From: an uncultured Clostridia bacterium
GTDB lineage: Bacteria; Bacillota; Clostridia; Oscillospirales; Ruminococcaceae
Direction: 5' to 3'
NCBI GenBank assembly: GCA_947627005.1
Contig: CANQUJ010000018.1
Location: 1-37,300 of the forward strand
DNA: 37,300 nt
Every line of letters begins with the position of its first letter. The first letter of the stretch is position 1. Below, piece after piece: positions 1 to 37,300 of the stretch. The notes beneath the pieces are model-generated. The model was not told the DNA's origin. It made no database searches and saw only the letters and a program-made list of their open reading frames with translations. The position numbers were made by a program, and so were the translations under genes.

Positions 1-44
1 AAGTGCGAACGGATAGAAATAATGCATACATTTGATTCTCGTCG

Positions 45-77
45 CCACGCCGTCGCGGACTACGTATCGTTCGCGGC
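45..77 (+). repeat. 33-bp repeat core, copy 1
   Basis: First of four copies of a 33-bp sequence starting CCACGCCGTCGCGG and ending TCGTTCGCGGC. It is identical to copies 2 and 3. It is preceded by GATTCTCGTCG, which resembles the T-loop and acceptor end of a tRNA, although no tRNA is present here. Confidence 0.8.
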
Positions 78-137
78 GGCATTTTCACGCTTACGCGCTC
101 AATGCCACCGCTCATTCACTCCGTCGCTCCGGCTTTT

Positions 138-165
138 CCCCACAAAATCCACGGATTTTGTGGGG
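138..165 (+). repeat. Long perfect hairpin inside mosaic, copy 1
   Basis: CCCCACAAAATCC pairs with GGATTTTGTGGGG across a 2-nt centre. The equivalent place in the right mosaic (33833-33858) has a different inner stem, AAACGC/GCGTTT, that still pairs. The changes are therefore compensating. Twenty bases later comes a GACCC-ACC-GGGTC stem followed by a T-run (177-201), which looks like an intrinsic terminator. Confidence 0.7.
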
Positions 166-373
166 CCCCTGTTTCGGCGACCCACCGGGTCGTTATTTTT
201 TGGTTACGGCTCTCGTGAATCGAACTTGCAAAGCGCCTCGAAAGTTCCCCATATATCAAATTATGGGCGCTTTGCGTGGATGCGATTATTTCTCCGTGAG
301 CACGAGCAGGGCGGGCAGATATGCCCGCGAAGTGCGAACGGATAGAAATAATGCATACATTTGATTCTCGTCG

Positions 374-406
374 CCACGCCGTCGCGGACTACGTATCGTT
401 CGCGGC
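374..406 (+). repeat. 33-bp repeat core, copy 2
   Basis: Second copy of the core, identical to copy 1 and preceded by the same GATTCTCGTCG tail. After the core this copy continues into a different downstream block (407-540), which also follows copy 4. Copies 1 and 3 share another downstream block. Confidence 0.8.
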
Positions 407-551
407 AAGCGGGGCGTTAAAACTATCTTTTCGGGCTTCGCGGGCAAAAACGCCCGCCCGCTCGCCCTCAAAGAGTTTTAATCGCGCCGCTGCGCACAGC
501 TTTCGCTGTGCGTGGGTTTAACGACTTTGATAGCGCTTTTTTCAGTTTCCG

Positions 552-582
552 AGCCCCTTCATTGAGGGGCTTTTTCTTTTTC
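552..582 (+). terminator. Intrinsic terminator (+ strand)
   Basis: AGCCCCT (552-558) pairs with AGGGGCT (565-571) around a 6-nt loop and is followed by TTTTTCTTTTTC. There is no gene immediately before it in the window, so it would end a transcript entering from the left, through or from the mosaic region. Confidence 0.7.
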
Positions 583-625
583 TATCCAAGAATTTTACAC
601 GAATTTTTTCGCCGCTCTCTGCCGC

Positions 626-740
626 AAAATCTCCCAAATCCGGAACCCCGCTCCGCTTAGTCGCCGAAAAAGCCCCCCGCGAAGGCAAAAAAAGTCGCAA
701 AAATATAAGCCCGCGCCCTATTTCGGGGAGCGGGCTTTGT
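626..740 (-). repeat. Terminator-linked repeat block, left copy
   Basis: This block from AAAATCTCCCAAATCCGG to the terminator hairpin closely matches 34442-34559. In both places it lies just downstream of a minus-strand gene: the XRE regulator here and the antiporter on the right. It carries that gene's terminator hairpin. The hairpin arms differ between the two copies but stay paired. Confidence 0.75.
700..737 (-). terminator. Terminator of the XRE regulator gene
   Basis: AAGCCCGC (707-714) pairs with GCGGGCTT (730-737), with GCCC/GGGG pairing inside. Read on the minus strand, the hairpin is followed by CTTATATTTTTGCG. It sits 26 bp past the stop codon of the 764-1003 gene. Confidence 0.7.
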
Positions 741-763
741 CAAGCGCTATATAAATATGTATA

Positions 764-1003
764 TCAGCTCAAAAGCTCGTCGGCCGTAACGCCGAAATAT
801 TTCGAAATCGCCTTGATCTCAATATCCGTCACAAACCGCTTGCCCGCCTCGATCCGCTGTATCGCGTTTTTGTCGAGATCCAGCCCCAAAAGCTGCAGAT
901 TGTCGGCCAGGGCGCGCTGCGAAATCTTCTTCCCGATCCTCATTCTTGCAACGTTTAGCCCGCAAATATTGTTTTTTCCCTCTGTCGTTTTGTTGATAAA
1001 CAT
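764..1003 (-). CDS. Small XRE-family (Cro/CI-type) helix-turn-helix regulator, 79 aa
   Basis: A DNA-binding protein made almost entirely of one helix-turn-helix domain. Residues 17-79 show the usual five-helix pattern: ISQRALADNLQ is helices 1-2, KNAIQRIEAGKR is the recognition helix and what follows it, and ISKYFGVTADELL is the last helix. I chose the ATG at 1003 because an AAGGAG lies 9 bases upstream. The longer open frame back to 1396 would run across the operators and into the divergent gene. There is no effector or membrane domain. Downstream lies its own terminator (700-737). Upstream lies a divergent control region with two copies of a palindrome, so the simplest reading is that this protein binds those sites and controls the 996-residue gene and itself. 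The family call is firm; the target is inferred. Confidence 0.87.
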   Translation of the reverse strand: MFINKTTEGKNNICGLNVARMRIGKKISQRALADNLQLLGLDLDKNAIQRIEAGKRFVTDIEIKAISKYFGVTADELLS

Positions 1004-1031
1004 AAAATTTTCTCCTTTTTCGCGAAATTTT

Positions 1032-1052
1032 TTGACATTCAGTGCTTGACAA
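1032..1052. promoter_or_regulatory. Operator 1 (imperfect palindrome) over the -35 box
   Basis: The left half TTGACATTCA is identical to that of operator 2, while the right half (CTTGACAA) is degenerate. It overlaps the -35 element of the plus-strand promoter and the possible -10 of the minus-strand promoter. Its centre is 53 bp from the centre of operator 2, close to five helical turns. Confidence 0.7.
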
Positions 1053-1074
1053 TAAGAAAATAATATGTTATGCT
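1046..1074 (+). promoter_or_regulatory. Sigma-A-type promoter of the secreted 996-aa protein
   Basis: TTGACA (1046-1051), a 17-bp spacer and TATGCT (1069-1074). The start of transcription is expected near 1081, giving a leader of about 55 nt with AAGGAAGG at 1123-1130, six bases before the ATG at 1137. Confidence 0.75.
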
Positions 1075-1077
1075 CAA
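1049..1077 (-). promoter_or_regulatory. Possible promoter of the XRE regulator
   Basis: On the minus strand, TTGAGC (1077-1072), 17 bp and TATTGT (1054-1049). An alternative is TTGACA inside operator 2 (1105-1100), 18 bp and TGTATT (1081-1076). Either choice overlaps the plus-strand promoter and the operators, so the two genes probably compete for or share control. Confidence 0.4.
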
Positions 1078-1084
1078 TACAGCA

Positions 1085-1105
1085 TTGACATTCAGTGAAT
1101 GTCAA
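1085..1105. promoter_or_regulatory. Operator 2 (perfect 21-bp palindrome)
   Basis: Half-site TTGACATTCA, one central G, then the exact inverse TGAATGTCAA. It lies at about +4 to +24 of the predicted plus-strand transcript, where a bound protein would block RNA polymerase. Confidence 0.8.
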
Positions 1106-1136
1106 ATCTGCGAATAAATTGTAAGGAAGGATATAT

Positions 1137-4127
1137 ATGATTAAGAAAATTACTGCGGTACTTCTTGCTTTGTCAATGGCCCTGTCATTGTGCAGCTTTG
1201 AAGTATTTTCGGTTGATACCGCCGGTATGGATGTCGCTTGGGAACTTGCTTCCCCGATTGAAGAAATCGGCTCTAAAACAACCGAAACCCTTTTCGGAAC
1301 TGACCACAGCAAGTTTATTGCCGCAATAAACACCGAGGGCGCGGTTCTCGAAATTACCGTTACCAACCCTTCGGACAGAGGCATGATGACTAACATCTTT
1401 GCCGACGCGGGCTGGTCTAACGCCTATGTTTGCGCGGGTAAAGACCAGTATCCGTCTAAGGGTACTTATACCTACACCGTTACCGCCGCTGAACTCATGG
1501 AACAGTTTTCGCTTACCGAAATCTCCAACATGAGGCTTCAGTTCGGTGTTTACGGCGACGAATCCGTCAAGGTCTCTCTTGACAGCGCCAAGGTCTATGT
1601 TCCCGCTTCGACCGGCGACGAGCCCGACGAGCCTCTCGAGACCACTCTTACTCTGTCCGCTAACGATTACGGCGTAGGCTCTAACTGGCAGGGTACTTAC
1701 CAGATCCCGATCGACGGCGTTTCCGCTTGGAAGACTACCATCGAAGAGATGCTCAAAACCGTCGGAAGCTTAAGCGTTTCCTTTGAGGTCGGCTCAGTAA
1801 CGGTCGACGGCGAAGAATATACCGACGGCGTTCAGTTCTGCGGAGTTATGCAGACCAACGACTCGACCACCGGCGGCTGGCACGACGAAGTTTACACCGC
1901 TACTACCCTTAAGGCCGGCGATAAAGTCGATATCAACTTCGGCAACGTCGGAAAAATCCTCGTAAACGACGATTCCGCTTCTACCGTCAACCCGATTATC
2001 AACGCGATGATCTCGAGCGAGAATTATCCCATAACCGAAGCCCACGATTTCAAGGTCACCCTTAAAAACATCGTTATAACCGTTTTTCCGCCCTTAGATG
2101 AGGACGTAGACGAAGACGCCGAAGAGATCATTCTTCCCTACGTCAAATTCGGCGAAAACGACGGCGACTACAACCACAACGGTTTAGTAACCCTTACCCC
2201 CGAAGACCTCGGTCTTTCCGGCGATAGGGTTATGGCCGAAGACGTTGTCAACGCGAATATCGACAGAATCATCGTTTCCTTCGATTTCGTAGACCTTAAG
2301 ACCCCCTCGGGAATCTCGCTCGATCCTTCGGATCTGCTTGTTCCCTACGTCTATAATATTCAGAACGGCGAGGGCGACGACTGGTCCAACTCGATTTGGT
2401 ACAGCGACTGGGCGAACGTCGCCACCGTTGACGAAAACGGCCACGTTACCGTTGATATGAGAGATCTTCTCGAACAGCTCGACGGCAAGGCCGGCGAAGT
2501 TCAGATCTCGTGGGATCCTACCGTTGTGCCCGAATACTATTCCGGCGTAAATGATTCTTTGACCCTCTATGTCAAGAACGTCACTATCGAATATTTCGAG
2601 CCCGGCGCAGAGATTCACAAGATTACCGCCAAGGGTTGGAAAGACGTAAAGTATGATGCAACTTCGACCTATGCTATGCAGTACTATCCGGGTGACGAAG
2701 GCTATGCTTATGCATACGCTGAAACCTATGATGACGCTTCGGGCGAATATCTCCACATCGAATTCGCCGAGCCTCTCGAATACGACGTTTTCGCCACCGC
2801 TTATTATACTCCCGTTGTCGAAGCTCCGGATCCCGGCCTCGAGGCTTATTTAGAGGCAAAGGGCATTGACCTCGAAGACTGGAATGTTTACGGTTCTTCC
2901 GCAGGCGCTTACCGCGTCGGTGAGTGGGGTGATTTCGTAAACGAAAACGGCAATTACTACTCCATAGCCGACTCTATTAGCTTCTATGAGGCTAATGACA
3001 TTGATCTTGACGACGTTTACTATGCGTTCAGCGTTGCCGTTCCCGAAGAGCTCGACACCTCCGCTTGGAAGTTCGGCGTTCATGTAAGAAACTTTAGCGA
3101 CGATTCGTCCGACTATCAAGGAATTGCAGACGACGACGGCGACTGGATTATAATCTTCACCCTCGGCGAGATTCTTAAGCAGAACGAGTCCGTAACCGAG
3201 GAGCTCATCAAGCTTTGCCCGCAGATTTGGATGGAAGAAGAAGACCACAAACTCGACACCGATTTCGTATACGATATTAAGTATACTTGCGCATTCCCCA
3301 TGCCCACTACTCCCGCAGAGCCCGACGATGACGAGCCCACGGTTTCTTCGCACACCTTCGACAACACTCCTAAGCAGAAGAGCGATGGAACGGGCACTTA
3401 TTACGGCGAGCAAGAAACCGGCAATCAGTGGTGGGCGCAGTACAAGATTTCCGATTACATCGACGCAGACGACAAGGTTGCAACCAACTCCATAACCTTC
3501 ACTTGCGAGGAATCCGCTTTCAGAATCGCTTACAACGATCTGAATCAAAAATGGAACCAAGACGCTGTTGTTTCTAAGGAAGTCGACGGAGTAAACGTTG
3601 CCGTTCTCGATCTTTCTACGATTACGATTGAGCACGATATACACGTTATCTTCACCACCGGTTACGAGGGAGACATCACCCTTAAATGGACCGTTGCTCC
3701 TACCGCTTCCGCGGCCGCTATCTCGACCCTTTCTCTCGAGCCCGAGGCCCGGTCGACGGTTACAATTCCGGCGAACTGCTCCGAGCAAGCTATCGCTCGC
3801 GCGGGCGACACCTGCCTCAACATCAAGATCGACCCGACCAGAACCGTTGATTTCGTTCATATGACCACCGCGACCGTCGATTTTGCCGATATCGAGAACT
3901 ACGAGTTCCCCGAAATCGTCAGCGTTAAGGTCTACAACGCTCCTTCCTCGAGCGGCAAGGGCAGCGGCAAGAGCAACTACCCTGGCTACGTTGTCCAGCT
4001 CGGAGAAGAGTATCACGGCTTCTTCATGGGCGGCTTTATGATCACCATGCCTCACACCTTCGTCGGCGACGAGTGCACGCAGTGCGGATACATCCGCCCC
4101 ACCCCCGCGGAGGATTCTGCGGAATAA
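1137..4127 (+). CDS. Secreted acidic multi-module protein, 996 aa, function unknown
   Basis: An exported protein. Residues 1-26 form a signal peptide (MIKK, hydrophobic core, then SFEVFSVDTAG). The mature part is rich in Asp, Glu and Tyr and reads as successive beta-sandwich-like modules at roughly 30-160, 165-320, 330-500, 505-730 and 735-960. Several modules close with a similar strand (KVSLDSAKVYV, KVTLKNIVITVF, LTLYVKNVTIEYF). That pattern is common in carbohydrate-binding modules of Clostridia, but I cannot name a family. The C-terminus has HTFVGDECTQCGY, a CxxC knuckle that recurs at the ends of clostridial surface proteins. There is no LPXTG motif, no C-terminal membrane segment and no recognisable dockerin, so it is likely released or held non-covalently. 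It is preceded by a strong promoter with two operators, next to a divergent XRE regulator. A role in binding glycans or surfaces is inference. Confidence 0.85.
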   Translation: MIKKITAVLLALSMALSLCSFEVFSVDTAGMDVAWELASPIEEIGSKTTETLFGTDHSKFIAAINTEGAVLEITVTNPSDRGMMTNIFADAGWSNAYVCAGKDQYPSKGTYTYTVTAAELMEQFSLTEISNMRLQFGVYGDESVKVSLDSAKVYVPASTGDEPDEPLETTLTLSANDYGVGSNWQGTYQIPIDGVSAWKTTIEEMLKTVGSLSVSFEVGSVTVDGEEYTDGVQFCGVMQTNDSTTGGWHDEVYTATTLKAGDKVDINFGNVGKILVNDDSASTVNPIINAMISSENYPITEAHDFKVTLKNIVITVFPPLDEDVDEDAEEIILPYVKFGENDGDYNHNGLVTLTPEDLGLSGDRVMAEDVVNANIDRIIVSFDFVDLKTPSGISLDPSDLLVPYVYNIQNGEGDDWSNSIWYSDWANVATVDENGHVTVDMRDLLEQLDGKAGEVQISWDPTVVPEYYSGVNDSLTLYVKNVTIEYFEPGAEIHKITAKGWKDVKYDATSTYAMQYYPGDEGYAYAYAETYDDASGEYLHIEFAEPLEYDVFATAYYTPVVEAPDPGLEAYLEAKGIDLEDWNVYGSSAGAYRVGEWGDFVNENGNYYSIADSISFYEANDIDLDDVYYAFSVAVPEELDTSAWKFGVHVRNFSDDSSDYQGIADDDGDWIIIFTLGEILKQNESVTEELIKLCPQIWMEEEDHKLDTDFVYDIKYTCAFPMPTTPAEPDDDEPTVSSHTFDNTPKQKSDGTGTYYGEQETGNQWWAQYKISDYIDADDKVATNSITFTCEESAFRIAYNDLNQKWNQDAVVSKEVDGVNVAVLDLSTITIEHDIHVIFTTGYEGDITLKWTVAPTASAAAISTLSLEPEARSTVTIPANCSEQAIARAGDTCLNIKIDPTRTVDFVHMTTATVDFADIENYEFPEIVSVKVYNAPSSSGKGSGKSNYPGYVVQLGEEYHGFFMGGFMITMPHTFVGDECTQCGYIRPTPAEDSAE

Positions 4128-4164
4128 CGAATTGACAGCTTCCTAATTCATTTTTTCAAGTTTT

Positions 4165-4200
4165 TGCGGAGTCGGGTTAAACCGGCTCCGCAGAAATTTT
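4165..4200 (+). terminator. Terminator of the 996-aa gene
   Basis: TGCGGAGTCGG (4165-4175) pairs with CCGGCTCCGCA (4182-4192) with one G-T pair, and is followed by GAAATTTTTG. It lies 38 bp after the stop codon. Confidence 0.75.
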
Positions 4201-4214
4201 TGCGCAAAAATATC

Positions 4215-4238
4215 CCCGAGGATTTTCCTCGGGTTTTT
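4215..4238. terminator. Second, possibly two-way terminator
   Basis: CCCGAGG (4215-4221) pairs with CCTCGGG (4227-4233) around ATTTT, followed by TTTTT on the plus strand. On the minus strand the hairpin is followed by GATATTTTTGCG, so it can also end the ffs-to-tadA transcript. Confidence 0.75.
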
Positions 4239-4281
4239 CGTTTTTCGTCGACTGTTCGGTTGCGCGTTCCGCCGCGCCGGA

Positions 4282-4767
4282 TCACTCCGCTAAATCGGGT
4301 TTATTCTTTTTCGCCTGCCTAAGCTCTTTGAAAAAATCGCTCAAAAGCGCGGCGCACTCGCCCTCTAAAACCCCCGAGACGACCTCGGGCTTGTGGTTAT
4401 ATCCGAGCTCGAACATCTTCTGAACCGATTCGACAGAGCCGGCCTTATAATCCTTCGCGCCGTAAATGACCCGCTCGATCCGCGAGTTTATGATCGCCCC
4501 GGCGCACATCGGGCAGGGCTCGAGGGTGACGTAAAGGTCGCACCCGATGACCCGCCAGCCGCCGAGGGTTCTGCTCGCCTCGTCAAGGGCGATGATTTCG
4601 GCGTGAGCGAGGGGGGATTTGTCGCTCTCGCGGCGATTGTACCCCCGGCCGACTATCTCTCCGCTCGATTTTTTAACCACAACCGCGCCGACCGGGGTTT
4701 CCCCGAGGCTTGCTGCGGCTTTCGCGAGCTCTATCGCCTCGCGCATATATTCTTCGTCAGATCTCAT
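4282..4767 (-). CDS. tadA: tRNA-specific adenosine deaminase TadA, 161 aa
   Basis: Converts adenosine 34 to inosine in the anticodon of tRNA-Arg(ACG), in the cytoplasm. The zinc-dependent deaminase signature is complete: HAE at 55-57 (zinc His and catalytic Glu) and PCPMC at 84-88 (two zinc Cys). The length is normal for bacterial TadA. I chose the ATG at 4767; the longer frame to 4827 would add about 20 residues unlike the family that merely shadow recR. The start lies inside the end of recR (11-bp overlap) with no clear Shine-Dalgarno sequence, which suggests translation coupled to recR. It is the last gene of the dnaX-ebfC-recR run. Related deaminases act on cytosine or guanine, but the PCPMCAGAI context and the length fit TadA best. 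Confidence 0.9.
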
Positions 4768-5368
4768 TTCGGTTTTCGAGCGCTTTATAAAGCGTGACCT
4801 CGTCGGCGTATTCGAGAATCGCGCCAATCGGAAGCCCGAACGCCAACCTCGTGACCTTTATCCCGAGGGGCTTCAAAAGCTTTGAGATATACATCGCGGT
4901 GGCCTCGCCCTCGGGGGTCGGGTTGGTCGCCATAATAACCTCGGCGACTCCGCCGTTCTGAATCCTCTTCAAAAGCTCGGTGATGCGCAGTTTGTCCGGC
5001 GTAACGCCGTCGATCGGCGAGATAAGCCCATGCAAAACGTGGTAGACCCCGTTGTATTCGCGGGTGCGCTCAAAGGCCGAGACGTCTTTCGGCCCCTCTA
5101 CTACGCATATCGTCGTGTGGTCGCGGCGCTCGTCGTCGCATATCGGGCAAATCTCTTTGTCCGTAAGGTTTTGGCAGATTTTGCATGCGTGAACCGTCTT
5201 GTGCGCGCGAATAATCGCCTCGGCAAAGGCCTTCGCCTCGTCCTCCGACATCGACATGACGAAATACGCAAGCCTCTGCGCGGTTTTCATTCCGATACCC
5301 GGAAGCTTCGCGAACTGCTCCGCCAAAAGGGTGAGCGGGAGGGCGCCCGAGCCGCCCTGCGCCGACAT
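4757..5368 (-). CDS. recR: Recombination mediator protein RecR, 203 aa
   Basis: Works with RecO (and RecF) to load RecA on single-stranded DNA during gap repair. Domains in order: helix-hairpin-helix around [14 protein letters not shown] (21-34); a four-cysteine zinc finger with Cys 62, 65, 74 and 77; a Toprim domain from about 85 with EGPKDV at 91-96; and a C-terminal part with a PTPEGEATA motif near 147-155. Its length of about 200 residues is standard. The start ATG overlaps the ebfC stop by one base (TGATG), so the two are translationally coupled. This pairing of ebfC and recR is widespread in bacteria. Confidence 0.96.
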
Positions 5369-5718
5369 CAGAACAGCCCCGGCATATTCATATTCATTCC
5401 GCCGGTGATTTTTCCCATTCCCTCCGAATTTTCGGCCTCTATATTCTTCAAAACCTCGTTTACCGCGCTCGCGACAAGGTCTTCGAGCATTTCGGAATCC
5501 TCCGGGTCGATAACCTCTGGGCTGATGTGTATTCCGACGACCTCGCGCGCGCCGTTCATAGTGATCTCTACCGCGCCGCCGCCGACCGTCGCCTTAAATT
5601 CCTTTGCGGCAAATTCTTCCTGAAAAGCCGCCATATCCTCCTGCATCTTCTGGGCCTGGCGAATGACCTGGTTCATATTCGAGGGGCCCTGCATATTCTG
5701 GGGTATTCTCGCTTTCAT
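5368..5718 (-). CDS. ebfC: Nucleoid-associated protein YbaB/EbfC family, 116 aa
   Basis: A small DNA-binding protein that forms dimers with a tweezer-like shape and coats DNA. The N-terminal helix ([22 protein letters not shown]) is followed by the conserved strand region with [19 protein letters not shown] and a C-terminal helix with [16 protein letters not shown]. The Met/Gly/Asn-rich tail ([17 protein letters not shown]) is also typical. AAGGAG lies ten bases before the ATG. It is 20 bp downstream of dnaX and overlaps recR by one base, the usual dnaX-ebfC-recR operon. Confidence 0.95.
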
Positions 5719-5738
5719 CTTTTACAGCTCCTTAATAA

Positions 5739-7343
5739 TTATTCCACGTCGACCGGAATGTCGGCGCTCTTTGCCTTTTCTATAAGCTCGTCGACGGCGC
5801 TTTTGCCGCCCCTGCTTTCGGGCTCTCCGCCTTTAACGCATTTCGCCCGCAGACTGTAATTTATCCCGGTGACCTCAAACGCCGCCTTTTTAAGCGAGGC
5901 CGCGTTTTCCGGCCGCTTAAACAGCCCGAGGAAAAATTCGTTTTTGACGAGTATCAAAAGGTTCTCGCCCTTGACGTAAGCCTCCGAGCCCTGAAGAGCG
6001 CCCGCGCAGCCGGGGTTTTCGGCGGTAAGGCGGTCCAAAATGCTCTCCCATTCCGCGCACCTTTGGGGCGACGGGTCGTCGCTCTTCGGCGGCTGTTCTT
6101 CTCTCGTCTCCGGCTCCGGGGGGTTATAAACCGGCCTCGGCGGGGGCTCCGTCGTCTGCTTTTTCGGGCGAAACGCCGTTTCCCCGCGCTTAAGCTCTTC
6201 TATTTCGCGCTCAAGCCTGTCTATCCGCCTTTCAAGGGCCGAAATATCCGCCCCGCCCGCGCCCTTTGCGGCGCAAAGCTTTATGACCGCCATCTCAAGT
6301 TCGGTCCGCTTTGAAACCGCCCTCGGAAGCGCCTCGGCGCAGTCCCGAAGTATCCCGAGCTTTGAAAGAATATCCCCCAAAGAGAGCTTTTCGGCGATCT
6401 CTTTAAGCCGCTCGGCCTCGCCTTCAAGGCAGGACATAAGCTTCGGCTTATCCGGGACGGTTTTTATCAGCATAAGGTTGCGAAGCTGGATCAAAAGCTC
6501 GTCGCAAAGGCGGCTCATATCCTTCGACTTCGAGTAAAGCTCGTCTATTTTCAAAATCGCGCCGGCGGCGTCCCCCTCGGCCGAGAAGGACAAAATGTCG
6601 AACAAATAGTCCCTCCCCGCGACCCCGGCCGCCGCCGAGACCGCCTCCGCGTCGATATGCTCCGAGCATGCCACGCATTGGTCCAAAAGCGAAAGCGCGT
6701 CGCGCATCGCGCCGTCCGAAAGCCGGGCGATAAGCTCGGCCCCGTCGGGCTTAAGGTCGATCTTTTCGTTTTCTGCGATGTATAAAAGCCGCTCTACTAT
6801 GTCTTCCTCGCGGATCCGCCTGAAGTCGAACCTTTGGCAGCGAGAGATTATAGTCGCCGGGACTTTATGGACTTCTGTGGTCGCGAGAATGAATTTGATG
6901 TGCTCGGGCGGCTCTTCCATAATCTTTAAAAGCGCGTTAAAGGCCGCATTTGAAAGCATATGGACTTCGTCGATGATATAGACCTTATATCTGCAAAGCT
7001 CGGGGGTGTATATCGCCGAATCTCTAAGCTCGCGGATATCGTCCACCCCGGTGTTCGAGGCCGCGTCGATTTCCACGATGTCCGAAAGGGTGCCCGCGTC
7101 GGCCGCCCGACAGATCTCACATTCAAGGCAGGGCTTTCCCCCTTGAGGGTTAAGACAGTTTATCGCCTTTGCGAGTATCCTTGCGCAGGTGGTCTTTCCC
7201 GTCCCCCGCGAGCCGGTAAAAAGATAGGCGTGGGCGGTCTTGCCGTCGGCCACCTGCCTTGAAAGGGTCGCGGTGATATGCGGCTGCGAGACGACGTCGT
7301 CAAAGGTCATCGGCCGCCATTTGCGGTAAAGAGCGGTATACAT
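5739..7343 (-). CDS. dnaX: DNA polymerase III gamma/tau subunit DnaX, 534 aa
   Basis: The clamp-loader ATPase that loads the sliding clamp at the replication fork. Visible signatures: Walker A GSRGTGKT (44-51), a four-cysteine zinc module (Cys 63, 72, 75, 78), Walker B IIDEVH (123-128), the sensor-1 stretch FILATTE (151-157) and the SRC motif (167-169). The C-terminal part after about residue 365 is a coiled coil (ALERRIDRLEREIEELKRG) and a proline/acid-rich linker, then a tau-like domain that binds the polymerase. I saw no A6-7 slippery run that would produce a separate gamma form. GGAGG lies seven bases before the ATG. The gene follows the SRP RNA directly, as in other Firmicutes. Confidence 0.96.
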   Translation of the reverse strand: MYTALYRKWRPMTFDDVVSQPHITATLSRQVADGKTAHAYLFTGSRGTGKTTCARILAKAINCLNPQGGKPCLECEICRAADAGTLSDIVEIDAASNTGVDDIRELRDSAIYTPELCRYKVYIIDEVHMLSNAAFNALLKIMEEPPEHIKFILATTEVHKVPATIISRCQRFDFRRIREEDIVERLLYIAENEKIDLKPDGAELIARLSDGAMRDALSLLDQCVACSEHIDAEAVSAAAGVAGRDYLFDILSFSAEGDAAGAILKIDELYSKSKDMSRLCDELLIQLRNLMLIKTVPDKPKLMSCLEGEAERLKEIAEKLSLGDILSKLGILRDCAEALPRAVSKRTELEMAVIKLCAAKGAGGADISALERRIDRLEREIEELKRGETAFRPKKQTTEPPPRPVYNPPEPETREEQPPKSDDPSPQRCAEWESILDRLTAENPGCAGALQGSEAYVKGENLLILVKNEFFLGLFKRPENAASLKKAAFEVTGINYSLRAKCVKGGEPESRGGKSAVDELIEKAKSADIPVDVE

Positions 7344-7374
7344 ATTTGTTCCTCCGAAATTTATACATAAAAAC

Positions 7375-7507
7375 CCGATCCGAAGTACAGGCGCGCGGGC
7401 GAGACTGCGTCACACAAGGCAAACCGTTTAATGCTGCTCGGTTCCCCGCCTGACATGGTTCGCGGCGCCTTGTTGCACAGGACCCGCGCGCCTGTATCTC
7501 GGATCGG
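7375..7507 (-). ncRNA. ffs: Signal recognition particle RNA (4.5S/SRP, small type)
   Basis: The RNA scaffold of the signal recognition particle, which binds Ffh and targets nascent membrane and exported proteins. On the minus strand the conserved apical domain is plain: ACCATGTCAGG, then GGGGAA, then GAGCAGCA, matching the SRP GTCAGG...GGAA...AGCAGC pattern. The two ends pair over a long stem (CCGATCCGA at 7375-7383 with TCGGATCGG at 7499-7507, and GGCGCGCGGG with CCCGCGCGCC further in). The closing stem is followed on the minus strand by GTTTTT, so it doubles as a terminator or attenuator before dnaX. Exact ends are estimated from the stem. Confidence 0.92.
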
Positions 7508-7523
7508 ACGGAAATCAGCCGGA

Positions 7524-7591
7524 ATTATACGGCGGGTTTATTAAATTTTAGCTCCGAAAAACAGTGTAACACATTCGGCGCCGTTTTGCAA
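7524..7591 (-). promoter_or_regulatory. Promoter region of ffs-dnaX
   Basis: There are two candidates on the minus strand. One is TTGCAA (7591-7586), 17 bp, TACACT (7568-7563). The other is TATAAT (7529-7524) without a clear -35. The second would start transcription about ten bases before the RNA's closing stem and fits the mature 5' end better. The first would leave a leader needing processing. Confidence 0.5.
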
Positions 7592-7612
7592 GAGAAAATT
7601 GAAAAATTCGGT

Positions 7613-8176
7613 TTATCCCTCCAAAAATTCGACCCTTCCCTCGCGAATGTGATATATCGCGCCGACCGTTTTGACTCCCTCTATCCCGCTAAGCGCTTTC
7701 TCGGCCTTTTCGACCCCTGCCTTGACGTTTAAAATCGAGGCTTTAAGCGGGTCTTTCTCGTCGCCGATATTCTCGCATATCTCGTCGGTTATCTCGCCTA
7801 CCGGGCCGCTCTGTTTGCCGCCAAGGGCGGCCTCTATCGCGCCGCAGAAGTCGTGCCCCATAACGACCGCAAGGCGGCAGCCGAGGTGCTCGCAGGCGTA
7901 TAAAAGGCTTCCGAGCTGGTGGCCCGAGACCGCGTTCCCTGCGGTTCTGATTACGAAAAGCTCGCCTATCCCCGCGTTGAAAATAACCTCCGGCATAACC
8001 CGCGAGTCGGCGCAGGCGACTATCGCTGCGTAGGGGAACTGCCCCTCGGCGGCGGTCTTTTCTCGAATCTCGGAGGAAAAATCGCCGCCGTGGGCCTCGG
8101 TCTCAAGATATCTCTCATTCCCGGCTTTCAGCTTTTTAAGCGCCTCTTCGGCGGAAATTTCATGCTTTTTGCTCAT
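7613..8176 (-). CDS. Beta-class carbonic anhydrase, 187 aa
   Basis: Interconverts CO2 and bicarbonate in the cytoplasm, supplying bicarbonate for carboxylations. The zinc ligands are Cys 55, His 108 and Cys 111, and the Asp 57/Arg 59 catalytic pair sits in CADSRV. RTAGN (77-81) and GHDFCGA (107-113) are the other family signatures; the last usually reads GHTxCGA, so Asp in place of Thr is a small variation. There is no signal peptide. I chose the ATG at 8176 because AAGGTG is correctly spaced; a GTG at 8185 is possible. The start overlaps the end of the GH98 gene by 17 bp, so it is probably translated from the same mRNA. That pairing is unusual. Confidence 0.92.
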   Translation of the reverse strand: MSKKHEISAEEALKKLKAGNERYLETEAHGGDFSSEIREKTAAEGQFPYAAIVACADSRVMPEVIFNAGIGELFVIRTAGNAVSGHQLGSLLYACEHLGCRLAVVMGHDFCGAIEAALGGKQSGPVGEITDEICENIGDEKDPLKASILNVKAGVEKAEKALSGIEGVKTVGAIYHIREGRVEFLEG

Positions 8177-10562
8177 TTTTAACACCTTTTTTCGATTTTT
8201 TGCGCCCTGCGGCGACGATCGCGGCGATTATCGCCAAAACCGCGATTACCGCGACGACGATTATCGGAATTATCGGAAGGCTTCCGCCCGCCTCGATAAG
8301 GTCGAAGGTCATGCAGTCGACGTAAAGCTTTGATTCGAGGTTCCGATTAAGCCTTATTTCGACATTGTTTTCGCCCTTTTTAAGGTTTACCTCAAGCGGG
8401 ACCTCCGCCCAGGCGCCGTCGGTGTTTTCAAGCTCGGCGGGGGTCTTCTTTCCGTTGACGTATATATCAACGACCCCGCCTTTCGCGCGGTATCTAAGGT
8501 TTAAAAGATATTTTCCCGCTGTCGCCGCGACTACGGTATCCTTCGCCCTTGCGCCCTCGCTAAGGCCCATATTAAGATACCCCTGGCCGTAATAATCCCT
8601 TACGTTGCCGGAATAGCCGTTTTTGATTATCTGGTCGGTATTCAGAATGTCGAAGAATTCGCCCTCGTGCTGAAGGGTCCCGTGATAGATCGGCGGGGCG
8701 GGGGGCTCGGTCAGAACGGCGGTCTTATAGTCGGTAAGGCGCTTGGTTTCGCTGCCGGAACATTCGACAGAAAGGTCGAGCGGGCCGTTGTGTTTAACGG
8801 TAAGGGTCAAAACCCCGCCGCTCCAGTCCTCTATGATCTCGCACTTCATCGAGTCTTCCGCCCGGTCGACAAAGCTGTAACTCGGCTTAGAGGAAGCGCC
8901 TTTAATTTTTATGACGTCTTCTTTGAGCGAAAGCTGGCTGTCTTCGTCGTAGTTTGAAAGATAGATATCCACTCTGTCGGGGTATTCCTGCATAACCGCC
9001 GAGGAATACCTCGGGAAGGTGAAGCTTATGCTCGAGGCGGTGTTGTATTTAAACGGAATTTCCGCCGAGCCGGTTTGGTTTCTCTTGTAGGGGTTATAGA
9101 TCACCCAGTTGTTTTCGTATCTGCCGGCGTAAAGGTCGCCGGTATACTCCTCGGGGAACATATCGTCAAAGTCGAGGACCTTGTCGAGCACGGTCTCCCA
9201 GGTCGAGTCGAACTCGGTCTTTTTCATGACCTTTTCAAACAGCTTTTCGTATTTTTCGTCGGCAAATCCCGCCGTCGTCGGAACTGTGGGGTAGCGGCCG
9301 GTCTTTTTAAACTGCGAGTGGTTGTCTTTAAGATATCCGTCGCCGTCCATCATATACAGCCCGTCGAACATCGAGGGCGGGGTGCAGTATTTGTCGTCGT
9401 CCCGGCCGGTCTCGACGTCGTTGACGAGAATGAACTTGGTCCTTGCGATGACCTCTTCCCTTGTCGGGATCCTGAACTCTCCGGATACGAACTTTTCAAA
9501 CATATCCACCATATCGTTTCGGAACTGCGGGAAAGTCCCCCATTTGCGGACCGAATAGCCCTTTTTGTCGACTTCCGGCTCCGCCTCGTAAAAGTCGTCC
9601 TGCCATGTAAGCTCGGGGGCGTCGATAACCGTCGCGCCGTTTAAGATCATTCTTTCAAAGTGAATCGGCAGGCCGGTCGCAAGGGTATAGCCGCCGGTTC
9701 CCTCTCCGCTCTCGTCGGTCCAGCCGGAGGAATCGTATCTTACGCCGAAGTTTCCGCAGTAGCCCGAAAGATAGGTCCCCAAAACAAGGCTCTCCATATC
9801 CGAAAGATAGCCGGTCTGGGTGTATTTTTCGAGAAGAATGAAGTTTCCGCTGTATTTTCTTGCGGCCTCTTCAAATTCGGGCAGCCGCTTTATCATCGCG
9901 AGCGGGTTCAGCGCCTGGCCCCACTCGTTTCCGCACCAACTGTCCACAAGATATCCGCCGTATTTGTTGCAAAGCTCTAAAAGTCCGGCGAAGTGGCGAT
10001 AGCGCTCTTCTACGGTTATCGGGAAGCCCTTGACGTAGTTTTCAAAGCCCCAGAACTGCTCGCAGTAGTTGAAGCCGATAAAATTCGGATAGTCGCGGAA
10101 AAATTCCGCGAAAATGGTGTCTTCATAGTCGGCGGTCGCGGGGTCGTAATCCGGGAAGTGGCTCGGTCCGCCGCTCGCGGGCTGGATCATCGCCCAGACG
10201 TTTTTTTCGGCGCATGCCCTAAGCCAAGATTTCGCCGTCTCATAGCCGTATTCCACCCTCGTGAAGCGCTGCTGCTCTTCGTCCCAGTTTATCGAGAGCG
10301 AGATGTTGAATACGATATACGGAAGGATTTCCTCGGGTATAAGGCCAATTATCTTCTCGGGGTCGGCCTCGTTCCAGCTGTCGATATGAACTATCCACAT
10401 CGGCTGTTCCGGCGATACCTCGCGGCGATACGGCCTTTCGGCGGTCGCCAAAAACACCTCGTCTTCGGGCGGGGTCTCGGCGAAAACGGATATCGGCAGG
10501 GCGGCGAAAACTATCGCCAAAGCGAGCGCCGCCGCGATAAGCCTTGATATAATGTTCTTCAT
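8160..10562 (-). CDS. Membrane-anchored GH98-type glycoside hydrolase, 800 aa
   Basis: A secreted glycosidase resembling family GH98, whose known members cut blood-group A/B or Lewis-type glycans (endo-beta-galactosidase) or xylan. The signal peptide spans residues 1-28 (cleavage after VFA). The catalytic barrel starts at SPEQPMWIVHIDSWN and includes PYIVFNISLSI (81-91) and AMIQPASGG (124-132). Likely catalytic acids, by family position, are Glu 168 (NYCEQFWG) and Glu 317 (DAPELTW). A middle beta domain (about 470-620) is followed by a CBM6/35-like domain (about 645-755). Then come a hydrophobic span (about 763-787) and a basic tail RKKSKK, giving a membrane anchor instead of a sortase signal. 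AAGGAGG precedes the ATG. The family is recognised from memory of conserved segments, so a profile search should confirm it. The substrate is inferred. Confidence 0.8.
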   Translation of the reverse strand: MKNIISRLIAAALALAIVFAALPISVFAETPPEDEVFLATAERPYRREVSPEQPMWIVHIDSWNEADPEKIIGLIPEEILPYIVFNISLSINWDEEQQRFTRVEYGYETAKSWLRACAEKNVWAMIQPASGGPSHFPDYDPATADYEDTIFAEFFRDYPNFIGFNYCEQFWGFENYVKGFPITVEERYRHFAGLLELCNKYGGYLVDSWCGNEWGQALNPLAMIKRLPEFEEAARKYSGNFILLEKYTQTGYLSDMESLVLGTYLSGYCGNFGVRYDSSGWTDESGEGTGGYTLATGLPIHFERMILNGATVIDAPELTWQDDFYEAEPEVDKKGYSVRKWGTFPQFRNDMVDMFEKFVSGEFRIPTREEVIARTKFILVNDVETGRDDDKYCTPPSMFDGLYMMDGDGYLKDNHSQFKKTGRYPTVPTTAGFADEKYEKLFEKVMKKTEFDSTWETVLDKVLDFDDMFPEEYTGDLYAGRYENNWVIYNPYKRNQTGSAEIPFKYNTASSISFTFPRYSSAVMQEYPDRVDIYLSNYDEDSQLSLKEDVIKIKGASSKPSYSFVDRAEDSMKCEIIEDWSGGVLTLTVKHNGPLDLSVECSGSETKRLTDYKTAVLTEPPAPPIYHGTLQHEGEFFDILNTDQIIKNGYSGNVRDYYGQGYLNMGLSEGARAKDTVVAATAGKYLLNLRYRAKGGVVDIYVNGKKTPAELENTDGAWAEVPLEVNLKKGENNVEIRLNRNLESKLYVDCMTFDLIEAGGSLPIIPIIVVAVIAVLAIIAAIVAAGRKKSKKGVKNEQKA

Positions 10563-10592
10563 AAATTTTCCTCCTTGGGAGTTTATAATCGG

Positions 10593-10601
10593 ATTATAAC
10601 A
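10593..10601 (-). promoter_or_regulatory. Extended -10 promoter of the GH98 gene
   Basis: On the minus strand TGTTATAAT (10601-10593) forms an extended -10. No good -35 is seen 17 bp upstream. Transcription would start about 20 bp before the AAGGAGG ribosome binding site. Confidence 0.5.
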
Positions 10602-10692
10602 TTAAAGCCCCGCTTTGGCTATACCCGGGGCGGGATTTCTTACAAAACGACAGATTTTTGCGCGATTCGCGCATTTTTCGGCGCAAAATCGG

Positions 10693-10726
10693 TCAAAAAT
10701 GCGCCGACTCGGCAGTCGACGCATTT
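10693..10726 (-). terminator. Terminator of the diguanylate cyclase gene
   Basis: AAATGCGCCGACT (10697-10709) pairs with AGTCGACGCATTT (10714-10726) with one mismatch. On the minus strand it is followed by a T-run (10697-10693). A second small hairpin, TGCGCGA/TCGCGCA at 10659-10673 with flanking T-runs on both strands, lies further down. Confidence 0.75.
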
Positions 10727-10739
10727 TAAATATTTTAGG

Positions 10740-12500
10740 TCAGATCGCGCGGCTGACCTCCGAGAAGATCCAGACGGTCTCGCTGTCTTCGGCCTTGCTC
10801 TGGGCGTCGTGGCCGATGATCTTAAGGGTCATTTCGGTTCCGTTGACCTTTCTGTAAGAGATGCTGACAGTCCCCATGCGCCGCAGATTTTCTTTAAGCC
10901 GGGTATAGTCGAGCACCGAGGCGAACTTTTCGTTGTGGGCAGGGTCTACGAATCGGTCGATATAAAGCTTAAGCGCGTCGCTGTAACAGTAGTCGGTCTT
11001 CTGCAAAAGCTCGCGGAAATAGTCGGGAATGTAGATGTGGCGCAGGGTGTCTTTATCGAGATTTACGAAATACACCCCCGAGAAGGCGTTCGCGATTATT
11101 CCGAGGAAGTATTCCTCGTCCCGCTTTTCTGCGAGCATCTTTTCAAGCTCTTCGTTGATGGCGCGCTTTCTTCTTGCGCTGCCGTTTTCGCGGTAGAAGC
11201 GCTCTTTGTCTGCCCTCATCGCAAGCTCGGCCGAGCCGATCATATTTTCGACGGTCATATTGCCGCCCGAAATGCTCTCTACTCCGGCCGAGATCTCGTA
11301 GTTGTCCTTCATAAGCTCGCGCTTAACGTCGCCGGCCAAATGAATAACGCTTTTTTTCGAGAGATTTCCGCTTAAAACGATAAATTCGTCGCCGCCGATT
11401 CGGTATGCCCGCTCGTCGGGGAAGTATTTTTTAAGGGCGTCGGCGACTGCGCAGAGCATATCGTCGCCGGCTCGGTGACCGAGCAGGTTGTTCATCTCGT
11501 GAAGGCCGTTTACGTCGATATAAAGGCAGGTGAGCTTATCCCTTCCGCTCTTTTCGAGGTATTCAACGTCTTCTTGGTATTTATGGCGATTGTAGAGCAT
11601 AGTCAGCGCGTCGCGCTTATAAAGCGATACGAGCTCTTGCCGGCTCTTCATTTCGGACATATGCTCTTCGTGAACGTCCTTGACGTATAAGATCAGAACC
11701 TGGTTGTCGTCGGTGTATTCGATGCTCGGGACGAGGTCCATCTGTACCCATCTGTATCCGAAGGGGGAGTTTCTTCTGTATCGGCAGCTCAGCTTGCTTC
11801 TGCTTTCTTTGAATATGGTTTTAAGCCGCTCGACGTCGGTAAAGCTGCGATATGTCTCGATATCGTCCTCGTGAACGTTTCCGGCCTCTTCAAAGCTCTT
11901 CCACCACTGCGAAATGCCGCTGATCCTTCCTTTAAGCTGCTCGCGCTCGCTCTCTTCGGTCTTGACTATCTCGTAGGAGTCGGTAGTAAGATTTATCTTT
12001 AAAATCTTTATGTAGAGGGCCGAAAGGGTGGAAAGCGCGTCGACCATCGTGGTGGTGTCGGTGTCCGCCTCGCGCCAGGTAAAGAGCGCCCAGGGGTTTT
12101 CGGGAGTACATTCGGAGGGGACTATGATTGCGAAGGTTATCCATTTAAGGCCGAATTTAGTGCTTCTTTTATAGCTTTGAACTATTCTTCTTGCGCCCGA
12201 AAACGCCTTTCTTTTGACGAATTCCGGGTCTGTGTATCTTAAGCAAGCCTCGGCGTATTCGGGCAAAATCAAGCCGTCGGTGACAAGCTTGCGGACGTAT
12301 GCGTATATATCGGAAAGGTCGTTATATCCTTCTTCGTTAAGAAGATTGTCGCGCTTGCAGACGGCGTATTCGCCGGTTATGATGTTTGCCAATACGACTT
12401 TGGAGAAATTTTCGAGGAGCAGGGCTTTCGTATAAAGGTCAAGCTCCGCTTCGGTCATTTCGTTAGGATTCGTAATGATTCCCCCTATGCTTAATTCCAT
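10740..12500 (-). CDS. PAS-GGDEF-PAS diguanylate cyclase, 586 aa
   Basis: Predicted to make the second messenger cyclic di-GMP from two GTP. The GGDEF domain spans about 290-450 with an intact active site RIGGDEF (367-373), preceded by DALTMLYNRHKYQED (297-311) and YIDVNGLHEMN (327-337). There is no RxxD inhibitory site before GGDEF, so product feedback through that site is unlikely. Sensory parts look PAS-like: one at about 30-145, one at about 165-280 ending in YVKDVHEEHMSEMKSR, and one after the cyclase at about 465-586. There are no membrane segments, so it is cytoplasmic. No Shine-Dalgarno lies before the ATG, and the promoter implies an almost leaderless mRNA. It is transcribed alone. 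Confidence 0.92.
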   Translation of the reverse strand: MELSIGGIITNPNEMTEAELDLYTKALLLENFSKVVLANIITGEYAVCKRDNLLNEEGYNDLSDIYAYVRKLVTDGLILPEYAEACLRYTDPEFVKRKAFSGARRIVQSYKRSTKFGLKWITFAIIVPSECTPENPWALFTWREADTDTTTMVDALSTLSALYIKILKINLTTDSYEIVKTEESEREQLKGRISGISQWWKSFEEAGNVHEDDIETYRSFTDVERLKTIFKESRSKLSCRYRRNSPFGYRWVQMDLVPSIEYTDDNQVLILYVKDVHEEHMSEMKSRQELVSLYKRDALTMLYNRHKYQEDVEYLEKSGRDKLTCLYIDVNGLHEMNNLLGHRAGDDMLCAVADALKKYFPDERAYRIGGDEFIVLSGNLSKKSVIHLAGDVKRELMKDNYEISAGVESISGGNMTVENMIGSAELAMRADKERFYRENGSARRKRAINEELEKMLAEKRDEEYFLGIIANAFSGVYFVNLDKDTLRHIYIPDYFRELLQKTDYCYSDALKLYIDRFVDPAHNEKFASVLDYTRLKENLRRMGTVSISYRKVNGTEMTLKIIGHDAQSKAEDSETVWIFSEVSRAI

Positions 12501-12508
12501 ACATATAC

Positions 12509-12537
12509 AAGATAGCAGTTTTAAACGCCGTTGTCAA
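12509..12537 (-). promoter_or_regulatory. Promoter of the diguanylate cyclase gene
   Basis: On the minus strand TTGACA (12537-12532), exactly 17 bp, and TATCTT (12514-12509). The predicted start of transcription (about 12502) is within a few bases of the ATG at 12500-12498. Confidence 0.7.
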
Positions 12538-12769
12538 TGCAATTTTCGGGTCTTTTAAGAAGATTTTTATCGCGAACGCTTTAAAACCCGCCGAATTTTG
12601 CCGAAAAAGGCAATTTTTAGGTAAATAAGATTAACGTTTACTAAGATTAAAAGACTTGAAAAACCGCCCCCGAAAAACGCCCGCAAAACCGCCCCCAAAG
12701 CGGCGGAACAAAGGGAATTTAAGGTGGTTAAGCGACTGACTTTAAATCATACTTTTTCTCCAAAAGGTG
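12538..12769. other. Gene-free stretch with a direct repeat and C-rich segment
   Basis: No gene is seen. It contains TAAGATTAA twice (12626-12634 and 12642-12650, 16 bp apart), a weak hairpin TTGCC/GGCAA followed by TTTTT (12598-12618), and a C-rich run with three CCGCCC or CGCCCG motifs (12663-12695). The direct repeat lies about 120-145 bp upstream of the -35 of the giant adhesin and could be a regulator site, but nothing proves it. Confidence 0.4.
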
Positions 12770-12798
12770 TTGACTTTTCTTGCGCTTTGGTGTAATAT
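12770..12798 (+). promoter_or_regulatory. Promoter of the giant adhesin gene
   Basis: TTGACT (12770-12775), 17 bp, TAATAT (12793-12798), preceded by TG. Transcription should start near 12805, leaving a leader of about 160 nt. Confidence 0.75.
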
Positions 12799-12804
12799 CA
12801 TAGT

Positions 12805-12966
12805 ATAACGTGGCGCGGAGCGTCAAGTTGCACAAAAATTTTAAAAAAATAATGAATTTTTTATCCTTCCTCGCTAAATTTGGCGGGGGGGGGTAAATTT
12901 TTACCATTAAAACCTCTTTATCCGAAAATGGTTGCCCCCGATTCCGTTTTTTAAGGAGAGATTACG
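12805..12966 (+). promoter_or_regulatory. Long 5' leader with a G9 tract
   Basis: The leader of the giant gene contains nine consecutive G (12885-12893), an inverted repeat GGTAAA/TTTACC (12892-12905) just after it, and GCCCCCG (12934-12940), which could pair with the G-run. AAGGAG lies at 12953-12958, eight bases before the ATG. The G-run is outside the coding sequence, so any length change would act on transcription or translation and would not shift the frame. Confidence 0.55.
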
Positions 12967-15900
12967 ATGAAACAAAACCGCGTTGTTGATTTTGCGCAAA
13001 AAATTCGTGAAAGGGTCTCTGCCGCGGCGGCGAAGCGCTTGGCGCGGGCCGCTTTGGCGGTCTGCCTTGTCGCGGGGTGCGCCGCGCTTTCGGCGACTGC
13101 AGTCAGCGCCGAGGGAACCCGCGACATCGTGCGAACCTCGCGCGAAAACTACGCGGCGGTGAAAAATGTAAGTCTGCCGTCAAACACCGCGGAGCAAACT
13201 TACAGTTTTCAGACCTATGACGGTTGGGACGGAAATATTGCAAGGTGGTGCTTTAGAGCTCAAGACGACTCTTTCGTAGGGGTAAACCGCCAGCAGAAGG
13301 TAAAATTCTACGCCAACGAGGGTGAAACTATATACATCGGTTCAAGCTCGGACAACGACACGAAGGATATAGTGATTACTCTCCCGGACGGAACTACGCA
13401 AAACGTTAATCTTACCGAGACGAGCGGAGCGATTCTTACCAAAGCCGAAGAGCTTGCCGGCCCCGAAGGGGTTTATTTGGACGGCAAATTAGTCGGCGAA
13501 GAAGGGTATAAACCGTATTCATTTAAGGCCGAGCAAAACGGAATGTATATGGTTACGCTTTATGCGGCGAACGAATCCGGCATTACAGTGAATACAGACG
13601 GAACAAAGAGCGATGTATCAAAATCGACTCTGGAAAAAACGTCGTTTGAAAAAGGAAAAGATACGATTGTATATGCTTGGGACGTTACGGTTACAAGAAC
13701 CGAGGACGGAAAACAGGTAGCTATTCCCGGGCGCGTGTGGATGGACGCTCTTGCAACCGAAATCGACGGCGGCAGCGGAATGTACGGCTATCTCTACGCC
13801 GTTTCGAGAGACGGCTATATCTGGAGATTCGGCCTCAACGGAATCAGACCGTATACCTTCGCTATGTATGCGAACACGCGCGGAAACATCAGCTCGGTGA
13901 CCAACGCCTCGTCCTATCACTCGGTGCACTCGCCGATAGATAACTATACGGCTTTCGACTTCTATAAAAATCTTAAAGACAAATACGGCAACCCCGACGG
14001 CGTATATCTTTTGGGGCCGGACAACGACGAGACCGACATAGATATGCCCTGCCACATGTTTCTCAACGAGCCGGACACAAACATTCCGGACACGATCGTT
14101 AAGACCACGGCGGAGAATCCCGGAACGCTTAAGACGATAAGATACGACGGCAGCGACGTTGAAGACGAAGCGGCGGGATCCGGCGGAGACGAAAAGAAGA
14201 ACAACCTCGGCTTTGTCGGGGTCGACGGATATTTCGAGATCGAGACCGAAAACGCCTCTTCATACCGCATTATCATTGATATGTCGAATATGTACGCCAT
14301 ATCTTATCACGGCGAAAATGATTCTGAACACAATACTTCGAATATTCACGACGACGAAATCTGCCTCGGCGCGGGGGACACCAAAGATGGCGTTATAGAT
14401 GACGGAATCGACCCGAACAACTTTATTTATCACGACAGCGCAAACCAGTGGTATGCAATCAGAACCATAAAGCAAACGGGCGGCAAGTGGGATCATCACC
14501 CTACAAACGAAATACCGGCTTCGGGAACCGCCAGCGAAGATGACTTTAGCAATATAATAAAAATAGTACCAATAGAAAGACCCCGGGAGTATAATAAAGA
14601 CGGCGAAGATTTTACCACAAAAGACGGCAAAGTGTATAAATGCCTCGGCAAGGTTCTTTTGGGCAACGCAGCGGTAAGCGGCAAGACCGACAGAATCAGA
14701 TGGAACGGCCGCGACCAATACGGCCGCGCGTTGCCGGTCGGCTGGTATTTCGGCACAACCGGCAGGGGGCAGATTTACGCCCAGATCAAAGCGGGCGAGG
14801 TCCACTTCCCGCTGTGCGACGTTGAGAATATGCCGAACGGCGTTTCGGTCAAGCTTATGAACCCGATCGACGACAACGTTTCAGTCGACAAAATTTCCAA
14901 GATTTACTACAACAACGAGGATAAAAGCCTTTTGCATGAATATCCGGCTACCGTTCCGAACAGCAAAAACGGAAGAATCTCTTGGATTTGGAACCTTCCA
15001 CAGGGCTCGAACTCAAAAGCGGGACAAACTACAACTAATGCCGGCAAATCGGATTGGCGCACGACCGGCGCAGTTTTTGAAAACTACAGTATAGACGGTA
15101 TCGCGAGCATAGTAGAAGCTGACGGCGTTGAAAAAATGACCAACAACGCGAGCAAGTTCCAAGACGGAACTACAAACAACGGCGATACCGGCTCCGACCA
15201 CGGCGTTGTAGACGTTTGGACTCACGTTATCGATCCGGAACAGCATAAGCTTAACGACACCATTTATCTCTACCACATTTCGGACCAGATGATAGTTCAG
15301 GGGTTTGTGTTCTTCGACGGCAACACCCCCGGCGGCGACAGCAAATACGACCTTTCCGGCAACGACACCGCGCTATACAACGCGACTGTTGTCGCGGAGT
15401 GGGGAGCGGTTACAAGCGCGTCGCTTGAAAAATATAATACCAGTAAAGACCCGACTGTGTTGGAATTCCAGAAAAACGGAAAAAATACATACGGCTATTA
15501 TAAAACCTCTACCAACACCGACGGTATTTACAGCATACCGATCGACACAACGCTGTTCCAAGTTCAGGGCAAGGCAACCGATTATGTAGCGAACACCGAG
15601 CACTATGTAAGAATAACCGTTACTTACGAAGACGAGCACACCGGCAAGGCGTCTATCACCACCCACAAGGTTACGACGGCGAGTGAAAAAGCAGCGCAGA
15701 AAATCGAAGAAAAACCTAACGTCAGCGTTCAGATTGTTTCGGTGAAGTCGTCCTATACGAACCTTAAGGAAATCAACGCCGAGCAGGTCGGCTATGCGAT
15801 CATGCCGACTACAAACCCGCTGAGAATCCGCAAAATATGGACTCCCGATCAGTTGAGAGACCCCTCGATGACCTCGACCTTCACCATTAAGGGAATACTC

Positions 15901-18900
15901 GCGAACGATGCGACTTCTGGAGAAGTGCCGGAAAAAGATAAAGCTTTTGATGACCCCGCAAAAATAGTCTTCACTCTCGAAAACGTCAGCGTCGACGAAA
16001 ACCTCGGCGGTATCGTCGACATAACCTCGTTGCCGCAGTATGGGTATACCATTGATGCGGATAAACATTTCTCGAGCGATGTTGTGCCGAACAACGTAGT
16101 ATCTGCCACCGGCTTGCAGAAGATTATATACAGAGTCGAAGAAAATCTTAAGAAAGAATCCGATAGTGCGATAGCTCCCGACATCTTGCACGACTCGAAT
16201 TATAATTTGGAGGGAACAACAGGCGGAGCAGGCACAACCGTTACGACCTTCGACTATTGGCAGTTTACCAACACGATTGAGACTTCGAGCCTTACCGTTA
16301 AGGTTTGGTATGATGAAGATAACGACGGCACGTTTGATACCGGCGAAGATAGCTACCTCGAAAATGCCGAGATAACTATGGGCGTTAAAGATCCGTCGTC
16401 CGGCGAACTTGAAGGGTTTAAAACTTTCCCCGGTTATAAACCCGGAGAAGAATATAAACTCGATCCCGTAATAATAGAACCGGACAAAGTCAACAACACA
16501 GATAAAGACGGCACATTTGAGTTTTCCGGCATAGGCGCGGGAGTCTATAATGTTACGGTAAAATTCCCGACCGCCGATAATTATAACACCTATTGGGAAA
16601 ACGGAGTTACATATAAGGCCGACGGCGACGTAAAGCGTATGATCTTTAATAAAGGCGTTCAGCAGAATATTGTAATCTCCGAATTTACAGTCGGCTCGGG
16701 CGACAACGGCGTTCTCGAAATTCGAGTCGGCGGGTTTGAGGACGTGATGTCGCTCGGCGACAAATTCACAATCAAAAAGCAGTTTACAAGCAACGCGGTC
16801 GACAAGATTCCGCAGGGCAGCGCCGAGTTTGGGCTGAAGATTCAGACCCACGGCGACGAGGGCGCGATGAACGACGTTTCGGAAGGAACGGCGACGGCGA
16901 CGGTCGACAGCGGGGCAATAAGCGGAGACAGCATCAACCCCGTAGATTTCGATCTTTCCGACTTCAAGGCGAAGATAACCTCTACCGAGAGCGTACTCCA
17001 TCTTTCCGAGAAGACAGATAGCGGCGAAGCCGGCTATATCGCGGGCGTGGACTACGATGAGTCGGAGTATGAAATTACCGTTAAGGCGACAAATATCCCG
17101 GGAGATGGCGGCCTCAACCCGACCACTACCTATACAATAAGCGAAGTTAAGAAAGTCAAAGATAAGGACGGCAAAGAGGTCGACGAAAAGATTGAGCTGA
17201 CCGGCGACAAATACAATATAACCTTTAAAAACGATTACAGCGTCGGCCGGCTGACGATAAAAATCGGCGAAACCGAGGGCGAATCTGTCGACAGGAACGC
17301 GAAGTTCGGTATCAGCCTTACTCCGGTCGGCGCCGCGCTTGCGGGTAAGACATATAAATATCAAGTTTTCAATTCCGACAATAGCACAGTCGGCGGCGAA
17401 AATACATTAACATTCGTTGACGGCGTTTTGAAAGTCTGCGATCTAACCGAGAAGCAGTATGTGGTCATCTATGATCTGCCGTTGGGCGTTTCATTGACAG
17501 TCGGCGAAAGCCTTGCGGACGGTTACATCCTCAAGGAAAAGAAAATTGACGACACAATATCTACAGATAACAACGTTGAGATTAAGGCGACCGCTGCGGA
17601 GGACGGATTGAACAACCGCACGGTTGAGTTTATAAACCTTCACAAAGAGGGCAGCCTTTCGATCACGAAGACCGTATCGGTCAAAGACCCGACCAAAGAC
17701 CCGGACTTTACCTTTAATATAACCATTGAGAAGCCCTCGGCCGCCGCGATTTCGGCGCTTTCGATCGCGAACAGCGTTAAAAAGAGCTACAACGTCGCGA
17801 GCCCGCTGATGACTAAGTCGACGATAAGCGCTCCCGCCCCGATCGCCGCGAGCGGATTCGACTATAGCCTTACGCTTAAGGTTACCGATAGCGAGGGAGA
17901 GGTCACCGGCTCGCCGACAAGCGTTAAGTTCACGGACGGCGGGGCGACGGTCAAGCTTAAAGACGGCCAAACCGCGACTATAAGCGGCCTGCCCGAGGGG
18001 TATAGCTACAAGGTTGTCGAGGCGGATATGCCCGCAGGGTATGTTGAGGCCGGCAAGGCGAACGATAGCGGCAAGATCGTTTATAACGACACCGCTGCGG
18101 CGACGTTTACGAACAATTTCGAGACCGGCGAGCTGTCCATCACGAACACGACGACCGACAATTCGACCGGCGAGTATACCTATACAATAGCGCTGACTGC
18201 GCCGGACGGCGTTGACTTCGCCGAGAGCTACACCTACACGGTCGGCGGCGATGAGCGCACCCTCACGGTTGGCGCGGGTGGCAAGGCGGAGCTCAAACTC
18301 AAAGGCGGCGAGACCGCACTAATAAAGGGCCTGCCGGCGGGGACGCACTTTGAAATCACCGAAACTCCCGCCTCGGGATATGTGCTGACCTATGTTACGG
18401 TCGACGGCGCCGAGGACGCGGATAAGACCGCAAACGGGACGATTCCCGACGGCTCGGAGATTGCCGCGCACTTCCGGAACTCGCCGGTGGTCACGGTGAC
18501 GATTAGCGGAACTAAGCAAATCGAGGGTATCCGCGACTGGAGCAGCGCCCTCGACAGCGGAAAATACAGCTTCACGATTGCGGCGACCGGCGAAAGCGCG
18601 AAGTATCTTCCCACGACCAAGACCGTTCAAAACAGTGACCATGAAGTCAAATTCGGCGAAATCACCTACGACAAGCCGGGAACTTACACCTACTCCGTGA
18701 GCGAGGAAGACATGCCTGCCGCAGTCGGCGGAGTGTCTAAAGACGAAAGCGTTTGGGAGGTTACGGTCACAGTTTCGATTGATTCGGCGACCCACGCGCT
18801 TAAAGTCGACAGCGTGAACTACTCGAAGACCGGCGTGGCAAGCGCGGGCGAGTTTACCTTCACGAATAAATATACCGCTGAGGCCGCAGAATTGACAAAT

Positions 18901-21900
18901 GATCAGAAAGCGCAGCTTAAGATCACCAAGAATCTGACCGGGCCTATCAGCGCTAAGACTAATCTTGAATACAGCTTTACCGTCACGAGGAAGAGCGCTC
19001 CGGCCGGCGCTTCCGCGACAACTTACAGCGGAGAAACCGTCAATATTACAGTCGGCGAAAAAGACGGACTTTACACCGGAGAAGGAAACATCAACCTCGA
19101 AGACGAATACACCTACCCCGGAGAATATGTTTACGAAGTTAGCGAAAATAGCGGCGCAGCTTCGGGCGTTACCTACGACAGCACGAAATACACCGTAACA
19201 GTGGTCGTTTCCGACAATAACAGGGGCGAACTTTCGGTCGCTTCGGTGACGATTACCGGCGGCAAAAACGACGGAAATATCGTATTTAACAACACATACA
19301 GCGTTGATCCGGTGACTGCGACTGACTTCGACATCAACAAAACTTTGAAGCTTGGCACGGAGAAGTTTAGCGGACAATTTGTCAATTTCCCCGAAGAATT
19401 CAAGTTTAAAGCGGTCATCAAAAAGGACGGTGCAGAAGTCTCCGACGGCACGGCAGGTTGGGAAGTCGGCGGAACGCTTTCGAGCAGCCAAGAATTGACG
19501 ATTTCTCAGACGGCCGGCGAGGTCGGCAGGGGCGCGACCACCGTTCTCGGGCCGAAATTCACCGCGGCCGGGACGTATGTCCTCGAGATTACCGAGCAAA
19601 ATCCGACCGATTCGCATATTACAAAGGACGGCCGCACGCTGACCGTGACCTACACCGTCACCGACGTCGGCGGCAAGTTGGAAGTGACGTCGACCTCGAC
19701 CGACGATCTCACCTTTAATAATATGTACGAGCCCGAAAAGACCGGCGTGACGGTGAACGTCAAGAAGAGATTGATTAACACGGTTACCAATGTTGACCTG
19801 CTCGACAATACGGATGGTCTCGGGGTCGAGGCTTATAACGGAAAGTTCAGCTTCAAACTTGAGAAAGCTGACGAGAACCCCGGCGCGACGATAAATGATT
19901 CAACCGCGACGAACGAATGGGGCGACGTCGATTTCGGCGGAAACGCGATCACCTTCGACCGCGCGGGGACGTTCAAGTTCAAGATTACCGAGACTTCGAG
20001 CGGCAGCGTCATCGAGGGCGAGCCGGAAATCACGACGAGCAAGGAAGAAATTTACGTCGTGTATGTGGTTACGGTCGACGAGGACGGAGAGCTCACAGTC
20101 GGCGCGCCGACATATTATAAGAACGGCACAGAACCTAAGGATATGTTAAAATCTGCGGACGAGGCGTTCTTCAAGAACACCTACGGTCCGGTGCCCTGCG
20201 TGTTGACGATCTCGAAGGAAATTGAGACCGAACCGGGCGGAATCGCAATCGACCAAAATCAGACCTTCACGTTTGAAATCAAGCTCGAGGACGGCAGCGC
20301 CGTTGCGGGGACTATACAGAAAGCGATCGACGAAGAAAAGATCTTCTACGTCTTCCAGCCCGCGGGCGGAATTATGACGACCGCGCTCGAAAGAAGCGGC
20401 GAGGGCGGCAGAATTACCGTTCACGATTCTACATTTGAGATCGAGCTCAAAGCCGGCCAAAGCGTGCAGATTCAAGGAATTCCGTACCTCACGAGCTACG
20501 CCGTGACCGAGAAAGACCTCCCGGCCGGCTACACGATTTCGGAGATTACGCACGACAAAACAACCGAAAGCAACCCCACTTCGGACTACTCTGTCGCCGG
20601 CGATTTCACCAAGGAGCAAGACAAAACAAACGTTAAATTCACTAACCTTTACACGCTCGAGGCGGGCGGGGACACGCTTCCGGAGCTCAAAAAAGTTCTT
20701 AGCGGCAGGGCTTTAGTCGACGGAGAATTCAGCTTCACGGCGACAATTGACTCGACGAACAACGGCGCGGTCTTCTCGTCGAACGGCGAAACCGAGCTGA
20801 CTGTTCGCAACTCAGCAGACGGCAAAATCACATTAGGAAACATCAATTTCACCAAGCCGGGGACTTACAAAGTCACGGTTAAGGAAAAAGTGGATATGAC
20901 CATCGGCGACGTGGAATTCGACGATAAGGAAATCGTCATCACCTACACGGTCACCGACGAAGATTCGACCGGCCGCAAGGACGGCGTGTTGCGGGTCTCC
21001 GGCCCGGTTATCGCCGACGGCGATGGGGAGTCCGACAACGATTTGACCTTCGAGAACGTCTTCGAGACCGGCAGCCTGTCCATCACGAACACGACGACCG
21101 ACAATTCGACCTACGAGTATACCTTTGAAATAACGCTGACTGCGCCGGACGGCGTTACCCTCGCCGAGAGCTACGCCTACACGGTTAATGACGTTGAGCA
21201 AAGCGAGCCTTTGAAGGTCGACGGCAACGTTATCACGCTCACGCTCAAAGGCGGCGAGACCGCGGTAATAAAGGGTCTGCCGGCGGGGACGACGTTTGAA
21301 ATCACCGAAACTCCCGCCTCGGGATATGTGCTGACCTACGTTGAGGTCGACGGCGCCGAAGACGCGGATAAGACCGCAAACGGTACGATTCCCAACGGCT
21401 CGGAGATTGCCGCGCACTTATGGAACTCGCCGACGGTCACGGTGACGATCAGCGGCACTAAGGAAATTTCCGGTATCCGCAAGTGGGACGACACCCTCGA
21501 TAGCGGAAAGTACAGCTTCACGATTACGGCCGGAGCCGGCACTGACGAGGCTTATCTCCCCGAGATCAAGACCGTTAAAAATGTAGGGCAGAGCATAACC
21601 TTCGATGAGATCACCTACGACAAGCCGGGGACTTACACCTACTCCGTGAGCGAGGAAGACGTGCCTGCCGCAGTCGGCGGAGTGTCTAAAGACGAAAGCG
21701 TTTGGACGGTGACGGTAACTGTCGTCACGGATTCGGACCACGCGCTTAAGGCCGACAGTGTGAACTACTCGAAGACCGGCGTGGCAAGCGCGGGCGAGTT
21801 TACCTTCACGAATAAATATACCGCTGAGGCCGCAGAATTGACAAATGATCAGAAAGCGCAGCTTAAGATCACCAAGAATCTGACCGGGCCAATCAGCGCT

Positions 21901-24900
21901 AAGACTAATCTTGAATACGAATTTACCGTCACGAGAATGGAGTTCTCCAATGGTCCCGAAGGCGTTGTGCCGCCGGATTACAGAGGTGAAACCGTCAATA
22001 TTACAGTCGGCGAAAAAGACGGACTTTACATCGGAGAAGGAAACATCAAGCTCGAAAACGAATACATCTACCCCGGAGAATATGCTTACGAGGTTAGCGA
22101 AAATAGCGGCGCAGCCTCGGGCATTACCTACGACAGCACGAAATACACCGTAACAGTGGTCGTTGAAGACAATAAAGACGGCACGCTTTCAGTCAAGTCG
22201 GTGGATATTACCGGCGACAAAAACGACGGAAAGATCGTATTTAACAACGAATACAGCGTCGAGCCGGTGGAGGCGGACGACTTCGAGATCGAAAAAACCT
22301 TGAAGCTTGACGCGGTGAAGTTTAGCGGACAATCCGTCAATTTCCCCGAAGACTTCAACTTCAACGCTGTCATCAAAAAGAACGGTGCGGAAGTTACCGA
22401 CGGCACGGCAGGCTGGGAAGTCGACGGAGCGCTTTCGAGCAGCACTAAATTGACGATTTCTCAGACGGCCGGTGAGGTCGGCAGGGGCACGACCACTGTT
22501 CTCGGGCCGAAATTCACCGCGACCGGGACGTATGTCCTCGAGATCACCGAGGAAAATCCGACCGATTCGCATATTGCCAAGGACGGCCGCACGCTGACCG
22601 TGACCTACACCGTCGCCGACGTCGGCGGCATGCTGGAAGTCGAGGCAAGTATGCCCTCCGACCTCACCTTTAATAATATTTACGAGCCTTCCCCGGTCAG
22701 CAGGACGGTGAGCGTCAAGAAGAAATTGATTAACACGGTTACAGATGTTGACCTGCTCGACGATTCGCTGGGGCACGGGGTCACCGCATATAAAGAAGCG
22801 TTCAGCTTCAAACTTGAGAAAGCCGACGAGAATCCCGGCGCGGAGGTAAAAGTCGATTCGGTCAATAATAACTGGGGCGACGTTGTGTTTACCGACAGCT
22901 CGAACCCGGAGTCGATCACTTTCGACCGCGCGGGGACGTTCAAGTTCAAGATCACCGAGACTTCGAGCGGCAGCGTCATCGAGGGCGAGCCGGAAATCAC
23001 GACGAGCACGGAAGAAATCTACGTCGAGTATGAAGTTTCGGTCGACGAGAACGGCAAACTCACAGTCGGCGCGCCGACATATACGAAGAAGGTCGACTCC
23101 GAATCTGCGGAAACATCAATAACAGAGGCCGAGGCTTTCTTCACAAACACCTACGGGCCGGTGCCCTGCGTGCTGACGATTTCTAAGGAAATCACGACCA
23201 ATCCGGACGGAATCGCGATCGACCGGGATCAGACCTTCACGTTTAGAATCACGCTCGAGGACGGCGGCGCCGTTGCGGGGACTATACAGAAAGCGATCGA
23301 CGAAGGAAAAATCTTCTACGTCTACCAGCCCGCGGGCGGAATTATGACGACAGCGCTCGAAAGGAGCGGCGAGGGCGGCAGAATTACCGTTAATTCGGCT
23401 ACATTTGAGATAGAGCTCAAAGCCGGGCAAAGCGCGCAAATTCAAGGAATTCCGTACCTCACGCGCTACACCGTGACCGAAAAAGACCTCCCGGACGGCT
23501 ACTCGATTTCGGGGGTTACGCACGACGGAGCGACCGAAAACAACCCTGTTGAGGGCGCGTTTGGCAGCATCGAAGACGACAGCACAGAAGTTAATTTCAC
23601 TAACCTTTACACTCTCAATCCGGCCGAGGCCACGCTTCCGGAGCTCACAAAAGTTCTTAGCGGCAGGGCTTTAGTCGACGGAGAATTCAGCTTCACGGCG
23701 ACAATTGACTCGACGAACAACGGCGCGGTCTTCTCTTCAAACGAAAGCACCGAGCTGACTGTTCAGAACTCCGCAGACGGCAAGATCACATTAGGAAACA
23801 TCAATTTCACCAAGCCGGGGACTTACAAAGTCACGGTTAAGGAAAATGTGGATATGACCCTCGGCGACGTGGTCTTCGACGATAAGGAAATCGTTATCAC
23901 CTACAAGGTCACCGACAATAAGAACGGCACGCTGCGGGTCTCCGGCCCGGTTGTCGTCGACAACGATGGGAAGTCCGACAACGATTCGACCTTCGAGAAC
24001 GTCTTCAAGACCGGCGATTTGTCCATCACGAACACGACGACCGACAATTCGGCCGGCGAATATACCTATACAATAGCGCTGACTGCGCCGAGCGGCGTTG
24101 ACTTCGCCGAGAGCTACACCTACACTATTGGAGAGACCGATTACAATCTTACGGTCGACTCTGACGGCAAGGCGGAGCTCAAGCTCAATGGCAGCGAAAC
24201 CGCGGTAATAAAGGGTCTGCCGGCGGGGACGACGTTTGAAATCACCGAAGCTCCCGCCTCGGGATACGTGCTGACCTACGTTGAGGTCGGCGGCGCCGAA
24301 GACGCGGATAAGACCGCAAACGGTACGATTCCCAACGGCTCGGGGATTGCCGCGCAGTTCCGGAACTCGCCGAAGGTCACGCAGATAATTAGCGGAACTA
24401 AGGAAATTTCTGGTATCCGCAAGTGGGACGACTCCCTCGACAATGAGGTGTACAGCTTCACGATTACGGCCGGAGCCGGCACTGACGAAGCTTATCTCCC
24501 CGAGACGACGACTGTTAATAACGATAAAACGAGCATAACCTTCGCCGAAATCACCTACGACCAAGCCGGGATTTACACCTACACCGTGAGCGAGGACAAC
24601 GCCGCAATGCCCGGAGGAATCACGAGGGACGAAAGCGTTTGGACGGTGACGGTCACAGTTTCGATTGATTCGACGAGCCACGCGCTGACCAAGAGCGTGA
24701 AATATGAGTGCGACGGTGAGTCGAACACGAGCGGATTTACTTTCACGAATACATATACCGCCAAGGCGACGGCCGAGCCGCAAACGCTTGAAATCACGAA
24801 GAAAATCGCGACGAACGAGGGGATTAACCCCGCGGCGGAGGTCTACCGCTTCGAGGCCGAGAGGGTCTTGCCGGCGGGCGACGAGTTCTCGAAGACCTAC

Positions 24901-27900
24901 ACGATTTCGATGGCCGCGGGCGAGCTTGAAAAGTCGGCGGAGATCGAGCTCGAGACCTATACCGAACCCGGCGAATACGTCTACGAGATCGCAGAAATCG
25001 CGGGCGGAACGGTCGGAATGACCTACGATTCGGGCAGATTTAAGGTCACGGTCGAGGTTTCGGACGACAGCGTCGGCGGACTTCATTCCGAGATCAAGTC
25101 GATCGAGAAAATCGGCGAGGGCGAAGTCGCAGACGTTGTATTCGAGAACAAATTCGCGACCGGCACCCTCGAGATAACAAAGAAAACGCGCGGACTCGGC
25201 GTAGATCCGCTCGAAGAATTTAAATTCACGATAAGCCTTAAGGACGAAAACGGCGAACCGCTTTCGGGCGAATACGGCTATACCACAGAAGGCTTAGGGT
25301 TCAGGCCGTTCGGCCCGGCGCCCTTCGCTCTCGCAAACCTTAATGTAGTCTCGGACGGCTCGGAGATAAGCCTTAAGGCGGGGGATACCGTTAAGATAGT
25401 TGGGCTTCCGGTCGGGGCGGTATATACCGTTTCGGAGGAAGACGCCGGCGGATACAGCGTGTTCGTTTCGACAAATTCGGGGGCGGAGGTTGAATCCGCT
25501 TCGGCGAGCGGTATAATAGTCGACGGAACGACCTCGCTCGTATTCGTCAACGAAAAGCAGAAGCAGTTTGAGTTCAAGCAGTTCGCGTTTAAGAACGAGA
25601 TCTATCCCGGCGACGGCGAGAGCGTCGAGCCCGGGGACGAGATAATCTATGAGCTCGGCTGGCAGAACCCGACCCTTAAGGAAGCGACCATCGTCATCAC
25701 CGACAAATTAGACAACCACGTCGAATATGTCGACACCGGCGACGAAAGGCTTTCCTACGATCCCGGGACCCACACCGTCACCGCGACTGTCGAGGCAGGG
25801 CCGCTTAAGAGCGGAACGCTCGAGCTTACCGTAAGGGTAAAGGCCGGGGCGCATGGAGACATCGAAAACAAGGCCACGGCGACAGTCGACGGAACGGAAT
25901 ACGAATGTGAGACCGAAGAGATCAAAAACCCCGTCGCGGGGATAACGGTTGAAAAGGCGCAGTCGCTTAACGGCGGAGAGAAGACGGACAGTCTTGTCGA
26001 GGCGCGGCGCGGCGACGTTATAACCTATTATCTGACCGTCACCGCGAACAGCGAAGACCCGAGCGCGGTCGAGAAAAACGTGACCGTTAAGGATATAATT
26101 CCCGAGGGGTTAAGCGTCGTCGCGGGCTCGGTATCAGACGGCGGAGAGATCGACGAAAACGGCCTTATGAGCTGGAATCTGGGCGAGCTTGCGGCCGGCG
26201 AAAGCGTTACCGTAAGCTACTCGGTCGAGATTCCGCAGGTTTCAAAAGACTCGACCTGGAGCGGCAAGGGATACGTCTATGCCGGGGAAGACCCCGCCGA
26301 GAACGAGCCGGACGACTCGAAGATTGGCGAAGAGGGGTATCACTGGAAGGCTTCGGAAGAGCTTAGCGCGCACGCGGTCGGCGACCTTGTTCTTACCAAG
26401 CGGGTAGTATCAACAGACGGCTCTTCGATACCGTTCGGGGTAGAGTTTGACTTTACGATCGAGCTTAGCCTTAACGGCGAACCTCTTGCCGGGGGATATG
26501 TATACGAGACCACAAGCGGCGCAAGCGGCGCGGTCTTCGACGGAAAGCTTGAAACAGAGCTTGCGGACGGCGAGAGCGTTACGATTAAATCCCTCCCGGC
26601 GGGGGTGGAATACCGCATAACCGAGTCGCCGGTCGTGAATTATCAAAGCGACAAGACCGATAATATCGACTTCGGAGCGGTTTTGAACACCGCAAACGAG
26701 GTTATATTCACCAACGACTACTCCTTCGTCGCGGCCGAAGTCGGCGGACTTACTGTCACGAACGTCGTTATCGGCGAGCCGGAGGATCTTGAAAAGACAT
26801 TCACCTTTACGGTAACCCTTCTTGACGGCGGAATCAACGGAACCTACGGCGAGATGACATTTATCGACGGAGTCGCGACCTTTACCCTTTCAAACGGAAT
26901 GTCGATAGAGGCGCGCGGTCTGCCCTCGCATATCGGATATACCGTATCCGAGGCCGAGGCGAACGCCGAGGGCTTTACCACCCAGTCGGTAAACGCCGAG
27001 GGCGCTATCCCGGTCGGGACTTCGGCGGACGCGGTGTTTACAAACTTCAAGCGGGCTTCGGCTTCGGGCAAGCTTGTTATCCGCAGCACAGTCGACGGAA
27101 CGATTCAGGACGAAGCCGCAAGCTACGGCTTCACCGTAACCCTCGACGACCCCGGGGTCAACGGCCTTTACGGCGACCTATTCTTTGAAAACGGCGTCGC
27201 GAGGGCGGCGATAGTCGGCTCGTCTTCGGTAAGCGCGAGCGGCCTTCCCGCAGGGGCGGGATACAGCGTCGTCTTCGACGGCGCGTTCGGCGGCGGAATA
27301 AGCGTTTCGGCGCATAACGACGTCGGGGCGATCCCGGCGGGCGGAACCGCGACCGCAGACTTTGTTATAAGACGCGAGCTCGGAAACCTTACGGTTATGA
27401 AGACCGTTTCGGGCGAGGCGCCCCTTGCCCCGCAGGAATACGGCTTCACCGTAACCCTTGACGACTTCAACATCAACGGAACCTACGGCGAGATGACGTT
27501 TATCGGCGGAACGGCTTCGTTCAGCCTTTCGGGCGGGCAGAGCGCTACCGCATACGGCCTTCCCGCTGGGGTCGGGTATTCGGTATCCGAGGAGCCGGGG
27601 GCGGGGTATACCGTTTCGGCCTCGGGCAATATCGGGGTCATTCCCCAAAGCGCGACAGCGACCGCCTCGTTTATAAACGCTTACGCCGCGCCGCTAAGCC
27701 TTACGATAACCAAGGCGACGGTCGGCAAGCCGGCCGAGCTTCCGTTCGACTTCAGGGTGACCTTGACTCCTCCCGCAGGAGAGAGCCTCGATTCTGTTGC
27801 GGGCATAATGCTCGACGAGTTCGGGGCCGGAGTGATCCAAATCTACGGCGGGCAGAGCGCGATCATTTCGGGTATTCCCGAGGGGACGCAATATACGGTC

Positions 27901-29733
27901 GAAGAGCTTTATTCCGGCACGGAATTTAACACCGAGCCCGCAAAGAGCGGAATAATTTCGGCGGCAGGGGAAGCGGTTACATTCGTCAACACGAGAAAAG
28001 TCGGCTCGCTGACCGTTCGGAATACTATCGTCGGAACCGCGGCAGACCAAAACAGAGCGTTTAACTTTACCGTAACCTTAAGCGACCCGAGCATAAACGG
28101 CAGATTCGGGGATATGACCTTTGTCGGCGGAACGGCCTCGTTCGCGCTTTCCGGCGGGCAGAACGTTACGGCCTCCGATCTTCCGGCGGGAACAGGCTTT
28201 ACGGTTTACGAGACCGACGCCGGGGCAGACGGCTATACTGCGACGGTGTTCGGCCTGCCGGCGGAATCGGGATACAGCGGCTTTATCGCCGAAAACGCCG
28301 ACAGCGCGGTCGAGTTTATAAACGAAAAGAACGGCGCGCCCGCCTTGGGCGGAAGCCTTACCGTCATCAACAACGTCATCGGAACCACCACCGACGAGCT
28401 GTTTACCTTTACCGTCAGATTTACCGACCTTTCGGGCAATATCGTCTTTCAGAACGCGCCCGCGGCGATAGGTTTTGCGCCGTTTGCGGCAACTTCCGGC
28501 GAGCCGGTGTATAACCCCGACGGAACCGTCACCGTTTCGCTTAGGCACGGCGAAAGCCAAACCTTTACCGGCCTTCCGGCCGAGACGCTCTACGAAGTGG
28601 TCGAGACCAGAAACCTCTATTATTCGGTGACCTCGATAACCCCGCAGGGGCTTATCCCGGACGGCAGCATGGCGGTCGCGGTGTTTAACAACAGGTGGAA
28701 TGCCGGCGGGCTTGATATTTCGGTCAAGGTCGAAAACGACCTCGGCGCGATCCTGGATTACGACGAATCGGAATACGAGTTCACCGTCACATTGAGCGAT
28801 TTCGACGGCAGCACGCTCTCCGGCTTCGTATATCCCTCCCACATTCCCGCCTCGGGTTGGGGAGAGACCGACGCGGACGTTTTGATGAGCTTTGACGAAA
28901 ACGGCGTCGCCACATTCACCCTTAAAAACGGGCAGAGCGCTTCTGCGCCCGATCTTCCGGGCGGGATCGGCTATACGATCGAGGCCGTGTCGAAGGACGG
29001 AAGATATATCGGCAAGATCTCGGGGACTAATACCGAAATCGCCTCGGGCAATACCGTCGCGTCCGAAAATGCAAGCGAAGACTTCACATTCATCATTCGC
29101 ACCGGCTCGATAAAAATTACTAAGACCCTTCTAAACTACTACGGCGAGCTTCTTGACAGCAAGAGGGTCGGCTTCGAGTTCGAGGTCAAGCTTGTCGCCC
29201 CGGACGGAAGCGTTCTTAAGGGCGCGTACGTCTATTCTGACGGCGAGCACAGAGGAGCGATAGAGAGCGGCGATAAAGTCACCGTATACAACGAAGAGCC
29301 GCTGACCATCTCCGGAATCCCCGAGGGGACGAGTTACGAGATTATCGAAGAGTCGAAGCAGGGCTATATGATTACCGAAAAAACCGGCATAGAGGGGACC
29401 GTCTCGGTCGGGGCGACAGCCGAAGTCGGCTATACCAACAAGATCGCGGGAATGATCCCGCCGGTTCCGGCCGACCAAAAAGACCCTGACGACGATAAAC
29501 CCTCGGGCGGCGGTGGCGGAGGCGGAACCGAGCCCGACGAACCCGAAGACCCGGACGATGGTCAGACCGAAGTAATTCCGGGCGACGACATTATCATCGA
29601 CCGCCCGACCGAAGGCGCGTTTGCGGCCGAAGACCCGGCCTCTGCCGTAAAAAGAGCGGCGGCAAAGGGGGCCTTCCCCGCGGCGCTCGGGCTTGCGGCG
29701 CTGGTGCTTTCAAGGCGGCTTAGGGCTAAATAG
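12967..29733 (+). CDS. Giant repetitive surface adhesin (pilin-like isopeptide and Cna-B-like domains), 5588 aa
   Basis: A huge stalk-like surface protein. A long basic N-terminus with a hydrophobic core (about 24-50, ending SATAVSAEG) serves for export. Residues about 50-1100 form a non-repetitive head. An SdrD-B-like module (about 1108-1250, with VWYDEDNDGTFDTGED) follows. Next come FctA/Spy0128-type and Cna-B-like domains to about 1718, the 981-residue super-repeats (1719-3934), further such domains to about 4198, and two DUF11-like domains (about 4199-4470). About nine DUF5979/Cna-B-like domains (4473 to about 5490) end the array. A Gly/Pro/Asp linker, a short hydrophobic segment (AAALGLAALVL region) and RRLRAK close the protein. 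There is no LPXTG. Most repeat domains show a Lys near the start (ITKNL, ISGTK), a Glu in the YEVSE-type strand and a terminal FxNxY Asn, the known triad for self-formed isopeptide bonds. The adhesive role is inferred. Confidence 0.93.
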   Translation: MKQNRVVDFAQKIRERVSAAAAKRLARAALAVCLVAGCAALSATAVSAEGTRDIVRTSRENYAAVKNVSLPSNTAEQTYSFQTYDGWDGNIARWCFRAQDDSFVGVNRQQKVKFYANEGETIYIGSSSDNDTKDIVITLPDGTTQNVNLTETSGAILTKAEELAGPEGVYLDGKLVGEEGYKPYSFKAEQNGMYMVTLYAANESGITVNTDGTKSDVSKSTLEKTSFEKGKDTIVYAWDVTVTRTEDGKQVAIPGRVWMDALATEIDGGSGMYGYLYAVSRDGYIWRFGLNGIRPYTFAMYANTRGNISSVTNASSYHSVHSPIDNYTAFDFYKNLKDKYGNPDGVYLLGPDNDETDIDMPCHMFLNEPDTNIPDTIVKTTAENPGTLKTIRYDGSDVEDEAAGSGGDEKKNNLGFVGVDGYFEIETENASSYRIIIDMSNMYAISYHGENDSEHNTSNIHDDEICLGAGDTKDGVIDDGIDPNNFIYHDSANQWYAIRTIKQTGGKWDHHPTNEIPASGTASEDDFSNIIKIVPIERPREYNKDGEDFTTKDGKVYKCLGKVLLGNAAVSGKTDRIRWNGRDQYGRALPVGWYFGTTGRGQIYAQIKAGEVHFPLCDVENMPNGVSVKLMNPIDDNVSVDKISKIYYNNEDKSLLHEYPATVPNSKNGRISWIWNLPQGSNSKAGQTTTNAGKSDWRTTGAVFENYSIDGIASIVEADGVEKMTNNASKFQDGTTNNGDTGSDHGVVDVWTHVIDPEQHKLNDTIYLYHISDQMIVQGFVFFDGNTPGGDSKYDLSGNDTALYNATVVAEWGAVTSASLEKYNTSKDPTVLEFQKNGKNTYGYYKTSTNTDGIYSIPIDTTLFQVQGKATDYVANTEHYVRITVTYEDEHTGKASITTHKVTTASEKAAQKIEEKPNVSVQIVSVKSSYTNLKEINAEQVGYAIMPTTNPLRIRKIWTPDQLRDPSMTSTFTIKGILANDATSGEVPEKDKAFDDPAKIVFTLENVSVDENLGGIVDITSLPQYGYTIDADKHFSSDVVPNNVVSATGLQKIIYRVEENLKKESDSAIAPDILHDSNYNLEGTTGGAGTTVTTFDYWQFTNTIETSSLTVKVWYDEDNDGTFDTGEDSYLENAEITMGVKDPSSGELEGFKTFPGYKPGEEYKLDPVIIEPDKVNNTDKDGTFEFSGIGAGVYNVTVKFPTADNYNTYWENGVTYKADGDVKRMIFNKGVQQNIVISEFTVGSGDNGVLEIRVGGFEDVMSLGDKFTIKKQFTSNAVDKIPQGSAEFGLKIQTHGDEGAMNDVSEGTATATVDSGAISGDSINPVDFDLSDFKAKITSTESVLHLSEKTDSGEAGYIAGVDYDESEYEITVKATNIPGDGGLNPTTTYTISEVKKVKDKDGKEVDEKIELTGDKYNITFKNDYSVGRLTIKIGETEGESVDRNAKFGISLTPVGAALAGKTYKYQVFNSDNSTVGGENTLTFVDGVLKVCDLTEKQYVVIYDLPLGVSLTVGESLADGYILKEKKIDDTISTDNNVEIKATAAEDGLNNRTVEFINLHKEGSLSITKTVSVKDPTKDPDFTFNITIEKPSAAAISALSIANSVKKSYNVASPLMTKSTISAPAPIAASGFDYSLTLKVTDSEGEVTGSPTSVKFTDGGATVKLKDGQTATISGLPEGYSYKVVEADMPAGYVEAGKANDSGKIVYNDTAAATFTNNFETGELSITNTTTDNSTGEYTYTIALTAPDGVDFAESYTYTVGGDERTLTVGAGGKAELKLKGGETALIKGLPAGTHFEITETPASGYVLTYVTVDGAEDADKTANGTIPDGSEIAAHFRNSPVVTVTISGTKQIEGIRDWSSALDSGKYSFTIAATGESAKYLPTTKTVQNSDHEVKFGEITYDKPGTYTYSVSEEDMPAAVGGVSKDESVWEVTVTVSIDSATHALKVDSVNYSKTGVASAGEFTFTNKYTAEAAELTNDQKAQLKITKNLTGPISAKTNLEYSFTVTRKSAPAGASATTYSGETVNITVGEKDGLYTGEGNINLEDEYTYPGEYVYEVSENSGAASGVTYDSTKYTVTVVVSDNNRGELSVASVTITGGKNDGNIVFNNTYSVDPVTATDFDINKTLKLGTEKFSGQFVNFPEEFKFKAVIKKDGAEVSDGTAGWEVGGTLSSSQELTISQTAGEVGRGATTVLGPKFTAAGTYVLEITEQNPTDSHITKDGRTLTVTYTVTDVGGKLEVTSTSTDDLTFNNMYEPEKTGVTVNVKKRLINTVTNVDLLDNTDGLGVEAYNGKFSFKLEKADENPGATINDSTATNEWGDVDFGGNAITFDRAGTFKFKITETSSGSVIEGEPEITTSKEEIYVVYVVTVDEDGELTVGAPTYYKNGTEPKDMLKSADEAFFKNTYGPVPCVLTISKEIETEPGGIAIDQNQTFTFEIKLEDGSAVAGTIQKAIDEEKIFYVFQPAGGIMTTALERSGEGGRITVHDSTFEIELKAGQSVQIQGIPYLTSYAVTEKDLPAGYTISEITHDKTTESNPTSDYSVAGDFTKEQDKTNVKFTNLYTLEAGGDTLPELKKVLSGRALVDGEFSFTATIDSTNNGAVFSSNGETELTVRNSADGKITLGNINFTKPGTYKVTVKEKVDMTIGDVEFDDKEIVITYTVTDEDSTGRKDGVLRVSGPVIADGDGESDNDLTFENVFETGSLSITNTTTDNSTYEYTFEITLTAPDGVTLAESYAYTVNDVEQSEPLKVDGNVITLTLKGGETAVIKGLPAGTTFEITETPASGYVLTYVEVDGAEDADKTANGTIPNGSEIAAHLWNSPTVTVTISGTKEISGIRKWDDTLDSGKYSFTITAGAGTDEAYLPEIKTVKNVGQSITFDEITYDKPGTYTYSVSEEDVPAAVGGVSKDESVWTVTVTVVTDSDHALKADSVNYSKTGVASAGEFTFTNKYTAEAAELTNDQKAQLKITKNLTGPISAKTNLEYEFTVTRMEFSNGPEGVVPPDYRGETVNITVGEKDGLYIGEGNIKLENEYIYPGEYAYEVSENSGAASGITYDSTKYTVTVVVEDNKDGTLSVKSVDITGDKNDGKIVFNNEYSVEPVEADDFEIEKTLKLDAVKFSGQSVNFPEDFNFNAVIKKNGAEVTDGTAGWEVDGALSSSTKLTISQTAGEVGRGTTTVLGPKFTATGTYVLEITEENPTDSHIAKDGRTLTVTYTVADVGGMLEVEASMPSDLTFNNIYEPSPVSRTVSVKKKLINTVTDVDLLDDSLGHGVTAYKEAFSFKLEKADENPGAEVKVDSVNNNWGDVVFTDSSNPESITFDRAGTFKFKITETSSGSVIEGEPEITTSTEEIYVEYEVSVDENGKLTVGAPTYTKKVDSESAETSITEAEAFFTNTYGPVPCVLTISKEITTNPDGIAIDRDQTFTFRITLEDGGAVAGTIQKAIDEGKIFYVYQPAGGIMTTALERSGEGGRITVNSATFEIELKAGQSAQIQGIPYLTRYTVTEKDLPDGYSISGVTHDGATENNPVEGAFGSIEDDSTEVNFTNLYTLNPAEATLPELTKVLSGRALVDGEFSFTATIDSTNNGAVFSSNESTELTVQNSADGKITLGNINFTKPGTYKVTVKENVDMTLGDVVFDDKEIVITYKVTDNKNGTLRVSGPVVVDNDGKSDNDSTFENVFKTGDLSITNTTTDNSAGEYTYTIALTAPSGVDFAESYTYTIGETDYNLTVDSDGKAELKLNGSETAVIKGLPAGTTFEITEAPASGYVLTYVEVGGAEDADKTANGTIPNGSGIAAQFRNSPKVTQIISGTKEISGIRKWDDSLDNEVYSFTITAGAGTDEAYLPETTTVNNDKTSITFAEITYDQAGIYTYTVSEDNAAMPGGITRDESVWTVTVTVSIDSTSHALTKSVKYECDGESNTSGFTFTNTYTAKATAEPQTLEITKKIATNEGINPAAEVYRFEAERVLPAGDEFSKTYTISMAAGELEKSAEIELETYTEPGEYVYEIAEIAGGTVGMTYDSGRFKVTVEVSDDSVGGLHSEIKSIEKIGEGEVADVVFENKFATGTLEITKKTRGLGVDPLEEFKFTISLKDENGEPLSGEYGYTTEGLGFRPFGPAPFALANLNVVSDGSEISLKAGDTVKIVGLPVGAVYTVSEEDAGGYSVFVSTNSGAEVESASASGIIVDGTTSLVFVNEKQKQFEFKQFAFKNEIYPGDGESVEPGDEIIYELGWQNPTLKEATIVITDKLDNHVEYVDTGDERLSYDPGTHTVTATVEAGPLKSGTLELTVRVKAGAHGDIENKATATVDGTEYECETEEIKNPVAGITVEKAQSLNGGEKTDSLVEARRGDVITYYLTVTANSEDPSAVEKNVTVKDIIPEGLSVVAGSVSDGGEIDENGLMSWNLGELAAGESVTVSYSVEIPQVSKDSTWSGKGYVYAGEDPAENEPDDSKIGEEGYHWKASEELSAHAVGDLVLTKRVVSTDGSSIPFGVEFDFTIELSLNGEPLAGGYVYETTSGASGAVFDGKLETELADGESVTIKSLPAGVEYRITESPVVNYQSDKTDNIDFGAVLNTANEVIFTNDYSFVAAEVGGLTVTNVVIGEPEDLEKTFTFTVTLLDGGINGTYGEMTFIDGVATFTLSNGMSIEARGLPSHIGYTVSEAEANAEGFTTQSVNAEGAIPVGTSADAVFTNFKRASASGKLVIRSTVDGTIQDEAASYGFTVTLDDPGVNGLYGDLFFENGVARAAIVGSSSVSASGLPAGAGYSVVFDGAFGGGISVSAHNDVGAIPAGGTATADFVIRRELGNLTVMKTVSGEAPLAPQEYGFTVTLDDFNINGTYGEMTFIGGTASFSLSGGQSATAYGLPAGVGYSVSEEPGAGYTVSASGNIGVIPQSATATASFINAYAAPLSLTITKATVGKPAELPFDFRVTLTPPAGESLDSVAGIMLDEFGAGVIQIYGGQSAIISGIPEGTQYTVEELYSGTEFNTEPAKSGIISAAGEAVTFVNTRKVGSLTVRNTIVGTAADQNRAFNFTVTLSDPSINGRFGDMTFVGGTASFALSGGQNVTASDLPAGTGFTVYETDAGADGYTATVFGLPAESGYSGFIAENADSAVEFINEKNGAPALGGSLTVINNVIGTTTDELFTFTVRFTDLSGNIVFQNAPAAIGFAPFAATSGEPVYNPDGTVTVSLRHGESQTFTGLPAETLYEVVETRNLYYSVTSITPQGLIPDGSMAVAVFNNRWNAGGLDISVKVENDLGAILDYDESEYEFTVTLSDFDGSTLSGFVYPSHIPASGWGETDADVLMSFDENGVATFTLKNGQSASAPDLPGGIGYTIEAVSKDGRYIGKISGTNTEIASGNTVASENASEDFTFIIRTGSIKITKTLLNYYGELLDSKRVGFEFEVKLVAPDGSVLKGAYVYSDGEHRGAIESGDKVTVYNEEPLTISGIPEGTSYEIIEESKQGYMITEKTGIEGTVSVGATAEVGYTNKIAGMIPPVPADQKDPDDDKPSGGGGGGGTEPDEPEDPDDGQTEVIPGDDIIIDRPTEGAFAAEDPASAVKRAAAKGAFPAALGLAALVLSRRLRAK
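18121..21063 (+). repeat. Adhesin super-repeat unit 1 (2943 bp, residues 1719-2699)
   Basis: Seven domains in order, which I label a-g: a starts GELSITNTTTDNS; b contains ISGTKQIEGIRDW; c contains LKITKNLTGPISAK; d contains DINKTLKLGTEKF; e contains VNVKKRLINTVTNVD; f contains CVLTISKEIETEPGG; g contains ELKKVLSGRALVDG. Each ends in an F[TNKE]N-type motif. The unit repeats next door with the same domain order. Confidence 0.88.
21064..24006 (+). repeat. Adhesin super-repeat unit 2 (2943 bp, residues 2700-3680)
   Basis: Same seven domains and exactly the same length as unit 1, although small in-frame indels inside shift the register by 3 bp and are balanced later. Some parts are almost identical at DNA level: 18814-18972 matches 21760-21918 with a single mismatch. 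Others, such as the segment before GETVNITVGEKDGLY, have diverged. Confidence 0.88.
24007..24770 (+). repeat. Adhesin super-repeat unit 3, partial (domains a and b)
   Basis: Domain a (GDLSITNTTTDNS) and domain b (ISGTKEISGIRKWDDS) are close to those of units 1 and 2. The next domain (about residues 3935-4065, with LEITKKIATNEG) is only a distant version of domain c. The duplication therefore ends, or has decayed, near 24770. Confidence 0.8.
26383..29450 (+). repeat. C-terminal DUF5979/Cna-B-like domain array of the adhesin
   Basis: About nine related domains of about 100 residues with the pattern LTVxNxVxG...FxFTVTL..., INGTYGEMTF..., a QSATAxGLPAGxGYxV strand and a closing FxN. Start motifs include LVLTKRVVS, LTVTNVVIG, LVIRSTVDG, LTVMKTVSG, LTITKATVG, LTVRNTIVG, LTVINNVIG, LDISVKVEN and IKITKTLLN. 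These are more diverged from each other than the 981-residue units are. Confidence 0.8.
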
Positions 29734-29744
29734 ACAAAATAAAT

Positions 29745-29777
29745 CGCCTCGGCGGATATCCGTCGGGGCGTTTTTTT
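29745..29777 (+). terminator. Terminator of the giant adhesin gene
   Basis: CGCCTCGGCGGAT pairs with ATCCGTCGGGGCG (29745-29770, two G-T pairs), followed by seven T. It lies 11 bp after the stop codon, and its T-run abuts the stop codon of the converging ZIP transporter gene. Confidence 0.85.
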
Positions 29778-30576
29778 ATCCGAGCATAACGTCTAAAAGC
29801 ATCATCAGCGCGAAGCCGGAAACTATCCCCATAGTCGCGAAATAGGGCGAAGTATCGCGGTCGCTCTGACATTCGGGTATAAGCTCGTGAACCGCGACGA
29901 GTATCATCGCCCCCGCCGCGAACGATAGCGCATAGGGCAGCATAGCCTCGACGTATACGACGAGCAGCGCGCCGATAACTCCGGCGACCGGCTCTACCGC
30001 GCCCGAAGCCTGGCCGAGAAGAAAGCTCTTTTTTCTGGAATATCCCTCTCGCCTTAATGGCAGCGAGACCGCCGCGCCCTCCGGGAAATTCTGAAGCCCT
30101 ATCCCCACGGCGATGGTTATCGCGCCCATAAGCGCCTCGGCGGTATATCCGCCGTTTTTAAGCGCCCCGAACGCCACCCCGACCGCCAAGCCCTCGGGTA
30201 TGTTGTGAAGCGTGATCGAAAGCACGAGCATTATGATTCGGTTCAGCCGCTCGTTCGGCCTTCCCTGCGCGATATCCGCCTTTCTTCTTGCAAACGATAC
30301 CGCCTTATCCGACCCCCACATAAACAGCGCGCCGAGCAAAAACCCCGCCGTCGCGACGATATATGCCGGAAGGCCGGGGGCGGCCTCGGCGCGCTCTATC
30401 GCGGGCTGTAAAAGCGACCAGAAGCTTGCGGCTATCATAACCCCCGAAGCGAAGCCGAGCATTATGTTCATTATTTTTTGATTCGGCGATTTGAAAAAGA
30501 CGACGGTCGCCGCGCCGAGAGCGGTTACAAGCCAAGTCCCGAGCGTGGCGATCAGCGCCGCTAAAACAAGATTCAT
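29776..30576 (-). CDS. ZIP-family divalent metal transporter, 266 aa
   Basis: A membrane protein that moves zinc or other divalent metals into the cytoplasm. About eight hydrophobic segments are visible. The transport-site motifs are complete: HNIPEG at 124-129, QNFPEG at 162-167 and HELIPE at 230-235. The cytoplasmic loop between segments 3 and 4 (about 92-112) is short and basic. It resembles bacterial ZupT and the GufA-like branch. I chose the ATG at 30576, which has GGGAGGTG correctly spaced; the frame to 30615 would start before the likely promoter. The gene converges on the giant adhesin and shares its terminator region. Which metal it carries cannot be read from the sequence. Confidence 0.92.
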   Translation of the reverse strand: MNLVLAALIATLGTWLVTALGAATVVFFKSPNQKIMNIMLGFASGVMIAASFWSLLQPAIERAEAAPGLPAYIVATAGFLLGALFMWGSDKAVSFARRKADIAQGRPNERLNRIIMLVLSITLHNIPEGLAVGVAFGALKNGGYTAEALMGAITIAVGIGLQNFPEGAAVSLPLRREGYSRKKSFLLGQASGAVEPVAGVIGALLVVYVEAMLPYALSFAAGAMILVAVHELIPECQSDRDTSPYFATMGIVSGFALMMLLDVMLG

Positions 30577-30594
30577 ACGGCACCTCCCATATCC

Positions 30595-30600
30595 ATTATA
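30595..30600 (-). promoter_or_regulatory. Probable -10 box of the ZIP transporter gene
   Basis: TATAAT on the minus strand (30600-30595). The -35 position 17 bp upstream reads GTAACC, a poor match. A start near 30588 would give a short leader that still holds the ribosome binding site. Confidence 0.4.
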
Positions 30601-30682
30601 TTTTGCGGGAGGCATATGGTTACGCCGCGAAAAAAATTCGCGAAAAAGTCGGGTCGGCGAAGGTTTTTTCGCGGGATTTTAT

Positions 30683-30715
30683 AAAAAACCGGCCGCCCGG
30701 TTTAGGGGCGGTCGG
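30683..30715 (-). terminator. Terminator of the hydrolase-phosphohexomutase operon
   Basis: CCGGCCGCCC (30689-30698) pairs with GGGCGGTCGG (30706-30715) with one mismatch, followed on the minus strand by six T (30688-30683). It lies 23 bp after the stop codon of the phosphohexomutase. Confidence 0.85.
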
Positions 30716-30737
30716 CAAAATCCGTCGACTTAAAAAA

Positions 30738-32252
30738 TCACCGTTTTGCGAAGTCGGAGAGCTTTGAAGAGTCCAACAGCTCGAATTTTTCGATGAAATC
30801 GCAGAGCTCGCGGGCGATTTTTTTAACTCCGCCCGCCTCGTCCGACTCGATGTTGAGCGGCATAAGCGGCTCGTGAAGAGAAAGCCTTAAAAGGAACCAG
30901 CCGTTTCCGTGCCCGGCGTCAAGGTTGACCCTTACCCCTTCGTAGTTAGAGGGCGCAAGGCTCCACCCTTCGCGGGTCTTCGCATATTCCGAGAGCTTCT
31001 CAATCATATCCTGCCCATAGGGCTTGAAGTCGTCAAGCTTAAGGTCCATTCTGAACTCCATACTCTCGGCGGGCTCTTTAAGGCCGTCTATAAGCGACGA
31101 CAGCTCGTAGCCGAGCTTCTTTGCGCGGGAAAGCTCTATTATCAGCTTTGTGACTATATACGCGCCGTCGTCGAGGAAATAGTTTTCTTTAAAAGCGCCG
31201 TGACCCGAAGTCTCTATCGCGAGCTGACTGTCTATCCCCTCGGAATTCAGCCTTATCGACTCGTTGATGACGTTGCGGTAGCCGCGCCTGAAGCGGTGGT
31301 GTACCCCGCCCTTTTGCTCGATAAATTCGGCGAGGCCGGAGGAGGTAACCGAGTCGGTGACTATCGTGGTGTGCGGGTGGTCGCGAAGAAGCATCGCCGA
31401 GAGCATCGCGATCAAGCGGTTGCGGTTAAGCTCGCCGCCGTCCGGCAAAACGGCGCCCGCGCGGTCTACGTCGGTATCAAAGATTATGCCGAGGTCGGCC
31501 TCGGATTCTTTGACCGCCTCGATTATAGAGGCCATAGCCTCTTTGTTTTCGGGGTTGGGAATGTGGTTAGGGAAGCTGCCGTCCGGGTCGAGATATCGCG
31601 ATCCCTCGGTGTTCGCCCCGAGGGGCTTTAAAACCTTTTCGACATAGAACCCGCCCGCGCCGTTTCCGGCGTCTACGACTATTCTAAGCCCCTCTAACGG
31701 CCTTTGCGAGCCGCACGCGGAGCGGATCATATCGGCGAGGCGCTGCGAGTATACGCTCATAAATTCGGCCTTTTCGACGGTCGCCCTTTTAAGGCCGGTG
31801 TGACTTTCGCTTTCTGCAAAGGTTATCATCTCTTTGATGTCCGAGGCCTCGACCCCGCCGTCGGGGGTGAAGAATTTATAGCCGTTGCGGTTAAAGGGCA
31901 GGTGAGAGGCGGTGACCATCACCGCGCCGTCGAACATAAAACCGGCGGTCTTGGTGGTCATAAACATCGCGGGAGTAGAGGCGAGGCCCATATCGGTGAC
32001 CGAAATTCCCTCTTTTGAAAGCTCGTCCGCAAGCCAGCCGAGCAGCGTTTCGCCCGAAAGCCGCGAATCCCTTCCAACCGCGACCCTGAGCTTGGTCCTG
32101 CCCGTCCGCCTTATAAGCCAAAGCGCGAAGCCGCGCGCAACGTCGCGGCAGGCGGTTTCGGTCAGATTTATATGCTGCCCCTCTATCCCCTCGAGCGCAA
32201 TCCCGCGGATATCGCTTTCGTTTCTAAGCTTTGAATAATTTTTTTCAGACAT
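30738..32252 (-). CDS. Alpha-D-phosphohexomutase (phosphomannomutase/phosphoglucomutase), 504 aa
   Basis: Moves the phosphate between C1 and C6 of glucose or mannose, feeding sugar-nucleotide synthesis or glycogen and alpha-glucan use. The four family signatures are present: the phosphoserine loop TASHLP (114-119, Ser 116), the metal loop DTDVDR (259-264), the sugar-binding loop ETSGHGA (347-353) and a C-terminal phosphate-binding region around NYEGVRVNLD. The sugar loop reads ETSGH where the best-known members have EESGH or EMSGH, so substrate preference is uncertain. GGAGG precedes the ATG. It lies 38 bp downstream of the alpha/beta hydrolase, without a terminator between, so the two form an operon. 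Confidence 0.93.
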   Translation of the reverse strand: MSEKNYSKLRNESDIRGIALEGIEGQHINLTETACRDVARGFALWLIRRTGRTKLRVAVGRDSRLSGETLLGWLADELSKEGISVTDMGLASTPAMFMTTKTAGFMFDGAVMVTASHLPFNRNGYKFFTPDGGVEASDIKEMITFAESESHTGLKRATVEKAEFMSVYSQRLADMIRSACGSQRPLEGLRIVVDAGNGAGGFYVEKVLKPLGANTEGSRYLDPDGSFPNHIPNPENKEAMASIIEAVKESEADLGIIFDTDVDRAGAVLPDGGELNRNRLIAMLSAMLLRDHPHTTIVTDSVTSSGLAEFIEQKGGVHHRFRRGYRNVINESIRLNSEGIDSQLAIETSGHGAFKENYFLDDGAYIVTKLIIELSRAKKLGYELSSLIDGLKEPAESMEFRMDLKLDDFKPYGQDMIEKLSEYAKTREGWSLAPSNYEGVRVNLDAGHGNGWFLLRLSLHEPLMPLNIESDEAGGVKKIARELCDFIEKFELLDSSKLSDFAKR

Positions 32253-32290
32253 AATTTAAACCTCCGAAATGATGTATTTTAAGCGCCGGC

Positions 32291-33277
32291 TCACTCGCCC
32301 AGACATTCGTTCATAAACCGCTCGACGGTTTCGCGGTATTTCTTTTCGTCGGTCATATATGAAGCCGCGTGGGGCGCGCCCTGAACTATCAGCAGCTCTT
32401 TTTTGGGCGAGGCGCAGGCCTCGAAGATCTTATAGGCCATTTCGCATGGGACGTAGCGGTCGTCGTCGCCGTGGATTATAAGTATCGGAATGTCGGTGTT
32501 TTTAACCGATTCTACTGCGCTCGCAGAGTCAAGGTCGAACCCCGCGCGAAGCCGGCAGGCGGCCTTTAAAAGCGGGTAGCAGACCGAGGTGGGGTATCCG
32601 CCCTCTTTCGCGACCTTGCAGATTATCTCTTTAGGCGAAGAATAGCCGCAGTCGGCGACTATGCCCTTTACGTTTTTCGGCAATCCTACGTCGGAGGCCA
32701 TAAGAACGGTCGCCGCGCCGAGGGAGACGCCCGAAAGAATTATTTTAACGTTTTCTCCGAATCTCTCGACTGCGTAGTTGCACCAGTCGAGACAGTCGAC
32801 CCTTTCTAAAACGCCGAAGGTTATGACGTTTCCGCCGCTCTCGCCGTTGCCGCGCTGGTCGACCATTAAAATATTTCGGCCGAGCTCTTTGGTCATCGCA
32901 AAGCCGCCGCAGCCGTCGCGCAGGGCGGTCCCGCGGTAGCCGTGGAAGAATATGGTAAGCGGAGCGCCTTCGCCGCCGAATTCATAAAGCCGCCCGACGA
33001 GCTTTGTTCCGTCGACCGAGCTTTCGATCTCGATTTTCTCATGGGGCGAGCTCTCGGCCTCGTTGATAAGCTCGTGCATTTTCGGCATCATGCCCGCGTA
33101 TTGTTCGCCGCCGAATTCTATATGAGGGTCGGCGTTGCGGGCCTTTTCTTCGTCGGTCTGAAGGCAGGTCACGCGATAGGTTTTGTCCGAAATAAGCGCC
33201 GCCAGCGCCCCGAAAGCCGCGGCCGCACCCGCCGAAGCCGCTATCGCCGCGGCCCTGCGCCTGTTTTTTTGATTCAT
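32291..33277 (-). CDS. Alpha/beta hydrolase with N-terminal membrane segment, 328 aa
   Basis: A serine hydrolase, probably an esterase or peptidase of the BAAT/acyl-CoA thioester or YqkD-like type found in many Clostridia. The N-terminus (MNQKNRRR followed by a hydrophobic, Ala-rich stretch 9-29) is a likely membrane anchor or uncleaved signal. The oxyanion region is FFHGYRG (110-116). The nucleophile is Ser 185 in GVSLGA, the acid probably Asp 273 in HGDDDRYVP, and the base His 303 in GAPHAASY. AAGGAGG precedes the ATG. It is first in an operon with the phosphohexomutase, which does not reveal its substrate. Confidence 0.88.
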   Translation of the reverse strand: MNQKNRRRAAAIAASAGAAAAFGALAALISDKTYRVTCLQTDEEKARNADPHIEFGGEQYAGMMPKMHELINEAESSPHEKIEIESSVDGTKLVGRLYEFGGEGAPLTIFFHGYRGTALRDGCGGFAMTKELGRNILMVDQRGNGESGGNVITFGVLERVDCLDWCNYAVERFGENVKIILSGVSLGAATVLMASDVGLPKNVKGIVADCGYSSPKEIICKVAKEGGYPTSVCYPLLKAACRLRAGFDLDSASAVESVKNTDIPILIIHGDDDRYVPCEMAYKIFEACASPKKELLIVQGAPHAASYMTDEKKYRETVERFMNECLGE

Positions 33278-33317
33278 GGCAGATCCTCCTTTAAATCGTT
33301 GACTTATTTACGAATAT

Positions 33318-33346
33318 ATTTTAACTCCGGCGGGGCGAAAAGTCAA
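33318..33346 (-). promoter_or_regulatory. Promoter of the hydrolase-phosphohexomutase operon
   Basis: On the minus strand TTGACT (33346-33341), 17 bp, TAAAAT (33323-33318), about 40 bp before the ATG. Confidence 0.7.
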
Positions 33347-33380
33347 CAGTAGAAAAAGTTTAAAAAATTTTAAAAAAGCC

Positions 33381-33409
33381 TTGACAAATCGCTTCCGAAA
33401 AGATAAAAT
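33381..33409 (+). promoter_or_regulatory. Promoter of tRNA-Ala
   Basis: TTGACA (33381-33386), 17 bp, TAAAAT (33404-33409). Transcription should start a few bases before the tRNA at 33423. Confidence 0.8.
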
Positions 33410-33422
33410 ATACAGAGTTGAC

Positions 33423-33498
33423 GGGCTCGTAGCTTAGTTGGTAAAGCGCCGCGTTCGCAACGCGGAGACCGTGGGTTCGAGTCCCATCGGGTCCACCA
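33423..33498 (+). tRNA. tRNA-Ala (anticodon CGC)
   Basis: A 76-nt tRNA with the CCA end encoded. The acceptor stem GGGCTCG pairs with CGGGTCC and includes the G3-U70 pair that identifies alanine tRNAs. The D-arm is GC...TTAGTTGGTAAA...GC. The anticodon stem CCGCG/CGCGG encloses loop TTCGCAA, so the anticodon is CGC, reading GCG. The T-loop is TTCGAGT. It has its own promoter and terminator, and two loose copies of its 3' end lie downstream at 33731-33745 and 34110-34124. Confidence 0.96.
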
Positions 33499-33502
33499 AA
33501 AA

Positions 33503-33532
33503 AATAACGACCCGTCGGGTCGTTATTTTTTT
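33503..33532 (+). terminator. Terminator of tRNA-Ala
   Basis: AATAACGACCC pairs perfectly with GGGTCGTTATT around GTC (33503-33527), followed by a T-run. Shortened relatives of the right arm (GGGTCGTTATTTTTT) recur in the mosaic at 187-201, 33880-33898 and 34378-34394. Confidence 0.9.
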
Positions 33533-33730
33533 GGCTCGGCTCTTGTGAATCGAACTTGCAAAGCTTTACTATTTTTAAAAAATCTCAAAAGTGTGGAAAT
33601 ATCAAAGTGTTTTAAAACGCAAACGTTCGGGCTTTGCGTGGATGCGATTATTTCTCCGCGAGCACGAGCAGGGCGGGCAGATATGCCCGCGAAGTGCGAG
33701 CGGATAGAAATAACGCATACATTTGAGTCG

Positions 33731-33745
33731 CCATCGGGTCCACCA
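33731..33745 (+). repeat. tRNA-Ala 3'-end copy, first
   Basis: CCATCGGGTCCACCA is identical to the last 15 bases of the tRNA-Ala gene (33484-33498), and the preceding GAGTC also matches apart from one extra base. It abuts core copy 3. There is no matching 5' part, so it is not a tRNA gene. Confidence 0.8.
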
Positions 33746-33775
33746 CGCCGTCGCGGACTACGTATCGTTCGCGGC
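33743..33775 (+). repeat. 33-bp repeat core, copy 3
   Basis: Identical to copies 1 and 2. Its first three bases (CCA) are also the CCA end of the tRNA-Ala-like tail, so the core joins exactly at the tRNA end. Confidence 0.8.
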
Positions 33776-34109
33776 GGCATTTTTATAAGCTGTTTAATGC
33801 CGCCTCTCGCTCGCTCCGTCGCTCCGGCTTTTCCCCACAAACGCAAGCGTTTGCGGGGACCCCTTTTGCGACCCACCGGGTCGTTATTTTTTGTCAGATT
33901 CTTTTGGGCGATGAGCCCAAGCAAAGCGTCGTTAAGAATTAAAAAACGCAGGAGACTTGATGACTTCAAAGATTTAAATTCAAGGCGCAGCTCTGTCGGG
34001 CGAAGGCGGCAGTCTGCGAAGCAGACCCGAGACGAAGTCGAGGCGACTTCGCGAAAGCGTCGTGACGGCAGTTACCTTTTCACTATGTTTTGGCGACGCG
34101 TTGGAGTCA

Positions 34110-34124
34110 CCATCGGGTCCACCA
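34110..34124 (+). repeat. tRNA-Ala 3'-end copy, second
   Basis: The same 15 bases as the tRNA-Ala 3' end, again preceded by GAGTC plus one extra base and joined to a core copy. It lies 379 bp after the first copy. Confidence 0.8.
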
Positions 34125-34154
34125 CGCCGTCGCGTACTACGTATCGTTCGCGGC
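34122..34154 (+). repeat. 33-bp repeat core, copy 4
   Basis: Differs from the other three copies by one base (G to T in CGCGGACTAC). Confidence 0.8.
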
Positions 34155-34441
34155 AAGCGGGGCGTTAAAACTTGCTTTTCGAGCTTCGCGGGCAAAAACG
34201 CCCGCCCGCTCGCTCTCAAAGAGTTTTAATCGCGCCGCTGGGCGCAGCTTCAAAGCCTTCGGCTTTGGCTGCGCCACGAGATCAACGACTTTGCAAGCCG
34301 CTGAAATCTTGCCTCACGAAAGCGAGGCTTTTATTTTTGCGCCTCCCCCCACAAACGCAAGCGTTTCAGCGACCCGCCGGGTCGTTATTTTTTTGGTTAC
34401 GGCTCTCGTGATTCGAACATGCAAAGCTCTACTATTTTTAA

Positions 34442-34559
34442 AAAATCTCCCAAATCCGGAACCCCCGCTCTGATTAGTCGCCGAAGAAAGCCCCCCGCGC
34501 AGGGCGAAAAAAGCGCAAAAATATAAGCCCCCGCCCGATATTCGGGGCGGGGGTGTCGT
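34442..34559 (-). repeat. Terminator-linked repeat block, right copy
   Basis: Counterpart of 626-740, carried at the 3' end of the antiporter gene. The shared text runs from AAAATCTCCCAAATCCGG through GCAAAAATATAAGCCC. The terminator stems differ in sequence between copies but are both paired. Confidence 0.75.
34512..34553 (-). terminator. Terminator of the antiporter gene
   Basis: CCCCCGCCC (34528-34536) pairs with GGGCGGGGG (34545-34553). On the minus strand this is followed by CTTATATTTTTGCGC. It begins 8 bp after the stop codon. Confidence 0.75.
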
Positions 34560-34561
34560 CT

Positions 34562-35881
34562 CTATTCCTTCCCCTCCGGCTTTTGCTCGCCAAGGTGGAA
34601 GATCTTTTTTATCGGGTTGTTCGGCGTCCTCGCGCTCGTTTTGCCCTCGGGGGTTATCTCTCCGGCCGAGATCAGCGCGCGCTTTGTAAGCGCCGGGCCG
34701 ACGAGCTCGTATACCAAGACCGAGAACAAAACCACGTTTCTGACGGTGTGCCCGTCCGAAAGCTGCTGCGCCGTAAGCGCCATTCCGAGCGCGACCCCGG
34801 CCTGCGGCAGAAGGGTTATTCCGAGGTTGTTGCGGATAGTCTTTGAGCATTTGGTCATCGCGCAGCTTGAAAACGCGCCGAGGTATTTTCCGAGCGAGCG
34901 TGCGATTATATAGACTATTCCGATAAGCAGAACAAGCGGGTTTGAAAGAATTTCAAGGTCGAGCTCCGCCCCGGAAAGAACGAAGAACAAAACGAACAGC
35001 GGCGCCGTCCAGCCGTCGACTCTTCCCATAAGCTCCTCCGAAAAGTCGCAAACGTTGCAAAAAAGCGTTCCGCACATCATACATACCAAAAGAAGGCTGA
35101 ACCCGATATGTATTCCGCCGACTTCAAATTCGAGCGTCGAAAGCCCTATCGTAAGCAAAACGAAGGCTATCGAGATCGAAAGGCGCTTGCTTCGCGAATG
35201 GAAGAATTTTTCTATCCCGAACAGCGCAAGCCCGACTACCGAGCCGAGAAGGATTGAGAGAACTATCTCGATTATCGGCTCTAAAATAATCGTGACAAGG
35301 CTTATTTCGCCGCTTTCGATAACCTTGGCTATCCCGAACGAGGCCGAAAACAGAACCAGCCCGACCGCGTCGTCTATCGCGACGACAAGAAGCAAAAGCT
35401 TCGTCATCGGGCCGTCGGCCTTGTATTGCCTTACTACCATAAGGGTGGCCGCGGGGGCGGTCGCCGAAGCTATCGCGCCGAGGGTTATCGCCGACGAAAC
35501 AGATATCAGCGAGGGGCTGATAAAATGAAGCGACAAAAGCGCGATATCTACGATAATAGTAGTTATCACGGCCTGCAAAATGCCGATTATAATGGCCTTA
35601 GAGCCCATCTGTTTAAGCTGTTCAAGCCTGAATTCGTTGCCTATCGTAAAGGCTATGAACCCGAGCGCCGCCTGGCTTAAAATATCGAGCGAGGCCACGC
35701 TTTCAAGGCTTCCGAAGCCTATCCCAATCCCCGAAAGCCCGAGCGCGCCTATGCAGAACGGCCCCAAAAGAAGCCCCGCGACGAGATATGCGGTCACGGC
35801 GGGAAGTTTCAGTATTTTTGCGATTCGAGACATCATCAGCCCCGCGATGAGGCAGACGGATATCCGTATCAGAACGATCAT
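34562..35881 (-). CDS. CPA-type cation/proton antiporter, 439 aa
   Basis: A membrane protein exchanging Na+ or K+ for protons, for pH and salt control. It has 12 or so hydrophobic segments. The ion-site region shows TAPAATLMVV (141-150), the unwound helix typical of the family, and the acidic pair VAIDDAVG with Asp 170 and 171. Two adjacent acids are typical of electrogenic members. The family call rests on these and on the N-terminal KLPAVTAYLVAGLLLGP. There is no C-terminal TrkA-N or TrkA-C domain, so it is not a Kef-like regulated form; the tail after about 405 is short and charged. AGAGG lies before the ATG. The gene has its own promoter and terminator and follows the GH13 gene without a shared start. 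Confidence 0.9.
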   Translation of the reverse strand: MIVLIRISVCLIAGLMMSRIAKILKLPAVTAYLVAGLLLGPFCIGALGLSGIGIGFGSLESVASLDILSQAALGFIAFTIGNEFRLEQLKQMGSKAIIIGILQAVITTIIVDIALLSLHFISPSLISVSSAITLGAIASATAPAATLMVVRQYKADGPMTKLLLLVVAIDDAVGLVLFSASFGIAKVIESGEISLVTIILEPIIEIVLSILLGSVVGLALFGIEKFFHSRSKRLSISIAFVLLTIGLSTLEFEVGGIHIGFSLLLVCMMCGTLFCNVCDFSEELMGRVDGWTAPLFVLFFVLSGAELDLEILSNPLVLLIGIVYIIARSLGKYLGAFSSCAMTKCSKTIRNNLGITLLPQAGVALGMALTAQQLSDGHTVRNVVLFSVLVYELVGPALTKRALISAGEITPEGKTSARTPNNPIKKIFHLGEQKPEGKE

Positions 35882-35928
35882 AATTATCCTCTTTTCAGTC
35901 GCTTGGCGACCGGCTTATTTAAGAAAGA

Positions 35929-35957
35929 ATTATACACCCGCGCGGCGAAAAATTCAA
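35929..35957 (-). promoter_or_regulatory. Promoter of the antiporter gene
   Basis: On the minus strand TTGAAT (35957-35952), 17 bp, TATAAT (35934-35929). The leader is about 40 nt and includes AGAGGATAATT before the ATG. Confidence 0.75.
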
Positions 35958-35980
35958 CGGTTTTTTCGCTTTCGGGGCAA

Positions 35981-37294
35981 TTATTTTTCGGTTTTCCAGA
36001 AGAACGCGCTGTATTTCGGAAGAAGGCTTCCGCCGCCGAAATCGTGGACTTCGCCGGAGATAAGGTCGACAGCCCTGCCGCAGCCCGCGTCGAAGTGGGC
36101 GGTAAAGTCTTCGCCGTCGGCGTTTATCGCGACCAAAACCCGCTCATGTTCGGTTTTTCTCTCGAATATGCACTGCTTATTTGTCAGCAAAACCGAGCGG
36201 AAGGAGCCGTAGTTAAGGGCCTCGCTGTTCTTTTTCGCCTCGGCGAGCTTAGATATGTAATCGCAAAGGCCGTTCCACTCCGGCTTTTCAAAGCAGGGGC
36301 GAAGGGCGGGGTCGCCCTCGCGCTTTTCGGCCTTCGCGCCCCATTCGCTGCCGTAGTATACGCAGGGGATACCGGGCATGCCGAACGCGAGAGCGTAAAT
36401 CAGCGGGAGATGCGCCGGATTTTGAAGAATACTCGCGACCCTTGTTACGTCGTGGTTGTCGACAAAGCTCAAAAGGTGTTTTCCCTTGTATAAGGTCCAG
36501 TTTTCGGGACCGAACTGCCTCATCAGCGAGTGGTTTATCTCGAACATATTCATGCTGTTAAAGCTGCTGAAAAGGCCCTTGTAACATTCGTAATTGGTCG
36601 CGGAATGAAGCATCGAGTCGTTCATAAGGCGGTTATAGTCGCCGTGGAGCATCTCTCCGAGCAGGAAGAAGTCGCTTTTCAGGTTCGAGGTATATTCGCG
36701 CAGTCGGCGGATAAATTCCGGGTCGAGGCTGTATGCAACGTCGAGCCGCAGGCCGTCGATATCGAACTCGTCGACCCAAGCTTTGACGCTTTCAAAGAGA
36801 TAGCTTACGACCTCTTCGTTTTTAAGATTCAGCTTGACGAGGTCATAGTTGCCCTCCCAGCCCTCATACCAAAGGCCGTCGTTATAGGGCGAATTCCCCC
36901 AAAAGTCGATCCTGTTGAACCAGCCGACGTATCGCGAATTTTCGCGGTTTTTTAAGACGTCAAGAAAAGGCCCGAACCCGCGCCCGACGTGGTTGAAGAC
37001 GCCGTCCGGAACTATTTTTATTCCGTTTTCGTGAAGCTTTTCGCAGACCTTTGCGAAGTCGGCGTTTTCGCCGAGCCTGACGTCGATTTTTTTATAGTCG
37101 CGGGTGTTGTAGCCGTGGGTGTCGGACTCGAAGACCGGCGAGAAATAGACCGCGTTTACGCCGAGCCTTTTCATATGGGGTATCCAGTCGAGGACTTTTA
37201 ATATCCTGCGGTTTAAAACGCCGTCGTTTTCAAACGGCGCCCCGCAGAACCCGAGGGGGTAGATCTGATAAAAAACGCTTTCGTATGCCCACAT
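35981..37294 (-). CDS. GH13 alpha-amylase-family enzyme, cytoplasmic, 437 aa
   Basis: Acts on alpha-glucans or maltodextrins, probably as a cyclomaltodextrinase or neopullulanase-like hydrolase. The four GH13 regions are all present: DGVFNH (97-102), GLRLDVA (181-187, nucleophile Asp 185), LLGEML (211-216, acid/base Glu 214) and FVDNHD (277-282, Asp 282). There is no signal peptide, so it works inside the cell. The short C-terminal beta domain (about 370-437) is usual. The N-terminus MWAYESVFYQIYPLGFCG fits the family's normal start. Only six bases precede the ATG in the window, so the ribosome binding site is not visible and a longer N-terminus cannot be excluded. With the phosphohexomutase nearby, it suggests alpha-glucan use, but the two are not in one operon. 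Confidence 0.92.
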   Translation of the reverse strand: MWAYESVFYQIYPLGFCGAPFENDGVLNRRILKVLDWIPHMKRLGVNAVYFSPVFESDTHGYNTRDYKKIDVRLGENADFAKVCEKLHENGIKIVPDGVFNHVGRGFGPFLDVLKNRENSRYVGWFNRIDFWGNSPYNDGLWYEGWEGNYDLVKLNLKNEEVVSYLFESVKAWVDEFDIDGLRLDVAYSLDPEFIRRLREYTSNLKSDFFLLGEMLHGDYNRLMNDSMLHSATNYECYKGLFSSFNSMNMFEINHSLMRQFGPENWTLYKGKHLLSFVDNHDVTRVASILQNPAHLPLIYALAFGMPGIPCVYYGSEWGAKAEKREGDPALRPCFEKPEWNGLCDYISKLAEAKKNSEALNYGSFRSVLLTNKQCIFERKTEHERVLVAINADGEDFTAHFDAGCGRAVDLISGEVHDFGGGSLLPKYSAFFWKTEK

Positions 37295-37300
37295 ATCAAA

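Follow-up and report, generated by a model that had tools for sequence, protein, structure and literature searches.

A giant putative fibrillar adhesin of an uncultured Clostridia bacterium carries a duplicated block of seven unlike domains

Bacterial surface tethers that change length have been described, in the portions of the literature drawn on here, as arrays of near-identical single domains (PMC8201768, PMC9704523), and identical adjacent domains have been proposed to risk misfolding (PMC8201768). Tandem repeats are frequent in long surface proteins, according to the cited part of an isopeptide-domain survey (PMC12617251). Within the literature searched, the nearest architecture to the one described here is that of the giant adhesin of Mobiluncus mulieris, which has 7651 aa and 51 Ig-like domains; in the sections cited, its authors presume that it grew via domain duplication by recombination (PMC10619420). 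Among the matches listed from the open-licence literature on giant isopeptide adhesins, repeat recombination and bacterial super-repeats, the excerpts gave no account of the arrangement reported below. Here, blocks of unlike domains have been copied in one piece, and the same is seen in a few related ORFs with other block sizes; thus, the growth of giant adhesins becomes readable from sequence. Block copying would also keep identical domains from sitting side by side.

We find one ORF of 5588 aa at positions 12967-29733 of the window's plus strand, the strand on which all features of the protein given below lie. The window, the whole stretch of DNA analysed, is the entire contig C18 (37,300 bp) of a 2.07-Mb draft genome that comprises 48 contigs and is 99.3% complete. 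The frame is without internal stops and open throughout. Its upstream neighbours, on the opposite strand, encode a GGDEF protein and a GH98 family glycosidase (minus strand, 8160-10562), the latter close to the adhesin gene; its downstream neighbour, also on the opposite strand, encodes a ZIP transporter. The GH98 family is known for blood-group-type glycans. A 996-aa ORF elsewhere in the window (plus strand, 1137-4127) has no Pfam or NCBIfam match. A repeat that is modular and apparently non-coding occupies positions 1-700 and 33278-34562. Searched against the genome at E <= 0.001, the first 420 bases of the contig give 48 matches (self included), in pieces, and a 77-bp exact copy occurs at positions 1 and 330 within this contig-end repeat. 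The contig may break at this end because the modular repeat sits there.

Most probably, the protein is a fibrillar adhesin made of one giant chain, in which a secreted head would be carried on an isopeptide-type Ig-like chain and a stalk. The features of such adhesins that are present are a signal-like N-terminus, which implies secretion, a distinct aligned head and a domain array. The signal peptide, recognized in the sequence, comprises residues 1-48 (12967-13110), with a putative cleavage site at AVSA^EG; AEGTR is the consensus for the first residues of the aligned heads. The N-terminal head (approximately residues 49-1100; 13111-16266) was aligned with 8 of the 14 named relatives. Searches with the first 1100 residues of the protein returned no family at E <= 0.1 from either Pfam or NCBIfam and no convincing PDB chain (best E 0.1). 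The heads of other members gave only weak Pfam matches (FlgD_ig in 2/9, Big_1 in 1/9), and an AlphaFold model of the head (mean pLDDT 49) is strand-rich at low confidence.

Behind the head, intermediate Ig-like domains lead up to the repeat (16267-18120), with an FctA match at 16768-17241 and the best DUF7601 stretch at residues 1562-1717. A DUF7601/DUF5979 stalk (25156-29454) is colinear with that of four orthologues. Pfam matches to FctA extend over five stretches in the first part of the protein (E = 2.4e-50) and nine in the second (E = 8e-100), where DUF7601 matches 14 stretches (E = 1e-196); DUF5979 is also matched along the ORF. Thirteen of the 22 matches to FctA (PF12892) in the genome fall in this ORF, each above the curated cut-off. 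The source genome has a second giant FctA ORF (L033, G000:C1:73000-91000) of 4159 codons with nine FctA matches.

The chain ends in a low-complexity segment (29455-29733) made up, as read from the sequence, of RPTEG, a weak hydrophobic stretch and a basic tail. A search for sortase-anchor features at this C-terminus found no xPxTG motif and just a 15-aa hydrophobic stretch (KD 1.87) with the basic tail. A sorting motif is present in two of six C-termini examined (NPETG in L032, SPKTG in L033), and a T-E-G/A motif (PTEG, ATEG or PTEA) is common to five of the six, the sixth, L032, having PIEG. The 3' ends of orthologues L028 and L029, as assembled, have no hydrophobic segment. Three sortase genes are present in the source genome.

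Seven consecutive domains of the chain recur as a block. Unit 1 (domains a-g, 18121-21063), delimited by domain comparison and DNA search, and unit 2 (a2-g2, 21064-24006) have 981 codons each. They are followed by a partial third copy of 257 codons, a3 and b3 (24007-24777), recognized by domain comparison, and then by domain c3 (24778-25155), whose counterpart in four orthologues comes after their best unit-like block. The starts of domain a, at 18121, 21064 and 24007, are spaced by the two steps of 2943 bp that had been claimed. When unit 1 was searched against the DNA of the source genome, the matches besides the query were unit 2 (84% across the full 2943 bases, E = 0) and the partial third copy (79%), with nothing further in that genome; the seven-domain tandem duplication proposed at first pass is therefore real. 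Among viral contigs, seven pattern matches were obtained for relatives of the unit, and none was confirmed. Domains of the same type score 175-242 bits between units 1 and 2, whereas cross-type pairs score at most 48 bits, the value for c with c3. Since c and c2 score 207 bits, c3 is not a third c.

The duplicated block looks real and fairly old, judging from the divergence of its copies. The alignment of units 1 and 2 spans 970 codons, has 22 gap columns and shows an identity of 85.1% in bases and 78% in residues (dS 0.22, dN 0.15); base identity per domain ranges from 0.80 (e) to 0.92 (g). The first-pass annotation had suggested a recent event; with 85% of bases shared and a dS of 0.22, the duplication is not recent. 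The same annotation had drawn attention to the equal length of the units despite indels. This is true: nine indel events add up to 11 codons in each direction, a net of zero. However, random signs on the same nine indel sizes give a net of zero with P = 0.098, so the equal length carries little information and needs no special explanation. The slip of register within the units is likewise present, although not as the 3 bp described, since the local lag varies between 2940 and 2970 bp.

Differences at 15% of bases together with nine indels mean that neither unit was made by the assembler. An artefact, in which the single units of two strains were chained into one contig or the repeat was expanded, is thus highly improbable, and the earlier worry about expansion loses its force. 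It is true that the genome is a draft in 48 contigs and that the units share exact repeats of 131, 87 and 62 bp, which suffice to branch a short-k graph. Short reads also fail to resolve repeats, as the cited part of a review of Periscope Proteins states (PMC9704523). Nevertheless, the frame stays open, the g-a2 and g2-a3 junctions are both present and are unlike in sequence, and other genomes, drafts too, also have super-repeats. The source genome may hold further hidden copies.

The head is present in 4 of the 30 other genomes of the genus; these are drafts (76-100% complete), so an absent head may be a gap. In the four orthologues, head and stalk are colinear with those of the window protein. 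In all four, the best unit-like block (167-290 bits; 29-32% identity to unit 1) continues into a c3-stalk block (33-39% identity), as in L032, where the unit-like block at 1714-2639 is followed by the c3-stalk block at 2692-3303. Weaker unit matches elsewhere in the orthologue arrays reach 119 bits among the matches listed, at most three per pair (L028 1884-2818, unit 2). We read these as general domain likeness; an older divergent copy is possible. The single best block running into c3 in 4/4 orthologues points to a probable gain of the second unit in the window lineage. The most parsimonious reading makes both this unit and the a-b pair ahead of c3 gains of that lineage.

Gene order around the giant gene is partly retained among orthologues. 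L031 (G022) keeps the order GGDEF - giant gene - ZIP (window 10740-30615), with the giant gene reversed relative to ZIP; because of this reversal, inverted repeats flanking the giant gene were sought, and no exact 11-base seed was found. L032 retains ZIP and the window's orientation and has an Na/H exchanger on the other side.

A scan of genome contigs with six exact peptide patterns matched 59 stretches, from which 14 head relatives (L014-L027) were confirmed. All 14 records are MAGs with isolate names starting with 'Lapin', labelled Lachnospiraceae, Monoglobus, Ruminiclostridium or Clostridia. 'Lapin' is French for rabbit, and we take these MAGs to come from rabbit gut. The shared origin of these differently labelled MAGs suggests a host-linked adhesin head common to several Clostridia lineages. 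No paper on this set of MAGs turned up in the literature searched, a term search of PMC11199578 included. Of 394 genomes sampled from the order, the head profile picks out 11 at E <= 1e-20, four of them (source genome included) nearly full length; one of the four, G176, may be the genome of profile member L027, a 5561-residue ORF being found in both.

Similarity between units 1 and 2 is a patchwork, as first described, and strongly so at the amino-acid level. Residue differences are clustered, with a dispersion at 30 codons of 3.56 against 0.97 expected (0/3000 permutations as high) and of 2.5-3.6 against ~1 over five window sizes (reached by 0/3000 stratified permutations). The comparison in windows proposed at first pass thus gave the expected patches for residues but close to uniform differences for silent sites. 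Codons for the same residue in both units carry silent changes in 80/747 cases (p = 0.21 for a dispersion of 1.16 in windows of 25 codons), and silent clustering falls below p = 0.05 at two of seven window sizes, uncorrected. The longest exact repeat is a 131-bp identity island that runs from the last part of b into the first part of c (18814-18944), identical to 21760-21890 in the second copy. Over the wider stretch reported earlier (18814-18972 against 21760-21918), 158 of 159 bases match, the sole mismatch being at 18945. The patchwork of which this stretch is part had been taken as a sign of gene conversion or recent unequal crossing-over. However, the longest silent-unchanged run, 43 codons, has a permutation p of 0.44 among same-residue codons alone, against p = 0.013 for the 43-codon identical run with the residue pattern kept. 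Because silent differences are near uniform, the island is not by itself proof of gene conversion; we rejected it in that role on the silent-site test, while the run test leaves room for conversion.

Could selection alone have made these patches? On such a reading, an illegitimate tandem duplication at short homology was followed by selection that kept strands and linkers and diversified surface loops, and neither gene conversion nor homologous crossover is needed. The near-even silent differences (five of seven window sizes not significant) and a dN/dS of about 0.69 speak for it, as does the finding that residues conserved in relatives are more often identical between the units (0.89, against 0.71 for unconserved ones). 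Yet at the scale of windows, identity between the units shows no link to conservation in the four orthologues (rho 0.15, p = 0.41, 32 windows), conservation of the island there is 0.32 against an average of 0.35, and residue clustering persists with conservation class held fixed. Family-wide constraint as the cause of the patchwork therefore holds only in part, by position and not by window. Silent change, moreover, climbs with local residue divergence, from 5/106 to 27/143 codons, a correlation that is weaker at low divergence (r = 0.076, p = 0.04, 604 codons). With the over-long identical run and the switching patterns of three copies described below, silent sites included, we regard selection alone as possible but unlikely. 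For units 1 and 2 by themselves, exchange, fast loops or alignment are all possible sources of the patchwork.

The three copies of the a-b pair show a mosaic. Site patterns that group two of the three copies form 47 runs against 85 expected at the codon level (0/20,000 shuffles), and silent sites alone give a modest departure (17 runs against 23 expected, p = 0.02, n = 34). In segments whose limits were picked after bins of site patterns had been viewed, unit 2 and copy 3 are closest over residues 1779-1895 (82% aa identity; units 1-2, 76%; unit 1-copy 3, 68%), whereas units 1 and 2 are closest over residues 1896-1985 (92%, against 59% and 59% for the other two pairs). The inferred switch lies inside domain b at 18640-18660, with unit 2 resembling copy 3 on its left and unit 1 on its right. 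A unit 2 that is nearest first to copy 3 and then to unit 1 is what unequal crossover between the first and last a-b pairs predicts. Over residues 1779-1895, silent change is 9/96 for unit 2-copy 3 and 12/79 for copies 1-3, a small contrast; the former value resembles the 80/747 for units 1 and 2 overall, as one event predicts. Residues 1719-1778 misfit a simple crossover, which makes another exchange necessary: here the closest pair is copies 1 and 3 when residues are compared (78%, against 62% and 55%) but units 1 and 2 when silent sites are (1/37 changed). The history of exchange between copies proposed at first pass is thus best backed by this mosaic, without the recent date attached to it (dS 0.22).

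We propose that, in the window lineage, an a-b copy was first placed between g and c3. Unequal homologous crossover between the two a-b pairs, within b near base 18650, would then have added one unit of 2.9 kb. Divergence of the copies since then would have reached ~0.2 silent changes per site, residue change falling mainly in short variable stretches, and the start of domain a would have taken part in one or more further exchanges. Functionally, the extra unit would make the tether seven domains longer. The same layout would also follow from one illegitimate duplication and later loss. Taken as a whole, a fibrillar adhesin lengthened through crossover between a-b pairs, with a longer tether and an uncrosslinked domain a, is the best explanation, and we consider it likely.

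Chains of isopeptide Ig-like domains are inextensible and keep a head at a distance from the cell, and Lys, an acidic Glu and Asn are the crosslink residues of FctA/Spy0128-like domains. Sequence comparison places all three as expected in b, c, d, e and g, in their second copies, and in b3 and c3; the Lys is present throughout b-g and b2-g2, f and f2 included. The six domains per unit with the Lys-Glu-Asn set are expected to form the isopeptide bond. Domain a (DUF7601) lacks the crosslinking Lys and has Asn there in a, a2 and a3; it should thus be uncrosslinked and the most extensible domain. Asn likewise takes the place of Lys in three stalk domains (near 4596, 5009 and 5130), and among the best a-like domains of relatives this position varies (Lys, Asn or Gln), so the uncrosslinked state is neither a family rule nor unique to a. 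The tether would then contain a periodic extensible domain, and its regular position amounts to a direct mechanical prediction.

Super-repeats are present in 5 of 21 ORFs examined, namely the window protein and 4 of 20 others. The survey took the longest ORF per locus and combined lag scans with 100-residue chunks; a super-repeat had to show a lag of 400 residues or more and cover 300 residues or more in matches with no less than 50% identity. It left out L016 and L017 (same contigs as L029 and L028) and L021 (a short fragment), and because L014, L015, L018-L020 and L022-L027 end at the fetched stretch, super-repeats beyond it would be missed. The lag is 980-990 residues (seven domains) in the window protein, 877-879 (~6 domains) in L029 and 546-554 (~4) in L027, both of which carry the head, and 617-633 (~5) in L057 and 434-445 (~3) in L056, giant FctA ORFs from genomes that hold a head relative; domain numbers outside the window protein are deduced from spacing. 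L058 has the usual single-domain kind of repeat (lag 131, 86%). With copy limits set by hand, base identity of the pairs is 85.1% in the window, 85.5% in L027 and 85.2% in L056, against 78% in L029, 74% in L057 and just 57% in the next L056 pair. That three pairs stop near 85% may reflect a limit of short-read assembly, a reading based on these three cases.

Tentatively, gut-clostridial isopeptide adhesins might change length by heritable cassettes of 3-7 unlike domains rather than by single domains, those of the window each with one uncrosslinked and six crosslinkable domains, and younger cassettes might be hidden in short-read assemblies; we hold this generalization to be doubtful. If true, each added cassette would mean more reach and one extensible element at fixed spacing, and short-read assemblies would show only cassettes diverged to ~85%, hiding younger, more variable ones. 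Still less probable is a length-variable protein of the Periscope type, with unit number shifting often within species. Long tandem copies in a surface tether and the super-repeats of related ORFs fit such a protein, but frequent exchange would be expected to leave more than 85% DNA identity and exact repeats longer than 131 bp, adjacent domains within the unit are unlike one another, and length variation peaked at the highest repeat identity in the cited part of the Periscope survey (PMC8201768). Assignment to the Periscope Proteins was rejected on the domain scores (cross-type <= 48 bits against 175-242 for the same type).

Super-repeats are also described in titin (PMC10665226, among others). 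There, as here, Ig-like multi-domain blocks recur as a higher-order unit, an analogy only. Titin is a eukaryotic muscle protein, and no kinship with the window protein is implied. By profile, the window protein shares its domain family with the Spy0128/FctA T-antigen major pilins (PF12892), and domain c has a weak direct match to T18.1 (8f70, E = 3.5e-6). These pilins are short subunits polymerised by sortase, whereas the window protein has 13 FctA matches in one chain. It resembles the Periscope Proteins (SasG, Rib, Sgo_0707) in having a repeat-domain tether whose number can change by recombination; in the portions cited, neighbouring domains of those proteins are nearly identical (82-100% for SHIRT; PMC8201768, PMC9704523). 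In the window protein, neighbours are unlike, and the seven-domain block alone recurs, at 78% residue identity. Like the Mobiluncus mulieris adhesin, as far as the cited sections describe it, the window protein is a giant single chain with a long Ig-like array that includes Spy0128-type isopeptide domains. The Mobiluncus protein has 18 ester-bond domains and an LPxTG anchor, whereas the window protein has no xPxTG and, unlike its counterpart, carries a seven-domain unit duplicated as a block (PMC10619420).
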